From positions 78,739-142,738 of the forward strand of contig NEWR02000016.1 of the NCBI GenBank assembly GCA_002869885.2: a stretch of DNA of 64,000 bases. Reading direction: 5' to 3'. Below the pieces are notes generated by a model. The model was not told the origin of the DNA and did no database searches. It worked only from the letters and a program-made list of their open reading frames with translations. Position 1 is the first letter of the stretch, and each line of letters begins with the position of its first letter. The translations under genes and the position numbers were made by a program. Origin of the DNA: Nitrospira sp. CG24C (GTDB taxonomy: Bacteria; Nitrospirota; Nitrospiria; Nitrospirales; Nitrospiraceae). Of the stretch, positions 1 through 64,000 are shown piece by piece.

Positions 1-1
1 T

Positions 2-97
2 TGCGAATGGGCGATCGCTGAATTGAAACGCATCACGCCGATCTGGAAACTTGAACACACGCCTCAAGGTGAAGTCTGGGTGGAGGAACACCCTTAG
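2..97 (+). CDS. moaE: Molybdopterin synthase catalytic subunit, C-terminal end (partial)
   Basis: The window opens inside this gene; only the last 31 codons are present, ending in TAG at 95-97. The visible peptide (CEWAIAELKRITPIWK, then a GEVWVEE segment) matches the conserved C-terminus of MoaE, the large subunit that transfers sulfur to precursor Z to make molybdopterin. Seventy bases downstream is moaA, another molybdenum cofactor gene on the same strand, which supports the call. Everything upstream of base 1, including most of the fold, cannot be seen, so this rests on a short tail plus context. Confidence 0.75.
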   Translation, partial: CEWAIAELKRITPIWKLEHTPQGEVWVEEHP

Positions 98-100
98 GGG

Positions 101-155
101 ACGTGAGGCGTGAGGGGTAAGGGGTAAGGGGTAAGGGGATAAGGGGTAAAAGGCA
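101..155. repeat. Tandem 7-bp array (GGGGTAA family)
   Basis: After the moaE stop there are five or so imperfect copies of a 7-base unit, GGGGTAA, preceded by GTGAGGCGTGA. The same unit recurs at 22272-22350, 31980-32046, 33724-33752 (reverse orientation) and 40148-40187. The array ends about 12 bases before the moaA start, so it lies where the moaA ribosome binding site should be; no good Shine-Dalgarno other than the GGGGTAA runs is seen. Confidence 0.8.
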
Positions 156-166
156 AAATACTGGTT

Positions 167-1219
167 ATGAGCGAATTATCAAAAGATAACGTTGCCGATG
201 CTTTTGGACGGCCGCTTCGCAGTCTGCGTTTGTCCGTGACGGATCGATGCAATCTCCGCTGCTCGTACTGCATGCCGGAACAGGACTATGTCTGGCTGCC
301 ACGCGAGGATGTGCTGACCCTTGAGGATATGGCGACTCTGACCGGCTATTTCACCGATCTCGGCGTGGATCGTGTGCGGCTGACCGGGGGAGAGCCGCTT
401 CTTCGGCGCGGTTTGTCCGGGCTGATTCGCCTGCTTCGCCAAAACCCACTGATAAAGGATATCGCACTGACGACGAACGGCATTCTCCTGGCGGACTATG
501 CTGAGGAGTTCTATGAGGCAGGACTGCACCGCATCACGGTCAGCCTCGATACGCTAAGACCGGAACGATTTCATCAGCTAACTCGCCGTGATGAACATGA
601 GCGCGTGTTGGAAGGAATTGCGTCGATAGCCCGTGCCGGGTTCACCGGCCTGAAGCTCGATACGGTGGCGATCAGGGGTTTCAATGACGATGAGTTGGTC
701 GATCTGATCGAGTTTGGCAAGCAGGTACAGGCGGAGGTTCGATTTATCGAATATATGGATGTCGGGGGGGCGAATCAATGGTCTCAAGAAAAAGTACTTT
801 CCCGAGCCGCGATGCTGGCGATGCTGACTGTGCATTATGGGACGATCGAACCATTACCTGAGCGAGGGGCTGCGCCGGCGCAGCGATTTGTATTGTCGGA
901 TGGAACGACCTTTGGGATTATTCCGTCGACCACCATGCCGTTTTGTGCGACCTGCGATCGCAGCCGGGTGACAGCGGATGGGATGTGGTATCGCTGCCTC
1001 TATGCGACGACGGGAACGGATTTGCGTAAGTCCCTCCGCGCCGGCGCCTCGAATGAGGAGATGCGGTCCTTGATCCGGGCAGGCTGGGAGGGCCGACGCG
1101 ACCGGGGCGCCGAAGAGCGCAAGGCGCTTGAACGGGACGGGTTGCGTGTCGGGGGGCTCATCGGTATCGAGAAGCTTCGCGCAGATCCCCATCTTGAAAT
1201 GCATGCTCGAGGCGGCTGA
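167..1219 (+). CDS. moaA: GTP 3',8-cyclase MoaA
   Basis: Radical SAM enzyme making (8S)-3',8-cyclo-GTP, the first step of molybdenum cofactor synthesis in the cytosol. The first cluster motif CNLRCSYC gives C28, C32 and C35 in the CxxxCxxC arrangement that binds SAM. A TGGEPLLR motif follows. Near residue 265 the sequence FCATCDRSR and a further Cys in WYRCLY form the second, substrate-binding 4Fe-4S site. The protein ends in Gly-Gly, the C-terminal signature needed in MoaA for cyclase activity. At 350 residues it is slightly longer than the usual 325-340. It follows moaE, so this is a moa cluster running in from the left. The start ATG sits right after the GGGGTAA array. Confidence 0.95.
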   Translation: MSELSKDNVADAFGRPLRSLRLSVTDRCNLRCSYCMPEQDYVWLPREDVLTLEDMATLTGYFTDLGVDRVRLTGGEPLLRRGLSGLIRLLRQNPLIKDIALTTNGILLADYAEEFYEAGLHRITVSLDTLRPERFHQLTRRDEHERVLEGIASIARAGFTGLKLDTVAIRGFNDDELVDLIEFGKQVQAEVRFIEYMDVGGANQWSQEKVLSRAAMLAMLTVHYGTIEPLPERGAAPAQRFVLSDGTTFGIIPSTTMPFCATCDRSRVTADGMWYRCLYATTGTDLRKSLRAGASNEEMRSLIRAGWEGRRDRGAEERKALERDGLRVGGLIGIEKLRADPHLEMHARGG

Positions 1220-1274
1220 CAGTTTTACTCTGTTGTCCTTGTTCGTCTGCTGGGCTGATTTCTGTTGATGCCTC

Positions 1275-1982
1275 ATGCTGGATACTGAATTCCTGACAAT
1301 TTTAGGGCTTGGGCTGGTCTTGGGGCTTCGTCATGCTCTGGACACGGACCATTTGGCTGCCGTATCCACGATGCTCGCGCAACGGCCTTCGCTCCGCGCC
1401 TCCGGCATGATCGGGTTCAGCTGGGGACTTGGACATACGGTGGTGTTGTTGCTGGTCGGGGCGGTGGTATTGGTGCTGCGCCTGTCGATTCCTGAACCGG
1501 TTGCATTGGCGGCCGAGTTCGGTGTCGGCGCCATGCTCGTATTTCTTGGTGGGATGCTCGCGGTGCGATTGGTCCGGGAGCGCTGGCATGTGCACGCGCA
1601 CGACCATGATGGTGCGCAGCATATGCACCTGCATAGCCATGCGCTGGTCGAGGACCACGGGCATGGTCACTGGTGGCGCGACTCCGTTCGCCCGTTCTGT
1701 ATCGGTATGGCCCATGGTCTGGCCGGGTCGGCGGCGCTGTTGCTGATCGTGTTGTCGTCTGCTCGATCGGTGTCGGAGGGGTTGGTCTATATTGCGGTGT
1801 TCGGGCTGGGCTCGATTATGGGAATGGTGCTGGTTGGAATGGTCGTGAGTCTTCCGGTCTTGTGGTCACTGAACCTTGGACGGCCCGTCTTTCTTGCAGT
1901 CCAGGGTCTGGCAAGTTTTGGGAGTGTTGCCATCGGACTCCTGATGATGTTCCAGATCGTCGTTGGCGGTCAGCTCTTCTGA
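1275..1982 (+). CDS. NiCoT/UreH-type nickel-cobalt permease
   Basis: A 235-residue integral membrane protein with about six hydrophobic segments. Helix 1 carries RHALDTDHLAAVS, matching the HX4DH signature that binds Ni/Co in HoxN/NixA-type permeases; GFSWGLGHT and GMAHGLAGSAALL are further family motifs. Between them (about residues 105-132) is a histidine-rich loop with HVHAHDHD and EDHGHGH, typical of metal sensing or buffering loops. It is shorter than classical HoxN (about 330) and closer to the UreH/HupE-like subgroup. The direction of transport and the metal cannot be told from sequence. It sits alone between moaA and accD on the same strand. Confidence 0.75.
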   Translation: MLDTEFLTILGLGLVLGLRHALDTDHLAAVSTMLAQRPSLRASGMIGFSWGLGHTVVLLLVGAVVLVLRLSIPEPVALAAEFGVGAMLVFLGGMLAVRLVRERWHVHAHDHDGAQHMHLHSHALVEDHGHGHWWRDSVRPFCIGMAHGLAGSAALLLIVLSSARSVSEGLVYIAVFGLGSIMGMVLVGMVVSLPVLWSLNLGRPVFLAVQGLASFGSVAIGLLMMFQIVVGGQLF

Positions 1983-2087
1983 CGTCCTATTCTTCACCTT
2001 CATGGACGGGAAATCTACGTGCGTGATGCAGGCGGCTATGGTATTCTGCCGTCCTCGTGGTTTGTGAGCGAGACAAGCAAGACGTGC

Positions 2088-2178
2088 GCGACCCGAGGTT
2101 CGAAGTTCCGGGTTCGAAGTTCCGAATACCTCGAACTTCGGACCACGAACCGTCGTCCATCCGACCCGTCCCGCCCGC
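2088..2178. repeat. Palindromic TTCGAAGTTCCG cassette, copy 1
   Basis: The 110 bases before accD contain two direct copies of GGTTCGAAGTTCCG followed by the inverted CCTCGAACTTCGGA, then a CCGTCCCGCCCGC-like tail. A close relative occurs at 60514-60612 in the same order of blocks. The inverted halves could fold into a hairpin in the accD leader. Function unknown. Confidence 0.75.
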
Positions 2179-2196
2179 GACTAGAAGGAGCTTACG

Positions 2197-3033
2197 ATGG
2201 CCTGGTTTAAAAAACAGAAAACGACCGAGCCGGAACCTCCCAAGCGTTCTAAGATCTCGGAAGGGATGTGGCTCAAGTGCAACCACTGCCGGGAAATCGT
2301 CTATCGCAAAGAAGTCGAGCGGAATAATAAGGTCTGCCCGAAGTGCGACTACCATTTTCCGATTTCTGTCATTGAACGCATTGCGCTCTTGGTCGACCTC
2401 GGGACATTCAAAGAGTGGGATGCGGAGCTTGGCCCTCAGGATCCGCTGAATTTTCAGGACACGAAATCATATAAGGATCGTGTGAAGGCGCATCAGGGGA
2501 AGACCGGCCGCAAAGACGCCATGATGATCGGTGAAGGGATGATGAATGGCCGTCGTGTGGTGCTCTGCCTGTTCGACTTCAGTTTTATGGGTGGCAGCAT
2601 GGGGTCGGTCGTCGGCGAAAAGATTTGTCGGGCGATTGATCGCGCGCTGGAGGCCAGGTTGCCGGTCATTTTGGTCACGACTTCCGGAGGAGCCCGGATG
2701 CAAGAGGGGATTCTGTCCCTCATGCAGATGGCCAAGACTTCTGCCGCTGTCGCCAAACTTGGCGAGGCGAAACTCCCGTTTATTTGCCTGTTAGCCGATC
2801 CCACGTTCGGGGGCGTCACCGCCAGCGTCGCCATGTTGGGCGATGTGATTCTCGCCGAACCGAAAGCGCTGATCGGATTTGCCGGTCCCCGCGTGATCGA
2901 GCAGACTATCAAACAGCAGTTGCCGGATCAGTTTCAGCGAGCCGAGTTTCTGTTGGAACATGGCATGATCGACATGATCGTGGAACGTAAACAGTTGAAA
3001 GAAACCTTAAGCACCCTCGTGGCGCATTTTTAA
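2197..3033 (+). CDS. accD: Acetyl-CoA carboxylase carboxyltransferase subunit beta
   Basis: Beta half of the carboxyltransferase that passes carboxyl from biotin to acetyl-CoA, the first committed step of fatty acid synthesis. The N-terminal zinc ribbon is complete: C28, C31, C47 and C50 in CNHC and CPKC. The crotonase-like body shows [19 protein letters not shown] and [11 protein letters not shown], the latter forming the oxyanion hole. Length of 278 fits the family. AAGGAG about 9 bases before the ATG is a good ribosome site. folC follows on the same strand after 56 bases, the usual accD-folC arrangement. The accA partner is not in the window. Confidence 0.96.
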
Positions 3034-3089
3034 GCCGGGATCTCCTGCATGAAGAATCCTGGCTAGCCTCCTTCCTGCCTGGTTACACC

Positions 3090-4385
3090 ATGACCTATTC
3101 CTCTGCCGTGGCCTATTTGTTCCGTCTGCAAAAACATGGGATCAAGCTGGGCCTTGCGACGATGACGGCGTTGACGGTGCGTCTCGGTATGCCGCAGACC
3201 AAGTACCGCACACTGCATATCGCCGGCACGAATGGAAAGGGTTCCACCGCTGCCATGGCCGCTGCTCTGTTGCAGGCGGCTGGGTATCGAGTGGGTCTCT
3301 ACACGTCGCCCCATCTCGTGGAGTTCCGTGAGCGGATCCGCGTCAATGGCGAGATGATTCCTGAATCACGGGTGGCACAATTGACTGAACAGCTTCAGGC
3401 TCTCTGCCAACCGGATCTGTCGCCGACCTTCTTCGAATATACGACGGCGATGGCATTGCAGCACTTTGCCGACTCAGGGGTTGACGTGGCAGTGTTGGAG
3501 GTTGGGCTAGGCGGCAGATTCGACGCAACGAACGTGGTCACGCCCATGGCCTGTGCAGTGACGACGATTGCCCTCGATCATCAGGAATATCTGGGTACGA
3601 CATGTCCATCGATCGCGTTCGAGAAGGCCGGCATTATTAAACCGGGGGTGCCGGTGGTGCTGGGGCGTCTCGACGATGAGGCGTGGCGGACCATTGAGCA
3701 GGTGGCCAGGGAGCGGAAGGCCCCGGTGTTTCGTTTGAATAAGAATTTTCACACTGAGGGAGAGACACCTCGGCAATTTTCCTATCACGGTCTGGCGATG
3801 CACTATGACGGACTCACTTGTGGGCTGGAGGGACGCCACCAACTTGATAACGCTGCCTGTGCACTGGCGCTGTTGGAGGCGGCGGCTCCCCATGGTATTG
3901 CTGTCACGGCCGAGGCGGTGAGCGCGGGACTGCGTGGGGTCAACTGGGCCGGACGATTGGAAGTGGTCGATCGCCATCCGACAATCCTGCTGGATGGCGC
4001 GCATAATCCTGCTGCTGCAGCGGTTTTGGCCGATTTCCTCGCACGTTCCGACCGATCTCATCCGTCCCGTCCGGTGGTTCTTGTTCTTGGGATGATGCGC
4101 GACAAGGATCATCGGGGGTTTTTCGAGCCGCTGAGGGGCCTTGTCGATGAGGTGGTATTGACGCAGGCAGATCTTCCACGTTCTGCCACTGTGCAGGAAC
4201 TCCGAGCCTCGCTCGAAGGTCTGTTGTTTCATCCGCATGTCATGCCGTTGCTCAGCGATGCGATGGCGCTGGCCAAACAACTGGCGACGCCCGATGGTCT
4301 GGTCTGTGTCACGGGATCGCTCATGCTCGTGGGAGAGTGCCAGGCATGGTTCCATGGCTGTGGGTTTTCGCCGCTTCGGGGCTGA
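3090..4385 (+). CDS. folC: Bifunctional dihydrofolate synthase / folylpolyglutamate synthase
   Basis: Mur-ligase family ATP-dependent enzyme adding glutamate to dihydropteroate and to folates. The P-loop AGTNGKGSTAAM lies at about residues 45-56. The central segment VLEVGLGGRFDATN is the family's conserved second motif and LLDGAHNP marks the start of the C-terminal ligase domain. Length of 431 is normal. The gene sits between accD and lptD; its TGA is one base before the probable lptD start, so the two are probably translationally coupled. Confidence 0.95.
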   Translation: MTYSSAVAYLFRLQKHGIKLGLATMTALTVRLGMPQTKYRTLHIAGTNGKGSTAAMAAALLQAAGYRVGLYTSPHLVEFRERIRVNGEMIPESRVAQLTEQLQALCQPDLSPTFFEYTTAMALQHFADSGVDVAVLEVGLGGRFDATNVVTPMACAVTTIALDHQEYLGTTCPSIAFEKAGIIKPGVPVVLGRLDDEAWRTIEQVARERKAPVFRLNKNFHTEGETPRQFSYHGLAMHYDGLTCGLEGRHQLDNAACALALLEAAAPHGIAVTAEAVSAGLRGVNWAGRLEVVDRHPTILLDGAHNPAAAAVLADFLARSDRSHPSRPVVLVLGMMRDKDHRGFFEPLRGLVDEVVLTQADLPRSATVQELRASLEGLLFHPHVMPLLSDAMALAKQLATPDGLVCVTGSLMLVGECQAWFHGCGFSPLRG

Positions 4386-4386
4386 G

Positions 4387-6855
4387 ATGGCAGGGAACGC
4401 GATGCGGCTGTGGATGTGCCTGATCGGTTGGTTGGTGTTGGGGATACTGCTGCCGTACACTGGAGGTGCGGCAGGGAATGGGAAAGGTTCCGCAGCGACG
4501 ACGACATCGTCCGAAGGGCTCCCGCTCGATATCACCGCAGCGCGGATCGATTACATACAGGATAGAGAAGTCTACGAAGCCGATGGCTCGGTGGTGGTGA
4601 ATCAGGGCACTCTGCGCCTGACGGCCGATCATATGACCATCCAGGCACTGCCCGGTATCGTGATTGCCACGGGCCATGTCCGACTCACCGATCCTAAATC
4701 CGATCTGGTAACCGAACGGTTGGAACTCAACGTGAATACCGAAGCGGGGGTGATCACGCATGGACGAGTACATCTCAAAGCCACCAATACCTCGGTGGAG
4801 GGGCGTCTCATTCAACGGTTTTCAGATGAGCATTACCGGGTGAAAGAGGGCCGCTTTACGAATTGCGATGCGCAGGAAGGTGAGACTCCTGCCTGGCGGT
4901 TTCAGTTCAAGGATCTTGATCTGCGTGCCGGCGACAATGTGGCCTTTACCGGTGGATGGCTCTGTGTCAACGATGTTCCGATGGTTCCACTTCCCACAAT
5001 GACTTATCCGCTTGACAAGCGGCGCACCGGGTTCCTTCTTCCCATTGTCGGATACGACAGTCGCTTCGGCATGCACCTCCAAGATAGCTTCTTTTGGGCT
5101 ATCAATCCGAGCCAGGATCTGACGATCTCTCCCTCCTATTACAGTAGCCTCGGCTACGGGGGCGATCTGAAATATCGCTACATGATTGACCGGAAATCGC
5201 GTGGGCAGTGGTTGGTCAGTGCGTTACGGCAGACAGAGTTACCCGATGTGGCCGGCGTGAGTCCAACAGGGCAAAATGCGGAGCAGACTCGGGCTGTGAT
5301 CACCGGAACTCATATACAGCAGTTCACGCCGGACTTGTTGCTTCGTGTTCAAGCCAACTTGGTGACCGACCCGAATTATCTGCAGCAGTTGAGCAACTCG
5401 GGAGTTCAGCGGGCCCTTCCCAGCAGCGAATCGAATTTGTTGGCGACTCAACGTCTGGCGTACGGAAGGACCTACCTGCTTGGTCAATACCTGCAACCGT
5501 TGCAATCAGGAGGGAACGATACGTTTCAGCGATTGCCGGAAATCGGGTACAGCCTCCCGAATGTCTCGTTATTCCATTCGCCGGTCTTGCTGGGTACGGA
5601 TATGAATTTCGTGAACTTTTACCGTGAACAGGGCTTTGCCCAGAATCGAATCGATGTGCTGCCGGGGCTGTCGACCGACGTGCTGGATTTCGGGCATATC
5701 GTGGGCCTGACCCCTCAAGTGAAAGTGCGCGAGACCTACTACACGCGGGGGGTGAACAATCCTGAAAGCCAGCATCGCGAGACCTTCTGGGCAGCGCTCG
5801 ATGCAACGTCGAAGCTGAGCCGGCGCTTCAGGACGAGCGAAGGTAATACCTTGCTGCATACTATTGAGCCCAGCGTCATGTATGAATATGTTCCACAGAC
5901 GAATCAGTCGCAGTTGACTCAGATCGATCAGGTGGACGATCTGCAGAAGAAAAACTTGCTGACCTATGCGATCCGCAGCCGGCTGTTGGAGCAAGCGGGC
6001 AGCAGCAGTTTCAATTGGCTGGATTTCACGATGGCCCAGAGTTATCACGCGGGCGCCGTGCAAACGAGAGCCCGGGACTTTACCCCTGGCGCATCCCCGC
6101 TGTTCGGGTCGATCACACAACCGCTGCAACCGGCGACAGTGGCCATTGAGGGGAAGAAATTTTCCGATCTCTGGATGCGGGTCGCGATCGGCAATACGAC
6201 CCCTCAGTACACACAGGCTCAGTTGGCCGCTGCCGCGTCCGGCCTGGGTCTAGGCACAGGCTCCGGTCAGGTGCCTGCTACGAACCAGTATATGACCATC
6301 GATGCATTTTTCGATCCGTACCGATCGTCGTTAAGTCAATTCAACACCAATTTTCGGGTTCAACAGTCCAACTACTGGTATCTCGAAGTGGGGCAGCGTT
6401 TTTCGCACGATGGTAATCGTGTGCGTCGTGGAGACGTATGGAATCCGATTTCATTCAATGAAGTCTATGCCCCAACTTCTGAGATCCAATTTCTTACAGC
6501 GGGAGGGGCGTTTCGCACACCCTGGGGTTGGACGGTCGGGGCGAAGGGCTACTACGACGTGAAGACCGGCAAGAGCCCGGAGTACGATGTCGTTGCTCTC
6601 TACCAGAATCCCTGCAAGTGTTGGTCTCTGGGGCTCTATTATTTACAGTTCCCCGATCGGCAGCAGTATAGCTTCATGTTGAGCCTGACCGGGATCGGTT
6701 GGACGGAGAGTTTCGGTACGGCAGTGGTTCGAAATATCCTCAGCCCACTACTGATTGGAGAGAAAGGGCTACCCTGGGCTGTGCCAGGAGGGCCCTATGG
6801 AAGAGCACAATCGGACATGCCCCAGCCTGAGATGAGCGGTGGGATTGGACGATGA
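4387..6855 (+). CDS. lptD: LPS-assembly outer membrane protein LptD
   Basis: Outer-membrane beta-barrel that inserts lipopolysaccharide into the outer leaflet. An open frame extends upstream to 4237 inside folC, but the ATG at 4387 (MAGNAMRLWM...) or 4402 (MRLWMC...) begins a clear signal peptide, so the start is set there, giving 822 residues. The N-terminal OstA/LptA-like jellyroll follows (DYIQDREVYEADGSV, then VIATGHVRLTDP), then the barrel with the typical PMTYPLDKRRTGFLLP and GYDSRFG. Cys residues occur at FTNCDAQ, WLCVND and the late NPCKCW pair, the positions where LptD forms interdomain disulfides. Its presence shows the host has an LPS outer membrane. Confidence 0.9.
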   Translation: MAGNAMRLWMCLIGWLVLGILLPYTGGAAGNGKGSAATTTSSEGLPLDITAARIDYIQDREVYEADGSVVVNQGTLRLTADHMTIQALPGIVIATGHVRLTDPKSDLVTERLELNVNTEAGVITHGRVHLKATNTSVEGRLIQRFSDEHYRVKEGRFTNCDAQEGETPAWRFQFKDLDLRAGDNVAFTGGWLCVNDVPMVPLPTMTYPLDKRRTGFLLPIVGYDSRFGMHLQDSFFWAINPSQDLTISPSYYSSLGYGGDLKYRYMIDRKSRGQWLVSALRQTELPDVAGVSPTGQNAEQTRAVITGTHIQQFTPDLLLRVQANLVTDPNYLQQLSNSGVQRALPSSESNLLATQRLAYGRTYLLGQYLQPLQSGGNDTFQRLPEIGYSLPNVSLFHSPVLLGTDMNFVNFYREQGFAQNRIDVLPGLSTDVLDFGHIVGLTPQVKVRETYYTRGVNNPESQHRETFWAALDATSKLSRRFRTSEGNTLLHTIEPSVMYEYVPQTNQSQLTQIDQVDDLQKKNLLTYAIRSRLLEQAGSSSFNWLDFTMAQSYHAGAVQTRARDFTPGASPLFGSITQPLQPATVAIEGKKFSDLWMRVAIGNTTPQYTQAQLAAAASGLGLGTGSGQVPATNQYMTIDAFFDPYRSSLSQFNTNFRVQQSNYWYLEVGQRFSHDGNRVRRGDVWNPISFNEVYAPTSEIQFLTAGGAFRTPWGWTVGAKGYYDVKTGKSPEYDVVALYQNPCKCWSLGLYYLQFPDRQQYSFMLSLTGIGWTESFGTAVVRNILSPLLIGEKGLPWAVPGGPYGRAQSDMPQPEMSGGIGR

Positions 6856-6947
6856 ACTGAGCCGATTTGACTCCTCGAAGGGGGCTGGTATACGATGCCG
6901 TACTCTTTCCAATATTTACAGTGTGCTCAGCTAAGGAGGAATGTGAC

Positions 6948-7295
6948 GTGGCAGGTGATGCACTGAAAGTCGAAGATGCGACGTGGGATGCAGAGGTCAT
7001 GAAGTCTTCCGAGCTCGTGATGGTAGATTTTTGGGCCGTCTGGTGCGGTCCTTGCCAAATGGTCGCTCCGATCGTCGAGGAATTGGGCAAAGAGTATGCG
7101 GGGAAGATGAAGGTACGGAAGCTCAATACCGACGAGAATCCGGAAGTTGCAGGCCGCTATCAGGTGATGAGTATCCCGACCATTCTGTTTTTCAAGAACG
7201 GGCAGGTCGTGGAAAAGCTCGTTGGCGCTCGACCGAAGCGGCAGTTCAAGGACATGATCGATTCGCTGCTGGCGCAACCAGCCGGCTCAGCCTAA
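6948..7295 (+). CDS. trxA: Thioredoxin
   Basis: A 115-residue thioredoxin with the active site WAVWCGPC (C33, C36 from the start used here) and the cis-proline in SIPTILFFKNG. The frame is open from 6867, but the upstream part is unlike thioredoxin; the GTG at 6948 is preceded by a strong AAGGAGGA seven bases away and gives the normal family length, so it is chosen. Cytosolic protein disulfide reductant; thioredoxin reductase is not in the window. recN follows 24 bases downstream. Confidence 0.93.
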   Translation: MAGDALKVEDATWDAEVMKSSELVMVDFWAVWCGPCQMVAPIVEELGKEYAGKMKVRKLNTDENPEVAGRYQVMSIPTILFFKNGQVVEKLVGARPKRQFKDMIDSLLAQPAGSA

Positions 7296-7319
7296 TAAGG
7301 ATTGTAGTCACCTGCCGCA

Positions 7320-9011
7320 ATGCTCGCCGAGTTGCGCATTGTCAATTTCGCGCTCATTGAGCAGCTGAGCCTTCAATTTCATTCCGGGTTTACAGTCCTG
7401 ACCGGTGAGACCGGCGCCGGTAAATCTCTCCTCATCGACGCCATCGCCCTGTTGGTCGGCGGACGAGCCTCGACCGACCAGATCCGTTCCGGAGAAGACG
7501 AGGCTCAGCTTGAAGCGGCCTTTCATCTCCCGGACAGCCATCCACTCCTTCAACGCCTGCGGCTCCACGACATCATCGGTCCAAACGAATCTGAGTTGAT
7601 TCTTCGACGCGTGCTTTCCAGATCGGGGCGCCATCGGGTGTATGTCAATGGCAGCCTCTGTCCTCTGCGTGTGCTCGAAGAACTGGGGGGCACCCTCGTC
7701 GATATCCATGGCCAGCATGAGCAGCAATCGCTCTTGGCCACTGCCAAGCAATTAGATGCCCTCGATGCGTTCGGACGCTTGTACGAACTGCGTGGGAGGT
7801 ATGAACAGACCTACCAGGGCTGGAGGGAATTGCGCGCGCAGTTGGATGCTTTGCAGAGCGACGCCGCCGATCGTGCAAGACGTGAAGATATGTTGCGCTT
7901 CCAGGCCCAGGAGATCCAGCAAGCCGGTCTGCTGCCTGATGAAGATGAGTTGCTCCGTAGCGAGCGGCTGCGGCTGGTCCATGCGCATCGGCTCAGGGAA
8001 TTGGCTCACGAGGCTCATGTCGAGCTGCAGGCAGATGAGCAGGCGGTTCTCATCAGGCTGGGACGGATCGGGCGAGCCCTTGCAGAGCTGGCCCAGACCG
8101 ATCCGTCGATGGGTGATTGTGAACAGGTGGCTGCGGAATCGGCGATCCAACTCAAAGAACTTGCCGGGCAGTTGCGCGATTATGCAGAACAGTTAGAGGC
8201 CGATCCTGACCGGCAGGCTGTCGTGGAAGACCGACTCGATCTGATCCAACAGTTGAAGAAAAAGTATGGAGGATCGGTTGAGGCGGTAATTGCGACCGGC
8301 AGCCGGGCTCAGGAGGAGCTTCAGCTATTGGGCAGTCATGAAGAGAGAACTGCCGAGATGGCTGCGCGTCTGGATGAAGAGGTTCGACTACTTCACACGC
8401 TGGCGCAGCAGCTGTCCAAGAAGCGAATCGATGCTGCCAAGCGAATGATGACGCTGGTGGGAACAGAGCTGGCAGCGTTGAAAATGGAGCAGGCAATCTT
8501 TCAGGTCGCGGTATCGAGCGATGAGTCGGTCGAGGGACTTGGATCGGCGGGGCGTGATCGAGTCGAGTTTCTGCTTTCAAGCAATCCTGGTGAACCGCCG
8601 AGGCCGTTGGGCCGGGTGGCGTCCGGCGGAGAACTCTCGCGTATCATGTTGGCGCTCAAAACGGTATTGGCCGAGATGGATCAGGTTCCGGTTTTGGTCT
8701 TCGATGAAATCGATACGGGAGTCGGTGGAGCAGTTGCTGCGGCTATGGGAACGAGACTACGCAAGCTCGGATCGTTTCATCAAGTGTTTTGCATCACCCA
8801 TCTTCCGCAGGTCGCGTCCCAGGCGGAGCATCATCTGCTGGTGGAGAAGGGATTGGAGAGTCGACGGACATCCACCTCGGTCAGAGCGCTCAAGGGGATG
8901 GGACGAGAAGAGGAAATCGCCAGAATGTTGGGCGGTCTGACCATTACGAAAAAGGTGCGTGAAACGGCAGCGGAACTCATTGCAGGAGCGAAGGGAAAGC
9001 GGCCTGAATAA
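7320..9011 (+). CDS. recN: DNA repair protein RecN
   Basis: SMC-like ATPase acting in double-strand break repair. The Walker A motif GETGAGKS is at residues 29-36 and the following IDAIALLVGG is typical. VDIHGQHEQQSLL is a RecN hallmark. The middle (about 155-370) is coiled-coil rich in Leu, Glu and Arg. The signature VASGGELSRIMLALK and the Walker B LVFDEIDTGVGG, then CITHLPQVASQAEHH, close the ABC ATPase head. Length of 563 is normal. A nonamer repeat palindrome follows the stop. Confidence 0.96.
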   Translation: MLAELRIVNFALIEQLSLQFHSGFTVLTGETGAGKSLLIDAIALLVGGRASTDQIRSGEDEAQLEAAFHLPDSHPLLQRLRLHDIIGPNESELILRRVLSRSGRHRVYVNGSLCPLRVLEELGGTLVDIHGQHEQQSLLATAKQLDALDAFGRLYELRGRYEQTYQGWRELRAQLDALQSDAADRARREDMLRFQAQEIQQAGLLPDEDELLRSERLRLVHAHRLRELAHEAHVELQADEQAVLIRLGRIGRALAELAQTDPSMGDCEQVAAESAIQLKELAGQLRDYAEQLEADPDRQAVVEDRLDLIQQLKKKYGGSVEAVIATGSRAQEELQLLGSHEERTAEMAARLDEEVRLLHTLAQQLSKKRIDAAKRMMTLVGTELAALKMEQAIFQVAVSSDESVEGLGSAGRDRVEFLLSSNPGEPPRPLGRVASGGELSRIMLALKTVLAEMDQVPVLVFDEIDTGVGGAVAAAMGTRLRKLGSFHQVFCITHLPQVASQAEHHLLVEKGLESRRTSTSVRALKGMGREEEIARMLGGLTITKKVRETAAELIAGAKGKRPE

Positions 9012-9016
9012 CCCGG

Positions 9017-9100
9017 TCTGTTTGGTTTATCTGGTTCTTTTTGTCTATTTGGTTAATTGGTTGAACAAAACAAACCAAATAAACAAAACAAACCATTAAA
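9017..9100. repeat. Inverted 9-bp minisatellite, locus 1
   Basis: Between the convergent recN and HD-GYP genes. The right half reads as successive nine-base units GAACAAAAC, AAACCAAAT, AAACAAAAC; the left half carries the same units in reverse complement (GTTTGGTTTATCTGGTT). The whole can fold into a long AT-rich hairpin and may act as a bidirectional terminator. Confidence 0.8.
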
Positions 9101-9111
9101 CGAGCTGCGGG

Positions 9112-10263
9112 CTAAGAGTCGGAGCGGTCGGTCGGGCTAGTCGCTATCGCCATGGCAGGGAGGGACGCCTTGCACTCCTGAATGACGCGGGAAAAGAGCT
9201 CGGTCAATTTCGGTTCGAAGTGGGTGCCGGCATACGCAAGCATCTGTTGGCAGGCGTCATCAATCGAGAGGGGTGTTCTGTCAGGAAGTTCCGCGGTCAG
9301 ATGGTCGAACGTTTGCGCCAGACAGACAATGCGAGCCAGTTGAGGGATTCCTTCTTTCTGAAGTCCAAATGGGTAACCTGACCCATCCCACCGTTCATGG
9401 TGATAAGCAATAATCTGTCCCACCTCAGCCGGAAGGCCCAACGCGGACACGAGCTTCGCACCCTGCTCCGGGTGATGCCGATTGCCGATCGATTCTCCGG
9501 TCACAGTGATTTCATCGTCGGCAAATCGATAGGGTTCAGGCCCGATCTTACCGATGTCGTGGAGGAATGCCCCCAGCGCCAATGATTTCTGTTCAGCGGC
9601 GGTCAGGTTGATGCGATTGGCCAAGAGGGTGGCGTAGAAACTGACTCGGCTGCAGTGGTTGAGCAACTGGCGATCCTTGGCTTCAAGCAGGTCTGAGAGC
9701 AACGGGAGAGGGTCCGGTGTTTGTTCAGCGCAGGAGGTACTATCTGATGCAGGCTTTCCGATCGCCTGGTATCCCGCAAATAATTCCTTCCACGCTTGCG
9801 CGCTTTCGGTTTCGGATCCCCAGAGGCCGGTTGTTGTCCCGATAAAATGCCTGAGGAAATCGAGCCGTTGCTTCTTTTCGATGGTCTGTTTGACGAGCGA
9901 AAGCAATTCCGTGACGTTGAAAGGTTTGAGCAGGTAGCCGGCGGCGCCATGGCGTATCCCTTCCATGGCAGACTTTAAGCTTCCATATCCGGTGATGATG
10001 ATGACCTCAATGTCGGCGTGGTGTTGCTTGATGTCCTGAAGCAAATCCAGGCCCTGGCGATCTGGAAGCTTTTGATCGAGGGTGATGAGATCGATCCGCT
10101 GTGAATTCAGGAGGCGTATCGCTGCACTGCCTGATTCCGCTGTCTCAACATTGAAAAAGGGGCGGAGAATCACTTTGAGCGCGTCACGAGGTCCTGCCTC
10201 ATCGTCGATGACGAGCAGGGTCGGCTTATTCTTTATTGATTCCGCAGTCGCAGATATGTTCAC
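9112..10263 (-). CDS. Response regulator with HD-GYP c-di-GMP phosphodiesterase domain
   Basis: Receiver domain at residues 13-130 with the acidic pair D20-D21, phosphoacceptor D63 (LITLDQKLP), T91 and K113. A linker of about 60 residues leads to an HD-GYP domain (about 190-370): FLHDIGKIG with H235-D236, then HHERWDGSGYP at 288-298, so the metal and GYP motifs are intact. Such proteins hydrolyse c-di-GMP to GMP or pGpG. The start is GTG at 10263 with AGAGGA seven bases upstream. A sequence matching a sigma54 promoter lies 35-50 bases before it, and the preceding gene on this strand encodes an NtrC-type activator, suggesting this gene is its target. Confidence 0.88.
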   Translation of the reverse strand: MNISATAESIKNKPTLLVIDDEAGPRDALKVILRPFFNVETAESGSAAIRLLNSQRIDLITLDQKLPDRQGLDLLQDIKQHHADIEVIIITGYGSLKSAMEGIRHGAAGYLLKPFNVTELLSLVKQTIEKKQRLDFLRHFIGTTTGLWGSETESAQAWKELFAGYQAIGKPASDSTSCAEQTPDPLPLLSDLLEAKDRQLLNHCSRVSFYATLLANRINLTAAEQKSLALGAFLHDIGKIGPEPYRFADDEITVTGESIGNRHHPEQGAKLVSALGLPAEVGQIIAYHHERWDGSGYPFGLQKEGIPQLARIVCLAQTFDHLTAELPDRTPLSIDDACQQMLAYAGTHFEPKLTELFSRVIQECKASLPAMAIATSPTDRSDS

Positions 10264-10297
10264 AGGTGTCCTCTATGGCTAATTACGTACATTACAA

Positions 10298-10313
10298 AGC
10301 AATTCTTGTTCCA
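10298..10313 (-). promoter_or_regulatory. Putative sigma54 (-24/-12) promoter for the HD-GYP gene
   Basis: Reading the minus strand, TGGAAC, five bases, TTGCT. The consensus is TGGCAC, N5, TTGCW, so the GG and GC elements are present at exact spacing with one mismatch. Transcription would begin near 10287, giving a leader of about 24 bases that holds the ribosome site. Confidence 0.6.
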
Positions 10314-10371
10314 TTTCAGTGAGTTAGCACCACTGACTCAATGGAGTGTAGCTTGTGTGTGATTGAAGCCC

Positions 10372-10404
10372 ATATGTAGTTTTCTTGAACGCAACACTAC
10401 GTAT
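10372..10404. promoter_or_regulatory. Inverted repeat, candidate enhancer-binding site
   Basis: ATATGTAGT and ACTACGTAT are inverted copies (8 of 9 pairs match) separated by 15 bases, centred about 100 bases upstream of the predicted sigma54 start. That is a usual distance for an NtrC-type upstream activator site. A second imperfect inverted repeat (TGAGTTAG, five bases, CTGACTCA) at 10320-10340 lies just upstream of the -24 box. Confidence 0.4.
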
Positions 10405-10464
10405 CGCAGCAGGAAATTTCATACTAACTGTGCAAAAAAGACGCAGTGAAGAGCGATACCTGTG

Positions 10465-11892
10465 CTATTCCTGCACTACGGCTGGAGGTTCGGCGCTGAC
10501 TTCCTGATCCGGACGTCCGATTCCCAGCGTGTCCATTCGGTACTTGAGCATCCGACGGCTGATTCCCAGCAGGTTGGCTGCATGGGTTTGGATGTAGTTC
10601 GTTCGCTTGAGGGCATCCAAGATAATTTCCCGCTCAAATTCCATGACGGCTTTTTCAAGCGACAGTCGCCCGGCGAGCGTGTCATCACGAAGCGAGGAGG
10701 ACCGGGAGTCGTTTTTGAGAACGGCCGGGAGATGCTCGGGTGTGATGATGTCCGATCCCTTGGACCAAATGAACGCCTGTTCAATGATGTTCTCCATCTC
10801 CCGAACATTGCCTGGCCAGGGATAGCGGGACAGAAGATCGATGGCTTCCTTGGAGAACTCTTGGGGGGCCCGACGGTCTTCTTCAATACGTTTGGCTAGA
10901 AAATGTTTGGCGAGGAGTGGAATATCCTCTCCGCGCTCCCGGAGGGGAGGCAAATACAGTGCAATGACGTTGATGCGGTAGTAGAGGTCTTCGCGGAATT
11001 GCCCCTTGCGAACGAGGTCTTCGAGATTCTGGTTCGTCGCCGTGACGATACGCACATCTACCTTGATGGATTGTACGCCACCGACTCTGGTGAACTCTCG
11101 TTCTTGCAAGACGCGCAGCAGCTTGGCTTGCGTCATGGCGCTGAGGTCGCCGATCTCGTCGAGGAAGAGCGTGCCGGTATTGGCGAGTTCGAATTGCCCG
11201 ACTCGACGGGCCGTGGCATCCGTAAACGAGCCTTTTTCATGGCCGAACAGCTCACTTTCGATGAGCGTTTCAGGAAGGGCTGCGCAGTTCAGCGCAATGA
11301 AGGGGCGCTCACGCCTGCCGCTATTATAGTGGAGCGCCTTGGCGACCAGTTCCTTGCCCGTGCCGCTCTCGCCGCCGATCAGGACCGTCGTGCGGCTGTC
11401 GGCGACTTGTTCGATCTTGGTGTAGATATCCTGCATCGACGGGCTCTTGCCGATCAGGTTATGAAAGGCATAGCGCCGAACGACTTGCGCACGGAGTTGT
11501 TTGACTTCTCGTTGGAGTTCCTGGTCGCTGAGCGCGCGTTCGACGATTAGGCGGAGTTCTTCCACATCGAAGGGTTTCGAGAGGTAGTCGGCTGCGCCAA
11601 ACTTCATCGCATCGACGGCGGTTTTGACCGATTTTGTTCCTGTCAGCATGATCACCGGCGCCGTCCGGTCCTCGGCGCGTATGGTTTGGAGTACTGACAG
11701 CCCGTCGGTGCCCGGCAGAATCACATCCAATAGGACCAGGTGAGGAGCTTCCTTGCGAAATAGCTCGAGGCCTTCCTGGGCATCGGCGGCTTGGATCGTT
11801 TCGTAGGTCGGTTCCAGTACTGCCTTCAATGAGGCCCGAACCCGGGCCTCATCATCGATCAACAGCACTCGTTTTTTCATACTGGTGTCCAT
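10465..11892 (-). CDS. Sigma54-dependent NtrC-family response regulator
   Basis: Three domains: receiver at residues 5-125 with phosphoacceptor D56 and K105; AAA+ domain about 145-385 with Walker A GGESGTGKE (172-180), Walker B LFLDEIGD (241-248), R-finger region and the sigma54-contacting loop GSFTDA at 220-225 (family consensus GAFTGA); and a C-terminal Fis-type helix-turn-helix (THAANLLGISRRMLKYRM). The ATG at 11892 or the one four codons later could be the start. It follows the histidine kinase gene by 13 bases, so these are probably a cognate pair. Likely targets are the sigma54-like promoters at 10298-10313 and 17516-17531. Confidence 0.93.
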   Translation of the reverse strand: MDTSMKKRVLLIDDEARVRASLKAVLEPTYETIQAADAQEGLELFRKEAPHLVLLDVILPGTDGLSVLQTIRAEDRTAPVIMLTGTKSVKTAVDAMKFGAADYLSKPFDVEELRLIVERALSDQELQREVKQLRAQVVRRYAFHNLIGKSPSMQDIYTKIEQVADSRTTVLIGGESGTGKELVAKALHYNSGRRERPFIALNCAALPETLIESELFGHEKGSFTDATARRVGQFELANTGTLFLDEIGDLSAMTQAKLLRVLQEREFTRVGGVQSIKVDVRIVTATNQNLEDLVRKGQFREDLYYRINVIALYLPPLRERGEDIPLLAKHFLAKRIEEDRRAPQEFSKEAIDLLSRYPWPGNVREMENIIEQAFIWSKGSDIITPEHLPAVLKNDSRSSSLRDDTLAGRLSLEKAVMEFEREIILDALKRTNYIQTHAANLLGISRRMLKYRMDTLGIGRPDQEVSAEPPAVVQE

Positions 11893-11905
11893 AGGGTGTT
11901 GACGG

Positions 11906-13183
11906 CTATGCGGGTAACGCGGGTAGGCTCACGAAAAATGTAGTGCCGACGCCGACCGAGCTTTTCACTCGGATCTCGCCATGATGTTCTTGAATGATTT
12001 GATGGACGATCGTCAAACCCAATCCCGTTCCTTCGTGTTCTCCGCTCTCGTGCTTAGTCGTGAAAAATGGATCGAAAATATGTTCGAGATTCGTCTCCTG
12101 GATTCCCTCACCCGTGTCTTCGATTTCGATGTGGGCCCAGACGTTCCCTCCCGGCTTCACGAGCTTGTGGGTGTGAACGCGCAAACGCCCACCCGCTTTT
12201 GCCATCGAGTCCATGGCATTGAGCAAAAGGTTGAGTAGGACTTGCTTGATCTGCTGTCGGTCCAGCATGACACGAGGCAGGTCAGACGCCAACTCTTTTT
12301 CAATCTTGATCCCGTAGCTGTCTGCCTTGACATCGATGAAATAGAGGCAGGAGACGACAATGTCGTTGAAGTCCTCCTCCGTCAGCTTGGGTTCCATGTA
12401 GCGGGCGTAATCGAGAATTTCCTGGATGAGCCGTTCGATCCGATACACATCGTCGAGCACCACTTTGCTGAATTCTTGGATAAATTGAGAGTCGTCTTTC
12501 CGTTCTGGAGCCAATTGGATAAAGGTTTTAATCGACGTGAGGGGGTTTCTGATTTCATGGGCGAAGCCCCCGGCGATTGTTTCAAGGGATTTCAGGCGAT
12601 CGGTTCGCTTCATGAGCATGTGTGAACGATGGAGATCCTCGTACAGCATAATGGTGTCCAGCGCATTCGTAGCGGTTTGTGCCAGCGCAGCGAGCAGGAG
12701 CTTGTTCGGTGCAATCTCTCCGGCCAAAGGCTGTGCTGCGCCGAGGAGTGAGAAGGCGATGAGGCGGCCTTTATTGAGGTGTGGCACGACGCGTGTGACC
12801 TGCATGGATTCCATGGCTGCGCGTGTGTCGACTCCGGAGTCGTGGTCTTGGATATCTGCAGCCGAGTCGGTCTGTGTCATGATCCGGTTGGTTCCGAGCA
12901 GATGGAGGGGCAGAGGATGGCTCATGTCCAGTGTCGGAGGAATAAGCGCTGGTGCGACAGGGCCAACCATACTGGCGCGGCGATAGCATTCGTGTTCACG
13001 ATCCAACAGGAACAGCACTCCATGGGTCGTGGCGCCTGCATGACACAGCTCGTGGATGATGCGATTCCCGAGTGTCAGCAGATCGGTCATGGCTCCAAGA
13101 TCGGCTGCAAACTGTGTGACGATATTCAATAGTGTGCTGGAGGAAGGCGATACGATGTCAGCCTCAGATGCGTGTGATGTCAT
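11906..13183 (-). CDS. Soluble sensor histidine kinase with GAF-like domain
   Basis: No membrane segment or signal peptide is seen. Residues about 15-190 form a GAF-like sensor (ALTDLLTLGNR-type start, GVLFLLDREHECYRRASMV). The dimerisation domain carries the phosphoacceptor in FAHEIRNPLTSIK, then N-box LLNLLLNAMDSM, G1 DTGEGI, F-box IFDPFFTTK and G2 GTGLGLTIVHQII, so all catalytic boxes are intact. The frame opens at a GTG (13198); the ATG at 13183 is preferred, though neither has a clear ribosome site. The gene lies between the giant multidomain protein and the sigma54 response regulator on the same strand and is probably the kinase of the latter, with the giant protein as an additional input or output. 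Confidence 0.9.
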   Translation of the reverse strand: MTSHASEADIVSPSSSTLLNIVTQFAADLGAMTDLLTLGNRIIHELCHAGATTHGVLFLLDREHECYRRASMVGPVAPALIPPTLDMSHPLPLHLLGTNRIMTQTDSAADIQDHDSGVDTRAAMESMQVTRVVPHLNKGRLIAFSLLGAAQPLAGEIAPNKLLLAALAQTATNALDTIMLYEDLHRSHMLMKRTDRLKSLETIAGGFAHEIRNPLTSIKTFIQLAPERKDDSQFIQEFSKVVLDDVYRIERLIQEILDYARYMEPKLTEEDFNDIVVSCLYFIDVKADSYGIKIEKELASDLPRVMLDRQQIKQVLLNLLLNAMDSMAKAGGRLRVHTHKLVKPGGNVWAHIEIEDTGEGIQETNLEHIFDPFFTTKHESGEHEGTGLGLTIVHQIIQEHHGEIRVKSSVGVGTTFFVSLPALPA

Positions 13184-13297
13184 AATTATCGTGAGCACAA
13201 TGGCACCGTGTGGCTCGGCGGCGGGCCTACGGACTGAGCATGGAAAATTTAAGTGTTCAAAGATGTACGGGCTGAAGTATACACGGCACCGATACGT

Positions 13298-16200
13298 TCA
13301 GCTAGCGGATTTATCTTTCTCGATCACGGCGAAGAGGGCGTGCCCGTCGAACCCAGAAAGGATGCGGGGTGTGAGGATGCCGGCTTGCCGGAGGAACGAG
13401 GTGAGCGAAGACCGGTCGAAGGTGTGCAGCAACCCATGCCGGATAGCCTCCCGGAGTCGTCCAAGATAGTGTAAGAGGAGGTGGGCTTCTGGACTAAATT
13501 CATCTTGATTTGCCCTGTGCAGATGCTGGCGATAGAGAACAGAGAGATCGGTGTCGGGGTGGAAGACCGTGAGGATCAGCCGCCCCTGTGGATGGAGTAT
13601 GCGGTACAGCTCCCGAATCATGATCAGCGGTGAGGGAACGAATGGGAGTGACAGATTACAGACGATGCGATGGAGGGAGCGGTCCTTGAAAGGAAGGGGC
13701 TGGGTCCAATCAGCTTGCATCCATTCGGCAGTCAGGGGAGGGTGGATGGTCAGGGTACCTGCGAAGTCTGTATCGAGTTCCCGCCGCAAGGCCTGAAGAC
13801 TCTGTTGGGCCTGCATCAGTGAGTCTTGAGCCTGCTCGAGGCCGATCACCTGAACGGGACGCTCCGGACTCCATCCACGCTGGCGCGAGCGGTAAGCGTG
13901 GTTGACCATTGCGGCTCTGACGAAATCGCCTTGACCGACGCCCACGTCCAGAAGCATGGAGCCCGGTTCGAGCGGGCTGAGCAACCGGTAGAGATCGTCC
14001 AAGAGTTTCCAATGTTCATGGAGATTTCCGAGTTGGGGAAGCTGCTGCAGATGCGTGGCTCTCAAGGCCTCACGCGTAATCTGGGAGAGATTGTGGCGAA
14101 GACAGGTGCGTTCCATCTCGATGCGCTGTTGACGGGCCAGCATGTGACGGGTGTCTGCACGGAATTCAGCAGGAATGGCCGGTAGCGAGACAGTTGTGGC
14201 GATCTGTTCCAGGACCTGTTGGAAGGCCGGGGGGTGCTGTTCGCCGAGCGGAAGTTCCTGGCCGAGCAACGGTGCGGGAGCTGTCGCTAAACGGGTATGG
14301 GCTCCCAGCGCGGTGAGAAATGCCTGAGGGAGATCAGCGGGAGGGAGTGGCCCGAGTGGGTTGCTGGGAATCGTGAGGATGGCTGACGGGGAGCGAAGGA
14401 GACGCAGATCAGCAATCGTAGAGGCCATATCTGTGAAATGGCCTGCGACGACATCACCGATAAAACGATCGACATTGACATTGAGCCCGAGCAGATTCGC
14501 GATGCCGCGTCGGAGCCCATATCTATGGTCGGCCACGAGATCATGCCCATGGACCGTCATGAGCATAGCTTGAATATCGACGACCGGATTGATCAGGAGA
14601 AGTAGGTCGAGGGGACGGGATTGCACCGCTGTCTTGATAGCGACGCGCGCGGCCACGTCACTCGCCATGACAATCAGAGGAGCGGTCGGCCAGGTATGTT
14701 GCACAAACTCCACAACTTTAAGAAGGTCAGCTTGCATACTTCGTAGGGTTGTCTGTTGCAGCTCGCCGTCGCTCAGCCCCACATGGTTGGTGTGGTCGTA
14801 ACGCAAAACTCGGAGCCGGTGATGCGCCAAGTAGTACGACAAGGTAATGGCGTCCAACGAGGTCTGGCCATAGCCGGGAGAGATGATGACGACCGGTGTG
14901 TTCGGTGTGACCGATTGGCGAAGATGGTCGTCGGTGATCACAATCGCCTGGCCGCGTAGATTCCGGCACTCTCGCGGAATACTGACGACCGACGCCTGTT
15001 GCGAGGAGGGTTCCAATTCGCCTGGGGACGACAGATGTTGCAGGACAACACGGTTCACTTCACGCTCAGCGTAGACAGTGAGGCCTTGAAAGCGGAGACC
15101 GACCCGAAGGGCAGGGGCGGATCCTTGGTGACGAAACTCACTCGGCGCTGTGGGATCAGGAGCCGACCAGATTATCCGGGCTGGCAGTGCAGCATCCGGC
15201 GCACCAGGCTCATGGGTTCCAGGATGTTTCTGGGTCTGTGTGACGGCAAAGTGCAGCGTAGTCATACCGTTCAGGAGTTCAGGGCGAGCATTGAGATGAA
15301 GACAGGCGCCATCTCGGCTGAGGTTGCTGGTGAGTGCTTCGAGGCGGTAACTTCTTCCGGAAGGGTCCATGACATCGAGTCGGACCGGGAGCTGCAAAGG
15401 TACTCGTACGGCCTCGCGCTGGTCGAAGTCCTTCCGTTCGTGCAGTACGAGGGGGTTAGTAGCAATCAGATTGCCCTGTGGTTCTACCGCAAGCAGTACT
15501 TCAAGAGAGAATGGAATGGCTTGTTCCTGCGCCGCTTGGACGAGCGAGGCAAGGACGGCGTTTTCTTCTTGCTTGAGGGGCTCAAACATCACAATCAACT
15601 GGGCGGCCGGTGTTTTGGTTTGAAGCGAGACTGACCGTTCCTGTGCCCTACCTTGCAACTCGAGAATACCCACGGACGTCTTGATCACCACATACGCGTC
15701 TTGCGGCGAAACGGTGGGGAAATCGCCTGGGAGTGTGATGCAGGCTCCTCTGAGATTGAGGTTTGAAATGGTACCATCCCATGCGACTGATCCAACGGTA
15801 ATCGTGGCTGGCAGGGTAGTGAGAATTCGAGGCACATGGCGTCGCTCCTGCTTCGGTTTGTCAGGGTCGGCAGTTGGAAGAGGCGTCGGCCTGTCGTCTT
15901 TCGTGGTCGGCGTGAGTGCGGGTTCGGTGTCAGGGACGGCAATCGGCAGCGGGGGTATATCGAGAGGGAGCGGAGAGGCAACCGGCAGACGGAGGATCAT
16001 ACGAAAAGGGCCTTGCATCGGAGCCGACAAATCCAGGGCGCCGTTCAGTTGACGGACGAGCTCATACGACTCGAGGAGATCAATGGGCGAGGACACTGTC
16101 GCTGGAGATGCTGCCGACCACACGATGTCGGATTCAAGCAGCTCGACTTCGATCTCAGTAGGTGGGGTGAGGGGAAATAGGGTGGGAGCGTCTGCAGAGG

Positions 16201-17485
16201 TGGAGGAAGATCCCACTGCCCGTGTGCTCACGATGAGTCGGTGCGTGCGGCCGACCGTCAGTAAATAGGTCTGTGCATAGTTCAAGAGATGGAGAATGAG
16301 TTTCGTGACCTGTTCGCGATTCCCAACGAGGGGAGGGAGGTGAGCGGGGTATTGCCGTATGATGCCGGCACCATCCACAATTGCTGAGGTTGTGGGCAAT
16401 AGTGCGTCGTCAAGAACCTCGTTGATCGTCGGTCCTAAGGGGCCACCTTCTCTCTTGTGGAGGGCTTCCGCCAACTGTGCTCCGAGTTTCGTTGCTTCTG
16501 CGGCGTGGGCGGCGAGTATTTCGGCTTGGTCGTCCAGCCGCGCGTCGCGAATGGCAATAAGGAGTTGTTGCGACTGTGTCAGTAGCGAGGCCAACGGATT
16601 GTGCAGCTGTTGCGACAACAGGGAGGCTTTCTGGGCCAGCCCGAGCAGTGCCTCTTTCTGCAGAAGTTGCTGGTGAAGTTGCTGAATCGTCGTGTTTTGC
16701 TCTTTGGACGTGGAAAGGTCTCGGATCAATCCCACTGTGCCGAGAAATCGGCGAAGCGGGTCATAGAGTCCACGAGCGTTCACCGCCGCTGTGAGAGTCA
16801 GTATTTTGTTATCCGGTGTGGGTTTCCGCCGCAGGGTCAACTCAACGCGGCTGGCGCCCCGCGCTCCGGATCGACGTTCGTTGAGGCGATAGCGAGCCGC
16901 CGATTCCTGGCCGGCAGGAACGATCGTGGTATAGGGCAATCCGATGAGTTCATCTGGTGAGTAACCCAATAGCATGACGATACTGGGACTGACTGTCACA
17001 AAAAATCCGCCGGCATCCAGTTCATAGGCGATGTCGTTGAGCGATTCGATGAGCCCACGATGGCGTTCGAGTGCGTGGTCCAGGGTCATTCTCATGTGGC
17101 GTGTTTCGATGGATTTTTTTGCACAGAACAGGAGTTCCGTGAGAAAGGCCGGAGATTTCTTCGAGAGAAAAAAATCGACGTCGGCTTGGAGTGCCTGAAG
17201 CGCCGAGGCTGAATCGCTACGGTCGCTGAGCAGAATACTCGCCACGTACGGTGCGTGGCGTTTGAGTTCGCCAGGCAGTGAAGTATCCTTCCCGGCGAGG
17301 CATTGTTCGTCGATGAGGATGAAGACCCATTCGTGAGATGCCGCCCATGCGCGGGCTTCTTCGGCTGAATAGGCGACATCCACGCGGCAGCCGGGAAAGA
17401 ATCCACGCAAACTGATCGTGATGAGTTTAATGGACTCAGCCTGTTCGCTGACAATCAGGATGGTGACCGGTTCACTCTGTGGCAT
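13298..17485 (-). CDS. Giant fusion: receiver-like, PAS, pseudokinase, 2x PilZ, LuxD-like hydrolase, SAM methyltransferase
   Basis: About 1395 residues. In order (from the ATG at 17485): receiver-like domain 8-120, with an Asp at the phosphoacceptor position (FILIDEQC) but no acidic pair; PAS 137-256; a kinase-like region with H-box remnant QQLHNPLASL (H295) and a C-terminal piece resembling the end of an ATPase domain but no G-boxes; Pro-rich linker; PilZ 1 (RRHVPR near 549, NLNLRG) and canonical PilZ 2 (REAVR near 690, NLSRDG near 721); an alpha/beta hydrolase 841-1056 whose RYDHTNHVGLSDG closely resembles LuxD fatty-acyl transferase; and a class I methyltransferase 1156-1395 with motif I LLDVGVGQG. 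The LuxD nucleophile position appears to be Asp (VMASDVAAR). A frame open to 17617 exists, but a sigma54-like promoter lies between 17485 and there, so the shorter start is used. Function unknown; c-di-GMP binding is likely. Confidence 0.8.
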   Translation of the reverse strand: MPQSEPVTILIVSEQAESIKLITISLRGFFPGCRVDVAYSAEEARAWAASHEWVFILIDEQCLAGKDTSLPGELKRHAPYVASILLSDRSDSASALQALQADVDFFLSKKSPAFLTELLFCAKKSIETRHMRMTLDHALERHRGLIESLNDIAYELDAGGFFVTVSPSIVMLLGYSPDELIGLPYTTIVPAGQESAARYRLNERRSGARGASRVELTLRRKPTPDNKILTLTAAVNARGLYDPLRRFLGTVGLIRDLSTSKEQNTTIQQLHQQLLQKEALLGLAQKASLLSQQLHNPLASLLTQSQQLLIAIRDARLDDQAEILAAHAAEATKLGAQLAEALHKREGGPLGPTINEVLDDALLPTTSAIVDGAGIIRQYPAHLPPLVGNREQVTKLILHLLNYAQTYLLTVGRTHRLIVSTRAVGSSSTSADAPTLFPLTPPTEIEVELLESDIVWSAASPATVSSPIDLLESYELVRQLNGALDLSAPMQGPFRMILRLPVASPLPLDIPPLPIAVPDTEPALTPTTKDDRPTPLPTADPDKPKQERRHVPRILTTLPATITVGSVAWDGTISNLNLRGACITLPGDFPTVSPQDAYVVIKTSVGILELQGRAQERSVSLQTKTPAAQLIVMFEPLKQEENAVLASLVQAAQEQAIPFSLEVLLAVEPQGNLIATNPLVLHERKDFDQREAVRVPLQLPVRLDVMDPSGRSYRLEALTSNLSRDGACLHLNARPELLNGMTTLHFAVTQTQKHPGTHEPGAPDAALPARIIWSAPDPTAPSEFRHQGSAPALRVGLRFQGLTVYAEREVNRVVLQHLSSPGELEPSSQQASVVSIPRECRNLRGQAIVITDDHLRQSVTPNTPVVIISPGYGQTSLDAITLSYYLAHHRLRVLRYDHTNHVGLSDGELQQTTLRSMQADLLKVVEFVQHTWPTAPLIVMASDVAARVAIKTAVQSRPLDLLLLINPVVDIQAMLMTVHGHDLVADHRYGLRRGIANLLGLNVNVDRFIGDVVAGHFTDMASTIADLRLLRSPSAILTIPSNPLGPLPPADLPQAFLTALGAHTRLATAPAPLLGQELPLGEQHPPAFQQVLEQIATTVSLPAIPAEFRADTRHMLARQQRIEMERTCLRHNLSQITREALRATHLQQLPQLGNLHEHWKLLDDLYRLLSPLEPGSMLLDVGVGQGDFVRAAMVNHAYRSRQRGWSPERPVQVIGLEQAQDSLMQAQQSLQALRRELDTDFAGTLTIHPPLTAEWMQADWTQPLPFKDRSLHRIVCNLSLPFVPSPLIMIRELYRILHPQGRLILTVFHPDTDLSVLYRQHLHRANQDEFSPEAHLLLHYLGRLREAIRHGLLHTFDRSSLTSFLRQAGILTPRILSGFDGHALFAVIEKDKSAS

Positions 17486-17515
17486 CAAGATATCCCTGTG
17501 CTTACTGGGAATTCG

Positions 17516-17531
17516 AGCAAACCCAGTCCCA
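17516..17531 (-). promoter_or_regulatory. Putative sigma54 promoter for the giant fusion gene
   Basis: On the minus strand: TGGGAC, five bases, TTGCT, one mismatch from TGGCAC-N5-TTGCW with correct spacing. Predicted start near 17505, about 20 bases before the ATG at 17485, with AGGGA in between as ribosome site. This supports the downstream ATG over the longer open frame. Confidence 0.55.
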
Positions 17532-17786
17532 GAGCGACGATACAACGTTCGCCCGTGATCTGGTCTGAGCCAAACCAGTCCCCTATTCTTCTGCCGCACG
17601 CGGCCCGGGACACGCATCTTTGGATAGTGATGTGAATAGCATAGGCGGAGGTGGGAAACCCAGTCTTGATGCGGTGAAATAGGCTGTATCTTTAGTAGGG
17701 GGGAGGCAGCAAAACTTTGATGACGAACAAAATTGAACGGTGGTTGGGCACAAGGTTTGACGTTATGTGAGGGAGAGAACGCTGCA

Positions 17787-17815
17787 GTACCTGCCGCAGA
17801 CTGTGCGGCAGGTAC
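17787..17815. terminator. Strong 12-bp hairpin
   Basis: GTACCTGCCGCA, a five-base loop and TGCGGCAGGTAC form a perfect stem. It lies 18 bases past the stop of the minus-strand gene that ends at 17833. No T-run follows on that strand, so it could be a terminator of unusual type or an mRNA-stabilising hairpin. Confidence 0.6.
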
Positions 17816-17832
17816 CGTGGTGTATAGGGCTT

Positions 17833-18837
17833 CTATTTAAAGGCGACCGGAGAAGGAGCTGTAGCTGGACAGGCGCCAGGGGTCATGTACAGCAAATAGT
17901 TTCCCATCCCATGTTGGGCTTCTTTTTTCTGCAAGGGATGGTGATGGACCATGACCATCTCATAGTCATCAGCCTTCGTCACAGGAAACCCCTGGCTGTC
18001 CTGATAGACCTGATGCGGTAGAAACTCGCGGAAGGTTCCGTCCTGGGTGACATCGGGAACCGTCCGCAGCAGAGTTTGCTTCTTCGTCATATTGTCCAGC
18101 CCGATCATGAGAAGTTCGTCATGCCCATGCGGGTAGGCAAATTTCACACAGCCATCCATCGAGAACTTGAGCGGCTCGCGGTGGACTTGGACTCCGGTTG
18201 TAATCTCAATTCCTTCGTCCGTCTGGTTTGGGCCTCGCTGGGAGAACTTGCTGAAACATACGATGTTGACCCCCACCTGATACACGTCCATTTCTTTGAT
18301 AGGGGTACCCTCCGGCGCCATGTACATGGTGAAGGTTGCCATGACATCTTTGGTGACCGGTGCCCCGTGATAAAAGGCGACGATCGACATGAGATGATCG
18401 CTCTTCGCGAGCTTGACTCCATAGCCTGCTGGGAACCGTGTCTCGGTCATCTCCAGCCCCGCTCCAGCAAAGAACAACGGTTCGCCGTCGCATGAGACGC
18501 TCGGTTTGCTGTTGTTGAGCATCAGGATGTGATGGAGATAGTTTTTGGGGAGGGGTTTCCCTTCTTTGGTGAAGACCGCAGTCTTGTATCCGATCATATA
18601 CCTGTCTTTGGGAAGCTGAAAACTATGTTTAGGCATTGAGGCTGCCAGGTCTCCATCGTGAGAAGCGGGGAGGTCGATGGGACCGAACGTGAGGGTCACG
18701 ACATCGCCCTGAACCGTGACGGTCGTAGTCGTTTGATTCTTGAGTGTCGGGACTGCATGGTGGTCGTGACCGCCGTCAGCAAGGGCAGGAGTCACCAGAC
18801 AGATGCCGGCGAGCAGAGTGAGAAGTACCTGACGCAT
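17833..18837 (-). CDS. Exported protein of unknown function, His-rich, possible copper monooxygenase-like fold
   Basis: The frame opens at 19014, but the ATG at 18837 has GGGAGG just upstream and starts a typical signal peptide ending ALADGG; 334 residues. After the leader is GGHDHH. Conserved-looking segments include NYLHHILMLNNSKPS, VAFYHGAPVTKD and VMVHHHPLQKK; paired histidines spaced this way recall copper type II monooxygenases and the plant Nod19 family, but I cannot confirm either. Four cysteines could pair in the periplasm. It follows another exported protein gene on the same strand after 77 bases, probably an operon. Not recognised with confidence. Confidence 0.7.
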   Translation of the reverse strand: MRQVLLTLLAGICLVTPALADGGHDHHAVPTLKNQTTTTVTVQGDVVTLTFGPIDLPASHDGDLAASMPKHSFQLPKDRYMIGYKTAVFTKEGKPLPKNYLHHILMLNNSKPSVSCDGEPLFFAGAGLEMTETRFPAGYGVKLAKSDHLMSIVAFYHGAPVTKDVMATFTMYMAPEGTPIKEMDVYQVGVNIVCFSKFSQRGPNQTDEGIEITTGVQVHREPLKFSMDGCVKFAYPHGHDELLMIGLDNMTKKQTLLRTVPDVTQDGTFREFLPHQVYQDSQGFPVTKADDYEMVMVHHHPLQKKEAQHGMGNYLLYMTPGACPATAPSPVAFK

Positions 18838-18914
18838 AGAGCCTCCCAAGGATAAAAAGTGGTCACGCAAATATTCGGAACGCCGATCGTAGAGGCCTGT
18901 GTGATACGCAGATG

Positions 18915-19802
18915 TCATCGTGCGGACGGGAGCGGGGTCAGTCGCTTCCAGAGATAGGTTCCGCCATGTTCGCGAGGAGGAATGTTCTTTTGAGTTCCGA
19001 CACGGGAATACCACCAGACTCCCTTGGCCTGGGTTCCATCCTCTGAGAGGAGGAGTTCAAATTCTCCTTCGCGATCGTTGCCGGGCTGCTGCCAGCTACC
19101 TTGCCAGCGACGGTCTGAAAATTTTGAAGTCATGAATCGCCCACCATGCTGGGTATAGGGGCCGTTGCCGGCTTTGTCGAGTGTGGCCTTGTAGCGCTTG
19201 TCGTCCTCCACCTCGAGGATGTCCCATTCCCCGCTCAAGTCAAGGACGGCTGGTTGGCTGATCGATGAAGCCACAGTGCGTGGCGCAGCGGCATTTGGCT
19301 GAATATCGACAGCTATCGCACCGCCGGCATTGCGGAAGGACTCATGCCACGAGAGGAGGATCCACTGTCCGTTTCGACGTTCAAGCACGCCGGTTTCTCG
19401 TAACGGCAGGACCGCGCGTTCCTGGCCCGGTCCTTGGCCGAGGACACGCACATAGTCCAGCTCCATCGTGTACCACCCAATATCTCCCTTCGACCACACC
19501 TTGAGTTCAGAGATGGGAAGGTCGAGCGCAGCTACTTTCTCAAACTCCTCCTTGATATCCCGTTCAAGGTTAGGCCAACCCACGTATTTCCGGCCTCCGA
19601 TGGAATAGCTGATGATGTCGGCGTCGTGGGCCATTAGTTTGGACATGGCGGGGAGATCTTTTTCCGCATTGGCCCGCACAAGGGCTCGGACGGTCGTTTC
19701 AAGTTCGGTATTATCCGCAGCGCTGCTCTTGGCCGCGGGAACCCAGCAGAGCCCGCCGATGACCATATACATGATGAGACGAATCAGTACGGGCACACGC
19801 AT
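18915..19802 (-). CDS. Exported SnoaL/NTF2-like protein
   Basis: ATG at 19802 is preceded by ACAGGAGC and starts a signal peptide (MRVPVLIRLIMYMVIGGL, cleavage near AKSSAAD); the frame extends 30 codons further upstream without reason to use it. Residues about 30-150 look like an NTF2/SnoaL fold (VRANAEKDLPAMSKLMAHDA, then VLERRNGQWILLSWHES), a cone-shaped domain used for ligand binding or small-molecule catalysis. The last 110 residues (SGEWDILEVEDDKRY, WQGSWQQ, GVWWYSRV) look like a separate beta-rich unit. Function unknown; 296 residues. Confidence 0.72.
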   Translation of the reverse strand: MRVPVLIRLIMYMVIGGLCWVPAAKSSAADNTELETTVRALVRANAEKDLPAMSKLMAHDADIISYSIGGRKYVGWPNLERDIKEEFEKVAALDLPISELKVWSKGDIGWYTMELDYVRVLGQGPGQERAVLPLRETGVLERRNGQWILLSWHESFRNAGGAIAVDIQPNAAAPRTVASSISQPAVLDLSGEWDILEVEDDKRYKATLDKAGNGPYTQHGGRFMTSKFSDRRWQGSWQQPGNDREGEFELLLSEDGTQAKGVWWYSRVGTQKNIPPREHGGTYLWKRLTPLPSAR

Positions 19803-19917
19803 GATGAAGCTCCTGTCGGGTTCACAAGGGAAGCGGGAGGAAAGACTGTCCAGCTGGATTTGCAGGCTACAGGGTCGATAGAGCCTTGTCAATAATTAAA
19901 CTGCGCATTTGTTGAAA

Positions 19918-20691
19918 CTATCCGATAGTAGGCGGCGTGCATGCCACGACGATTACCGTCACATTATCTTCTCCCCCTCTGCTCAGCGCCTGATCGACTA
20001 GGTCGTGGCAGGCTCGGCGAGGATCGCCGTTTGCGCGGGAAAGAACCGATGCAATAGCGGAGTCCTCCAACATTTTCGTGAGCCCGTCACTGCAGAGCAT
20101 GATGAGATCGAGAGGGATTATCGGTGTCGAGGTCAGTTCCGGTTTCATGTCGATGCCCAGGCCGAGGCCTTTGGTCAAGATGTGGCGCTCGGGATGTGTG
20201 AGCGCTGTGACCGCATCGATCAGGCCGCGCTGCACAAACGACTCGACGAGGGTGTGATCGCGAGTCAATTGCTTGAGCTGTCCTTCTCGGAAGAGATAGG
20301 CGCGGCTATCTCCCAAGTGGGCGACATGGGCGGCCGGAATCGGCGCCGGTGTCATTGCCAAAGCGACGAAGGTCGTGCCCATCCCTTTCAAGGATGGATT
20401 TGCCAGTATGAGATGATGAATTCGCCGGTTGGCGCTCATCACAAGATCGGCAACGAACTCGGCGGCTGCGCTCGGGTGCTCGTGAAACCAGGTTGCCCGT
20501 TCCAGTGCCTGCTGTGCGGCTACGGTCACGGCAGTTTGGGCTGCGATATCTCCTGCCGGGTGCCCACTCATCCCGTCTGCCACGATCCAGACGCCGCAAT
20601 CATTCAGGACGGCCAGCGCATCCTGGTTCGACGTGCGAACATGACCCTTCTCGGTTCGACCCACTCCGGCCCACTGCTGGGGTTGCGTCAC
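19918..20691 (-). CDS. PP2C-family serine/threonine protein phosphatase
   Basis: A 257-residue stand-alone PPM phosphatase. Motifs in order: VRTSNQDALAV (metal-binding Asp), WIVADGMSGHPAGD (the DGMGGH motif), GTTFVALAM, HLGDSRAYLFR, LTRDHTLVESF, LCSDGLTKML and GGEDNVTVIVV, so the metal ligands are intact. Such enzymes reverse Hanks-type kinases; no kinase is in the window. Start is GTG, overlapping the stop of the upstream RNase H-fold gene by four bases (GTGA), which implies coupled translation. Confidence 0.93.
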   Translation of the reverse strand: MTQPQQWAGVGRTEKGHVRTSNQDALAVLNDCGVWIVADGMSGHPAGDIAAQTAVTVAAQQALERATWFHEHPSAAAEFVADLVMSANRRIHHLILANPSLKGMGTTFVALAMTPAPIPAAHVAHLGDSRAYLFREGQLKQLTRDHTLVESFVQRGLIDAVTALTHPERHILTKGLGLGIDMKPELTSTPIIPLDLIMLCSDGLTKMLEDSAIASVLSRANGDPRRACHDLVDQALSRGGEDNVTVIVVACTPPTIG

Positions 20692-21524
20692 AGCGCGACC
20701 TCGATCGGCTGTGGCCGGCGAGTTGGTGGAAACCCCAGAGAAGGCGGGCCGAATCGTGCAATCATCTGATCGTAGAGCAGCGATGCAAGCGGTTCAAGAT
20801 TTTTGGTGTCGGCTTCGTTGTACTTCAGCAATAGAGTGCGCGCAGTCTCATCTCCCGCGCACCACTGATGCCAAAGGCGAACAGCTTCCCATCCGTCGAG
20901 TCCCGCCACATCGGTGTCGCGAGCAATCTGGACTTCGCGTTCGATATGCTTCAGCCCGCCTTGCATGCCGAGCCTGCGGGCGGCAAAGCACAGATCGAAG
21001 TGGGGTTTCTTGAAATTTAAACGGGGGAATTTCGCCTGCAAGTAGGGAATGTCGAACCCGCTGCCGAAGAACGTAATGAAGAGGTCTGTCTGTTCCAGCT
21101 CCGCATGCAATCGGTCCTCGGTCAACGTTTCTCCTCGGACCAGGCTTGTCATGTGCCCGTTGCGAAACAATCCAACCACCGTCACGTGACCTTCGTGTGC
21201 CGGCATTCCTGTCGTTTCAATATCCAGATAGAGCGTACGAGGTCGAAATGTTTCGAACAGGCGCCAGTGCTCCCGGCTTTTCAGGCAAGCGCCGAAGAAC
21301 TGCGCGTCGCCTTCTTCCAGGCGCGATTGGGCGACGGCGAGGTCACGGTCATACCATTCTTTTCTGGCCGAGGAGATGCCGGGGAGAGCTGGAGCTCGAA
21401 GAAATGAAGCCCAATCCAGAATGCCTTCTTGCCACAGACGGCGCTCGGAACTTTGGCCGATACCTTTGAGAAGAACGAAGGATGATGAAAGCATATGGTC
21501 GAGGGATTGTAGCCTTGATTTCAC
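20688..21524 (-). CDS. YprB-like RNase H-fold exonuclease
   Basis: 278 residues. An N-terminal helix-hairpin-like stretch (LLKGIGQSSERRLW) is followed by a DEDD-type nuclease: YLDIETTG supplies the first Asp/Glu, FFGSGFDIPYLQ the second Asp, and KYNEADTKNLEPL the last acidic group. This matches the YprB ribonuclease H-like family, of uncertain substrate. Start could be GTG 21524 or ATG 21494; neither has a clear ribosome site. It is divergent from the gene at 21601 and overlaps the phosphatase gene downstream, an odd but tight pairing. Confidence 0.82.
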   Translation of the reverse strand: MKSRLQSLDHMLSSSFVLLKGIGQSSERRLWQEGILDWASFLRAPALPGISSARKEWYDRDLAVAQSRLEEGDAQFFGACLKSREHWRLFETFRPRTLYLDIETTGMPAHEGHVTVVGLFRNGHMTSLVRGETLTEDRLHAELEQTDLFITFFGSGFDIPYLQAKFPRLNFKKPHFDLCFAARRLGMQGGLKHIEREVQIARDTDVAGLDGWEAVRLWHQWCAGDETARTLLLKYNEADTKNLEPLASLLYDQMIARFGPPSLGFPPTRRPQPIEVAL

Positions 21525-21600
21525 TGAATAAACAAGCTAAAGTCCGCGTCCTGAGCGGGTTTTCGTCTGACGGCTACCGGGAGGCGGTGAATGGAAGACA

Positions 21601-21984
21601 ATGACTGATCTCTGCAACAAAATTCGCATCACCGTCGGATCCGTTCAGCTCGACGCGGAGCTCAAGTCGACCAAGACGGCGAAAGAAGTCTATGCGGCAT
21701 TACCGGTTGAAAGTCCGGTCAACACATGGGGCGAAGAGTTCTACTTTAAATTGGCCGGGGTGAAAGACCATCGAGAGACGGCGACGAGTCAGGTCAAAGT
21801 CGGCGATGTCGCCTTCTGGGGGGCCGGGCAAGTCCTGGCTATTTTCTTCGGCCGCACACCGATGAGCATGGGGCAGGATCCGGTCCCGGCCGATCGCGTC
21901 AATGTCATCGGCCGCATTATCGGGGATGCGTCAGTGCTGCGGCGCGTCATGGATGCGTCGACCATTCGAATTACCAAGATCTAG
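21601..21984 (+). CDS. Cyclophilin-like fold protein
   Basis: 127 residues without signal peptide. The pattern of VELKSTKTAKEVYAALP-type start, TWGEEFYFKL, VGDVAFWGAGQVLAIFFGRTP and the closing IIGDASVLRRV fits the small cyclophilin-like family (TM1367-like), which has the barrel of cyclophilins but no proven isomerase activity. It is followed after two bases by the first DUF507 gene, suggesting one transcript. Confidence 0.8.
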   Translation: MTDLCNKIRITVGSVQLDAELKSTKTAKEVYAALPVESPVNTWGEEFYFKLAGVKDHRETATSQVKVGDVAFWGAGQVLAIFFGRTPMSMGQDPVPADRVNVIGRIIGDASVLRRVMDASTIRITKI

Positions 21985-21986
21985 TC

Positions 21987-22268
21987 ATGCGATTGTCGAA
22001 AGAGCGTGTTCGCCATATCTCGGAGTCGATCGCGACCAGGCTGCAGCAGGAGGGGCAGGTGGCGATTGTCGGAGATCGCAAATCGTTCGTCGAGCAGATC
22101 GATCACGCCATTCTCGAGGAGCTATCGGTTGAGGACCGTCTGAACGCCGAAGTGCGGCAGCTGTTGAAAGCCTACGAGCAAGATATCGAGCGGGGACAGG
22201 TTGATTTTCAGCGGATGTTCACGATGGTGAAGACGAAGCTGGCGCGGGAGCGGGGCATTATCTTGTGA
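21987..22268 (+). CDS. DUF507 family protein, copy 1
   Basis: A 93-residue, charged, helical protein. The core EQIDHAILEELSVEDRLNAEV and the FQRMFTMVKTKLARERG end match the DUF507 pattern. Function unknown. It starts two bases after the cyclophilin-like gene, and a second DUF507 gene follows beyond a palindromic repeat. Confidence 0.88.
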   Translation: MRLSKERVRHISESIATRLQQEGQVAIVGDRKSFVEQIDHAILEELSVEDRLNAEVRQLLKAYEQDIERGQVDFQRMFTMVKTKLARERGIIL

Positions 22269-22271
22269 TGC

Positions 22272-22350
22272 GGTAAGGAGTGAGGGGTAAAGGGTAAGGT
22301 GAAAAAAGGGGCTAGTTTTTACCCCTTACGCCTAACTCCTCACCCCTAAC
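22272..22350. repeat. Inverted GGGGTAA/TTACCCC array between the two DUF507 genes
   Basis: Left arm GGAGTGAGGGGTAAAGGGTA, right arm ACCCCTTACGCCTAACTCCT: the two can pair over about 25 bases around GGGGCTAG. Same 7-base unit as at 101-155. It would sit as a stable hairpin within the transcript just before the second DUF507 start. Confidence 0.8.
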
Positions 22351-22359
22351 CAGTCTTGT

Positions 22360-22635
22360 ATGTTGAGCGAAGATAAAATCAGCCATCTCTCTCACGTCAT
22401 TCTTCAGGCGGTCAAGAAAAGCCCGCTGGTGACGGTCCAGGCCGATGAGGGGCGGGTGTTGAAAGAAATCAAGCGGGTGCTCGCATCCGAGTTGGCACAA
22501 GAAGAAGATATCAATCAAAAGGTCAGAGCCAAGCTCGCTTCCTACTCGCGCGGGATCGTCGAAGGCAGTGCGGAGTGGGAAGTGCTCTATCGGAAGGCGT
22601 TCGAAGAGGAGACGCGGAAACATGCGAAGGCGTGA
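22360..22635 (+). CDS. DUF507 family protein, copy 2
   Basis: 91 residues, clearly related to the gene at 21987 in length, helix pattern and the KEIKRVLASELAQEED and WEVLYRKAFEEE segments, but well diverged, so an old duplication. Function unknown. The next gene starts 7 bases after its stop. Confidence 0.85.
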   Translation: MLSEDKISHLSHVILQAVKKSPLVTVQADEGRVLKEIKRVLASELAQEEDINQKVRAKLASYSRGIVEGSAEWEVLYRKAFEEETRKHAKA

Positions 22636-22642
22636 TGTGCCC

Positions 22643-23107
22643 ATGGAACGTGACAGCGCGATGAAATATCTATCTCTGCTCGGCGCGATTTTTTTGTTGT
22701 TCGGAGTAACCGCCTGTGCCTTCATGGACAAGGAGAAGCCGTTGGTTCCATTGGCGCTTGAGTCCGGTGTGAAGCCGCAAGCGGTGACTCTGACTGAGCA
22801 GGGGGCACAGGCCTATCACGCGAAGCAGTTCAACGAGGCGAAAAACTATTTTTCCCAAGCGGTAGCCGAGGCTCCTCAATCGGGGCCTGCGCACTATAAC
22901 TATGCCTTAGCCTTGAATAATGTGGGCGAGACGGAGCAGGCGCGCCAACAGTTCATGGAAGCGGCTAATCTGGCTCCGGGAGACAAAGTGATCTGGGATT
23001 CGCCCGCACTTCGTCCCTACGGCAACGTGGAGACGCCGAAAAGAAAACTCATTCCACCTGGGGCCGGCAGGCAGGGCCTGGGTGGCGGGACTGGGGGGCC
23101 GAGATAA
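22643..23107 (+). CDS. TPR-repeat lipoprotein
   Basis: Signal peptide with lipobox GVTAC, so a lipoprotein, probably periplasmic. The mature part has two tetratricopeptide-like units (EQGAQAYHAKQFNEAKNYFS and PAHYNYALALNNVGETEQAR) and ends in a Gly-rich tail. Start is ATG 22643 or ATG 22661; the latter is nearer the hydrophobic segment. Likely a scaffold for envelope protein interactions; specific partner unknown. Confidence 0.8.
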   Translation: MERDSAMKYLSLLGAIFLLFGVTACAFMDKEKPLVPLALESGVKPQAVTLTEQGAQAYHAKQFNEAKNYFSQAVAEAPQSGPAHYNYALALNNVGETEQARQQFMEAANLAPGDKVIWDSPALRPYGNVETPKRKLIPPGAGRQGLGGGTGGPR

Positions 23108-23112
23108 TCTAA

Positions 23113-23176
23113 CATCGTGAAAAGTGAAACGTACGAATCCGAAAACGAACGACGCTTTACGGGATACGATTCACGG
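23113..23176. repeat. Degenerate inverted repeat (GTGAAAAGTGAAACGT type)
   Basis: CGTGAAAAGTGAAACGT and the inverted ACGGGATACGATTCACG flank a short spacer. A similar AAACGTAGAA/TTCTACGTTT pair occurs at 30235-30280 and a GTGAAAGGTGAAACGTGAAA run follows 58256. Possibly a further repeat family. Confidence 0.45.
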
Positions 23177-23211
23177 GTTTCGAGCACGCCGCATGGGAAT
23201 AGGAGATGCTA

Positions 23212-23679
23212 ATGGCAAAAGAACTTACAGTCGGTGATAAGGCTCCCGCGCTCTCTCTGCCCGATCAATCGGGAGAGCCGGTTAGTCTGAAAGATTTTAC
23301 AGGCAAGCAAGTCGTTCTCTACTTTTATCCCAAAGACGATACCCCCGGCTGCACGACAGAATCGTGCGACTTTCGCGATGCTGCCACGCCGATCAAGAAG
23401 GCGGGCGCGGTTGTATTGGGCGTGAGTTTTGACGGCCAGGAATCCCACCAGAAATTTATCAAGAAATTTACCTTGCCGTTCACGTTGCTCAGCGACGAGG
23501 ATAAGGTCGCCGCGACAGCCTACGGGGTCTACAAAGAGAAAAGCATGTACGGCAAGAAATACTGGGGCATCGAGCGCAGTACGTTCGTGATCGACCAGGC
23601 CGGCAAGTTGAAGGCGATCTTCCGCAAGGTCAAGGTTGGCGGCCACGTGGATGAAGTGTTGGCGGCCCTGAAAGCCTAA
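23212..23679 (+). CDS. bcp: Thioredoxin-dependent peroxiredoxin, Bcp type
   Basis: AhpC/TSA-fold peroxidase reducing H2O2 and organic peroxides. The peroxidatic Cys is in DDTPGCTTESCDF; the second Cys five residues later is the usual atypical 2-Cys resolving residue of Bcp. SFDGQESHQKF and GIERSTFVID are further family motifs. An ATG at 23206 is too close to the AGGAG ribosome site, so the ATG at 23212 is used, giving 155 residues. Electrons probably come from the thioredoxin encoded at 6948. Confidence 0.93.
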   Translation: MAKELTVGDKAPALSLPDQSGEPVSLKDFTGKQVVLYFYPKDDTPGCTTESCDFRDAATPIKKAGAVVLGVSFDGQESHQKFIKKFTLPFTLLSDEDKVAATAYGVYKEKSMYGKKYWGIERSTFVIDQAGKLKAIFRKVKVGGHVDEVLAALKA

Positions 23680-23684
23680 CCTTC

Positions 23685-23812
23685 TAGCAGGATGCTGAAA
23701 AAGCCCGCCAGCGGCGTTCTCGCATCGCTCAGACCCTCAACGTACCCTAGAGGGTACGCCTCGGGCCTTCGCTCGCTGCGGCCTTGCTGGACGGCCTTTT
23801 TGAGCATCCTGC
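23685..23812. repeat. TAGCAGGATGCTGAAAAA element, copy A
   Basis: Begins TAGCAGGATGCTGAAAAAGC and ends TTTTTGAGCATCCTGC, so the ends can pair apart from a fixed G/C mismatch. It has an inner perfect 8-bp palindrome CGTACCCT-AG-AGGGTACG at 23741-23758. The right part (GCTGCGGCCTTGCTGG) is shared with copy D at 63317-63534. Lies 6 bases past the bcp stop. Confidence 0.85.
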
Positions 23813-23835
23813 TCGGTGTGCTCCTGTTGTCCTAG

Positions 23836-24726
23836 ATGTGCAGGTTATTGAATCCCACCGTGCACAATAGTTTTTTCCGCAGAGCCGGTCTCTTTACCTT
23901 TCTCCTCTTCTGGGCTGCGCCTGCAATCCTCTCCGCAGCGGAGAAGATTTCCGGAACCTTGACGGTTCACGATAGCCTCACTGCTCCCAACCAACCAGCC
24001 ACTATTGAAGCGACGCTCACAGGGAAGAGCCTCCGGACGGAGATTCCAGTGGGAGGAGAACCCATCGAGTTTCTCATCGCCGGCAATGTCGTGGCCACTG
24101 CGATGACTGGTGGCGACGGGCGGGCCATCTTGTCCTATACCCCGAAGGCCAAAGGATCGGTCCCATTCACCGTACGCGTTGGTGCCACGTCGAAAACAGC
24201 CGCAGCAGAGGCTGGCGCAAATTTGGCCGTGTGGGAGCGTCGCACTCCGATCATAGCGGTGGAAATGGCATCGCTCATGGAAACTCCGATTGCACAGGGG
24301 CCGACTGTGACCTTGCCTGGGAAGGATGCGGAGGGCAGGCAGCCGATGCCCGACGCCGCGAACGAACTCGGCAAGCTCACGCAGTTCTACTACAACGTGC
24401 TCTATGTGGTGATGGAAGACAAGGCGGTGGGCACCAACGATCAAGTGAATGCGCAAGCCAGGCAATGGCTCAAAGACCAGAAGTTTCCGATCGGGCACAT
24501 CCTCCTGTTGCCATCTGATCCTGCGGCGTTTGGGACGAAACTTGATGAATTGCATGCTGCCGGGTGGAAGACGCTCAAAATAGGCGTAGGGCGCACGAAG
24601 GCCTTTGCCGAAACCTTTCTGCAACGGCGCCTCGATGCCGTGATGGTGCCAGAACCGGCCAAGGGCGAGGCGCCGAGGAAGGCGAAGGTGGCGAAGGAGT
24701 GGAAGGATGTGCGGAAGAAGATGTAG
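23836..24726 (+). CDS. Exported protein with Ig-like and HAD-like parts
   Basis: Signal peptide (FTFLLFWAAPAILSAAEK). Residues about 38-125 are an Ig-like or invasin-type beta domain (SGTLTVHDSLTAP, GDGRAILSYTPKA). The second half (TQFYYNVLYVVMED..., HILLLPSDPAAFGTKLDE, KTLKIGVGRTKAFAETF) resembles the C-terminal HAD-like domain of App1-type phosphatidate phosphatases, but the nucleophile DxDxT is not seen. The first dozen codons lie in sequence shared with the region before tsaB (29353-29425), so the start, ATG 23836 or GTG 23860, appears to be repeat-derived. Function uncertain. Confidence 0.68.
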   Translation: MCRLLNPTVHNSFFRRAGLFTFLLFWAAPAILSAAEKISGTLTVHDSLTAPNQPATIEATLTGKSLRTEIPVGGEPIEFLIAGNVVATAMTGGDGRAILSYTPKAKGSVPFTVRVGATSKTAAAEAGANLAVWERRTPIIAVEMASLMETPIAQGPTVTLPGKDAEGRQPMPDAANELGKLTQFYYNVLYVVMEDKAVGTNDQVNAQARQWLKDQKFPIGHILLLPSDPAAFGTKLDELHAAGWKTLKIGVGRTKAFAETFLQRRLDAVMVPEPAKGEAPRKAKVAKEWKDVRKKM

Positions 24727-24780
24727 CGGGTAACCGTTGGCCCTTCTTGCTCGCGCAACGCGCGGCCTCAGAAAGATATG

Positions 24781-24880
24781 AAGGGGAACAGCCGGACCAT
24801 TCTTCTTGCTCGCTGAGGCCCCACGATGAAACGGTGGTCCCTCAATGCGCGCAGTGAGGAATAGTCCGGCTGCTCCCCTT
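24781..24880. repeat. 100-bp stem-loop with TTGCTCGC core
   Basis: AAGGGGAACAGCCGGA at the left pairs with TCCGGCTGCTCCCCTT at the right (15 of 16). Inside is the core TTCTTGCTCGCTGAGG and TCAATGCGCGCAGTGAGG. A partial copy of the core (TTCTTGCTCGCGCAACGCGC) precedes it at 24745. Related stem-loops are at 29150-29252, 58288-58340 and 59872-59955. Confidence 0.75.
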
Positions 24881-24978
24881 GAAAAGTGACAGTTCAAACT
24901 ATTTTTCGACGTGCGCAGTCAGGTGCACCACAGCCATCCACCTCCTTCCACTGAATGGAAAAGGGACGAGAGAACAGC

Positions 24979-25392
24979 ATGACACCGGCTAACCATTGGA
25001 AGGCAGCGATAATTCTCCTGATAAGCCTGGGGATCTCGATCACCGAGTCCTGGGCTGATTCTACAGAAGATCGGATTCGGTCACACTTCAGCATCCCTAG
25101 GTCAACCCGTTTGACAGGAGAGACCATCAGAGAGGCTGTTTTGCGAGTGTTGCCCGTAGGTTCGCTTGCCTTTTCAATACGAGCAAAGCTCCTAGAACGC
25201 GGTATAGGGGAAAGAGGTTTGAGTAGCTACATTGAGTCAGAAAATGACAATGTGGCCGTCAGTAGAGTCGACTACGACCCTAAAACTTTCGAGATCGTGA
25301 AGAAGAGCTACATTATCTCAGTTTACCTCACATCTGACTCAATTAGAACGGTTCAAGGTGTGACTGTCGAAGAAGGGCTTACCGGTCCTTGA
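24979..25392 (+). CDS. Hypothetical exported protein
   Basis: 137 residues from the ATG at 24979; an ATG eight codons upstream is also possible. A signal peptide (AAIILLISLGISITESWA) is followed by a soluble domain containing GERGLSSYIESENDN and VSRVDYDPKTFEIVKKS. No family is recognised. It stands alone between a stem-loop repeat and the minus-strand toxin-antitoxin-like pair. GC content is lower than in the neighbours, suggesting recent acquisition. Confidence 0.6.
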   Translation: MTPANHWKAAIILLISLGISITESWADSTEDRIRSHFSIPRSTRLTGETIREAVLRVLPVGSLAFSIRAKLLERGIGERGLSSYIESENDNVAVSRVDYDPKTFEIVKKSYIISVYLTSDSIRTVQGVTVEEGLTGP

Positions 25393-25452
25393 GCAGAGGG
25401 GTGCTCATTCGACATGAACAGTGGAGAGCACACGAGCTGATGTGCCTGACCA

Positions 25453-25683
25453 TCAGGAAATCTGGTACACATGGCCAACCGAGGGCGGAGCAATGACTTT
25501 GCTGAGGAAATTTTCACGCACTTGTTCGAGATGCCGCATAGCCTCGGTTGAGTAATAGGCCTCCCCACATTCGTCGCATACGTCTGCTTCTACCGGCACC
25601 ATGAGGTGGTCGGTCCCGATTCGAAGTTCCGCCTGGACTGTTCCCGATTTGACCGTGCCTCTCTTACAGATGACGCAGTGCAT
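25453..25683 (-). CDS. YgiT-type zinc finger protein (antitoxin-like)
   Basis: 76 residues from the ATG at 25683; the frame is open slightly further but the motif begins here. Two CxxC pairs, CVICKRG and CDECGEAYY, form the YgiT/MqsA-type zinc finger. No helix-turn-helix domain follows, unlike full MqsA. The ATG shares one base with the stop of the upstream gene (TAATG). Upstream DUF4258 genes paired with YgiT-type zinc fingers are a known toxin-antitoxin-like arrangement. Confidence 0.85.
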   Translation of the reverse strand: MHCVICKRGTVKSGTVQAELRIGTDHLMVPVEADVCDECGEAYYSTEAMRHLEQVRENFLSKVIAPPSVGHVYQIS

Positions 25684-26000
25684 TAGCGCTTCCTCCTTCG
25701 TAAATCCTGGTCCCATCGGTTTGGGTCCGGCTGGTAGGTCGTGATCACGATTAATCGTGCCTCAGCGGCAACTGGCGCACAGACAAGATGGAGCGGCCTT
25801 CCGGATCGCGTATATCCAAAAATAAGACAGCTCGCATATGGGGTATCGCCAAGATACTGTTCGATGATCTCACCAGTTTCGATAATCTGCAAGACTTCTT
25901 CGACGTGAATACGGCCTAAAGGTTCTTCGTCCATCTCCTTTCGAGCGTGGTCTGTGAATCGGCAATTGGCCGCACATCGACGAACTTCAACCTCATTCAT
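25683..26000 (-). CDS. DUF4258 domain protein (toxin-like)
   Basis: 105 residues. FTDHARKEMDEEPLGRIHVEEVLQ at the start (family His-Ala-x-x-x-Met pattern), GRPLHLVCAPV and VITTYQPDPNRW at the end match DUF4258, small proteins with a RelE/MqsR-like look. No signal peptide. It precedes and overlaps the YgiT-type gene by one base, so toxin then antitoxin order as in MqsRA. Toxic activity is inferred from family and context only. Confidence 0.82.
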   Translation of the reverse strand: MNEVEVRRCAANCRFTDHARKEMDEEPLGRIHVEEVLQIIETGEIIEQYLGDTPYASCLIFGYTRSGRPLHLVCAPVAAEARLIVITTYQPDPNRWDQDLRRRKR

Positions 26001-26293
26001 TTATCCGTCGTTCCTGTTCTGGTACGGAGACGTCAATGGCGTAAGTTTATAAGATAGAGTCCAGATTGAGTCAATGGCAATGGACCTTCGACAAGACATC
26101 CCAAGGCGTGTTATACGGACAGAAAATCAGAGCTCCGCATCTTACATAAACGGGTGTCAATAATCGGGGGTTAGGCTGAGTTTTGACTTATTGAAGTGTT
26201 TGCTCTCCTTCTATGTCTTCGGCGCAGTTGTCTGGAGCATGACTGGAAAGATTTTCGGAGAATTGATTCGTTCCAACATTGAGGTTCTCTAAT

Positions 26294-26752
26294 ATGACTC
26301 CTCCCCGCAATATCATCCGCGTCGACCACGAGGGAAGCCGTACCCATGCTTGGCGAGTCACGCTGCAACGGTGGAATGGGATTACCGTCAAAACATTCTC
26401 CGATTCAGTTCATGGTGGAAAGCGCAAAGCATTGAAGGCTGCGGGTGAATATCGAAACGGGCTTCTCCGTCAGCACTCGCCGCTTAAACATCACGTCTGG
26501 GTCCGCACTCGCCTTCGCAGGAACAATACCTCGGGCATTCCTGGTGTCGGTCGTTATGAAGTGGTCGCCAATCCCAATACCGGGCGCCGTCAAGTATTCT
26601 GGCTTGCCTCCTGGGCCAATGAGCGTGGTGTGAGACATCAGCGTAAGTTCTTCATTTCGAGCCACGGAGAAAGACACGCTAAACGCCTTGCCATCACCGA
26701 GCGTAGGCGGCAACTGAACCGTGTATGTGCTATCAAGTGTGCTCAGCCATGA
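26294..26752 (+). CDS. AP2-domain DNA-binding protein
   Basis: 152 residues, very basic. The second half SGIPGVGRYEV, RQVFWLASWANERG and KFFISSHGERHAKRLAITERR fits the bacterial/phage AP2 (ERF-like) DNA-binding domain; the first half (HAWRVTLQRW, FSDSVHGGKRKALKAAGEYR) looks like a second, related unit. In bacteria such domains are typical of homing endonucleases and mobile elements, but no nuclease motif (HNH) is seen here. ATG at 26294 is chosen; no good ribosome site. It lies near the toxin-antitoxin-like pair in a small accessory patch. Confidence 0.72.
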   Translation: MTPPRNIIRVDHEGSRTHAWRVTLQRWNGITVKTFSDSVHGGKRKALKAAGEYRNGLLRQHSPLKHHVWVRTRLRRNNTSGIPGVGRYEVVANPNTGRRQVFWLASWANERGVRHQRKFFISSHGERHAKRLAITERRRQLNRVCAIKCAQP

Positions 26753-26924
26753 CGGCTAACCCTTGTATGGTGGGTGGGGTAGATGTCCCCATCTCGTTCC
26801 TCCGGCTAGAGAATCCTCGCGCGTTGGAGCATGCCGTGGCATAGGGGTTCGGCTCCGCCTTCCATTCATCTTCCCTATCCTTTAATATGACCCTCAGACT
26901 TCTATTTTCTTGAGGCTTTTCCTG

Positions 26925-28286
26925 ATGCGGGCGAAGACGAGTTTTTCCTGCCAAGCTTGCGGCCACCAGTCGCCACGATGGCTGGGCCGCTGTCCTGATT
27001 GCAGCGGCTGGAATACCATGAAAGAGGAACGGCAGGCGCCGACCGGCAAGGGACGGCCTGCTGCGATGAAGATGGCGCAGGCGAAGGCGACGCCGATTGC
27101 CGAGATCGAAGTGGTTGGTGAAGACCGGCGGCTGACGCAGATCGGCGAATTCGACCGGGTGCTGGGCGGTGGCGTCATTCCCGGCTCGGTGATCCTGATC
27201 GGCGGCGATCCGGGGATTGGCAAGACAACCCTGTTACTGCAGGCGCTTCCGCGCCTCTCTTCCAAAAAAGAACCAGTACTGTATGTCTCCGGAGAGGAAT
27301 CTCCGAGGCAGATCAAGATGCGGGGCCAGCGGCTCGGTATTGAGCATCCGAATCTCTTAATCCTGGCGGAGACCTCCCTCGAACAAATCTTGAAAGCGGC
27401 GCAGGAGATCCAGCCGGCTGCGATGGTCGTCGATTCAATCCAAACGGTCTACACAGAACAGATTACGTCCGCGCCGGGCAGCATCAGCCAAGTGCAGGAA
27501 GTGGCGGGACAATTGATGTGGTACGCGAAACGCAGCAGCGTGCCGGTCTTCATTATCGGTCATGTGACGAAGGAAGGTGCGATTGCCGGTCCGCGACTGT
27601 TGGAGCATATCGTCGATACGGTGCTCTATTTCGAAGGAGACAAGGGCCACAGTTTCCGTATTCTCCGCGCGGTGAAGAATCGCTTTGGCTCGACCAACGA
27701 GATCGGTGTGTTTGAGATGAAGGATTCTGGGCTGGAGGAAGTCAGTAATCCCTCTGAGTTATTTCTGGCAGAACGGTCTCAGCGCACGACGGGATCGGTG
27801 GTGGTATCCAGCCTCGAAGGATCGCGGCCGATTCTGGTCGAGCTACAAGCATTGGTGTCTTCCACGAGTTATGCGATGCCGAAACGAATGGCGAACGGTG
27901 TGGAGCAGAATCGGGTTTCGCTGCTGCTCGCGGTGATGGAAAAGCGGCTGGGCATGCATCTGTCCGGACAAGACGTTTATGTGAACGTCGTCGGCGGGAT
28001 GCATATCGACGAGCCGGCCATCGATTTGGGTATTGTGGCGGCGGTCACATCGAGTTTGCGTGAGGTGCCGATTGAACCGGGACTGTTGGTGTTAGGCGAG
28101 GTGGGGCTCGGCGGTGAAGTGCGGGCCATCAGCCAGGCTGAGATGCGGATTCGTGAAGCGGCAAAGATGGGATTCAAACGCTGTCTGTTGCCGGAACGGA
28201 ATTTGGCCAAGCTCGATCCTATCGATGGGATTGAATTAGTTGGCATCAGGGAAGTAGGGGAGGCGCTCGATGTCGTATTGGCATGA
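26925..28286 (+). CDS. radA: DNA repair protein RadA/Sms
   Basis: RecA-like ATPase and branch-migration helicase in recombination. Zinc finger CQACGHQSPRWLGRCPDC at residues 9-26; Walker A GDPGIGKTTLL near 90; RadA signature KNRFGSTNEIGVFEM near 245; C-terminal Lon-like domain with GQDVYVNVVGGM. The frame opens at a TTG (26910), but the ATG at 26925 gives the normal N-terminus; 453 residues. Confidence 0.96.
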   Translation: MRAKTSFSCQACGHQSPRWLGRCPDCSGWNTMKEERQAPTGKGRPAAMKMAQAKATPIAEIEVVGEDRRLTQIGEFDRVLGGGVIPGSVILIGGDPGIGKTTLLLQALPRLSSKKEPVLYVSGEESPRQIKMRGQRLGIEHPNLLILAETSLEQILKAAQEIQPAAMVVDSIQTVYTEQITSAPGSISQVQEVAGQLMWYAKRSSVPVFIIGHVTKEGAIAGPRLLEHIVDTVLYFEGDKGHSFRILRAVKNRFGSTNEIGVFEMKDSGLEEVSNPSELFLAERSQRTTGSVVVSSLEGSRPILVELQALVSSTSYAMPKRMANGVEQNRVSLLLAVMEKRLGMHLSGQDVYVNVVGGMHIDEPAIDLGIVAAVTSSLREVPIEPGLLVLGEVGLGGEVRAISQAEMRIREAAKMGFKRCLLPERNLAKLDPIDGIELVGIREVGEALDVVLA

Positions 28287-28305
28287 GTGCAAAGTGATAA
28301 GTGCA

Positions 28306-28355
28306 AAATTCAAAATGGTGGGTCGCTGCCATTTTGCATTCATCATTTTGAATTT
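28306..28355. repeat. Inverted repeat over the lipoprotein start codon
   Basis: AAATTCAAAATGGTG and CATCATTTTGAATTT pair at 14 of 15 positions around a 20-base loop. The ATG of the lipoprotein (28315) lies in the left arm, so the RNA hairpin would mask the start. Confidence 0.6.
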
Positions 28356-29130
28356 CACATTCGTGCTTCTTGCGGGTTGTGCGCTGTTTGCGCCGAAGGA
28401 GGAAGTCCAGCTCAAGAAGGCAACAGTGGAGGAGCTGACGGCGTTGCTGAGTCAGCAGAAAGCGGCGATCCGGACGATGAAAGGTCTCTTTAGCGCGAAG
28501 GTGCGGGGAGGGATCATTCCTATCGCGTCACGGGTGGAGGGAGCCATGTACTATCGTCGTCCGAACGCGATGCGTCTGCGCGGGTTTACCGCGGTCGGCG
28601 GCGAACTCTTTGAATTTGTGCAGGCAGAGGATCAATTCAGGTTGCGATTGCCGACGATGGGCCGTGTCCTGTCCGGCAGTCCGTCCGACATGAGCGAGAT
28701 GGGGAAGCTCGCTCGGCCGTTCCAATTGAGTGTATGGGCGATAGGGGGTGTGCTGGGCACGGGCGCCATTGCGAAAAATGAGACGGTCGCCCTCGTGGAA
28801 GAGGGGGACCGCTATCGGCTCGATGTCTCAGGTCCGTCCCCCAACGGGTCGCACTCTATTCGTAGGCGGTTATGGTTTGAGCGGCAGACACTGCATGTCG
28901 TTCGGGAAGATCGGCTCACAGAATCCGGTGCGGTGGAAGCGACCATTCAGTACGAAGACTTCCGTGCGATCGGCGAGGCGGAGGCGGTCTCAAGCGTTGG
29001 TGATAAGCAGTTGGTGCGGCCGTTTAAGATTGAATTGGAAGATGGAAAGGGGCAGGGAAGCGTGCAGGTGACGTTTCACGAGCTGATTCCCAATATACCG
29101 TTGAGCGCTGCCGACCTTGGCCAGACCTAG
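28315..29130 (+). CDS. LolB/DUF4292-like lipoprotein
   Basis: Lipobox LLAGC gives a lipidated Cys about 22 residues from the ATG at 28315. The mature protein (about 250 residues) has KGLFSAKVRGG, YYRRPNAMRLRGF, LRLPTMGRVLSG and WFERQTLHVVRED, the pattern of LolA/LolB-like or DUF4292 lipid-handling proteins with a half-barrel. The start codon lies within an inverted repeat (28306-28320 with 28341-28355), so the leader sequence seems built on repeat DNA. Its TAG stop is the first three bases of repeat element B. Follows radA by 28 bases. Confidence 0.75.
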   Translation: MVGRCHFAFIILNFTFVLLAGCALFAPKEEVQLKKATVEELTALLSQQKAAIRTMKGLFSAKVRGGIIPIASRVEGAMYYRRPNAMRLRGFTAVGGELFEFVQAEDQFRLRLPTMGRVLSGSPSDMSEMGKLARPFQLSVWAIGGVLGTGAIAKNETVALVEEGDRYRLDVSGPSPNGSHSIRRRLWFERQTLHVVREDRLTESGAVEATIQYEDFRAIGEAEAVSSVGDKQLVRPFKIELEDGKGQGSVQVTFHELIPNIPLSAADLGQT

Positions 29131-29351
29131 CAGGATGCTGAAAAATTGGGCGGGGAGCGGCCAGGTGCCCTCCTTGCTCGCAGAACGCGCACGGTGAAAC
29201 TGTGCTCGTTCGATGCGCGCAGTTGAGGGCAGCCTTGGCCACTCCCTTACAGGGAGGTATAGGGAATTGGGAGGCCCTCGCTCGGGATAAAGCGCGTCTT
29301 GGCGCGCCGGGGTGGGGCGGGTGAGAAGTCTGAACTTTTTGAGCATCCTGC
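29128..29351. repeat. TAGCAGGATGCTGAAAAA element, copy B, with nested stem-loop
   Basis: Fills most of the 306-base gap before tsaB. Left end TAGCAGGATGCTGAAAAA begins with the stop codon of the lipoprotein gene; right end TTTTTGAGCATCCTGC. Inside lies a stem-loop (about 29152-29252) with core CCTTGCTCGCAGAACGCGC and arms GGGAGCGGCCAGG and CCTTGGCCACTCCC. The 75 bases after the right end match those after copy A. Confidence 0.85.
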
Positions 29352-29436
29352 GGGACTGTTCTCCTGTTGTGTGGTATGTGCAGATCATTGAAGCTCCGGT
29401 GCAACAACATTGTTTTTCCGTAGCCTGGTTGCAACG

Positions 29437-30228
29437 ATGAAAGTATTAGCAGTTGAGACGGCAACTTCCTGGCAGAGTGTGGCGATCCTCGATGGGGGGC
29501 GCGTGCTCGCCCGGCACGACCAGGATGCGGCTGGATCGCATGCCAAGTTGTTGCTGCCGACGATCGATCGGTTATTTCGTGAGACGGGCCTGACGCTCAA
29601 GCAGCTGGATGGTCTGGTGGTGTCGATCGGTCCCGGGTCATTCACGGGACTGCGCGTCGGGCTGGCCACGCTCCTCGGATTCAGGACGATCAGTCAACTC
29701 CCCTTGGCGGTGGTGCCGACCCTGGAAGGGATGGCCTGGAATCTGAGAGGAACCTCGGATCTACTCTGCCCCATTCTCAATAGCCGGCGCGGGGAACTCT
29801 ACTGGGCGCTGTTTCGCTGGGCCGGCGATGGTCGGCTGGAGCGAGTCGTATCGGAACAGGTGGGCACTCCCGTTATGCTAGGGAACAGTCTCACAGAATC
29901 GGTCCTCGTATTCGGCGAAGGCTGGACGGTCGAGGCCTCGGCCATCCGCGCGTCGATCCCCTCTACCCTCACGATGACTGAGGCCTCAGACGTTGCCATG
30001 AAGCCCTCGGCTGTCTCTATCGGGCTGGCGGGGATTGAGCGGCTCCGGCGAGGTGAGTATGCAGAAACCGGCATTAGTCCGCTGTATGTGCAACGTACTG
30101 CTGCAGAATTGAAGTACGAAGAGTCCGGCGGTATATCTCCTGTGGCCCTACGGCAGGAACGGATCGCAAGAAAAGTGAAGGTACGGCTGGGTGCTCAAAA
30201 GAGCCGCCCAGTGAGCCGTAAGACGTGA
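29437..30228 (+). CDS. tsaB: tRNA threonylcarbamoyladenosine biosynthesis protein TsaB
   Basis: ASKHA-fold partner of TsaD needed for the t6A37 modification of ANN-decoding tRNAs. VLAVETATSWQSVAIL is the N-terminal phosphate-1-like motif, GPGSFTGLRVGLATLLG the family signature, and SRRGELYWALFRW follows. An earlier TTG opens the frame, but the ATG at 29437 gives the normal start; 263 residues. rimI follows 115 bases later, the classical tsaB-rimI pairing. Confidence 0.93.
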   Translation: MKVLAVETATSWQSVAILDGGRVLARHDQDAAGSHAKLLLPTIDRLFRETGLTLKQLDGLVVSIGPGSFTGLRVGLATLLGFRTISQLPLAVVPTLEGMAWNLRGTSDLLCPILNSRRGELYWALFRWAGDGRLERVVSEQVGTPVMLGNSLTESVLVFGEGWTVEASAIRASIPSTLTMTEASDVAMKPSAVSIGLAGIERLRRGEYAETGISPLYVQRTAAELKYEESGGISPVALRQERIARKVKVRLGAQKSRPVSRKT

Positions 30229-30234
30229 ATTGTT

Positions 30235-30280
30235 AAACGTAGAAGATTTCAGGCCATAACCACTCGATAGTTCTACGTTT
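30235..30280. repeat. Perfect 10-bp inverted repeat between tsaB and rimI
   Basis: AAACGTAGAA and TTCTACGTTT separated by 26 bases. May be an attenuator or another member of the repeat type seen at 23113-23176. Confidence 0.55.
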
Positions 30281-30343
30281 TACCCGTCGTTTTCATTGTT
30301 TGTGAGATCAACTGTTCATCGTGTTGCAGCGGAGGGACCGGCT

Positions 30344-30880
30344 GTGGACAAATGGGTCATCGAGCCGGCGACCGTCGAGGCGCTGCCGGATATTTTGAAG
30401 ATCGAAGAAGCTTGCTTCTCGGCCCCCTGGACGCGCAGAATGTTGGAGGCGGAACTGAGCGGCAATCCCTTTGCAAATTTTCTAGTGGCAAAGCAGATAC
30501 CGCCGGGCGAAACTGGTTCCGTCTCGATTTTCGGGTATCTCTGTTTCTGGGTCGTCTTCGAGGAAGTACGGCTGATGAACCTGGCGGTCATCGAGTCGAT
30601 GCAGCACAAGGGTATCGCCAGGGCCTTGGTCACACAGGCTTTGGAGGTGGGGATGGCACAGGCAGCGATGCGCGCCGTCCTTGAGGTGCGGGCGTCGAAC
30701 CATGCCGCTCATGCGCTTTACCGAAGTCTTGGGTTTTGCGACGTGACGACCCGACCGATGTACTATACCAACCCCATTGAAGATGCATTGTTGATGGAAC
30801 TGGACCCGATTGTGTCCGGGTCGGCTCCATTGCCGCGCGAAGTCAGTCACGAGGGAGGACGTATCAGACCGCTGCAATAA
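30344..30880 (+). CDS. rimI: Ribosomal protein S18-alanine N-acetyltransferase RimI-like
   Basis: GNAT acetyltransferase. MNLAVIESMQHKGIARALV contains the acetyl-CoA-binding Q/RxxGxG/A variant, and EVRASNHAAHALYRSLGF is the typical RimI end motif. The frame opens at a TTG 16 codons earlier, but GTG 30344 has GGAGGGA six bases upstream, deciding the start; 178 residues. Position after tsaB supports RimI over another GNAT. Confidence 0.87.
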   Translation: MDKWVIEPATVEALPDILKIEEACFSAPWTRRMLEAELSGNPFANFLVAKQIPPGETGSVSIFGYLCFWVVFEEVRLMNLAVIESMQHKGIARALVTQALEVGMAQAAMRAVLEVRASNHAAHALYRSLGFCDVTTRPMYYTNPIEDALLMELDPIVSGSAPLPREVSHEGGRIRPLQ

Positions 30881-30902
30881 TCTCATAGCCAGGAGGTGCG
30901 AC

Positions 30903-31154
30903 ATGCTGACAGACAGTATGATGGCGATGATTACGGAACAACTGCGCCAATCCAGTCACGAATTCCGTGTACTGGAAGAAGCTCATCACCGGCTGGACGT
31001 GGAATTGCTCCAATTGCAGAAACGCCACGTCCTGACTCCGGCCGAAGAGTTGGCCATGAAGGATTTGCACAAAGAGAAGCTGGTGAAGAAAGACAAGATG
31101 GCCCAGATGATTCGTGTCTGGCGAGACCACGAGTTGCAGGCCGCTCCACAGTGA
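30903..31154 (+). CDS. YdcH/DUF465-like small protein
   Basis: 83 residues, helical. RVLEEAHHRLDVELLQLQKR followed by LHKEKLVKKDKM matches the helix-turn-helix hairpin of the YdcH (DUF465) family. The ATG has AGGAGG seven bases upstream. Function unknown. It lies between rimI and tatC on the same strand. Confidence 0.75.
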   Translation: MLTDSMMAMITEQLRQSSHEFRVLEEAHHRLDVELLQLQKRHVLTPAEELAMKDLHKEKLVKKDKMAQMIRVWRDHELQAAPQ

Positions 31155-31202
31155 GAGGCCTCGTCATGGGGCTGGTGTCCACCAGTAACCGGGACCAGAG
31201 TC

Positions 31203-31976
31203 ATGGCACAGATTCTCAATCCCCTTGCCGCACATATCCAGACCGTCAAGAAGCGTCTGATCATCATCGGGGCCACAATTCTGGTGGCCCTGATGGTGGC
31301 GTTTGCCTTCTCCGGCGAAATGGTCGCATGGTTGAATCGTCCGTTTCCCAACCAGCTGGTGTTCTATGGACCGACGGAAGCGTTGTTCGCCTCGATCAAA
31401 GTGTCCTTTCTTGCGGCGATCCTGGCGAGTCTGCCGGTCATCTTCTATCAGTGTTGGAAGTTTATTGAACCAGCGCTGCTTCCCAAGGAGCAACGTTGGG
31501 GTATTCCGCTGTTTGCATTGGCGGGAGCGCTCTTCGCCTTCGGTTTGATCTTTTGCAACCTCGTGATTCTCCCGCTGGTCATCAATTTCTTCGTCAGCTT
31601 CGGGATGGATCATGACATCACTCCGGAATTGAGCGTCGGCACCTACATCGACTTCAACGTCAAATTTCTCCTGATATTCGGCTGCGCGTTCGAATTGCCG
31701 CTGGCACTCACTATCCTGGCGCGGGTTGGTGTCGTTTCGGCCCAGCAGTTATCGAAGTATCGGAAACACGCGATCGTGGCTTCGTTGATTCTGTCAGCCG
31801 TCGTTACGCCGGACGCAACCCTCTTTACGATGCTCTTGATGGCCGTACCCTTGATGGTGTTGTATGAGATTGGAATCCTTGGCGCACGTATCTTTGGACG
31901 GGCAGGCCCGACTGAAATCAACTTGCCGCTTGATCCGGATTTGCCCATAGGGCCGGCCGGGCAGCGGATGCGGTAG
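31203..31976 (+). CDS. tatC: Sec-independent protein translocase subunit TatC
   Basis: Polytopic membrane receptor of the twin-arginine pathway. Six hydrophobic segments; the first loop after helix 1 has LVFYGPTEALFASIKV and the conserved FYQCWKFIEPALLPKEQR, followed by FGCAFELPLAL. 257 residues, normal length. tatA/B are not in the window. The Tat pathway exports folded cofactor proteins. Confidence 0.95.
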   Translation: MAQILNPLAAHIQTVKKRLIIIGATILVALMVAFAFSGEMVAWLNRPFPNQLVFYGPTEALFASIKVSFLAAILASLPVIFYQCWKFIEPALLPKEQRWGIPLFALAGALFAFGLIFCNLVILPLVINFFVSFGMDHDITPELSVGTYIDFNVKFLLIFGCAFELPLALTILARVGVVSAQQLSKYRKHAIVASLILSAVVTPDATLFTMLLMAVPLMVLYEIGILGARIFGRAGPTEINLPLDPDLPIGPAGQRMR

Positions 31977-31979
31977 AAG

Positions 31980-32046
31980 CTGGTAAAGGGGTTAAGGGGA
32001 TACGGGGTAGGGGGCAAGGGGATAGCGGGGTAAGGGGGTAGCAGAT
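31980..32046. repeat. GGGGTAA-family array, downstream of tatC
   Basis: Eight imperfect copies of GGGGTA(A/G) with variants GGGGATA and GGGGCAA fill the gap to the next gene. Confidence 0.75.
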
Positions 32047-32048
32047 AG

Positions 32049-33128
32049 ATGACGGCACTGGCTCGGATGATAGCAATAGTCCTTGGACTAAGCCTATGGA
32101 GTGCAGGCGGGATGTTAGGGGCTGCTACTCAGGCGCCCTCGCCGGTTCCCCCATCACTGCAGCAAGCTCCAGGCCATGGGGACCAGCCTCAATACGGCTC
32201 CTTCGGTCAGCAGGCCGCGAGCATTCAGGCGCTCACCTCTGTCGGGAGCGATCTGCTCTATGCAGGCTCCTTTGGTCTCGGTCTGTTTCGCAGTGAGGAT
32301 CGCGGCATCAACTGGGCAAAGTCTGGCCAGGGTGTGACCGATCCGTTTATTCTGACTCTCACCACGGGTAAAGACGGCGCGATCTATGCCGGAACTTTCC
32401 GTGGCGGGGTTTTTCGTTCCCGCGATCGAGGGAAGAGTTGGCAGGCGATCAATAGCGGACTCAAGCGCCTGGAAATCAAAGCTCTTCTTGCCGTGAGTGA
32501 TGGGGTGTACGCGGGCACGAGCGACGGGGTCTATCGACTCGCTGCCGACCGCTGGTCGGTCGTGACCACCGGTTTGGACGACATCCTCGTCCATGCATTG
32601 GCTCTCTCATCCGACGGGACGCTGTTCGCCGGCACTTCCGGGAAAGGGATCCTGCGATTTAAGGCTCAATCGACCGGGTGGGTGCGTCAACAGCATGGGC
32701 TCAAAGATCATGAAGGCATGACGGAAAGCTTTATTCGTGTGTTGACGATCGATCCGGAGGGTGGCATCTATGCCGGCACGTTCGATGGAGGTGTTTTTTC
32801 CAGTGGCGATGGAGGAACAACTTGGCGGCCCATCAGCCGGGCGCTCCCGAACGATTCGATTCGCGGGATTCTGTTCAATAGCCGGGGGCTTTTTGTGGCG
32901 ACGGGACATGGCATTTTCAAAACGATCGACAAAGGAAGGCAATGGCTTCCGCTCAACAATGGGTTGACGAGCATGGCTATCCAAGTCTTGATCGAGTCCG
33001 GCGCCGGAGTGCTCTATGCCGGCACAAGCGACGGGGCATTCCGAAGCGACGACGACGGGAGGACATGGAATCCTATCAATCAGGGTCTTGAGGGGGGGCA
33101 GGCTCCGGCGCCCTTCAATTTTCGCTAA
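32049..33128 (+). CDS. Exported beta-propeller protein (BNR/sialidase-like repeats)
   Basis: Signal peptide (MIAIVLGLSLWSAGGMLGAA). The mature part consists of about six repeats of a unit such as AIYAGTFRGGVFRSRDRGKSW, each with YAGT near a GVFRS/D segment and a final SxDxGxTW (Asp-box) motif, as in YCF48-like photosystem assembly factors and sialidase-type propellers. No catalytic residues of sialidases are evident. Probably a periplasmic or outer-membrane binding protein. 359 residues. Starts 3 bases after the repeat array. Confidence 0.82.
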   Translation: MTALARMIAIVLGLSLWSAGGMLGAATQAPSPVPPSLQQAPGHGDQPQYGSFGQQAASIQALTSVGSDLLYAGSFGLGLFRSEDRGINWAKSGQGVTDPFILTLTTGKDGAIYAGTFRGGVFRSRDRGKSWQAINSGLKRLEIKALLAVSDGVYAGTSDGVYRLAADRWSVVTTGLDDILVHALALSSDGTLFAGTSGKGILRFKAQSTGWVRQQHGLKDHEGMTESFIRVLTIDPEGGIYAGTFDGGVFSSGDGGTTWRPISRALPNDSIRGILFNSRGLFVATGHGIFKTIDKGRQWLPLNNGLTSMAIQVLIESGAGVLYAGTSDGAFRSDDDGRTWNPINQGLEGGQAPAPFNFR

Positions 33129-33147
33129 CCAAGAAAGGGTAGAGACG

Positions 33148-33657
33148 ATGGCAGAGCCGACAGAAAAAACACGAGCCACCATTTCCATCAGCAACAAGGG
33201 AAGTCAGGTGGGCGAGATTGTCCTGAGATTCTTTCACGATGTGGCGCCGGGGCATGTAAAGAACTTCACAAAGTTGGCCCAGGAAGGTTTCTATAACGGC
33301 ACGACATTTCATCGGGTCATTCCCGGCTTCATGATCCAGGGTGGAGACCCCAACAGCAAGAATTCTGACCGTGCGTCGCACGGCATGGGGGGGCCGGGAC
33401 ATAAGCTGAAGGCCGAGTTCAATAGCAAGCCGCACAAGCGCGGGGTGGTCTCCATGGCGCGTTCGAACGATCCGGACAGCGCCGGCTCGCAGTTTTTCAT
33501 CTGCGTTGCAGACGCGAATTTTCTCGATTGGCAGTACACGGCGTTCGGTGAAGTCGTCAGCGGAATGGACGTGGCGGACAAGGTGGTCGGCATGAAGCGC
33601 GACGGCCGGGACAATCCCCTCGAACGGGTCGAGATGACGGTCACGATCACGGACTAG
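33148..33657 (+). CDS. Peptidyl-prolyl cis-trans isomerase, cyclophilin type
   Basis: 169 residues, no signal peptide. Motifs: VKNFTKLAQEGFYNGTTFHRVIPGFMIQGGD, then RGVVSMARSNDPDSAGSQFFI and FGEVVSGMDV; the active-site Arg of FHRV is present. The ATG at 33148 with AAGGGTAGAG upstream is used; the frame is open 44 codons further inside the preceding gene. Cytosolic folding helper. Confidence 0.94.
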   Translation: MAEPTEKTRATISISNKGSQVGEIVLRFFHDVAPGHVKNFTKLAQEGFYNGTTFHRVIPGFMIQGGDPNSKNSDRASHGMGGPGHKLKAEFNSKPHKRGVVSMARSNDPDSAGSQFFICVADANFLDWQYTAFGEVVSGMDVADKVVGMKRDGRDNPLERVEMTVTITD

Positions 33658-33700
33658 CGTGAGGGGTTTAGACCAAAGAAAATATAGACTGCGCGATTCA

Positions 33701-34399
33701 ATGTGGAATGCGTTCAGGGCGATCGCCTCACGCCTCACGCCTTACGCCTTACTGTTCTGCGTCGGTTGCGCCATTCCTATCGTGCCCTATCGTGCGGTCT
33801 ATGAAGACCCGGTGAACTATGTTCGCCTGGAAGTCGATGATGCCGTCCTGCCGGAGTGGCCTCCCAGCGCGCATGCGCATCCGAAGGCGATGGGCGCCGA
33901 GGAGGTTGCTCGCATCCTCGGAGGCATCTCGGTCAAAGAACATCGAATCTGGCTACAGAAATGGCTGCAGGGCGAAGCGCCGCTGATGCCGGCGTTTCGT
34001 CCTGAAGAACTCACCCTCTTGTCTCGGCAGATTGCAGAGGCCTTTGCCGCAGCGAAGCCGGGTGAACGCGTGACGTTTTACCTGAGTCATCCGCAAACGT
34101 CCGTCAAGAGAGTCATCACGACGGGCGGATTATATGTCCACGGGACTGAGTTGCATTTCATTTTGGGGAATTGGCAGATCGTCTATGGCATTCCGACCTA
34201 TGGGATGATCTACGATCGTCGCTATCCCATGCGACCGACGGCCGCCAAAGGATTCGACTTGTTCTTCGAGCCAGAGGTAGCGACCATCACACAACAGCAC
34301 AGCCTCTGGGACACGTTGTTAGCTAACACGGACGACGAACTCGTGATCGATCTGACGAAAACCATCCCTAGCCCTCTCGCGTCTCAAGCAGGACGCTGA
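33701..34399 (+). CDS. Lipoprotein of unknown function, ends and begins in repeat DNA
   Basis: Lipobox LFCVGC. The GTG at 33659 opens the frame; the ATG at 33701 is nearer the leader. The hydrophobic leader (SRLTPYALLF) is encoded by copies of ACGCCTCACGCCTTACGCC, the GGGGTAA/GTGAGG repeat unit. The mature domain has EEVARILGGISVKEHR, PEELTLLSRQIAEAFAAAKPGERVT and YGIPTYGMIYDRRYPMRP; no family recognised. The stop TGA lies in the end of repeat element C, so the last residues (QAGR) are repeat-encoded. Confidence 0.65.
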   Translation: MWNAFRAIASRLTPYALLFCVGCAIPIVPYRAVYEDPVNYVRLEVDDAVLPEWPPSAHAHPKAMGAEEVARILGGISVKEHRIWLQKWLQGEAPLMPAFRPEELTLLSRQIAEAFAAAKPGERVTFYLSHPQTSVKRVITTGGLYVHGTELHFILGNWQIVYGIPTYGMIYDRRYPMRPTAAKGFDLFFEPEVATITQQHSLWDTLLANTDDELVIDLTKTIPSPLASQAGR

Positions 34400-34519
34400 A
34401 AAAGTCCTCCAACGCAAGAAGAACGTTATTTGGTTTGTCTTGTTTGTTTGGTTAAACGAAACAAACCAAATAAACCAGATGAACCAAATCAACTAAACAA
34501 ACCAGTTTGAGCGTCCTGC
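34388..34519. repeat. GCAGGACGCTGAAAAA element, copy C, holding a nonamer palindrome
   Basis: Left GCAGGACGCTGAAAAA (34388-34403) and right TTTGAGCGTCCTGC (34506-34519) differ from the other copies by paired changes (T to C left, A to G right). The middle (34428-34505) is an inverted array of AAACCAAAT-like nonamers. The region 34520-34693 before the AsmA gene has no gene. Confidence 0.85.
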
Positions 34520-34693
34520 CAGTCGCTTGTATCCTGACCGGGTTTTCATCCGGCTGAATGTTGAACGCAGGAAGCAGAGAATTCCCTGTCAAGACACAGA
34601 CTTAGTAGATTTCATGCAGGTGATTGGGTAAGATGCGACATCAGTAGAAATGATGCAGTTACCCACCAAGGATGATCGATCCAGGGAGGAGGA

Positions 34694-37600
34694 GTGGTTC
34701 GAACTCGTGTTGTTGTTGCCCTGATTGTCGTTCTGCTGATCGGCGGTGGCGGTGTCCTTACGTTCTTGTCCTACCTGACCGACGACGAGTACATCAAAGA
34801 TTTTTTCCTCCAGCAGCTGGAGCAGAGTATCGGACGAAAAATCGACGTCCATCGCATCAAGCTGGTCCTTAGCGACTTTCCGCGTCTTCGATTGGAATTA
34901 ACGCAGGTCACGGTTCACGATCGGAATTCCGATGACGTCCTGTTATCGGCTAAGAAGCTGGATGTGGTCTTGCGGTTTCTCCCGCTGTTGCGCAAGCAGG
35001 TGGTGGGGAAGCGGTTGCTCATCGAAGAACCGACGTTAACGCTTCGGCGCGATCGTAGCGGGCACTGGAACCTCCTCGATCAAGTTGTCCAGGGGGGGGC
35101 GGCCGATCAGGACGCTATGCAGACGCTCAGCCGTATTTTCCGTATCCGGGAAGCGACGCTGGTGAAGGGGAAGTTGCTCATCATCGACGACGCACGTCCA
35201 GACGGGACACGATCGATGACACTGGAGTCGGTAGAGGCGTCGCTGGTCATCAGAGCGGAGCGGGGACAGGCGGATTTACACGTGTCTTCCGGTTATGCGG
35301 ACGGCAAGAGCCTGTCCGGCTTCTCTCTAGGAGGGACGATCAGCGCTGCCCAACGGCAGACGATAGCGCTCAGCGATTCCTCTGCTGGGCAAACCCTACT
35401 CCAATTCGAAGGCACCGTCGAAGCTGCCAATCTGAATCTTCGAGAGATGGCGGATTTCTTCGGGCCGCATCCGGCTCCGCAGCACTTGCAGGGCGCCGTC
35501 AATATGAATAGTCATGTTCGGGTTGTGCCCGGTGTCGCAGGCTATGATGTGGTCTTGTCCGGTTTATCTGCAAACCTCGAACAACTGAAGCTCACGGGCC
35601 AAGCGAGCCTTTCCGGTCTGCTGACGCCTCAACCCACGTTTGAGCTGACCTTTGCGACAGCTCCGATCCAGTTGAGCCGGTTATTCGAGACCGTGGCGGC
35701 CGAATGGGTGCACCCGCAGTTGCCGGCGATAATCAAGAATCGGGAGATCGACGGAATATTGGAGGTGGTCTCGGCGACTGTTACAGGATCGTCAGTGGCA
35801 GGGCCGCAGCTGTCGTTGACAGGGGAGTTTCGCGTGAAACAGGGACAAGCCTTGATCGGAGGCGATCATATCCCTGCCAAGGATTTAGCCGCGGTGGTGT
35901 TGCTCGAAACCGGACGTCTCCGGGTGTCGAATCTGAGCGGACTCTATGGCACGATCCACATGAATGAGAGCAAGGCGCTCGTCTCATTTTTAGAGGCTGG
36001 CCCCTGGCTTGAAATGGACATTACCGGGGAGATGGCAGCCGGAGATCTGTTGCAGTTTCTCGCGAAGACGGTCAATTCAGAACAGCTGTCGCGTGTGCTG
36101 GCTGACTCGCGTGAGGTCGAAGGCAATGCCGTTCCCACGTTTCGCATGGTCGGCCCGCTCAATCAACCGGGCGGCGTCACGTTTGCCGGGGGAGAGGTTA
36201 CCGTTCAGCGTGTCAGTCTGACCAATCCGTTGCTGCCCGAACGGGTGACGGCGCTGCAGGGCCGGTTCGTGTTATCTGAGGGCGGAACCCTGTTCGATCA
36301 GGTGACAGGCCATTTAGGAGATCTGGCGCTGCAGTTCAGTGGGGGGATTACCGGGGGCAGTAGCAGCGCGTTTCAGGATTTCCTGATTCGAGTCAATGGC
36401 GATGCGGGCCATATGGCGAAGTTATTGCCCTCGAACGCTATTCCAGCCGGGATGATCGAGGGCTTGGTCAATGGCGCGGTGGTATTGACCGGGCCGACGG
36501 TGTCGCCTCACATACGGGGTGAGGTCGTCCTGACCGAGTCGAAAGTGACGTTGCCCGATCTGGTCGAAAAACCGATCGGAGCCCAAGCGACCTTGGAATT
36601 CGAAGGCATGATTCCACGGGCTTCCGGCGTCTTGCTCGATCGGCTTGAGCTGAACGTGCCTCCGATCCGGCTTCCGGTCAAAGGCAAGATTCAGCTGGGT
36701 GAACGGTTCTCCATCGACGCGGCGCTTTCAACCGGCACGTTGTCATTGTCCCGCGTGCCGGAATGGATTGCGAAGGGAGGGTTTGAGGCTGGGAATGTCG
36801 AGTTGTCGCTCGACATGAAGGGGAAGGGTCTCGACTGGAAAACCTGGAAGACCACCGGGTGGCTTGCCTTGACCAATGGGCTGATGAACGCCAAGGGAAC
36901 CGAGGGCCCAATCCAGGATTTGTATATGCGGGTCCGGTTCGTGAAGAATGGCGCGGAGATCAAGCGGTTGTCGTTTCGCTTGCTCGACAGCGATGTTGCG
37001 CTGGAAGGATCGATCCGCAACTGGGTGGGGAAACCCATGATTACCGCCAAGATCGAGGCCAATCAGATGGATCTCGATCTCCTTATTCCGAAAGGCCCAC
37101 GGTCGCCGATCCGAGAGGTTCTGGAAGCCCTTGCAGCCACCAGTAAGGTCCAGGCCACCGCGTCGATAGCACGGGGCCATTACAAGCATCTCAAATTTGG
37201 GAGTCTCTCCGCCCGGATCACCATTCAAGACGGCGTGCTCGATCTGGATCGTCTATCAGGCCAATCATCCAATGGAGACGTTGCCGGACGTATCGTGGTG
37301 CAACTGCCGCAGAAGAAGCCTGCCGACGCTGAGCTCTCGGTTCGGGCGACGGGCTTGTTGGTGGAAGATGTGTTGAAACTGTTTGGCCCGAAAGCCGGTG
37401 TCATCACAGGTGAAGCTCGAGTGACGGGAACGATTCGCGGCAACGGGAAGAATCCACATGGGCTGTCTCCCACATTGGACGGCAAAGTGGACGTCCTGCT
37501 TGAAAATGGTCGCATCTTCAAGTCCGAGGAACGGGCGGTCTGGAAAATCATCAGCATTTTGAATCTCCCGGCCGTGCTTCAAGGGAAAGTAGATTTGGAG

Positions 37601-38062
37601 AAAGACGGGTTGCCCTATAACAAGATTTCAGCGAAGGTTCTCGTGCGGAACGGGCTCTTCGAGACCGAGAACCTGATCATCGATAGCCCGATCGTCAAGA
37701 TTACCGCTGCCGGCAACTACGATATGCCGACGGATCAAGTCGACATGGTCTGGGCCGTCAGCCCGTTCGGATCCTATTCGCAATTCCTGAAAACGATACC
37801 GCTCTTCGGGCGGTTGTTTGCCGGTGAACGCAAAGGCATTGCCACTGCGCTGTTTTCCGTCAAAGGGTCAATCGAGGATCCGGAGGTGACGTACCTGCCC
37901 ATGAAATCGTTTGCCACCGGCGTAACGGGTTTGGCGCAACTGGCCTTTGACATTTTGAAGAACACGCTCATGTTGCCGATCGATCTCATGACGCCTGACG
38001 AGGAGAAGGCCGATGACAAGGGCACCCTACCAACGCCTGAGCCTGTTCCATCCGCGCCTTGA
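34694..38062 (+). CDS. AsmA/TamB-like inner-membrane-anchored bridge protein
   Basis: 1122 residues. One N-terminal membrane helix (VALIVVLLIGGGGVLTFLSYL) then a very long beta-rich periplasmic body. QQLEQSIGRKIDVHRIKL, VLLSAKKLDVVLRFLPLLRK and LRRDRSGHWNLL match the AsmA N-terminal domain; the end (VSPFGSYSQFLKTIPLFGRLF, KGSIEDPEVTYLPM) matches the AsmA-like C-terminal part of YhdP/TamB-type proteins, now thought to carry phospholipids between the membranes. Start is GTG with AGGGAGGAGGA directly upstream. Confidence 0.85.
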   Translation: MVRTRVVVALIVVLLIGGGGVLTFLSYLTDDEYIKDFFLQQLEQSIGRKIDVHRIKLVLSDFPRLRLELTQVTVHDRNSDDVLLSAKKLDVVLRFLPLLRKQVVGKRLLIEEPTLTLRRDRSGHWNLLDQVVQGGAADQDAMQTLSRIFRIREATLVKGKLLIIDDARPDGTRSMTLESVEASLVIRAERGQADLHVSSGYADGKSLSGFSLGGTISAAQRQTIALSDSSAGQTLLQFEGTVEAANLNLREMADFFGPHPAPQHLQGAVNMNSHVRVVPGVAGYDVVLSGLSANLEQLKLTGQASLSGLLTPQPTFELTFATAPIQLSRLFETVAAEWVHPQLPAIIKNREIDGILEVVSATVTGSSVAGPQLSLTGEFRVKQGQALIGGDHIPAKDLAAVVLLETGRLRVSNLSGLYGTIHMNESKALVSFLEAGPWLEMDITGEMAAGDLLQFLAKTVNSEQLSRVLADSREVEGNAVPTFRMVGPLNQPGGVTFAGGEVTVQRVSLTNPLLPERVTALQGRFVLSEGGTLFDQVTGHLGDLALQFSGGITGGSSSAFQDFLIRVNGDAGHMAKLLPSNAIPAGMIEGLVNGAVVLTGPTVSPHIRGEVVLTESKVTLPDLVEKPIGAQATLEFEGMIPRASGVLLDRLELNVPPIRLPVKGKIQLGERFSIDAALSTGTLSLSRVPEWIAKGGFEAGNVELSLDMKGKGLDWKTWKTTGWLALTNGLMNAKGTEGPIQDLYMRVRFVKNGAEIKRLSFRLLDSDVALEGSIRNWVGKPMITAKIEANQMDLDLLIPKGPRSPIREVLEALAATSKVQATASIARGHYKHLKFGSLSARITIQDGVLDLDRLSGQSSNGDVAGRIVVQLPQKKPADAELSVRATGLLVEDVLKLFGPKAGVITGEARVTGTIRGNGKNPHGLSPTLDGKVDVLLENGRIFKSEERAVWKIISILNLPAVLQGKVDLEKDGLPYNKISAKVLVRNGLFETENLIIDSPIVKITAAGNYDMPTDQVDMVWAVSPFGSYSQFLKTIPLFGRLFAGERKGIATALFSVKGSIEDPEVTYLPMKSFATGVTGLAQLAFDILKNTLMLPIDLMTPDEEKADDKGTLPTPEPVPSAP

Positions 38063-38102
38063 CCGACTTTCCCTCCCGTGCTAGATTCCGGCCAACATTT
38101 GC

Positions 38103-39248
38103 ATGGCCTCATCCATTTCGCACTCTCAACGCGCCACGGTCTTTATCGCTGCCAGCGAGACGGACGCCAATCTCTATTACGCGACGAAGTTTATTGCGCC
38201 GGACCCCTTTATCTATTTGGAAATTAAAGGGGAACGGATTCTGGTGATGAGCGATCTCGAAATGGATCGGGCAAAGAGCCAATCGTCCGTCGATCGTGTG
38301 CTGTCGTATTCGGAGGTGGAAGGGCGAGCCAAGACACAAGGTATCGCCGAGCCCGGCACGGTTGAGGTGGTCCATATTCTCCTGCGAGAAGCCGGCATCA
38401 CGCAGATCCTGGTCCCGGCCAACTTTCCTTTCGGCCATGCCCTCAAATTCCAGTCTTTGGGGTATCAGCTCGTTCCGAAGCGGGATCCCTTCTACGAGCA
38501 GCGTGTCGTGAAAACCGCCGAGGAAATCGGCTATATTGAAGCAGCCCAGCGAGCGACCGAACAGGCTGTTGCGGCTGCCTTCGATCTGCTGCGTCAGGCT
38601 TCAATCAACAAGGACCAATTGTGGTTCGAAGGAATACCTTTGACGTCTGAGCGGGTGAAGAAGCTGATCAACGTGACCTTGATGGAGTGTGACTGTGTCG
38701 CTCAACATACCATCGTCGCCGGGGGAGAGCAGGCCTGCGATCCGCATAACGAAGGCAGCGGGCCATTGCCGGCTCACCGCAGTATCATTTTCGATGTATT
38801 CCCACGTTCAGCCACCAACCGCTATTTCGCCGATATGTCCAGAACTGTGGTGCGGGGGACTCCGAGTCCCGAGCTGAAGCGGCTCTATAAGACGGTCTTA
38901 GCTGCCCAAGAAGAGGCCATAACGAAAGTCAAAGACGGGGCGGACGGGAAGAGGATTCATCAAGGGATCTTGGCAAGATTTGAGAAAGCCGGGTACCAGA
39001 CAGGTTTGGTGAATGGGCGTATGCAGGGCTACTTTCACGGTACCGGCCATGGGGTTGGACTCGATATCCATGAAATGCCGCGCATCAGCCGCACCGGGTC
39101 TCTGCTCCAAGAAGGTCACGTCGTCACCGTCGAACCGGGGCTCTACTATCCCGGCCTGGGCGCTGTCCGCATCGAAGACATGGTCCTCGTCACGAAAGAC
39201 GGGTGCCGCAATCTGACGAACTCTCCCAAGATTTTCGAGTTGGGCTGA
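38103..39248 (+). CDS. M24 family aminopeptidase (Xaa-Pro type)
   Basis: N-terminal creatinase-like domain (1-140) and a C-terminal pita-bread domain. Metal ligands are visible: Asp in IIFDVFPRS and in YFADMSR, His in FHGTGHGVGLDIHEMP, Glu in VVTVEPGLYYP, and Glu in VRIEDMVLV. Cytosolic (no signal). 381 residues fit the PepQ/PepP range. A transposase gene starts 45 bases downstream. Confidence 0.9.
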   Translation: MASSISHSQRATVFIAASETDANLYYATKFIAPDPFIYLEIKGERILVMSDLEMDRAKSQSSVDRVLSYSEVEGRAKTQGIAEPGTVEVVHILLREAGITQILVPANFPFGHALKFQSLGYQLVPKRDPFYEQRVVKTAEEIGYIEAAQRATEQAVAAAFDLLRQASINKDQLWFEGIPLTSERVKKLINVTLMECDCVAQHTIVAGGEQACDPHNEGSGPLPAHRSIIFDVFPRSATNRYFADMSRTVVRGTPSPELKRLYKTVLAAQEEAITKVKDGADGKRIHQGILARFEKAGYQTGLVNGRMQGYFHGTGHGVGLDIHEMPRISRTGSLLQEGHVVTVEPGLYYPGLGAVRIEDMVLVTKDGCRNLTNSPKIFELG

Positions 39249-39293
39249 CCCGACCCACTGTTTCGTCTTCTCTTCTCCTCACAGAGGTACCCG

Positions 39294-40148
39294 GTGACGC
39301 ATGTTCTCCGCCGATGGCTTGCAGTCTTTCTGTCTTGGGTAAAGCAGATCTTGCGTCGTTGGCTCGCCAGAGACACGAAGCCAAATCGGTGGGGTCGCCA
39401 GCGTCCTGCACCACCATGCAGGGGTTTTGCCCAGCCGAAACCCACATGGGTCAAACACGAGGTCATTCGCTTGAAAGCGCTCATGCCGCAGGCGGGGTGT
39501 CGCACCATCGCCCACCACTTCAATCGGCGGTGGCAATTCCGGCGGCAGATGACGGTGAGCAAGACCTATGTGGCGGACACGTGCCGAAAGCACCAGTATC
39601 TGATTTACACGGTGCGGCGGAAACTGAAGCATCACGTGCCGAGACCGATGCCGTGCAATCGCGTGTGGGGCTGTGATCTGCTGGTCAAGACGGATCGGCA
39701 CGGCCAGCCGCATCTCGCCTTGGCCATCCTCGATCATGCCAGCCGGGCCTGCCTACGACTGCAGCGGCTGTCGGACAAATCGTCATGGACACTGTTACAG
39801 GAGGTGATTCAGGTAGTGAAGCGCTATGGTCGCCCCACATTCTTACGGACGGATAACGAGGCCGTCTTGGTGTCGCGGCTCTTTAGAATTGGCCTGTGGT
39901 TGTTGGGCATTCGCCAGCAACGGATCGAACCAGGGTGCCCCTGGCAGAACGGGCGGGTGGAGCGATTCATCGGCACCGTCAAACGGGAACTGCGGCATGA
40001 GGTGCTAACAAGCAGCACGGATCTCGATCTCAAGCTGACAGTGATTCGGACTTGGTACAACCATGATCGCCCGCACGATCACTTGCAGGGCAGAACACCG
40101 GCGGAGGTCTGGGCGGGCATCGATGTGTTTGCGGCAAAGCCGGGCTAG
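39294..40148 (+). CDS. DDE transposase, rve/IS3-IS481 type
   Basis: 284 residues with an integrase core: D128 (WGCDLLVK), D187 (LRTDNEA) and E223 (GRVERFIG), the last two 35 residues apart as in D-D-35-E enzymes. GCPWQNGRVERFIGTVK and NHDRPHDHLQGRTPAEVW are typical. An N-terminal helical region rich in Arg (1-110) may bind DNA ends. Start is GTG. No clear terminal inverted repeats or target duplication were found around it, and the gene seems intact. Confidence 0.85.
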   Translation: MTHVLRRWLAVFLSWVKQILRRWLARDTKPNRWGRQRPAPPCRGFAQPKPTWVKHEVIRLKALMPQAGCRTIAHHFNRRWQFRRQMTVSKTYVADTCRKHQYLIYTVRRKLKHHVPRPMPCNRVWGCDLLVKTDRHGQPHLALAILDHASRACLRLQRLSDKSSWTLLQEVIQVVKRYGRPTFLRTDNEAVLVSRLFRIGLWLLGIRQQRIEPGCPWQNGRVERFIGTVKRELRHEVLTSSTDLDLKLTVIRTWYNHDRPHDHLQGRTPAEVWAGIDVFAAKPG

Positions 40149-40187
40149 GGTTAGCGGGATAAGGGGTAGCGGGGTAACGGGTGAAGC
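40148..40187. repeat. GGGGTAA-family array after the transposase
   Basis: About five imperfect units (GCGGGATAAGGGGTAGCGGG...) directly after the transposase stop. Confidence 0.7.
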
Positions 40188-40335
40188 AAAACGCGGTTGT
40201 CCGGCGAGGTGTGTCCACGGGCGGCTCGATCAGGAGATTGTGAACAAAAAACCAGGCGGGCGGCAGAAGAAATCGTGAACGGATGATGAAATAATTCAGG
40301 TCAGCGAGAAGAAACCAGCTCATTGGAGAACAAAA

Positions 40336-43300
40336 TTATCGGCGAGTCGAGACTGAATCCTCTATCGGACAGGCGGACGGGACACCTCGGCTGTCGTAGG
40401 TAAACGTCGTGACCTTGTTGTCCGCATCCGTGATGGTGAGGGGGTTGCCTTTCACGTCATACGTGATGTTGGTCTGATTGCCTTTGGGGTCCGTGATGCG
40501 CGTGACCTGATTGAATGTGGGTTCGTAGAGAAAGCTGGTTGTGGCGGCAATGGCCTGCTCGGTGCTGGTGAGGAGATTGCCCTTGGCGTCGTAGGTCATC
40601 GTGGTGATCGCGCCATTGGGGCGCTGGATGCGGGTGGGATTGCCCTGGGGATCGCGCGTGATGGTGGTGGTGCGATTCAACGGATCGATCTGTTTGGTCA
40701 CCCGGCCCAAGGGATCGGTTTCGAACGAGGTCGTGTGGGTGTTGGCGTCGGTGAACATGGCGCTGTTGACCGGCGCTGCGAGCGGAGCGGGATTGGCGGG
40801 CGTGCCTTCGCCCGCCGCGACGTTCGGGACGGCGAGCCTTTGGCTGGGCGAGAGCTTCCGCGTCTGGCCCGTCGGCAGCGTCACCTGATTCAAGCGGCCC
40901 GTGGAGTCGTACTGGTACTGATAGAGCGTGCCTCTCGCATCCGTCCGCTGCGTCATGCGGCGCTGCGGGTCATACGCAAAGGTTTCGGTGCTGCCGTCGG
41001 GAGCGGTGATCGCGGTGAGCGCACCCACCGCATCATGCAGGACCGTCGTGACGCGTCCGGCCGGATCGGTGATCGAGGCCAGCCGCCCCTGCGTATCGTA
41101 GGCCAGCGTTGTGACTTGGCTTGCCGGATCGGTGATCGTGGTGAGCTGGCTGCTTCCATTATAGGCGTACGTCGTGGCGTTGCCGTTGCGATCCGCTATG
41201 CTGGTTTGCAGCCCCTGCGCGTTGAATCGATACGTCGTGCCGTCTTTCAGCCTCCTGGTGTAGGTGCCGTCGGACTGTTGCACGATTGTCGAGAATTCCC
41301 CCGGTGGGCCTTGAAAGATCGGCGAGGTTCCCGGCAGCGGCAGTGGGGTGCGGAAGCCCGGCGCGCCCGCGAGAAAGGCGATGGTGTTCAGGAAGAACGG
41401 ACGATTGTTGAGGTTGTTGTACTGATTCGACGCCGGATTGACAAAGCCACTCGCGAAAATTTCTTCATCCCCGACGACGACGGCCCGGCCCCGGCTGGAC
41501 GGAGCGGTCGGCTGGAAGAGCAAGACGTTGGGGCCAGCATCGTTCCGAGCGATTACCGTCGCGTCGTCGGTGGTGGCATAGGAGCCGTTGCCGCCCATGG
41601 TCAGCGCGGGACCCACGTTGCCGAACGGGCCCTGGCCGAGGGGCGACGTGGCGCCTTCCGGTGTGATATCGATCGCCGTGTCAGCAATGAACGAGCCCGG
41701 CAGGGTGCCGAGTAACAAGGGGCGGGTACTGACGGCATCCCGCATTTCCAAGAGTGCGCCGCCTTCGGCGACGAACTGCTCCAAGACCACGACTTCGGAA
41801 GACGTGAGTTGGGACGCCGGGTAGTTCAGGATGAACATATCGGTGCCCGCCAACCCGTCGAGGGTGAGGGTGTCGAGGCCGGTCCGGAGGGTCACCGATC
41901 GTGGGACGATGCCTGCCGGAGCAAAGTTCGCCGGATTGAGGAGATCCGCCCGCGCCTGGGCATGGGCCTGACCCGCGACAAAACTGGTGCTCCGCCCCGC
42001 CACCGTGAGACTGCGCGCCAGGCTGAAACTGTCGATGACGAGCGGTCGCCCGGCTTGTCCGTAGACCTGCAGCCGGCCGTCGCCCTGGGCCAGGAGCAGC
42101 GTGCCGTTGTTTTGGGGAAGCAGCCGATCGAGCCCGTCGAGCGTCCAGCCCGCACCGAATGCGCTCGCCCGTTCGTTACGGAGGAGCAGGTGATCGGTCC
42201 GTGCGCCGCCGATGCTCGATTGCGGATAATTCGAGAAGAGCATCAGCTCGTAGGGATAGCGGCCAGTGGCCAGTCCCCTTGCGTCAAACTGGACCCCTAG
42301 TCGGGAGACGGAGTCCACATTCTCCGGCAAGCCGGCGGCGTTCCAGAACAGCTCGTTTCCTTGCTGCGTGCCAGCGACCGTCAGCCGTGCGGAAAAGGTG
42401 GGCGGGACGGCGGCCCGCTGCTGCAACAGCGCGTCCACTGGAAGAATGGGACGGACATCCGCGCTCGTCGAAGTGTAGCGCAAGGTCAGATTCCGCACCG
42501 CTCCGACGCTCCGGACCCCCGGAATCACCAGTTTCTGCGTCAGCGCGCCTTCCGTCAGATCTCCCTGCGAGCCTGTGTCGCAGGGTGTGCAGGGGCCGGC
42601 TTGCTGAGTTTGGCCTGTTCGACTGTTGACGCCAGGTGCCAAGGCAAAATGCCACGCCGTCCGACGCACGCCGCCACTGATCGTTTCGAGGCGCTGGCCA
42701 TCGGCGCTGACTCGCGCCGTGCCGACCTGCAGGAACGTGCCGGTCTCTGGATAGAGGGACCAAATATCGACGTCGTTGCCGGGCGGCAGGTTGTCGAGGT
42801 TCGGAAACGTGATCGGCGCAGGCGGGTCCATGATAATGCCCGCCGGCTGAATCGTGACGGAGAGGCCTGGGCGCAGTTCGATCGGCCGCGATTCGGGCCG
42901 GCCATATTCTGGGACTGGGCTGAGCGTGAGTTGGCCGCTGTAATCCGTGCCGTCTGGATTCTTGGCCGTATGCGGCGGGATCGTCACGGTGACGTTGAGC
43001 GTGCTGCTTGTAAGGGTCGTAGCTGCTGCTGGGTTGACCGTCACGGCGGTGGCAGTATCGAGCGGCGGCAGGGTCAGCGGCTGCGGCAACTGGTTGCTGA
43101 CGTTCGGAATAATGTCCACCGGTGCCACCAGGTTAGCGAAATTCTGCGGCAGCCCGGTCACGACCAACTGCTGACGCCCGGTCGGCATTGTGGCCGAGGT
43201 GAGGATGAACGTGCCGTCGGCGGCAGTCATCGTGCTGAGAGCCGTGCCCTTGAGCGAGACGGCAAGATTGTCCAGCGGATGCTGCGACGTATCGTCCACG

Positions 43301-44508
43301 CGGCCAGTGAGACCCGTCACTCCCCCGGATGGCGCACCGGTGACGGTGATCGTGATGGCTTCCGAGGTCGTGAGGAGGCCGTCCGTGACGCTGAACGTGA
43401 GCGAGACTGTGCCGACCTGCGTCGCATCCGGCGTGAGCAGAAAGAGCCCCGTCTGGCTGTGGTAGCTCGCATGGGCCGGCAAGGGCAGCGGGGTGACGGC
43501 AAAGGTCACGGGATCGTTGTCCGGGTCGGTCGCCGTGGTGGTGAATGTGAGTGTGCTGCCGAGCGGGATCGTTTTGTTCCCGATCGGGGCCAGCTGGGGC
43601 GGGCCGTTGACGATCGTGAATGGGAGACTAGTGGAGGCGCCGCCGCCTGGTGCGGGATTCGTGACGGTCACCGGCACGGTGCCTTTGGCGGTGAGCAGCG
43701 CGGCGGGAATGGTTGCTGTGAGTTGCGTGGCGCTCACGACCGTGGTGACCAAGGCTGTCGTCCCGAACTGCACGATTGCCCCGTTCACGAACGACTGGCC
43801 GGTGACCGCGAGCGTCGTATTCGAACTCCCGCTCGGGAGACTCGCCGGCGAGAGCGTCGTGATCGAGGGCACGGGATTCGTCATCGCGCCGATCGTCACA
43901 TTAAATCGTGCGTTGCGGGTGGTGGCATCGAAGTAGAGCCGCAGGCCAACCGCGTTGTTGTGGCCGGGACATTTCGTCTCGTCCGGATTGGTCCCGATAC
44001 GGGTGCTGATCTTAACGGACAGCGTATCCGTGGTCCCGTTGAAGGGGACGGGTGAGAACGTCCCGAACGCAACCGTGGCCTCTTTGGCGTTGGCCGCGGG
44101 CCGGACGATCCCCGTGATGCAGCGCGTGAGCCCCGACGACACCAAGACTCCATTTTTGAAGACCTCGGCTTGGAGATCGAATTGCGTCCCTTGATCGTCG
44201 CTGTTCTTCAGCCCCAGCCAGACATGCAGATCGCTCAGGGCTGTCAGCGTTCCGCTGGTGAGGGAGGAAGCCGCCGGCCAGGTGCCGATGTCTTTCCAGA
44301 GATTGCCGCCGCTGAAGTTCACGCCGGCGGAGTCGCGAAACTTGGCCGTCGTCGTGGTAGGAGCCGTGGTGTTCAGCAGCAGTGTGGGTGGATTGTTGTC
44401 CGGGCCAGTGCCGTGGAGGAAGTAGTCGGAGGACGTCTGTGCGAACGCTGGCACCGCGAGGGCCAATCCCATCGCCAGCGCGGTGAGTGATATCAACCAT
44501 CGTCGCAT
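40336..44508 (-). CDS. Secreted YD-repeat (RHS-like) protein, probably truncated at the C-terminus
   Basis: 1390 residues. Signal peptide (LTALAMGLALAVPAFAQ), a Thr/Ser-rich beta domain, an IPT/TIG domain (about 213-300, SITTLSPASLPSGSSNTT), a cadherin-like Ig domain (about 305-390), a carboxypeptidase-regulatory-like domain (about 395-465), further beta regions, and from about 1120 YD repeats (NGNATTYAYNGSSQLTTI, YDSTGRLNQVTLPTG, TITRDPQGNPTRI). It ends at TYDSRGVPSACPIEDSVSTRR, with no RHS core or toxin domain, close to the transposase at 39294. The last 15 residues do not follow the repeat pattern. Codon use is strongly GC-rich and long open frames occur antisense. Likely a cell-surface protein; toxin delivery cannot be claimed. 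Confidence 0.78.
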   Translation of the reverse strand: MRRWLISLTALAMGLALAVPAFAQTSSDYFLHGTGPDNNPPTLLLNTTAPTTTTAKFRDSAGVNFSGGNLWKDIGTWPAASSLTSGTLTALSDLHVWLGLKNSDDQGTQFDLQAEVFKNGVLVSSGLTRCITGIVRPAANAKEATVAFGTFSPVPFNGTTDTLSVKISTRIGTNPDETKCPGHNNAVGLRLYFDATTRNARFNVTIGAMTNPVPSITTLSPASLPSGSSNTTLAVTGQSFVNGAIVQFGTTALVTTVVSATQLTATIPAALLTAKGTVPVTVTNPAPGGGASTSLPFTIVNGPPQLAPIGNKTIPLGSTLTFTTTATDPDNDPVTFAVTPLPLPAHASYHSQTGLFLLTPDATQVGTVSLTFSVTDGLLTTSEAITITVTGAPSGGVTGLTGRVDDTSQHPLDNLAVSLKGTALSTMTAADGTFILTSATMPTGRQQLVVTGLPQNFANLVAPVDIIPNVSNQLPQPLTLPPLDTATAVTVNPAAATTLTSSTLNVTVTIPPHTAKNPDGTDYSGQLTLSPVPEYGRPESRPIELRPGLSVTIQPAGIIMDPPAPITFPNLDNLPPGNDVDIWSLYPETGTFLQVGTARVSADGQRLETISGGVRRTAWHFALAPGVNSRTGQTQQAGPCTPCDTGSQGDLTEGALTQKLVIPGVRSVGAVRNLTLRYTSTSADVRPILPVDALLQQRAAVPPTFSARLTVAGTQQGNELFWNAAGLPENVDSVSRLGVQFDARGLATGRYPYELMLFSNYPQSSIGGARTDHLLLRNERASAFGAGWTLDGLDRLLPQNNGTLLLAQGDGRLQVYGQAGRPLVIDSFSLARSLTVAGRSTSFVAGQAHAQARADLLNPANFAPAGIVPRSVTLRTGLDTLTLDGLAGTDMFILNYPASQLTSSEVVVLEQFVAEGGALLEMRDAVSTRPLLLGTLPGSFIADTAIDITPEGATSPLGQGPFGNVGPALTMGGNGSYATTDDATVIARNDAGPNVLLFQPTAPSSRGRAVVVGDEEIFASGFVNPASNQYNNLNNRPFFLNTIAFLAGAPGFRTPLPLPGTSPIFQGPPGEFSTIVQQSDGTYTRRLKDGTTYRFNAQGLQTSIADRNGNATTYAYNGSSQLTTITDPASQVTTLAYDTQGRLASITDPAGRVTTVLHDAVGALTAITAPDGSTETFAYDPQRRMTQRTDARGTLYQYQYDSTGRLNQVTLPTGQTRKLSPSQRLAVPNVAAGEGTPANPAPLAAPVNSAMFTDANTHTTSFETDPLGRVTKQIDPLNRTTTITRDPQGNPTRIQRPNGAITTMTYDAKGNLLTSTEQAIAATTSFLYEPTFNQVTRITDPKGNQTNITYDVKGNPLTITDADNKVTTFTYDSRGVPSACPIEDSVSTRR

Positions 44509-44727
44509 CGTGACCGCCTTGTGTGAAGGGGGGATTGCGTTTGTGCGGTCCAGAGGCCCGCGGTCCTTCTACGCGCTCGCGGGCACAAAGTCAAGGGAGG
44601 AATACGAAGGATGAATATTTTATTCAGATTGGAAGTGTGTGACGACGCACGGAGCACGATATGTCTTGTGCAAGGCGGCGTGGCGTACACGGCCTCTTGA
44701 AAAGTTCTTCTGCGAATGGGAGAGTAG

Positions 44728-45726
44728 ATGTGTGATGTCACGATATCGCTTATGCGCCTGACCTTCACGATTCAACGATTCAATCCTGAAGTCGATTCCA
44801 TTGTTCATCCTCAAGAGTTCCGGCTCGACGTCGGCCGCGGGATGACGGTGCTCGATGCGTTGATCCGTATCAAGAACGAGTGCGACGGGAGCCTGGCGCT
44901 TCGTTATTCCTGCCGCTCTGCCATTTGCGGCTCTTGCGCGATGACGATCAACGGCAGCGAGAAACTCGCCTGCCGCACCTCGCTCCGCAAAGAACTTGAA
45001 CAGCATGGGCACATCGCGGTCGCGCCGTTGCGCAACTTGCCGGTGATCAAGGATCTGGTCGTGGATATGGCGTCGTTTTGGGAGAAGATTCGCGACGTGC
45101 ATCCCTGGCTGGTGTCAGGGGCTAGGCCTACAGATGAGGACATACCTGTTCAGACGCAGGTGCAAGGCCGTGCCAATCCGCAGTTTCACAATGTCGATGC
45201 CTGTATCATGTGCGGCGCATGCGTTGCGGCTTGTACCGTGCATGAAGTATCAAAGGGATTTGCCGGTCCTGCAGCCTTGGCGAAGGCCGATCGCTTCCTC
45301 TCCGACCCACGCGAAGTTCCTTCAGCGACAAGGGCTAGACTTTCGGCGCTCCAAGACGAACATGGGATCTGGGACTGTACACGCTGCAATTTCTGTGTGG
45401 AGGTCTGCCCGAAAGATGTCAAACCCATGGAGGCGATCATCCGGTTGCGGCGGGCCTCACTTGAACGGGGCATGACGACGACCGGCGGCGCGCGCCACGT
45501 CCTTGGCTTTACCGAGCTGGTCGAGCAGCAGGGACGTTTGAACGAAGCGATCATGCCGTTGAAAGTGGTCGGGTTCGCCCCGCGAGGGCTGCTGCATATC
45601 CTGCCTCTGGGCATGAAAATGTTCTTTAAAGGGAAAGTCCCTAATCCCTTCGGACATTCGTTTCCTGGGCTCAGCCAGCTCCAGGCCTTCATCGAGCGAG
45701 TGCGGCGGGCCACGCCGCCGGTCTGA
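44728..45726 (+). CDS. sdhB: Succinate dehydrogenase/fumarate reductase iron-sulfur subunit
   Basis: Electron-carrying subunit with a 2Fe-2S plant-type ferredoxin domain (C62, C67, C70, C82 in YSCRSAICGSC...AC) and an alpha-helical ferredoxin domain with CIMCGACVAAC (159-169) and CTRCNFCVEVC (217-227). Canonical SdhB has CxxxxxCxxxC at the last site and binds 3Fe-4S; the extra C220 predicts a second 4Fe-4S, as in type E enzymes. Start is ATG 44728 with GGGAGAG, or ATG 44752. No sdhA or membrane subunit adjoins; a matching two-CCG subunit is at 57024. Followed five bases later by archease. Confidence 0.9.
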   Translation: MCDVTISLMRLTFTIQRFNPEVDSIVHPQEFRLDVGRGMTVLDALIRIKNECDGSLALRYSCRSAICGSCAMTINGSEKLACRTSLRKELEQHGHIAVAPLRNLPVIKDLVVDMASFWEKIRDVHPWLVSGARPTDEDIPVQTQVQGRANPQFHNVDACIMCGACVAACTVHEVSKGFAGPAALAKADRFLSDPREVPSATRARLSALQDEHGIWDCTRCNFCVEVCPKDVKPMEAIIRLRRASLERGMTTTGGARHVLGFTELVEQQGRLNEAIMPLKVVGFAPRGLLHILPLGMKMFFKGKVPNPFGHSFPGLSQLQAFIERVRRATPPV

Positions 45727-45731
45727 CGTCC

Positions 45732-46166
45732 ATGGCTTGGACCTTTCGATTTCTTGAAGAGATTGCCCTGGCTGATATCGCCTTCGAGGCCGAGGGGGAG
45801 TCGGTCGAGGAGGTCTTTCGCGGCGCGACGCAGGCTATTCTAGAGAGCATGGCAACTCCTTCCACGGTGTCGGGAGTATGGGAGCATGTGATTGAACGAA
45901 GCGATGTCGATCCGTCTGCGCTGTTGTTCGATTGGTTGTCGGAGGTGGTCTACTGGAAGGATGCAGCTGGGGTGGTCTATCGGGAGGCGCCGCTGACCCT
46001 GGTGCAGGATGGGGGCGTTTGGCTGTTGCAGGCAAGGCTGATCGGCGCGCCGGTGGATCGGCAGACACAAGAACTCCACGCCGATGTGAAGAGTGTTACA
46101 AAACATCTCTACGAGCTCAAGCAGACAGACGACCGCTGGAAGGTGCGCGTGGTGCTCGATGTATGA
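45732..46166 (+). CDS. Archease
   Basis: 144 residues. FRFLEEIALADIAFEAEGES at the start, DVDPSALLFDWLSEVVYWKD and the closing HADVKSVTKHLYELKQ match archease, which speeds RtcB guanylylation by placing the catalytic metals. rtcB follows 90 bases later across a nonamer repeat, so partner genes are adjacent. Confidence 0.92.
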   Translation: MAWTFRFLEEIALADIAFEAEGESVEEVFRGATQAILESMATPSTVSGVWEHVIERSDVDPSALLFDWLSEVVYWKDAAGVVYREAPLTLVQDGGVWLLQARLIGAPVDRQTQELHADVKSVTKHLYELKQTDDRWKVRVVLDV

Positions 46167-46170
46167 GAAA

Positions 46171-46249
46171 AGTGCTGAGTGCTGAGTGCTGAGTGACGGG
46201 CGAGATGAACCAAATAAACTAAATAGACCAAATGAACCAGACAAACCAT
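46171..46249. repeat. AGTGCTG triplicate and nonamer array (locus 3)
   Basis: 46171-46193 has three tandem AGTGCTG copies; 46204-46249 has units GAACCAAAT, AAACTAAAT, AGACCAAAT, GAACCAGAC in one orientation only, ending just before the rtcB ATG. Confidence 0.75.
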
Positions 46250-46256
46250 CCCTGAG

Positions 46257-47708
46257 ATGAATCTCAACACCAACATGACGGTCAATCGGATTACGGACGA
46301 GATTTGGGAAATTCCCATTTCTGAAAAGCCCGGCATGTTAGTGCCGGCCAGGATTTATGCCACCAAGGGCATTCTTCAGGCCATGGACTCCGGGGTCTTC
46401 GATCAGGTGACGAATGTCGCCTGCTTGCCGGGCATCAGCCGGTATGCGCTCTGTATGCCGGACGGGCATTGGGGCTATGGATTTCCGATCGGAGGTGTCG
46501 CGGCGTTCGATGTGCAGGACGGGGTCATTTCTCCCGGCGGTGTGGGCTACGACATCAACTGCGGCATGCGGTTGATTCGGACGGACTTAACGCTGGCGGA
46601 TGTACAGCCTCACTTGGAGCGGCTCATGACCGAACTCTTTCGGAAAGTTCCGGCCGGTGTCGGAGCGAGCGGATTTGTTCGGCTCTCGGGGGAAGAATTC
46701 GGTCGGGTGATGACTCGTGGGGCCAAGTGGTGTGTGGAACGGGGATACGGGTGGCATCGGGATCTTGCCCGCATGGAAGAAGGTGGCTGCATCGAAGGGG
46801 CCGATCCGTCGGTCGTAACCGACCACGCGATTAAACGAGGCATCAATCAGCTGGGGACCTTGGGATCTGGCAATCACTATCTCGAAGTCCAGGTGGTCTC
46901 GAACGAACGGATATTCGATCCGGTCACGGCAGCGGCGCTCGGCATTACCGGTAACGAGCAGATCGTCGTGATGGTCCATTGCGGTTCGCGCGGATTCGGC
47001 CATCAGGTGGCGAGCGACTATCTCAAGCGGTTTGAGAAATCCATGCGCCGCTTTGGCATCACCGTGCAGGATCAGCAACTGGCCTGCGCGCCGTTTCGAT
47101 CTCCCGAGGGGCAGGAGTATTTTTCGGCCATGAATTGTGCCGCGAACACGGCCTTTGCCAATCGCCAAGTTATCACGCACCAGATTCGCGAATCCTTCGC
47201 GAGAGTCTTCGGCCAGTCTGCAGAATCATTGGGGATGGAGTTGGTGTATGACGTGGCGCATAACATTGCCAAGGTTGAACAGTATCCGGAAGGGGACCTG
47301 GTCGTGCATCGCAAAGGAGCAACCAGATCATTCGGGCCTGGGAGTCTGGAGTTGCCGGACATGTTTCGACAGACAGGCCAGCCGGTCATCTGCGGGGGTT
47401 CGATGGAGACCGGGTCATACTTGTTGGTGGGAACCGACCGGGCAGTGCGTGACACGTTTGGATCGACGATGCACGGGGCCGGGCGAACGATGTCGCGCGC
47501 GCAAGCGAAAAAAACCATTCGCGGTGCACAGCTACAAGAACAGATGAAACAGCGCGGCATTCTGGTCAAAGCCGTATCGATGTCGGGCCTCGCGGAAGAG
47601 GCGGGCTTGGCCTACAAAAATATCTCTGAGGTGGTCGAATCGGTCGATCGTGCAGGAATTACAAGAAAGGTGGCGGAATTGCGCCCGATAGGGAATATAA
47701 AGGGGTAG
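46257..47708 (+). CDS. rtcB: RNA-splicing ligase RtcB
   Basis: GTP- and Mn-dependent 3'-phosphate/5'-OH RNA ligase used in RNA repair. SPGGVGYDINCGMRL carries the metal Asp and Cys, LGSGNHYLEVQ, VHCGSRGFGHQ and YDVAHNIAKVE further ligands, and HRKGATRSFGPG the His that is guanylylated. SYLLVGT and GAGRTMSR close the active site. 483 residues, normal. Coupled with archease upstream; no sigma54 rtcR regulator is adjacent, unlike E. coli. Confidence 0.96.
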   Translation: MNLNTNMTVNRITDEIWEIPISEKPGMLVPARIYATKGILQAMDSGVFDQVTNVACLPGISRYALCMPDGHWGYGFPIGGVAAFDVQDGVISPGGVGYDINCGMRLIRTDLTLADVQPHLERLMTELFRKVPAGVGASGFVRLSGEEFGRVMTRGAKWCVERGYGWHRDLARMEEGGCIEGADPSVVTDHAIKRGINQLGTLGSGNHYLEVQVVSNERIFDPVTAAALGITGNEQIVVMVHCGSRGFGHQVASDYLKRFEKSMRRFGITVQDQQLACAPFRSPEGQEYFSAMNCAANTAFANRQVITHQIRESFARVFGQSAESLGMELVYDVAHNIAKVEQYPEGDLVVHRKGATRSFGPGSLELPDMFRQTGQPVICGGSMETGSYLLVGTDRAVRDTFGSTMHGAGRTMSRAQAKKTIRGAQLQEQMKQRGILVKAVSMSGLAEEAGLAYKNISEVVESVDRAGITRKVAELRPIGNIKG

Positions 47709-47735
47709 CTGCCTGCTGTTTTGCAAGGTGCGATG

Positions 47736-48098
47736 ATGGAACAACGAAAGAACCTCCGGCTTCCTGTTAAATTTCGCAGTTCGTTTTCTTCCGTCGGCAT
47801 GGTCGGCGGAGAGGGCCGCGTCGCCGACCTCTCCACCAGGGGTTGTCGCATCGAAAGCTCCATCGATGTTCAGCCAGGCGCCTCGCTGGAGGTCCAGATC
47901 AAGACGATAATAGAGGACAAACCCCCGATTCAGATTCAGTCGGCGATTGTCCGGTGGAGCAGAGAGCAGCAATTCGGCCTTGAGTTTGAGGTGATTACTC
48001 CGACTGAATGGGCCCACCTTCAGGACACAGTGAAGCAGATCGAACTGGAGCCCTATCAACGGGACAGGCAGGCTGCCGAACTTCGCGAATCTTCTTGA
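47736..48098 (+). CDS. Single-domain PilZ protein
   Basis: About 120 residues. RKNLRLPVKFRSSFS gives the RxxxR motif and DLSTRGCRIES the D/NxSxxG motif of c-di-GMP-binding PilZ domains; VRWSREQQFGLEFEVIT completes the barrel. ATG 47736 fits the AAGGTG ribosome site best; ATG 47733 is also possible. Soluble effector; partner unknown. Lies between rtcB and the cytochrome/porin operon, close to a GGDEF-EAL gene 6 kb away. Confidence 0.85.
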   Translation: MEQRKNLRLPVKFRSSFSSVGMVGGEGRVADLSTRGCRIESSIDVQPGASLEVQIKTIIEDKPPIQIQSAIVRWSREQQFGLEFEVITPTEWAHLQDTVKQIELEPYQRDRQAAELRESS

Positions 48099-48237
48099 GT
48101 CTGCGTAGCACGAATCTCCCCCGCATCAGTGCGTAATTCCTAAAATAGATTGCCAGAAGTGAACGATCTGCTAACGTCATAACGACGCGAGCGGTCTGTG
48201 CTGATGCAGTTGTGGATGCACATGGCCGGTCAAACGC

Positions 48238-49641
48238 ATGCCCGATTATTCAATAGGAAAAGTGCCCACTGTGTTCACGCGTGTCTCCATCCTCATCGTC
48301 GCGCTGAGTATCCTCTGCGGGACGCTACTGACTTTCCTCCTGGCGCCTGATGAAGCGCAGGCGATCCCGGCCTTTGCCAGGAAATACAATACCAACTGCA
48401 TGGACTGCCACACGGCGCCGCCGATGTTGAACGCCTTCGGCCAGCGGTTTCTCGAAAACGGCTATCAACTGCCAGGCACAGAAGATGGCGGCAGTACCGG
48501 TAAGAAAAAATTAGGCGATCTGAATCTCGACGATGTGAACCAGTATGTCGGCTTCCGTCTGGTCGGCAATGCGGTGAGCAGTTGGGGTTTCAAGAAACAG
48601 AACCCTGCAAGCTCCGGGATTGTTGAAAATAAAACCGAGTTTACATTTCCTGAAAATTTCGTGTTGTTCGCCGGCGGAACCGTAGCCAAAAACGTGGGGT
48701 TTATGGTCGAGTTGGGCCATGACGTCCAAGCGGGTGGCGCCGAGGTGGAGCGGGGCTTTGTGACCTTCAACAACCTCGGGTCTCATAATCTCGCGCATCT
48801 GCGAGTCGGAAAGTTCGACCCCAACACCTTCTCGTCCTATGCCACGGTGCGTCAACAGTTAGGAGATGTCGAGGAAAGCCAGAAGGGCGGGTGTGCGGCG
48901 CCCGCTCCCTGTGGCTTTAACCGGGTGGGCCTCTCGCCCAGCGCATTCGCCACAAAGTTTTACGGCCTCTACGATCGGTCGGGCAATGGTCTCTCCCCCT
49001 TCGCCTCCTCGCTCTATAACTCAGGGCATGAAACCGGCGTCGATGTGCATGGGCGTCCGTTCGGGGATTGGTTCCTCTATCAGGTCGGGGTGCTGAATGG
49101 AGCCAACGAGTCCTTGGGCGATTCGAACAAGGGCAAGGATGTCTACGGCATGGTTCGGTTCGACTATGCGCAGTCGAATTTTTTTTCCGCCAGCATGTCG
49201 GGGTTCGTCTACCAAGGCAACAGCAACGCGAAAGTGCAGACGCGCGAAGACGTGAACTGGAATCGCTATGGGCTATCGGCGCGGGCCACCTACATGATGG
49301 TCGATGTCTACGCCGCATATTCCGTCGATAAGATCAACAAGACGCCGACCGGTGTGGCCGGTTTGTTCGACTCCACCGCAACCGGTCTGACCGTCGGTGC
49401 CGATGCCTATGTGACGAGCCAAACGCTGGTGTCCTTGCGGTACGACAACCTGGATGCAGGCGGCATGCTGGCTCAGCGAACATCTGCCTCGTTTGTCGGC
49501 GTGCAAGCAAAGCATTTTCTCCGTGCCAATGTGGCGATTTTCGCCAGAAGCGATTTCAATCTCAGGCAATCGGAAGGCGGAGATATCGCGGCGCGGAATC
49601 TCAGAAACGCCTTCTTTTCCGGAATCGATGTGATTTTCTGA
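48238..49641 (+). CDS. Outer-membrane barrel-like protein with N-terminal c-type haem motif
   Basis: Signal peptide (residues 15-42), then one CMDCH haem site at 54-58 in NTNCMDCHTAPPMLNAFG, followed by about 380 residues with the alternating aromatic/polar pattern of a beta-barrel (GFVYQGNSN, YAAYSVDKINK, and the C-terminal FFSGIDVIF ending in Phe, the outer-membrane insertion signal). So a haem-plus-porin fusion, probably moving electrons or solutes across the outer membrane. Downstream genes encode a dihaem cytochrome and a cupredoxin-like protein on the same strand. Confidence 0.8.
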   Translation: MPDYSIGKVPTVFTRVSILIVALSILCGTLLTFLLAPDEAQAIPAFARKYNTNCMDCHTAPPMLNAFGQRFLENGYQLPGTEDGGSTGKKKLGDLNLDDVNQYVGFRLVGNAVSSWGFKKQNPASSGIVENKTEFTFPENFVLFAGGTVAKNVGFMVELGHDVQAGGAEVERGFVTFNNLGSHNLAHLRVGKFDPNTFSSYATVRQQLGDVEESQKGGCAAPAPCGFNRVGLSPSAFATKFYGLYDRSGNGLSPFASSLYNSGHETGVDVHGRPFGDWFLYQVGVLNGANESLGDSNKGKDVYGMVRFDYAQSNFFSASMSGFVYQGNSNAKVQTREDVNWNRYGLSARATYMMVDVYAAYSVDKINKTPTGVAGLFDSTATGLTVGADAYVTSQTLVSLRYDNLDAGGMLAQRTSASFVGVQAKHFLRANVAIFARSDFNLRQSEGGDIAARNLRNAFFSGIDVIF

Positions 49642-49654
49642 GGGGAGATAGTTG

Positions 49655-50425
49655 ATGCGAATCCGCACACTTGCCGCTATCGGCGCCGGTCTTGTGATGC
49701 TCAGCGCGGCGTCATTCGCGCAAGCCGTGAAGCCTGAAGAGACTCAGGCGACCAGGGAAAAGGGGGAGCAGATCTATGACCGGGCATGCTTTCTCTGTCA
49801 TGGCGCTGACGGAAAGGGCGATGGACCGGCCGGCTGGTTCATCGGCCGCTATGAAGCGCCACGCCCCCGCGACTTTACCGGAGGGGGGTTCAAGTTCCGC
49901 AGCACGCCATCCGGCGAACTGCCGACGGACCAAGACCTGTTCCGCATGGTGACGCAGGGTATCCCCGGCAGTATGCCGGCGTACGTCGGATTGAGCGAAG
50001 AGGAGCGGTGGCAGGTGATTGCCTACATCAAAACGTTCAACCAGTCGTTCAAGAAAGAGAGACCCATGGCCCTGTCCCTGCCCAATCCTCCAGGTCCTCC
50101 ATCGGATGCCGGAATTGAAAACGGACGCAAGACCTATATCAAGTATGGATGCCAGAACTGTCACGGGGATAACGGCTACGGAGACGGGAAAGAAGCGCTC
50201 GATGGCAACTTGAAGGATACATATGGGTTGACGATTTCTCCCGGCGACCTGACCGGGCGGACATCGCTCAAGGGAGGGTCTTCCGCCCATGCGATCTACC
50301 GCACAATCATGACAGGGTTAAACGGCACACCTATGCCGTCCTATGCCGATACCATCGGCGGCAACGACAAGGACGTCTGGGATCTCGTGTACTACATTCT
50401 CTCGTTATCGCAGGAAAGACCATGA
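49655..50425 (+). CDS. Dihaem cytochrome c
   Basis: Signal peptide, then two class I cytochrome c domains: CFLCH at 45-49 with the Met ligand in GSMPAY, and CQNCH at 167-171 with TPMPSY. 256 residues, periplasmic electron carrier. Start ATG 49655 has GAGGGGAG eight bases before. The stop overlaps the next start (ATGA). Confidence 0.93.
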   Translation: MRIRTLAAIGAGLVMLSAASFAQAVKPEETQATREKGEQIYDRACFLCHGADGKGDGPAGWFIGRYEAPRPRDFTGGGFKFRSTPSGELPTDQDLFRMVTQGIPGSMPAYVGLSEEERWQVIAYIKTFNQSFKKERPMALSLPNPPGPPSDAGIENGRKTYIKYGCQNCHGDNGYGDGKEALDGNLKDTYGLTISPGDLTGRTSLKGGSSAHAIYRTIMTGLNGTPMPSYADTIGGNDKDVWDLVYYILSLSQERP

Positions 50426-51387
50426 CGGGTAGGAGCAGTATGGTTAGTCGTCCCGCGATGTCGGTGCAGGCGTTCATTCGCCTGTGCGCAGTCGCTGTGC
50501 CAATCGCGCTGATCGGACCGGCCTCTTGGTCGCCGCTCCTTGCCGCGTCGGAGTTGGGCGCTACCCAGGACGACAGGGGCCGCAAGGCGCCCGTCTCTCA
50601 GCAATTGCACGGCCTTGCGCCGGGTCCGGCAGCCAAATTTCGCCGGCCACGAGAGGTGGCTCCTTCTATAGGCGAGCCACAAGCAGAGTACCCTGGTCTA
50701 GCGGTCTCGCAGCCAGGCAGCGAAGCCCAGCCGGCGAGGTCGGCATTTTCAGAATCGACCGGACCTGTGATTGTCGGACGAGTCCTGTACCGGGGGCCGG
50801 TACCAGCTCCGATCCAGATGCAAGTCAATCGTGATCCGGACGTGTGCGGGACGACTGTATCGACCTCCGCTCTCTCAGTCGATGGAGCCACCTATGGATT
50901 ACGGAATGCCGTGGTGCATGTGGAGCCGGGTGCCGGCGAGGCCTCTGCCAGAATAGTTGCGACGACTTCTGCCGTCGTTCGAAACAAAGAATGCCGGTTC
51001 CATCCCCATGTCGCGGCAGCGCAGGTGGGGGCTGAGGTGCAAATTATCAACGACGATCCGGTAATGCACAATACCAATATTATCGTCGCGAATAACACGG
51101 CGCTCAATGTGGCGATGGTGGCGGGAGGGAACCCGATCAAGAAACAGTTGAAGAAATCAGGCCTGCACCTGGTGAAATGTAACGTGCATAAGTTTATGCA
51201 GGCGTACCGGCTGGTGTTTGACGATCCGTATTTTAGCGAGACGACCGAGTCCGGGCAGTTCTCGATTGTCGGCGTCTCTCCTGGATCGCGCAGGATCAGC
51301 GTGTGGCATGAGACCTTGGGCATGCTGGAGAAGGACGTGCAGGTTCCAGTGCGCGGCACTGTCGTTGTAGATCTGGAATATAAATAA
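50422..51387 (+). CDS. Exported cupredoxin-like protein
   Basis: 321 residues; signal peptide ending near LLAASE, then a long disordered Pro-rich region (45-112). The folded part (about 115-321) has PVMHNTNI (H216) and KCNVHKFMQ (C253, H256, M259), the His-Cys-His-Met ligand pattern of type 1 copper sites in plastocyanin-like proteins; a DPDVCG and KECRFHPH segment add further Cys. Last 55 residues resemble a carboxypeptidase-regulatory-like fold. Periplasmic electron carrier or copper-binding protein. ATG overlaps the cytochrome stop by four bases. Confidence 0.8.
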   Translation: MTGRSSMVSRPAMSVQAFIRLCAVAVPIALIGPASWSPLLAASELGATQDDRGRKAPVSQQLHGLAPGPAAKFRRPREVAPSIGEPQAEYPGLAVSQPGSEAQPARSAFSESTGPVIVGRVLYRGPVPAPIQMQVNRDPDVCGTTVSTSALSVDGATYGLRNAVVHVEPGAGEASARIVATTSAVVRNKECRFHPHVAAAQVGAEVQIINDDPVMHNTNIIVANNTALNVAMVAGGNPIKKQLKKSGLHLVKCNVHKFMQAYRLVFDDPYFSETTESGQFSIVGVSPGSRRISVWHETLGMLEKDVQVPVRGTVVVDLEYK

Positions 51388-51400
51388 AATCAGGCCGTTG

Positions 51401-54193
51401 ATGCATAACGACGATCACCTACAATTGCGCAGAACTGTACCGTCTCCTGTCAGACGGATGACGCTGGCCATCAGCGCCATTCTTCTTGTTGTGGTAGCTG
51501 GGTACGGAGGCCTTTTCATCCACAGCCAGCAAAAGCAGGTTCGTATGCAGGCCGAGGAACAGGGGCGCGTATTGGCTCGCGGATATGCAGCCATCGGTGC
51601 GTCGGCTCTGTTCGAGAATCTCTTCATGCTGCAGAGCGCCTTTATCCAGGTGAAGAACCAGCACGATATCCAGCGCATCATGATGCTCGATCCCGATCAC
51701 ATGATTGTGGCATCGGATATCACAACGCTGATCGGCACGACCCTCAATGACCAGGCGGGCAGGAATGCAGAACAGAAGAAAGAGGGGGCCGTCTTTTCCG
51801 GTTCGGAGATCGGGCTCAGCGACGACACCATCGTGGTCTTCGAGCCGCTGTACCGGGATCCGTTGCATCGAACGGGAACCGAGAACGTCGTCGAGGGAAA
51901 ACAGGGACTATCGCCCACATTCGCCGGCTGGATTCGAATCGAGATTTCGATGAAGAGGTTGCAGGCTGAGGCCTGGCAGTCGCTTGTACAACAGGCCCTG
52001 GTGATGGCGCTGCTTGCTGCGGCGATGATTTTCATCGTGAGCAAGACGATTCAGCGTCTCAGTCATAACCTGGAAAACAGCGAGGCGAAGTTGCAGAAGA
52101 CGATCGATACGGCGCTTGATGCGGTCGTGACGACAGACGCTGCCGGAACGGTCACCGCTTGGAACGCTCAGGCTGAGACAATCTTTGGGTGGTCAGAGCA
52201 GGAGGCCCTTGGGCGGCCGCTCGACTCCCTCGTCATTCCCGTAGAGGGTCGTGATGGGTATCGGCGAGAACTCGCTCGCTTCCTGGAAGCGCGCGAGACC
52301 CAGCTCTTGACCCAGCGGCTTGAACTGACCGCCGTCCGGAAAGAGGGGGGCGAGTTCCCTGTGGAATGGTCCATGTCGCCGATTTGGGTCCATAATGAGT
52401 GCAAATTCAGCAGTTTTATCCGTGATATTACCGAGCGGAAAAAGGCAGAAGAGGCGCAGGTTAGCTATCGGATGCAGCTTGAGCGCGAGGTCACCATGCG
52501 AACGGAGGCACTTGAGGCTCTCCGACAGGCGAAGGATCTTGCCGAGTCGGCGAGTCGGGCCAAGAGCGATTTCTTGGCCCATATGAGCCATGAGATTCGA
52601 ACACCCATGAACGGGATTCTCGGGATGACCGAACTCTTGTTGCAGACGGAACTGTCTGGAAAGCAGCATCACTTTGTCAATACCGTGTACCGATCAGGGA
52701 GCACGCTATTGAGACTCATCAACGATGTCTTGGATTTCTCGAAGGTAGAGGCAGGGAAGGTTGAATTGGAGCACATTCGATTCGATCTGGTCAAAACAGT
52801 CAGAGAGGTGACGGACCTCTTTGTCGAACAGGCGCAGGGCAAGGGCATCAACTTGACTTGTGTGTTAGCCGAGTCCGTCCCATCTGTCCTCCAGGGAGAT
52901 CCTGTTCGGTTACAACAGATTCTCATGAATCTGGTGAATAATGCTGTGAAGTTTACCAAGCAAGGGAGCATCGCGCTTACGGTCACGATGGCGGAAGCGT
53001 CGGCCTCTCATGCCCTCGTGCGATTCGAAGTTCAAGATTCTGGAGTCGGTATCGAACCAGCCGCGCAAGCCAAGATTTTCGAAGCGTTTTCTCAAGCCGA
53101 CGGATCGACGGCCAGAAAATATGGCGGAACGGGGTTAGGGTTGTCTATCGTCAAACAGTTGGCTCAGCTGATGGAGGGGGCGGTTGGTGTCAGGAGTGAG
53201 CCTGGGCAGGGGGCGACGTTTTGGTGTACCGCGCGCTTGGAGAAAGTATCGGGAAATACGCGTGAAGGTAGGAAGAGATCCACCTCGCGGCGCGGCGATG
53301 TCGTGCCTTACGGTGTATCGAAAATCCCTGAGACGAAAGTTGCGGGCGCGCGAGTGTTGCTGGCAGAGGACAATCCGGTCAATCGGGAGGTCGCGGTCTG
53401 CATGTTGGAGCAATTGGGCTGCCAGGTTGTGGCTGTCGAGCATGGTCGCGATGCGGTGGCCACGACTGAGTGCGCTCAATTCGATGTGGTCTTGATGGAC
53501 TGCCAGATGCCGGAAATGGACGGTCTCTCCGCGACCAAGGCGATTCGCGATGGTGAGCAACGCACCGGCCGGCACGTGACCATCGTGGCGTTGACGGCGC
53601 ATGCCATCGAAGGCGATCGCGAAAGATGTTTAGCCGCCGGCATGGACGACTACATGACGAAGCCGTTTACGCAGGGCGAACTTGGAAACATGATTCAGCA
53701 ATGGGTACGGCGTCCTGGCGATGAGGCAGCAGCAACTTCTGATCAATCCAGGGCTGTACCGGTTGAACCGGCCCAGTCACCATCGGATGTAACGGAACAG
53801 GGAACGAAACAGGCGCCGGTTATCGCCCTATCTGGTGCGCCTCTGGCCGATCAGGTGCTCGACCAGATACGCGCGCTCAGGCGCCCTGGGAGGCCGGACC
53901 CGGTCGCAAAAATCCTCACGAGTTTTCTGGAAAGCTCTGCTACCTATGTGAGCGCTATTCACCAGGCGGTGGTTCACCAGGATGCAAAGGCGCTTTTCCA
54001 TGCAGCGCATGCCTTAAAATCGTCAAGCGCCATGATCGGGGCCATGGAGCTATCGAAAGTGCTGAAAGAGTTCGAGCTGCTGGGCAGTCAGGGTGACGTG
54101 GCAGGGGGCCATGAGCGGATGGCGGAGTTAGACGCGGTTTATGAAGCGGTGAGGCAGGCCGTGCTGAACGAATTAGGCAAAAAAACAGCATAG
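51401..54193 (+). CDS. BarA-type hybrid sensor histidine kinase
   Basis: 931 residues: membrane helix 19-41, periplasmic sensor about 42-200, helix about 205-222, PAS about 236-358, coiled coil, HisKA with phosphoacceptor in [15 protein letters not shown], ATPase with [26 protein letters not shown] and [13 protein letters not shown], a receiver with [12 protein letters not shown] and phosphoacceptor in [13 protein letters not shown], and a C-terminal HPt with [13 protein letters not shown]. All phosphorelay residues are present. Follows the cupredoxin-like gene and precedes the GGDEF-EAL regulator by five bases, so it probably senses a periplasmic (redox?) signal. Confidence 0.93.
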
Positions 54194-54198
54194 CAAAG

Positions 54199-56334
54199 AT
54201 GAAAACATTTCAGGAACGAACAAGCCCGCTCGTGTTGGTGGTGGACGACGAACCGTCTATGCGAACGCTTGTCCGCGAGACGCTCGAGCATATGGGCCAC
54301 GATGTCTGTGAGGCAGAGAACGGCGGGCAGGCTCTTGAGCGATTCGCGGAACGCCGCCCCGACATCGTGCTGATGGATATTGTCATGCCGGGAATAGACG
54401 GGTTCACGGCCTGTTCGCGTTTGCGTGGGCTGATGGGCGGCAGCCGGGTGCCGATCCTGGTCATGACGGGACTCGACGACACCGAATCGATCGCCAAGGC
54501 CTACGAACTGGGCGCAACGGATTTTATCGCGAAGCCGTTCAATCCCATGATTTTGAGTCATCGCGTGCGGTATATGCTACGCGGCAGCTTCACCATGGAT
54601 GCTCTGCTCAAGAGTGAAGTTCGGCTTGGGCTCGCGCAGCGGATCGCCAAAATCGGCAACTGGGAATGGCGTCCGGACACGAATCAGTTTACCGCGTCGG
54701 CTGAATTTTGCCGTCTGATGGGCATTCGATCGCAGGACTTTGCTGGAACCTTCGACGCCTATATCCAGCTCGTACATGCAGAAGATCGAAGCCGTGTGGA
54801 GCAGGCGCTGAAGGGCACTTTGACGAAGCGAGTTCCGTGCGATATCGACCATCGCCTTATCTTGCCGAATGGAGCGGATTTTACGGTCAATCTCCAGGCA
54901 GAAGCGGTGTTCGACGACCAAATGAAGGCGCTCTCGATTGTCGGGACGGCGCAAGACATCACCGATCGAAAACAATCTGAGCGAGAGATTCATCGCTTGG
55001 CCTATTTCGACAGTTTGACGGGACTGCCGAACCGTGTCTTGTTCAAAGACCGTGTCGAGCAGGCCCTCTTGCATGCCAGCCGCTATCGCACCACGATGGC
55101 GATGCTCTTTCTGGACTTGGATCGTTTTAAGGTCATTAACGATACCTTGGGACACAATATCGGCGATCTACTGCTGAAAAGCGTGGCAGACCGTCTGGCC
55201 GAATCTGTGCGGCACAGCGACTCTGTCAGCCGGTCGGTAGACAAGGAAGAGAATCATTCGCTCGCGAGATTAGGCGGCGATGAGTTTACCGTGCTCCTCA
55301 CAAATCTGTGCGATGCCCAAGACGCCGGGAAGGTCGCGCGCCGCATTGTCGAAGCGTTGGTGAAGCCCTTTTCGATTGAAGGGCGGGAAATCTTCGTGAC
55401 CGTCAGTATAGGGATTGCCATCTTTCCATCTGACGGAGACTCGGTCGATACGTTACTGAAAAATGCCGACTGCGCGATGTATCACGCTAAAGAAGAAGGA
55501 CGGAATAATTTTCAGTTCTATTCCAGTACCCTGAATGCGGCTGCGAATGAGCGGTTGGCATTGGAGGGAGAGCTTCGCCACGCCGTCGAGCGGGAAGAGT
55601 TTGTGGTGTATTACCAGCCGAAGGTCAATCTGAGGACAGGCGGAATTATCGGAGCGGAGGCGTTGGTGCGTTGGCAACATCCACAGAGAGGACTCATGCA
55701 ACCCGCGGCATTTTTGCCGGCTGCCGTGGATACAGGATTGATCAGGGCAATCGATGAGTGGGTGCTGCGAACGGCCTGTCGCCACAATCAAGCATGGCAG
55801 CATCGCGGCAAGATGCCGGTGAGCATTTCCATCAATGTCTCCAACTCATTGTTCCACGGCAATACATTGCTGTCCGCCGTGGAGCAGGCCCTGAGTCAAA
55901 CGGGGTTGACCCCGGCTTGCCTGGAATTGGAACTGACGGAGTCGATCGCGATGCGCAACGTGGAGGCGTCGATCGTCATGCTGACGGCTCTGAAGTCGAT
56001 GGGGGTACAGCTTTGCATCGACGATTTTGGGACCGGCTATTCGTCGCTGAGTTATCTGCAGCGGTTGCCGATCGATATGGTGAAGATCGATCAATCGTTT
56101 ATCCGGGAAATTCTGACGCAGGCCCAGCCAGCCCCGATTGTGCGGGCGATCATCGCCATGGCCCACAGCCTCAATCTCTTGGTGCTCGCTGAAGGGGTCG
56201 AGCAGGAGGCCCAACGAACATTACTGCTCGAAGAGGGTTGCGATGAGGCCCAAGGTTATCTCTTCGGTCAGCCGATGCCTGAAAATGCATTTGCCCAGCT
56301 ACTCCAGCCGGTTCCTCTCCGCAAAGCCAGCTAG
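54199..56334 (+). CDS. Receiver-PAS-GGDEF-EAL response regulator
   Basis: 711 residues. Receiver 8-125 with VDDEPS and phosphoacceptor in IVLMDIVMPG; PAS about 140-260; GGDEF about 265-440 with intact LGGDEFTVLL; EAL about 450-700 with GAEALVRWQHP, LELTESIAM and DDFGTGYSSLSYLQRLP, all catalytic residues present. No inhibitory RxxD at the usual place. So it can make or cleave c-di-GMP; which dominates cannot be seen. Probably driven by the HPt of the upstream kinase. A half copy of the GCATCCTGC element starts at its stop. Confidence 0.93.
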   Translation: MKTFQERTSPLVLVVDDEPSMRTLVRETLEHMGHDVCEAENGGQALERFAERRPDIVLMDIVMPGIDGFTACSRLRGLMGGSRVPILVMTGLDDTESIAKAYELGATDFIAKPFNPMILSHRVRYMLRGSFTMDALLKSEVRLGLAQRIAKIGNWEWRPDTNQFTASAEFCRLMGIRSQDFAGTFDAYIQLVHAEDRSRVEQALKGTLTKRVPCDIDHRLILPNGADFTVNLQAEAVFDDQMKALSIVGTAQDITDRKQSEREIHRLAYFDSLTGLPNRVLFKDRVEQALLHASRYRTTMAMLFLDLDRFKVINDTLGHNIGDLLLKSVADRLAESVRHSDSVSRSVDKEENHSLARLGGDEFTVLLTNLCDAQDAGKVARRIVEALVKPFSIEGREIFVTVSIGIAIFPSDGDSVDTLLKNADCAMYHAKEEGRNNFQFYSSTLNAAANERLALEGELRHAVEREEFVVYYQPKVNLRTGGIIGAEALVRWQHPQRGLMQPAAFLPAAVDTGLIRAIDEWVLRTACRHNQAWQHRGKMPVSISINVSNSLFHGNTLLSAVEQALSQTGLTPACLELELTESIAMRNVEASIVMLTALKSMGVQLCIDDFGTGYSSLSYLQRLPIDMVKIDQSFIREILTQAQPAPIVRAIIAMAHSLNLLVLAEGVEQEAQRTLLLEEGCDEAQGYLFGQPMPENAFAQLLQPVPLRKAS

Positions 56335-56553
56335 CGCATCCTGCCAGTCGCAAGCGAAACTCGCGAGAACCAGCCGGTTTCTTTTGTTTATTTGGTCTAT
56401 TTGGTTTGTTTGGTTGGTTGAACTAAACTAACCAAATGAACAAAACAAACCAGATCAACTTGTCCCGCCTATCGAGTACGTCTTGCGCTTCACGGTCCAT
56501 CCGGCTAGTCTCATACAACCAAATAAACCAGATGAACCAAATGAACCAGGCAA
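56335..56553. repeat. GCATCCTGC half-element and two nonamer arrays (loci 4 and 5)
   Basis: GCGCATCCTGCCAGTCGC (56335-56352) matches the right end of element C and its flank. 56377-56459 is an inverted nonamer array; 56516-56553 is a second array in one orientation (CAACCAAAT, AAACCAGAT, GAACCAAAT, GAACCAGGC) leading into the next gene. Confidence 0.8.
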
Positions 56554-56569
56554 AATGGAGGCGATGTCG

Positions 56570-57013
56570 ATGAAGAATCATGTTGGAAGGTTAGGGGTGA
56601 TCCTGGGAATTGGGTTGTTTACGATGTTCGTTGCTGTCGCGGCTGGGGCGTCGGATAAGCCAACGACGGGTGACAAGGTTATCCGAGAGACGCAGGAGGC
56701 GGTGACGGCCACCAAGGACTATACGATTCATCAGAAGGATGCATTTCAGCGAAAGGTTCAGACGGAGCTGGATGAGATGCAAGCACGCATCACAAAGCTC
56801 CGTGGACAAGTCGCGCATGCATCGGCGGAAGCAAGAACAGACATCCAGAAGGCGATCGTGGAATTAGAAAAGAAAAAAGACCTGGCCAATAAAAAAGCGC
56901 AGGAGATTCATTCCGCCACGGCCTCTTCCTGGGAGCAGGTGAAGTCGAAAACGACGGCTGCGATGGACGATCTTCGAGGTTCGCTCAACCGGACCCTCTC
57001 TCATCTCCCGTGA
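56570..57013 (+). CDS. Exported coiled-coil protein
   Basis: 147 residues from the ATG at 56570, chosen because GGAGG stands eight bases before; two ATGs upstream are too near the ribosome site or lack one. Signal peptide (LGVILGIGLFTMFVAVAAGA). The mature part is a long amphipathic helix (HQKDAFQRKVQTELDEMQ, ARTDIQKAIVELEKKKD, WEQVKSKTTAAMDDLR), like apolipoprotein-type or Sll1863-type stress proteins. Envelope-associated; no specific function. Confidence 0.75.
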   Translation: MKNHVGRLGVILGIGLFTMFVAVAAGASDKPTTGDKVIRETQEAVTATKDYTIHQKDAFQRKVQTELDEMQARITKLRGQVAHASAEARTDIQKAIVELEKKKDLANKKAQEIHSATASSWEQVKSKTTAAMDDLRGSLNRTLSHLP

Positions 57014-57023
57014 CGGTCGATCG

Positions 57024-57923
57024 ATGAAATATGCCCTCTATCCCGGGTGTGCGGCCCAAGGGGCGACGCCGGAACTCTATCAATCGACCAGGGCGATCAT
57101 CGGCCGATTGGGAATCGAGGTCGTCGAACTCTCAGCCGCGGCCTGTTGTGGCGCCGGGGTCGTGACGGAAGCGCATCCCGATATGGCGCTGGCGCTCAAC
57201 GCCAGGACCTTCGCGCAAGCGGAGGCGCTTGGACTGGATGTGATGACGATCTGCGGCACCTGCCAAGGGGTGATGAGCGCAGCCAATCGACGATTGAAGA
57301 CAGAGCCACAGACCCTGGATCGCATCAACATTCTCCTTGCGCCTGAAGGGCTGGCCTACCACGGGCAGGTTCAGGTCAAACATCTGTTGTGGATCGTCGT
57401 GCGGGACATCGGGTTGGCTCGCCTGGGCGCGCTGACCTCCGTGCCGATGAGCGACTTTCGCATCGCCCCCTTTTACGGGTGCTACATCCTGCGCCCATCG
57501 TGGGATCTGGGGTTCGACGATCCGGAAAATCCCCAATCCCTCGAACGCCTCATCACAGCTGTCGGTGGTGAACCGGTGGCCTATGAGGGAAGAACCAAGT
57601 GCTGCGGGTTTCCCATCATCCTCGAAAAAGAAGCCATTGCCGTGGCCATGTCTGGGATGCATATGAGTGAGGCTAAGGAGCAGGGAGCAGACTTTATGGT
57701 GACGCCCTGTCCTCTTTGCCACATGAGCCTGGATATCTATCAGGATCGGGCCGGCCGGGCAGTGAACCAGGAACTCCACCTGCCGATCTTGCATGTGCCG
57801 CAGCTACTCGGGCTGGCGATGGGGCTTCCGGCCAAGGACTTGGGGCTCTCGCATCATGTGATCTCGGTCGATTCTATTCTGGAGACGCTAAAGCATCGTC
57901 GAACCAATCCGCAACCGTCCTGA
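57024..57923 (+). CDS. CCG-domain protein, SdhE/HdrB-like
   Basis: 299 residues with two cysteine-rich CCG domains: C9, C41-C42-G, C77xxC80, and C153, C193-C194-G, C229xxC232. This duplicated motif defines HdrB of heterodisulfide reductase and SdhE of type E succinate:quinone reductases, where it binds a special iron-sulfur cluster and anchors the enzyme to the membrane by amphipathic helices. No HdrA or HdrC genes are nearby, and sdhB in this window has the matching extra cysteine, so SdhE is preferred. Lies 10 bases after the coiled-coil gene. Confidence 0.85.
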   Translation: MKYALYPGCAAQGATPELYQSTRAIIGRLGIEVVELSAAACCGAGVVTEAHPDMALALNARTFAQAEALGLDVMTICGTCQGVMSAANRRLKTEPQTLDRINILLAPEGLAYHGQVQVKHLLWIVVRDIGLARLGALTSVPMSDFRIAPFYGCYILRPSWDLGFDDPENPQSLERLITAVGGEPVAYEGRTKCCGFPIILEKEAIAVAMSGMHMSEAKEQGADFMVTPCPLCHMSLDIYQDRAGRAVNQELHLPILHVPQLLGLAMGLPAKDLGLSHHVISVDSILETLKHRRTNPQPS

Positions 57924-57935
57924 AGGAGTTGCCGA

Positions 57936-58256
57936 ATGAATGTGATAAATCTTTCGGACTATCAGCAGTTCAGCAGTGAGAAGATGAAGAAGAACAATCT
58001 GTTTCAGACGCCACGATTTTTCTGCGACATCTACTGTTTCGAGCCAGGGCAGGAACAGAAGGGCCATATCCATGGCGAGCAGGATAAGGTTTATCTTGTG
58101 CTAGAGGGACAGGGCACGTTTCAGGTCGGTTCAGAGAAACAGGTGCTCGGTCCAGGGCAGGGGACCATGGCACCGGCCGGTGAAGAGCATGGTGTGAAGA
58201 ACCACACAGCACAGCGTCTCAAAGTCCTCGTGTTCGTCGCGCCGAATCAGAAGTGA
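57936..58256 (+). CDS. Small cupin
   Basis: 106 residues, single cupin barrel. Metal-binding motif 1 is GHIHGEQDKVYLVLEGQG (two His, one Glu region) and motif 2 GTMAPAGEEHGVKNH. CDIYCFE has two Cys near the start. Function unknown. ATG with GAAGGAG upstream, 12 bases after the CCG gene. Confidence 0.85.
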   Translation: MNVINLSDYQQFSSEKMKKNNLFQTPRFFCDIYCFEPGQEQKGHIHGEQDKVYLVLEGQGTFQVGSEKQVLGPGQGTMAPAGEEHGVKNHTAQRLKVLVFVAPNQK

Positions 58257-58283
58257 GAAGTGAAAGGTGAAACGTGAAAGGGT

Positions 58284-58427
58284 GGGGAAGGGAGCGGTCA
58301 GGTGCCCGTCTTGCTCGCAGAACGCGCTCGAGCTCGTTTGACTGGTTGGCTGGTCTGTTTGGTTCTTCCGAATGAATTTCCAGTTCGATCAACCAAACAA
58401 ACCAGATAGACGAGATAGACCAACCAG
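58284..58427. repeat. Half stem-loop core and nonamer array (locus 6)
   Basis: 58288-58334 has GGGAGCGGTCAGGTGCCCGT and CTTGCTCGCAGAACGCGC, matching the left arm of the stem-loop in element B; the right arm is absent apart from CGTTCCGCGAG at 58431. In its place is an inverted nonamer array (58335-58427). Confidence 0.75.
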
Positions 58428-58468
58428 CCTCGTTCCGCGAGGCGGCTATGCGATTGCTTGGCGAACCG

Positions 58469-59092
58469 TTATGAATGGGGAGGTCTGGTCACGCCGCTTT
58501 TGAGGACAATCTCGCAAATGTGGTCGAGGCGCTCGATATGTTCATAGGCGGCCCAGGGATCGGTTGCGACGGCGCAGACCCCATGGTTGGCCTGTCCTAC
58601 GATATCGAAGGCCAGCGTCCCATCTTTGCCGAGACCGAAACATTCAGCCGTTGCGTTTGCCAGTTCACGTGACAGGGCCGGCAATATAGGCACCGTCGGT
58701 CCCACTCTGGTATAGCGCGAGATCTCGGGGAACTCTGCGCTGATGGCCTGCAAGTCGACGCCGGCATACATGGCGGCTACGATATGAGTGGAGTGGACGT
58801 GCACGACCGTTCTGGTTTTCCTCCCGTCACGCTGGAGGTTCCAGTGCATCCAGAGCTCTCCGGACGGCTGCTGCCCCTCACGGACCTTGGGAATCAGCTC
58901 ACCCGTCTGCGGCTCTTTCACAATCTCGATCCGCACAATATGCTCCGGATGCACGATGGTCTTCCGCCAGCCGGAGGGGGTAATGTAGAGGTACTTCCCC
59001 TCGCGCTTCCGCATGCTGATGTTTCCATCTCTCGTCGTAATCCAGCCGCGCTCATACGCACGCCGCATCACATCGCCGATTGCTGTCAACAT
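58469..59092 (-). CDS. Class II aldolase/adducin-family protein
   Basis: 207 residues. RGWITTRDGNISMRKR and ITPSGWRKT form the substrate-phosphate site; VVHVHSTHIVAAM has the zinc His pair, and a third His is in QANHGVCAV. Matches fuculose-1-phosphate/ribulose-5-phosphate aldolase-epimerase relatives; the exact sugar cannot be told. It is the only gene on its strand here, converging on the repeat at 58284. The 250 bases on its other side (59093-59343) show no gene. Confidence 0.87.
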   Translation of the reverse strand: MLTAIGDVMRRAYERGWITTRDGNISMRKREGKYLYITPSGWRKTIVHPEHIVRIEIVKEPQTGELIPKVREGQQPSGELWMHWNLQRDGRKTRTVVHVHSTHIVAAMYAGVDLQAISAEFPEISRYTRVGPTVPILPALSRELANATAECFGLGKDGTLAFDIVGQANHGVCAVATDPWAAYEHIERLDHICEIVLKSGVTRPPHS

Positions 59093-59343
59093 GTTCGCTC
59101 CATAGTTGTGTGTCTTCTATAAAAGCCTATCGGCCATTCGCACCTTGTCCTTGACGGCTGATGGCGTGGAGGGAATGATTATCTCGGACAGAACATCGCG
59201 CATCAAGCATAAAGCGCATCTCGCATGACGGAATCATGATCGTCCTCTAGCGTAATGGTTCCATTTTGGTCTTCCGTTCGTTGATTTTCTAGAGTGAACA
59301 GGATATTTATTTTTCCGGGGTGTGGTGAGCATAGTGGAGAGGA

Positions 59344-59853
59344 ATGATGAGCGCTCTGGTACCTCGCGAACGGATTGAGCAGACAATCCTCCTGATCCGT
59401 GGTCATAACGTGATGCTGGATAGCGATTTGGCTCAGCTCTACGGCGTCACAGTGGGAAGATTGAACGAAGCCGTCAAAAGAAATGAGGATCGTTTTCCCG
59501 GTGATTTCATGTTCCAGTTGACAAAAGCGGAATTTGAAAACTTGAAATCGCAAATTGCGATATCAAGTTCGAAGTGGGGTGGTAGAAGGCATGCGCCCTA
59601 TGCCTTTACCGAACAGGGTGTGGCAATGCTATCCAGCGTGTTGCGAAGCAAGCGTGCGGTTGAGGTGAACATCGCCATTATGCGTACCTTTGTTCGCCTG
59701 CGCGAGATGATCAGTTCGAACAAAGCCCTTGCCCGACGCCTCACAGATCTTGAAAAGAAGTATGATGGCCAGTTTCAAGTCGTGTTCGAGGCCATTCGGG
59801 AATTGATGGCAGAGCCCACGCCAAGATCCCGCCGCATCGGATTCAAGACTTGA
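59344..59853 (+). CDS. ORF6N-domain DNA-binding protein
   Basis: 169 residues. [31 protein letters not shown] and the [15 protein letters not shown] segment are the ORF6N domain (PF10543), found in phage antirepressor-like proteins and bacterial mobile islands. The end ([23 protein letters not shown]) is a coiled coil. Ribosome site GAGAGGA. It overlaps the 3' end of the DUF3386 gene by 11 bases. Probably an accessory gene. Confidence 0.9.
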
Positions 59854-60430
59854 GGGAACAGGAGAATGGGAAGGGTAGCCTGGTCGTCCTCCTGCTCGCG
59901 GAACGCGCACGATAGGAATGTGCTCGTTCGACGCGCGCAATCGAGGATCGACCAGGCTGGGTGACGGAGCTTTCTTCGACGTTGATCGTAAAGGCGAAGG
60001 GGGTCATGCCGGGGTGCGCCATCGTGCGATTGATCTGGGTGATGCGATGATCTTTGACGCGATAAAACGAGTTCGACCCATGAATGATCAGTTTCGTGCC
60101 GAACGGGTGCCTGTCTTCTTCCATCGTCAATGAATACTTGCCGTCGGATTCCTCGAAGGTTCGTGGGCCACGGTGCACCGCGATCATGCCGAGCTGCTCC
60201 TGTGCCCACTTCTGCACGTCGGCATCTCCCAGTTGAACCGACACTTCACGAGGGCCTTTCACCATGACGGGGCCGCTGGTTTCTTTTCCGTTCACATTCA
60301 CCGTTAGATCGGCGGTGAATCCCTTAAAGTCCTTCTGCCAGCGCGAGGTCTTTTCGAACGCTTGTCGAAGTATCTCGCGGGCCTTCGGATCGTCGGCGAC
60401 GGTGGGCTGATTCGGCTTCTGATGTTCCAT
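59843..60430 (-). CDS. DUF3386 protein with repeat-derived C-terminus
   Basis: 195 residues, no signal. [26 protein letters not shown] and [20 protein letters not shown] fit the DUF3386 pattern; [21 protein letters not shown] is the last family-like segment. The next 36 residues ([20 protein letters not shown]...) are encoded by the stem-loop repeat at 59872-59955, so an insertion seems to have replaced the natural end. Function unknown. Convergent with the ORF6N gene. Confidence 0.7.
59872..59955. repeat. Stem-loop repeat with TGCTCGCGGAACGCGC core inside DUF3386
   Basis: AGCCTGGTCGTCCTCCTGCT pairs with CGAGGATCGACCAGGCT around the core GCTCGCGGAACGCGCACG and GTGCTCGTTCGACGCGCGC. Arms differ from those of element B yet pair. 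Confidence 0.8.
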
Positions 60431-60513
60431 TGGGTAGTCTCCTTCGTGAATCGAGTTGTCGAGCTAGTGGTGCATTATACGCTTGGGGCAAAACGTGCCA
60501 CAAGCGCTGGCAG

Positions 60514-60612
60514 ATGCGCGATCCAAAGTTCGAAGTTCGGGGTTCGATGTTCCGAAAACCTCGAACTTCGCACCTCGAACCCTCGTCCGTCTCCCTTTCC
60601 TACCCGCCTCGC
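60514..60612. repeat. Palindromic TTCGAAGTTCGG cassette, copy 2
   Basis: AAAGTTCGAAGTTCGGGGTT, then CCTCGAACTTCGCACC and CCCTCGTCCGT tail, matching 2088-2178 block by block. Lies in the divergent gap before the histone-like gene. Confidence 0.75.
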
Positions 60613-60707
60613 GCGGGCATCCTGCGAAGGTGATAGAAACCATTACATAATTCGGGTATACTTCGCCGCGCGAGGGCTCTATGCCCACGTAGAACGAAAG
60701 GACAGAC

Positions 60708-61112
60708 ATGGAACGACGGGCTGCTTCCCATACTGAAGAAGAAGAGATGAATCATCGCCGACGGTTGCTGAATGCCGCGAAGAGAGGCGATCAGAAGGCC
60801 ATTGGCAAGCTCTTAGAGCTCTACCAGGTGCGGATTTACAGTGGCGATATGGTGACGAAGATGAATAAAACATCCGCGACACACAAACTTCAGGCTCAAC
60901 TTGCAGAAGGGAAGCCAGTGAAGGGTGGGTCGGGAGGGCACGGCAAGAAGACTGCGCCGGTGAAGCCTGGTTCTCCGAAACTCAAACATGCGAAGCCGGC
61001 TCCAGTAAAAGCTACACCTGCGAAAGCCAAATCGCATCCTGTCGTTTCGAAAGGAAAGCCTAAGCCAAAATCTCGGCCGGTAAAATCCGCTGCAAAGAAG
61101 CGCAAGAAGTAG
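60708..61112 (+). CDS. Histone H1-like basic protein
   Basis: 134 residues. Residues 1-70 are helical and mixed (NHRRRLLNAAKRGDQKAIGK), the rest is a tail of Lys, Pro, Ala and Ser (KPAPVKATPAKAKSHPVV, ending KKRKK), like bacterial H1-type nucleoid proteins. Ribosome site AGGACA. DNA binding is inferred from composition only. Confidence 0.72.
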   Translation: MERRAASHTEEEEMNHRRRLLNAAKRGDQKAIGKLLELYQVRIYSGDMVTKMNKTSATHKLQAQLAEGKPVKGGSGGHGKKTAPVKPGSPKLKHAKPAPVKATPAKAKSHPVVSKGKPKPKSRPVKSAAKKRKK

Positions 61113-61209
61113 CAGGCCTTCGATTATTCTCCTTCGCCAAATACCCCGTGGCTGCCGGCCTTCGTAGCCAAAGTGACTACTTCGGCGGAGTAGGCTGCTA
61201 CGGGGAGCT

Positions 61210-61506
61210 TCATTGCACGGCCACTCGTAGTCCCCCTCCACCAAGTTTTGCTGCGATCTCTTCCGCTTCTGCCAGCGTACCTGCGAACACGATGGCTTCC
61301 CCATCATGGTCGATTTTCCACGCAAGCTCAAAGGCCTTTGTGGGGTTCATGCCAGGAATGTATTGGCAAAAAAGTGCGATGACCTGTTCATAGGTGTGAC
61401 ATTCGCAGTTGAATACGATCACGCGCGCATCGACCCCAGCACTTGTGTCGACGCTGGTGGTCTCTGTCGGAACTGGGGTCGCGAAGGGGGTCTTTGTGCC
61501 GGCCAT
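61210..61506 (-). CDS. clpS: ClpS-like adaptor, divergent
   Basis: 98 residues; first 25 are a disordered Thr-rich extension. The core VIVFNCECHTYEQVIALFCQ, NPTKAFELAWKIDHDGEAIV and AEAEEIAAKLGGGG fits ClpS, which delivers N-degron substrates to ClpAP. The usual substrate-binding Asn-Asp-Asp becomes N33-C34-E35, while the His equivalent (H67) is kept. No clpA is in the window. Confidence 0.82.
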   Translation of the reverse strand: MAGTKTPFATPVPTETTSVDTSAGVDARVIVFNCECHTYEQVIALFCQYIPGMNPTKAFELAWKIDHDGEAIVFAGTLAEAEEIAAKLGGGGLRVAVQ

Positions 61507-61539
61507 GGAGACGAATACTAACAGACTTGGCTGTATTTT

Positions 61540-62217
61540 TTAATAGCCTACCCGGATAACCAGGAGATTGGTTTTCGGCCAATTTTCTCGGACACAGGAT
61601 TGCGCATAGAGCGCGAAATGAGCGGGGGAGTCTGTAACTGGTTCGAGCTGGTTGGTCAGGGCGAGGGTCTGTGTATAGACGAGTGAGGCGGATGTTTTCA
61701 CGAGGGCGAGCCCATATTCATAGTGGTACCCCTCTTCAAGGGTGAGGCGCCTCTTCGAGAGGGCTCTCACCTGATCGAGAGCATAGGAGTGCTGTCTAAA
61801 CGAATCGTCCATGAGGCGTAGAAGTGCGGCGGGGCCTGGTACGAGACTGTCGCCGATACGAAGACTATGGGATGGCTCGAACAGTCCACGTTGGAGGCGG
61901 CGGTCCCGGCGAAGCGCTTGGTGAAAGCATGCGCGCCATTCAAGATCATGCAGGTCGCGATCGATGGCGGCTGCCATAGCCGATGAAAGCGGCCCACTCA
62001 CATCATAGCCCTGCACGAGGCGTCCGGAGTCGACGAGGTCTGGAAAGCTCATACCCATCCGGTCTTGAAACGCCGTTATCCCGGACATGGGGGTCAATTG
62101 CAGGGCCATGAAATCGCGAAAGTGGACTGACGCAAAGCGAGCCAGGAGCCGTGCCAAGGTTTCCGGGTGGCAGAGGTGAAAGGGGTAGAACAGGGCATGG
62201 GGTTGATTTATCGACAA
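61540..62217 (-). CDS. Conserved-looking hypothetical protein
   Basis: 225 residues, soluble, start codon TTG at 62217. Contains HALFYPFHLCHPETLARLLA, SGITAFQDRMGMSFPDLVDS, EWRACFHQALRRDRRLQR and LTLEEGYHYEYGLALVKTSA. No family is recognised. Codon pattern and length suggest a real gene; it is divergent from the Cax antiporter and 33 bases from the clpS gene. Confidence 0.65.
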   Translation of the reverse strand: MSINQPHALFYPFHLCHPETLARLLARFASVHFRDFMALQLTPMSGITAFQDRMGMSFPDLVDSGRLVQGYDVSGPLSSAMAAAIDRDLHDLEWRACFHQALRRDRRLQRGLFEPSHSLRIGDSLVPGPAALLRLMDDSFRQHSYALDQVRALSKRRLTLEEGYHYEYGLALVKTSASLVYTQTLALTNQLEPVTDSPAHFALYAQSCVRENWPKTNLLVIRVGY

Positions 62218-62245
62218 AATTTCACCGTCATGTTAGGGTTTGCCT

Positions 62246-63319
62246 GTGCGATATCTCTTCACGTCGTGGCTTGATTTCCTGCTCATCTTTGTCCCGGTGA
62301 CGGTCGCGCTCGAAGTCCTTCGCGCCGATCCACTGCTGGTCTTCGTGTCGGCTGGATTGGCCATTATTCCCCTGGCGGGCCTGCTGGGACGGGCTACCGA
62401 GCATTTGACGACCCATGTCGGCGCCGGTATCGGCGCGTTGCTCAATGCCTCGCTCGGCAATGCCGCGGAATTGATTATCGCATTGGTGGCTCTGCGCGAG
62501 GGCCTTCACGATGTCGTCAAAGCCTCTCTCACCGGCTCGATCCTGGGCAATATCCTCCTCGTGCTCGGTGTCGCCATGTTTGCCGGCGGGGTGAAGTACG
62601 AGCAGCAGAAGTTTAACCGGACCGCTGCCGGAATGGGCGCCAGTCTCCTGCTCCTGGCTGCCGTGGGTCTCATCATTCCCGCGCTCTTCCATGTCACCGC
62701 TGCCGATCGTGGCGTCGAGGTGGAGCAAAAGTTGAGCCTCACGATCTCATTTGTCTTATTCGCCATATATGTCGCAAGCCTGTTGTTTACATTGAAGACG
62801 CATCGTCATCTGTTTGCCGGAGAGGCCCATAATGCGTCGGACCTCGGAGAGCAACCCTGGACCCGTCGCGCATCGATTACGGTACTCACGGTGGTGACCT
62901 GTCTCGTGGCCTTGATGAGCGAAATGCTGATTGGGGCGCTGGAGCCGGCTTCGCATCAGCTTGGACTCACGCAAGTCTTTGTCGGCGTCATTCTGGTCGC
63001 TCTGATCGGTAATGCGGCTGAACATTCCACGGCGGTCATGGTGGCGTGGAAAAACAAGATGGACCTCGCCTATGGTATTGCAGTCGGGTCCAGCCTGCAG
63101 ATTGCGTTGCTCGTTGCCCCATTGCTCGTCTTCGCCAGTTATTTCTTCGGAACGCCGTTGGATCTGATCTTCACACCGTTCGAGGTGGCTGCGGTGACGG
63201 TCTCGGTCCTGATCGTGGGATTTGTGGCGATGGACGGAGAATCGAACTGGATGGAAGGTGTGATGTTGATCGGGGTCTACCTGATGCTGGCTATTGCCTT
63301 TTTCTTTATACCAGCGTAG
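62246..63319 (+). CDS. Calcium/proton antiporter, Cax family
   Basis: About 357 residues with ten to eleven membrane helices. The two alpha repeats with [18 protein letters not shown] and [18 protein letters not shown] carry the cation-binding Glu residues of CaCA exchangers. Inner-membrane Ca2+/H+ exchange is likely. Start is uncertain: TTG 62240 or GTG 62246. Its TAG stop is the first three bases of repeat element D. Confidence 0.92.
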
Positions 63320-63534
63320 CAGGATGCTGAAAAAGCCGGCTTTCTCACCCGCCCAACCCCTGCGCGCCGAGACGCGCTTTTCCCGAGCTTCGTTCTCACC
63401 TCAAAAGCATCCTCAACGTAGCCCACGTGGCGAACAAGCTGTCTTGGCAGCTTGGGGTGGGCGGGTGAGAAATGCTACGCCTCCGGTGCTTTCATCGGCT
63501 GCGGCCTTGCTGGCAGGCTTTTTGAGCATCCTGC
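63317..63534. repeat. TAGCAGGATGCTGAAAAA element, copy D
   Basis: Left end TAGCAGGATGCTGAAAAAG supplies the antiporter's stop; right end CTTTTTGAGCATCCTGC. Interior shares CCTCAACGTAGCCCACGT-like sequence and CGGCTGCGGCCTTGCTGG with copy A, and GGGGTGGGCGGGTGAGAA with copy B. Confidence 0.85.
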
Positions 63535-63598
63535 GAGATAAACCACATGAATACGATGACCAGACAAGCCGGGCTTGTCTCACGAGGCTATCCTCGTC

Positions 63599-63811
63599 TC
63601 AGAATTTATCCATGTCGATGACTTCCGTGGCCTCCCACAGATTCTTCAGCTCAGCGTCCGCCGATTCCTTCACGCGATCCTCTTCCGTCTCCTCGCCGAA
63701 CTGAACTGTTTGTGTTGGCACAGGCGGTTTCTGTTCGGACGGGGACGAGTCTGCCTCTGGGGGCGACGGCTGCCTACTTCGCTTCTTGGCCGGGTCCATA
63801 TTGACAGGCAT
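63599..63811 (-). CDS. Small disordered acidic protein
   Basis: 70 residues, ATG with CGGAGC upstream. N-terminal half is basic and Pro-rich (DPAKKRSRQPSPPEADSS), the C-terminal half acidic and helical (ETEEDRVKESADAELKNL). No family recognised. Composition is protein-like and the stop lies just past element D, but the evidence is modest. Confidence 0.5.
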   Translation of the reverse strand: MPVNMDPAKKRSRQPSPPEADSSPSEQKPPVPTQTVQFGEETEEDRVKESADAELKNLWEATEVIDMDKF

Positions 63812-63894
63812 GGTAGCTCCGAAGTGATGGGTGTTCAGTGTCCACCCGATCCAATGACAAAGTCAATCGAGCGTCGGGATCGTTAGTCAGAGAG

Positions 63895-63970
63895 GTTTGT
63901 CTGGTTTTTCTTGTTTATCTGGTTCAACCAAACAAACGAGACAAACAAAATAAACCAGATGAACCAGTTT
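63895..63970. repeat. Inverted nonamer array (locus 7)
   Basis: Left GTTTGTCTGGTTTTTCTTG and TTTATCTGGTTC reverse units, right CAACCAAACAAACGAGAC and AAACCAGATGAACCAG. Same nine-base family as at 9017-9100. Confidence 0.8.
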
Positions 63971-64000
63971 GCTGTTAATACAGCTGCCCGGCGATGGTGT

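Follow-up and report, generated by a model that had tools for sequence, protein, structure and literature searches.

A Nitrospira fusion protein with a LuxD-like domain lacking the catalytic triad, a candidate c-di-GMP-binding regulator derived from a retired signal-making enzyme

The window analyzed here is a stretch of 64,000 nucleotides from Nitrospira sp. CG24C (contig NEWR02000016.1). It encodes a long fusion protein in a cluster with a histidine kinase, a sigma54 activator and an HD-GYP phosphodiesterase, and this neighborhood, already described in the first-pass annotation, was confirmed by gene calls and Pfam. The features are as follows (window positions, strand in brackets).

13298..17485 (-), fusion gene encoding receiver, PAS, pseudo-histidine kinase, PilZ, PilZ, LuxD-like and methyltransferase domains; 1,395 amino acids; from the frame, Pfam and orthologues
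17111..17485 (-), degenerate receiver, residues 1-125; from Pfam, alignment and Foldseek receiver matches
16700..17074 (-), PAS domain, residues 138-262; from a Pfam match
15971..16693 (-), histidine-kinase remnant, residues 265-505, with another residue for the H-box His and a degenerate ATPase half; from alignment and Foldseek
15521..15850 (-), PilZ-1, residues 546-655; RRHVPR, and NLNLRG with Ser changed to Asn in this genome
15032..15433 (-), PilZ-2, residues 685-818; canonical RxxxR (REAVR) and NxSxxG (NLSRDG)
14231..14992 (-), LuxD-like pseudo-hydrolase, residues 832-1085; Asp943 at the nucleophile position, acid and His residues of the triad missing
13313..14038 (-), class I methyltransferase-like domain, residues 1150-1391; motif I complete in this protein but not uniform among orthologues
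11906..13198 (-), soluble histidine kinase, 430 amino acids; His intact (AHEIRNPL)
10465..11892 (-), NtrC-type sigma54 activator; GSFTDA in place of GAFTGA
9112..10263 (-), receiver-HD-GYP phosphodiesterase; HDIG...HHERWDGSGYP
10298..10313 (-), sigma54 -24/-12 element TGGAACAAGAATTGCT preceding the HD-GYP gene
10369..10403 (-), inverted repeat GTAGT...ACTAC upstream of the HD-GYP promoter; candidate activator site
17516..17531 (-), possible sigma54 element ahead of the fusion gene; common only to close relatives

As the first-pass annotation had proposed, the fusion protein is encoded by one continuous open frame, and its list of modules was borne out by Pfam, structure prediction and alignments. 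The start at 17485 (MPQSEP...) is backed by orthologues, and a start at an alternative in-frame ATG, at 17617, would lengthen the protein by 44 amino acids. Because single-frame orthologues (60-95% identical) occur in many Nitrospira genomes, the gene is not an assembly artefact, and the fusion of separate genes by a sequencing error, which the annotation had itself raised, is ruled out; in-frame stops flagged in some matches from the phylum were ordinary terminal stops. The same domain order was found in complete or nearly complete copies in about 20 further Nitrospira genomes (genus g1) and also in genera g2, g6, g17 and g21, and a contig scan with short peptides of the window protein returned close relatives only. 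The statement that no protein with this order had been described held for the literature searched (preprints and most subscription journals lay outside its scope), in which searches covering PilZ with LuxD or methyltransferase, and Nitrospira, gave no description of this architecture, although within the Nitrospiraceae family the order itself is common.

The N-terminal domains are largely degenerate. For the first 830 residues the predicted structure (pLDDT 66) matched receivers and PAS-histidine kinases. The Pfam E-value of the receiver was only 1e-4, under the family cut-off, and that of the PAS domain 6.7e-7. Asp59, the phospho-acceptor position of the receiver, is invariant in 16 orthologues, the acidic pair is changed to S-E and the conserved Lys is mostly kept, and a phosphorylation input through Asp59 is therefore conceivable from the alignment. 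In the window protein no Pfam match to the HisKA or HATPase families was obtained; its QQLHNPLASL box aligns with the kinase H-box and carries Gln at the His position, and the combination of a phospho-accepting H-box His with N and G boxes that marks a histidine kinase is not present. This His is replaced by Gln, Arg or Glu throughout the genus and is kept only in a g6 copy (L061).

The PilZ profile match (PF07238, E 1.4e-12) covers two stretches. PilZ-2 has the RxxxR and [D/N]xSxxG motifs of PilZ receptors, kept in 16 of 16 compared sequences, whereas PilZ-1 has RxxxR in all 16 and a variable second motif (NxNxxG in the window). The link to c-di-GMP made in the first-pass annotation thus stands at the level of motifs, from which we infer that the protein would bind c-di-GMP through its PilZ domains.

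The resemblance to LuxD, noticed at first as a sequence pattern, proved to be true homology that goes beyond the motif. The domain matched the Acyl_transf_2/LuxD family (PF02273) with E 7.1e-13 and 48.9 bits against a cut-off of 20.3, and the predicted structure of residues 820-1395 (pLDDT 85) had the LuxD thioesterase 1THT as its best PDB match (E 1.2e-14). LuxD is also the nearest solved relative by profile (2.6e-33, the next at 1.7e-10) as well as by fold. When aligned with 1THT, the catalytic Ser, Asp and His of LuxD fall in columns that are intact in relatives across the phylum. In the window protein, these columns hold Asp, none and none, and all 29 long fusions for which neighbours were scored have the triad replaced; the nucleophile Ser is Asp in every long fusion, and neither the DxW nor the LHR motif remains. 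Since all three catalytic residues are replaced in the window protein, as in each of the long fusions examined, these proteins are not expected to transfer acyl groups by the LuxD mechanism, and the earlier suggestion that the protein modifies an acyl group did not hold up. Nevertheless, purifying selection acts on the dead LuxD domain. With dN/dS values of 0.09-0.19 for the LuxD-like domain and 0.10-0.15 for the methyltransferase, as low as or lower than those of the other domains, and with the PGxG and RxDHxxHxGxSxG positions of the LuxD-like domains nearly invariant, neither domain is drifting. Living lineages retain a stepwise series, from an intact triad through Asp with the acid and His still present (L136, where the three columns read Asp, Asp, His) to full loss; in L131, Asp and His occupy triad columns outside the motifs. 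The conversion of an enzyme to a putative regulator would thus be traceable step by step across living lineages, which is a rare case.

Relatives across Nitrospirota have a PilZ-LuxD-methyltransferase enzyme with intact triad and SAM motif, adjoining a 7TM-GAF histidine kinase whose 7TM region is N-terminal. In every intact-triad locus with sufficient flanking sequence, the kinase gene directly follows that of the enzyme, often at a distance of a few bases, and one relative of 1,641 amino acids joins PilZ-PilZ-LuxD-methyltransferase to 7TM-GAF-HisKA-HATPase. Together, 23 intact-triad loci with scored neighbour kinases and this one gene fusion document that the genes for the enzyme and a membrane sensor kinase lie side by side and are inherited together. 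In all 25 rows with a dead triad the kinase was short and soluble, and in all 19 with an intact triad it was multi-TM, as judged from crude hydropathy counts of TM segments, with PF16927 matches supporting four kinases; g17 genomes contain both types, the short copy with intact triad being paired with a multi-TM kinase and the long dead copy with a short one. However, this association reflects one or two evolutionary events (independent-pairs test; single origin not rejected by the tree, AU p 0.5) and therefore carries little statistical weight. Against it also stands an f2 relative (L057) in which the nucleophile is lost (Asn) yet the 7TM kinase is kept, although this relative has the PilZ-FabH gene. 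In some genera, a separate PilZ-FabH-type enzyme is encoded next to the kinase, instead of or besides the LuxD-type enzyme. A search of plasmids for LuxD-methyltransferase fusions returned one plain lux acyltransferase only. A PilZ-LuxD-methyltransferase with intact triad is, from these comparisons, the likely ancestor of the fusion protein.

Downstream, the GG-N10-GC of the sigma54 element before the HD-GYP gene is kept in 28 of 31 aligned loci, and in the inverted repeat the ACTACATAT half is best conserved. Sigma54 matches over the whole window were not in excess (25 observed, 31 expected by chance), and the promoter assignment is based only on conservation across loci. The genome encodes six GGDEF proteins. 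Ten sampled genomes without the fusion gene retain the histidine kinase and NtrC genes, eight of them also HD-GYP, and the fusion protein is therefore dispensable for the core circuit.

Domain order, catalytic loss, PilZ motifs, purifying selection, synteny, the enzyme-kinase fusion, the sigma54 element and natural losses of the fusion gene were all read from the sequence, and on this basis we consider it rather probable that the Nitrospira fusion protein is a non-catalytic c-di-GMP-binding regulator derived from a retired signal-making enzyme. Its ancestor would have been a PilZ-LuxD thioesterase-methyltransferase, encoded next to a 7TM-GAF histidine kinase, that made a diffusible, possibly methylated acyl compound sensed by the 7TM part of the kinase. 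In the Nitrospira lineage, a receiver, a PAS domain and the kinase remnant would have been added to the enzyme, its triad would have disappeared, and the 7TM part of the neighbouring kinase would have been lost. Today's protein would bind c-di-GMP, mainly through PilZ-2, might accommodate an acyl ligand in its dead LuxD fold, and would modulate the soluble histidine kinase and the NtrC-like activator encoded next to it; this pair would drive the HD-GYP phosphodiesterase from the sigma54 promoter and so close a c-di-GMP loop.

The fusion could still be an enzyme, namely a c-di-GMP-gated methyltransferase whose substrate is held by the LuxD-like domain, a modified form of the original idea. The domain matches Methyltransf_11 (E 1.3e-7), the predicted structure of residues 820-1395 also matches class I (SAM) methyltransferases, its dN/dS is low, and the window protein retains motif I (DVGVGQG) as well as the acidic Glu that follows strand 2 (GLE), so that methylation by this protein is possible. 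However, these features are not conserved across the genus: many Nitrospira orthologues have Gly at the acidic position, L062, L066, L060, L133 and others have a broken motif I, and every LuxD catalytic residue is gone, which makes this explanation unlikely. A plain scaffold responsive to c-di-GMP and phosphorylation, with no small-molecule ligand and with the LuxD and methyltransferase folds as interaction surfaces only, would agree with the retention of Asp59 and the PilZ motifs, the loss of enzymatic residues and the clustering with a histidine kinase and a response regulator. The conserved RYDHxxHVGxSDG loop and PGYG at the former active site suggest instead a kept pocket, although structural causes could explain them, and we regard such a scaffold as rather unlikely. 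It is very improbable that the Ser-to-Asp change created a new Asp-nucleophile hydrolase of the haloalkane dehalogenase or epoxide hydrolase type. The Asp is invariant in all long fusions and L136 retains a complete set of three residues, but this mechanism requires a His, the His and acid motifs are lost in the other long fusions, and the Asp and His of L131 lie outside the motifs.

With the non-catalytic regulator as the preferred reading, the fusion protein may represent one partner, converted to a new use, of a lipid-signalling pair not described before. Tentatively, and with considerable doubt, we extend this to a lipid-type signalling system of Nitrospirota, in which a c-di-GMP-gated LuxD thioesterase-methyltransferase, in some cases with PilZ-FabH beside it or in its place, would supply the signal for an adjacent, once fused, 7TM-GAF kinase, the Nitrospira synthase having turned into a non-catalytic receptor inside the cell that integrates acyl status with c-di-GMP. 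The new lipid-signal/c-di-GMP system postulated at the outset fits the relatives, with their intact triad, 7TM kinase neighbour and PilZ-FabH partner, much better than the window protein. In the papers found, only acyl-homoserine-lactone signalling is described for Nitrospira (e.g., PMC8553950). Nitrospira are key nitrifiers of soil, water treatment and drinking water, and this candidate second signalling system offers intact versions, an enzyme-receptor gene fusion and natural regulator deletions as controls.

Among known systems, LuxD, the myristoyl-ACP thioesterase of bioluminescence (1THT, PF02273, NCBIfam NF052253), shares the RYDxxxHVGxSxG segment. In contrast to LuxD, the window protein has no catalytic triad, is fused to PilZ and methyltransferase domains, has histidine kinase, NtrC and HD-GYP genes and no lux genes as neighbours, and scored 47 bits against the equivalog cut-off of 420. 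In Ralstonia, the methyltransferase PhcB makes 3-OH-MAME/PAME, which is sensed by the histidine kinase PhcS (PMC8578825). The ancestral cassette, with a methyltransferase and a fatty-acyl-type enzyme beside a membrane histidine kinase, resembles PhcB/PhcS in arrangement; it has PilZ domains in addition, and the Nitrospira enzyme is dead. The membrane-GAF-HisKA kinase of the relatives and the sigma54 response regulator resemble PrsK/PrsR of the PEP-CTERM/XrtA system (TIGR02916, TIGR02915), but both fell short of membership, the kinases at 101-144 against a cut-off of 300 and the regulator at 437 against 503. Plant GID1-type receptors are dead alpha/beta hydrolases that serve as hormone receptors, and the fusion protein, although of unrelated lineage, may by analogy be another hydrolase fold that has given up catalysis for a regulatory role.

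The fusion gene encodes a receiver-like, PAS, kinase-remnant, double PilZ, LuxD-like and methyltransferase protein:

Window 13298-17485, minus strand: fusion gene, 1,395 residues in a single frame.

Pfam searches supported most of the module order proposed by the first-pass annotation, with matches to PAS, two PilZ domains, the LuxD-type Acyl_transf_2 and Methyltransf_11; the receiver stayed below threshold, and no kinase family profile of Pfam matched the kinase remnant between PAS and the first PilZ domain. The predicted structure of residues 820-1395 (pLDDT 85) has a LuxD-like hydrolase fold and, after it, a class I methyltransferase; its best PDB match was the LuxD thioesterase of Vibrio harveyi (1THT). 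A profile of the deep relatives matched 1THT at 2.6e-33, other hydrolases being far behind. The N-terminal 830 residues gave a poorer predicted fold (pLDDT 66) with likeness to receivers and PAS-histidine kinases. Complete or nearly complete orthologues occur in about 20 further genomes of Nitrospira (genus g1; 60-95% identity) and in genera g2, g6, g17 and g21; the fusion is therefore real and not separate genes joined by a sequencing error.

Catalytic columns were defined by HMMER alignment with 1THT (Ser at chain position 114, Asp and His). Relatives from the family, the order and other Nitrospirota classes have Ser, Asp (within DxW) and His (within LHR) there. Each of the 29 long fusions whose neighbours were scored has the invariant Asp in the first column and nothing recognisable in the other two; at one relative's locus (L131) Asp and His occupy the last two columns, yet outside the motifs. 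The kinase H-box His is missing from the orthologues genus-wide, and the receiver retains Asp59 and has lost its acidic pair. The window protein itself has an intact motif I and acidic residue in its methyltransferase; in many orthologues the acidic residue is Gly, and in several motif I is broken. Judged from the lost LuxD triad and H-box His, these enzyme domains are dead, and the 29/29 triad loss speaks against the earlier suggestion that the protein modifies an acyl group.

Selection acts on the protein despite the lost catalytic residues. In pairwise comparisons dN/dS was 0.12-0.24 in the PilZ domains, 0.09-0.19 in the dead LuxD domain and 0.10-0.15 in the methyltransferase; consistently loose stretches were confined to the linkers. 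The PGxG and RxDHxxHxGxSxG loops around the former active site hardly vary across intact and dead versions, and PilZ-2 retained RxxxR and [D/N]xSxxG in 16/16 sequences compared. In PilZ-1 (window 15521-15850, minus strand) the second motif has Asn for the Ser that most Nitrospira orthologues keep.

The core in relatives is a [PilZ]-LuxD-methyltransferase protein of 547-1,190 residues with intact triad and DxGCGxG. Wherever the triad is intact and the flanking DNA long enough (23 loci), the next gene encodes a histidine kinase longer than 700 residues with several predicted membrane helices, which was 7TM-GAF-HisKA-HATPase by Pfam where scanned. One genome joins both parts, and in four genera a separate gene for PilZ-FabH (KAS III) lies upstream of the one for the 7TM kinase:

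L100:6383-11308, plus strand: enzyme-kinase fusion of 1,641 residues in genome G327, PilZ-PilZ-LuxD-methyltransferase (triad intact) plus 7TM-GAF histidine kinase.
L057:7158-8756, minus strand: PilZ-FabH, PilZ by Pfam; FabH Cys-His-Asn triad residues present on inspection.
L113:6933-8498, minus strand: PilZ-FabH; LuxD domain absent at the locus.
L142:7118-8701, minus strand: PilZ-FabH, PilZ by Pfam; contig end.
L143:7973-9148, minus strand: PilZ-FabH; contig end.

PilZ-FabH is possibly a c-di-GMP-controlled ketosynthase, for which we found no description, and its position beside the 7TM kinase suggests acyl-thioester chemistry as the theme of the ancestral cassette. In genus g5 (L056) two adjoining genes encode receiver-PAS-PilZ and PilZ-LuxD-methyltransferase, the long protein in unfused form.

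The long dead fusions adjoin a soluble kinase of 420-462 residues, which aligns with the 7TM kinases over their GAF-HisKA-HATPase portion. Among 45 rows, 25 combined a non-Ser nucleophile position with a short kinase and 19 Ser with a multi-TM kinase; the one exception, L057, has Asn, a multi-TM kinase and also PilZ-FabH. No kinase gene lies beside the fusion in g22 and g25 (nucleophile Gly), and g17 has intact and dead versions in one genome. Because the tree is compatible with just one or two origins of the association, the co-loss of triad and kinase 7TM part is a suggestive pattern, not a passed test.

The order fusion, histidine kinase (HK), NtrC-like activator, HD-GYP phosphodiesterase, the cluster noted in the first-pass annotation, is conserved family-wide. 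Upstream of the HD-GYP gene lie:

Window 10298-10313, minus strand: sigma54 -24/-12 element of the gene's own, conserved across aligned loci.
Window 10369-10403, minus strand: inverted repeat, candidate activator site.

GG-N10-GC of the sigma54 element was kept in 28/31 aligned upstream regions, among the best-conserved features there. The sigma54-contact loop of the activator (window 10465-11892, minus strand) reads GSFTDA, not GAFTGA, as in 38 of the 41 relatives with the motif; since a G-to-D change at the corresponding position makes NorR constitutively active (PMC2941729), the activator may be regulated unusually. In a Nitrospira genome without the fusion its AAA+ part lies in a 983-residue frame with a different N-terminus (L206:5405-8356, minus strand). 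The window contains another c-di-GMP module, in which a receiver-PAS-GGDEF-EAL protein comes after a hybrid kinase with Hpt (51398-56334, plus strand).

Ten of the 12 fusion-lacking loci fetched still have HK and NtrC, directly beside the homologue of window gene 17833-19014 in nine and with HD-GYP retained in eight, which argues that the fusion is an accessory input to this circuit. The block upstream of the fusion (window 17833-21524, minus strand) is syntenic family-wide and encodes SnoaL-like, PP2C phosphatase and RNase H-like proteins; a further protein of the block (17833-19014) had no Pfam match. Elsewhere, window 40336-44508 (minus strand) encodes a 1,390-residue protein with TIG, Ig-like and RHS repeats, opposite long open frames (42361-44055, plus strand).

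Beyond what sequence, selection, synteny and promoter conservation show, we propose a mechanism in which c-di-GMP binding by PilZ, and possibly an acyl ligand held by the dead LuxD fold, would alter the action of the fusion on the neighbouring soluble HK through an interaction of the two; HK and NtrC would then raise HD-GYP expression and lower c-di-GMP. The fusion looks like a pseudoenzyme regulator derived from an apparent signal-synthase/sensor-kinase cassette. Its components are known; of their assembly we found no description in the open-access literature searched. Nearest to the cassette in logic is PhcB/PhcS (PMC8578825).
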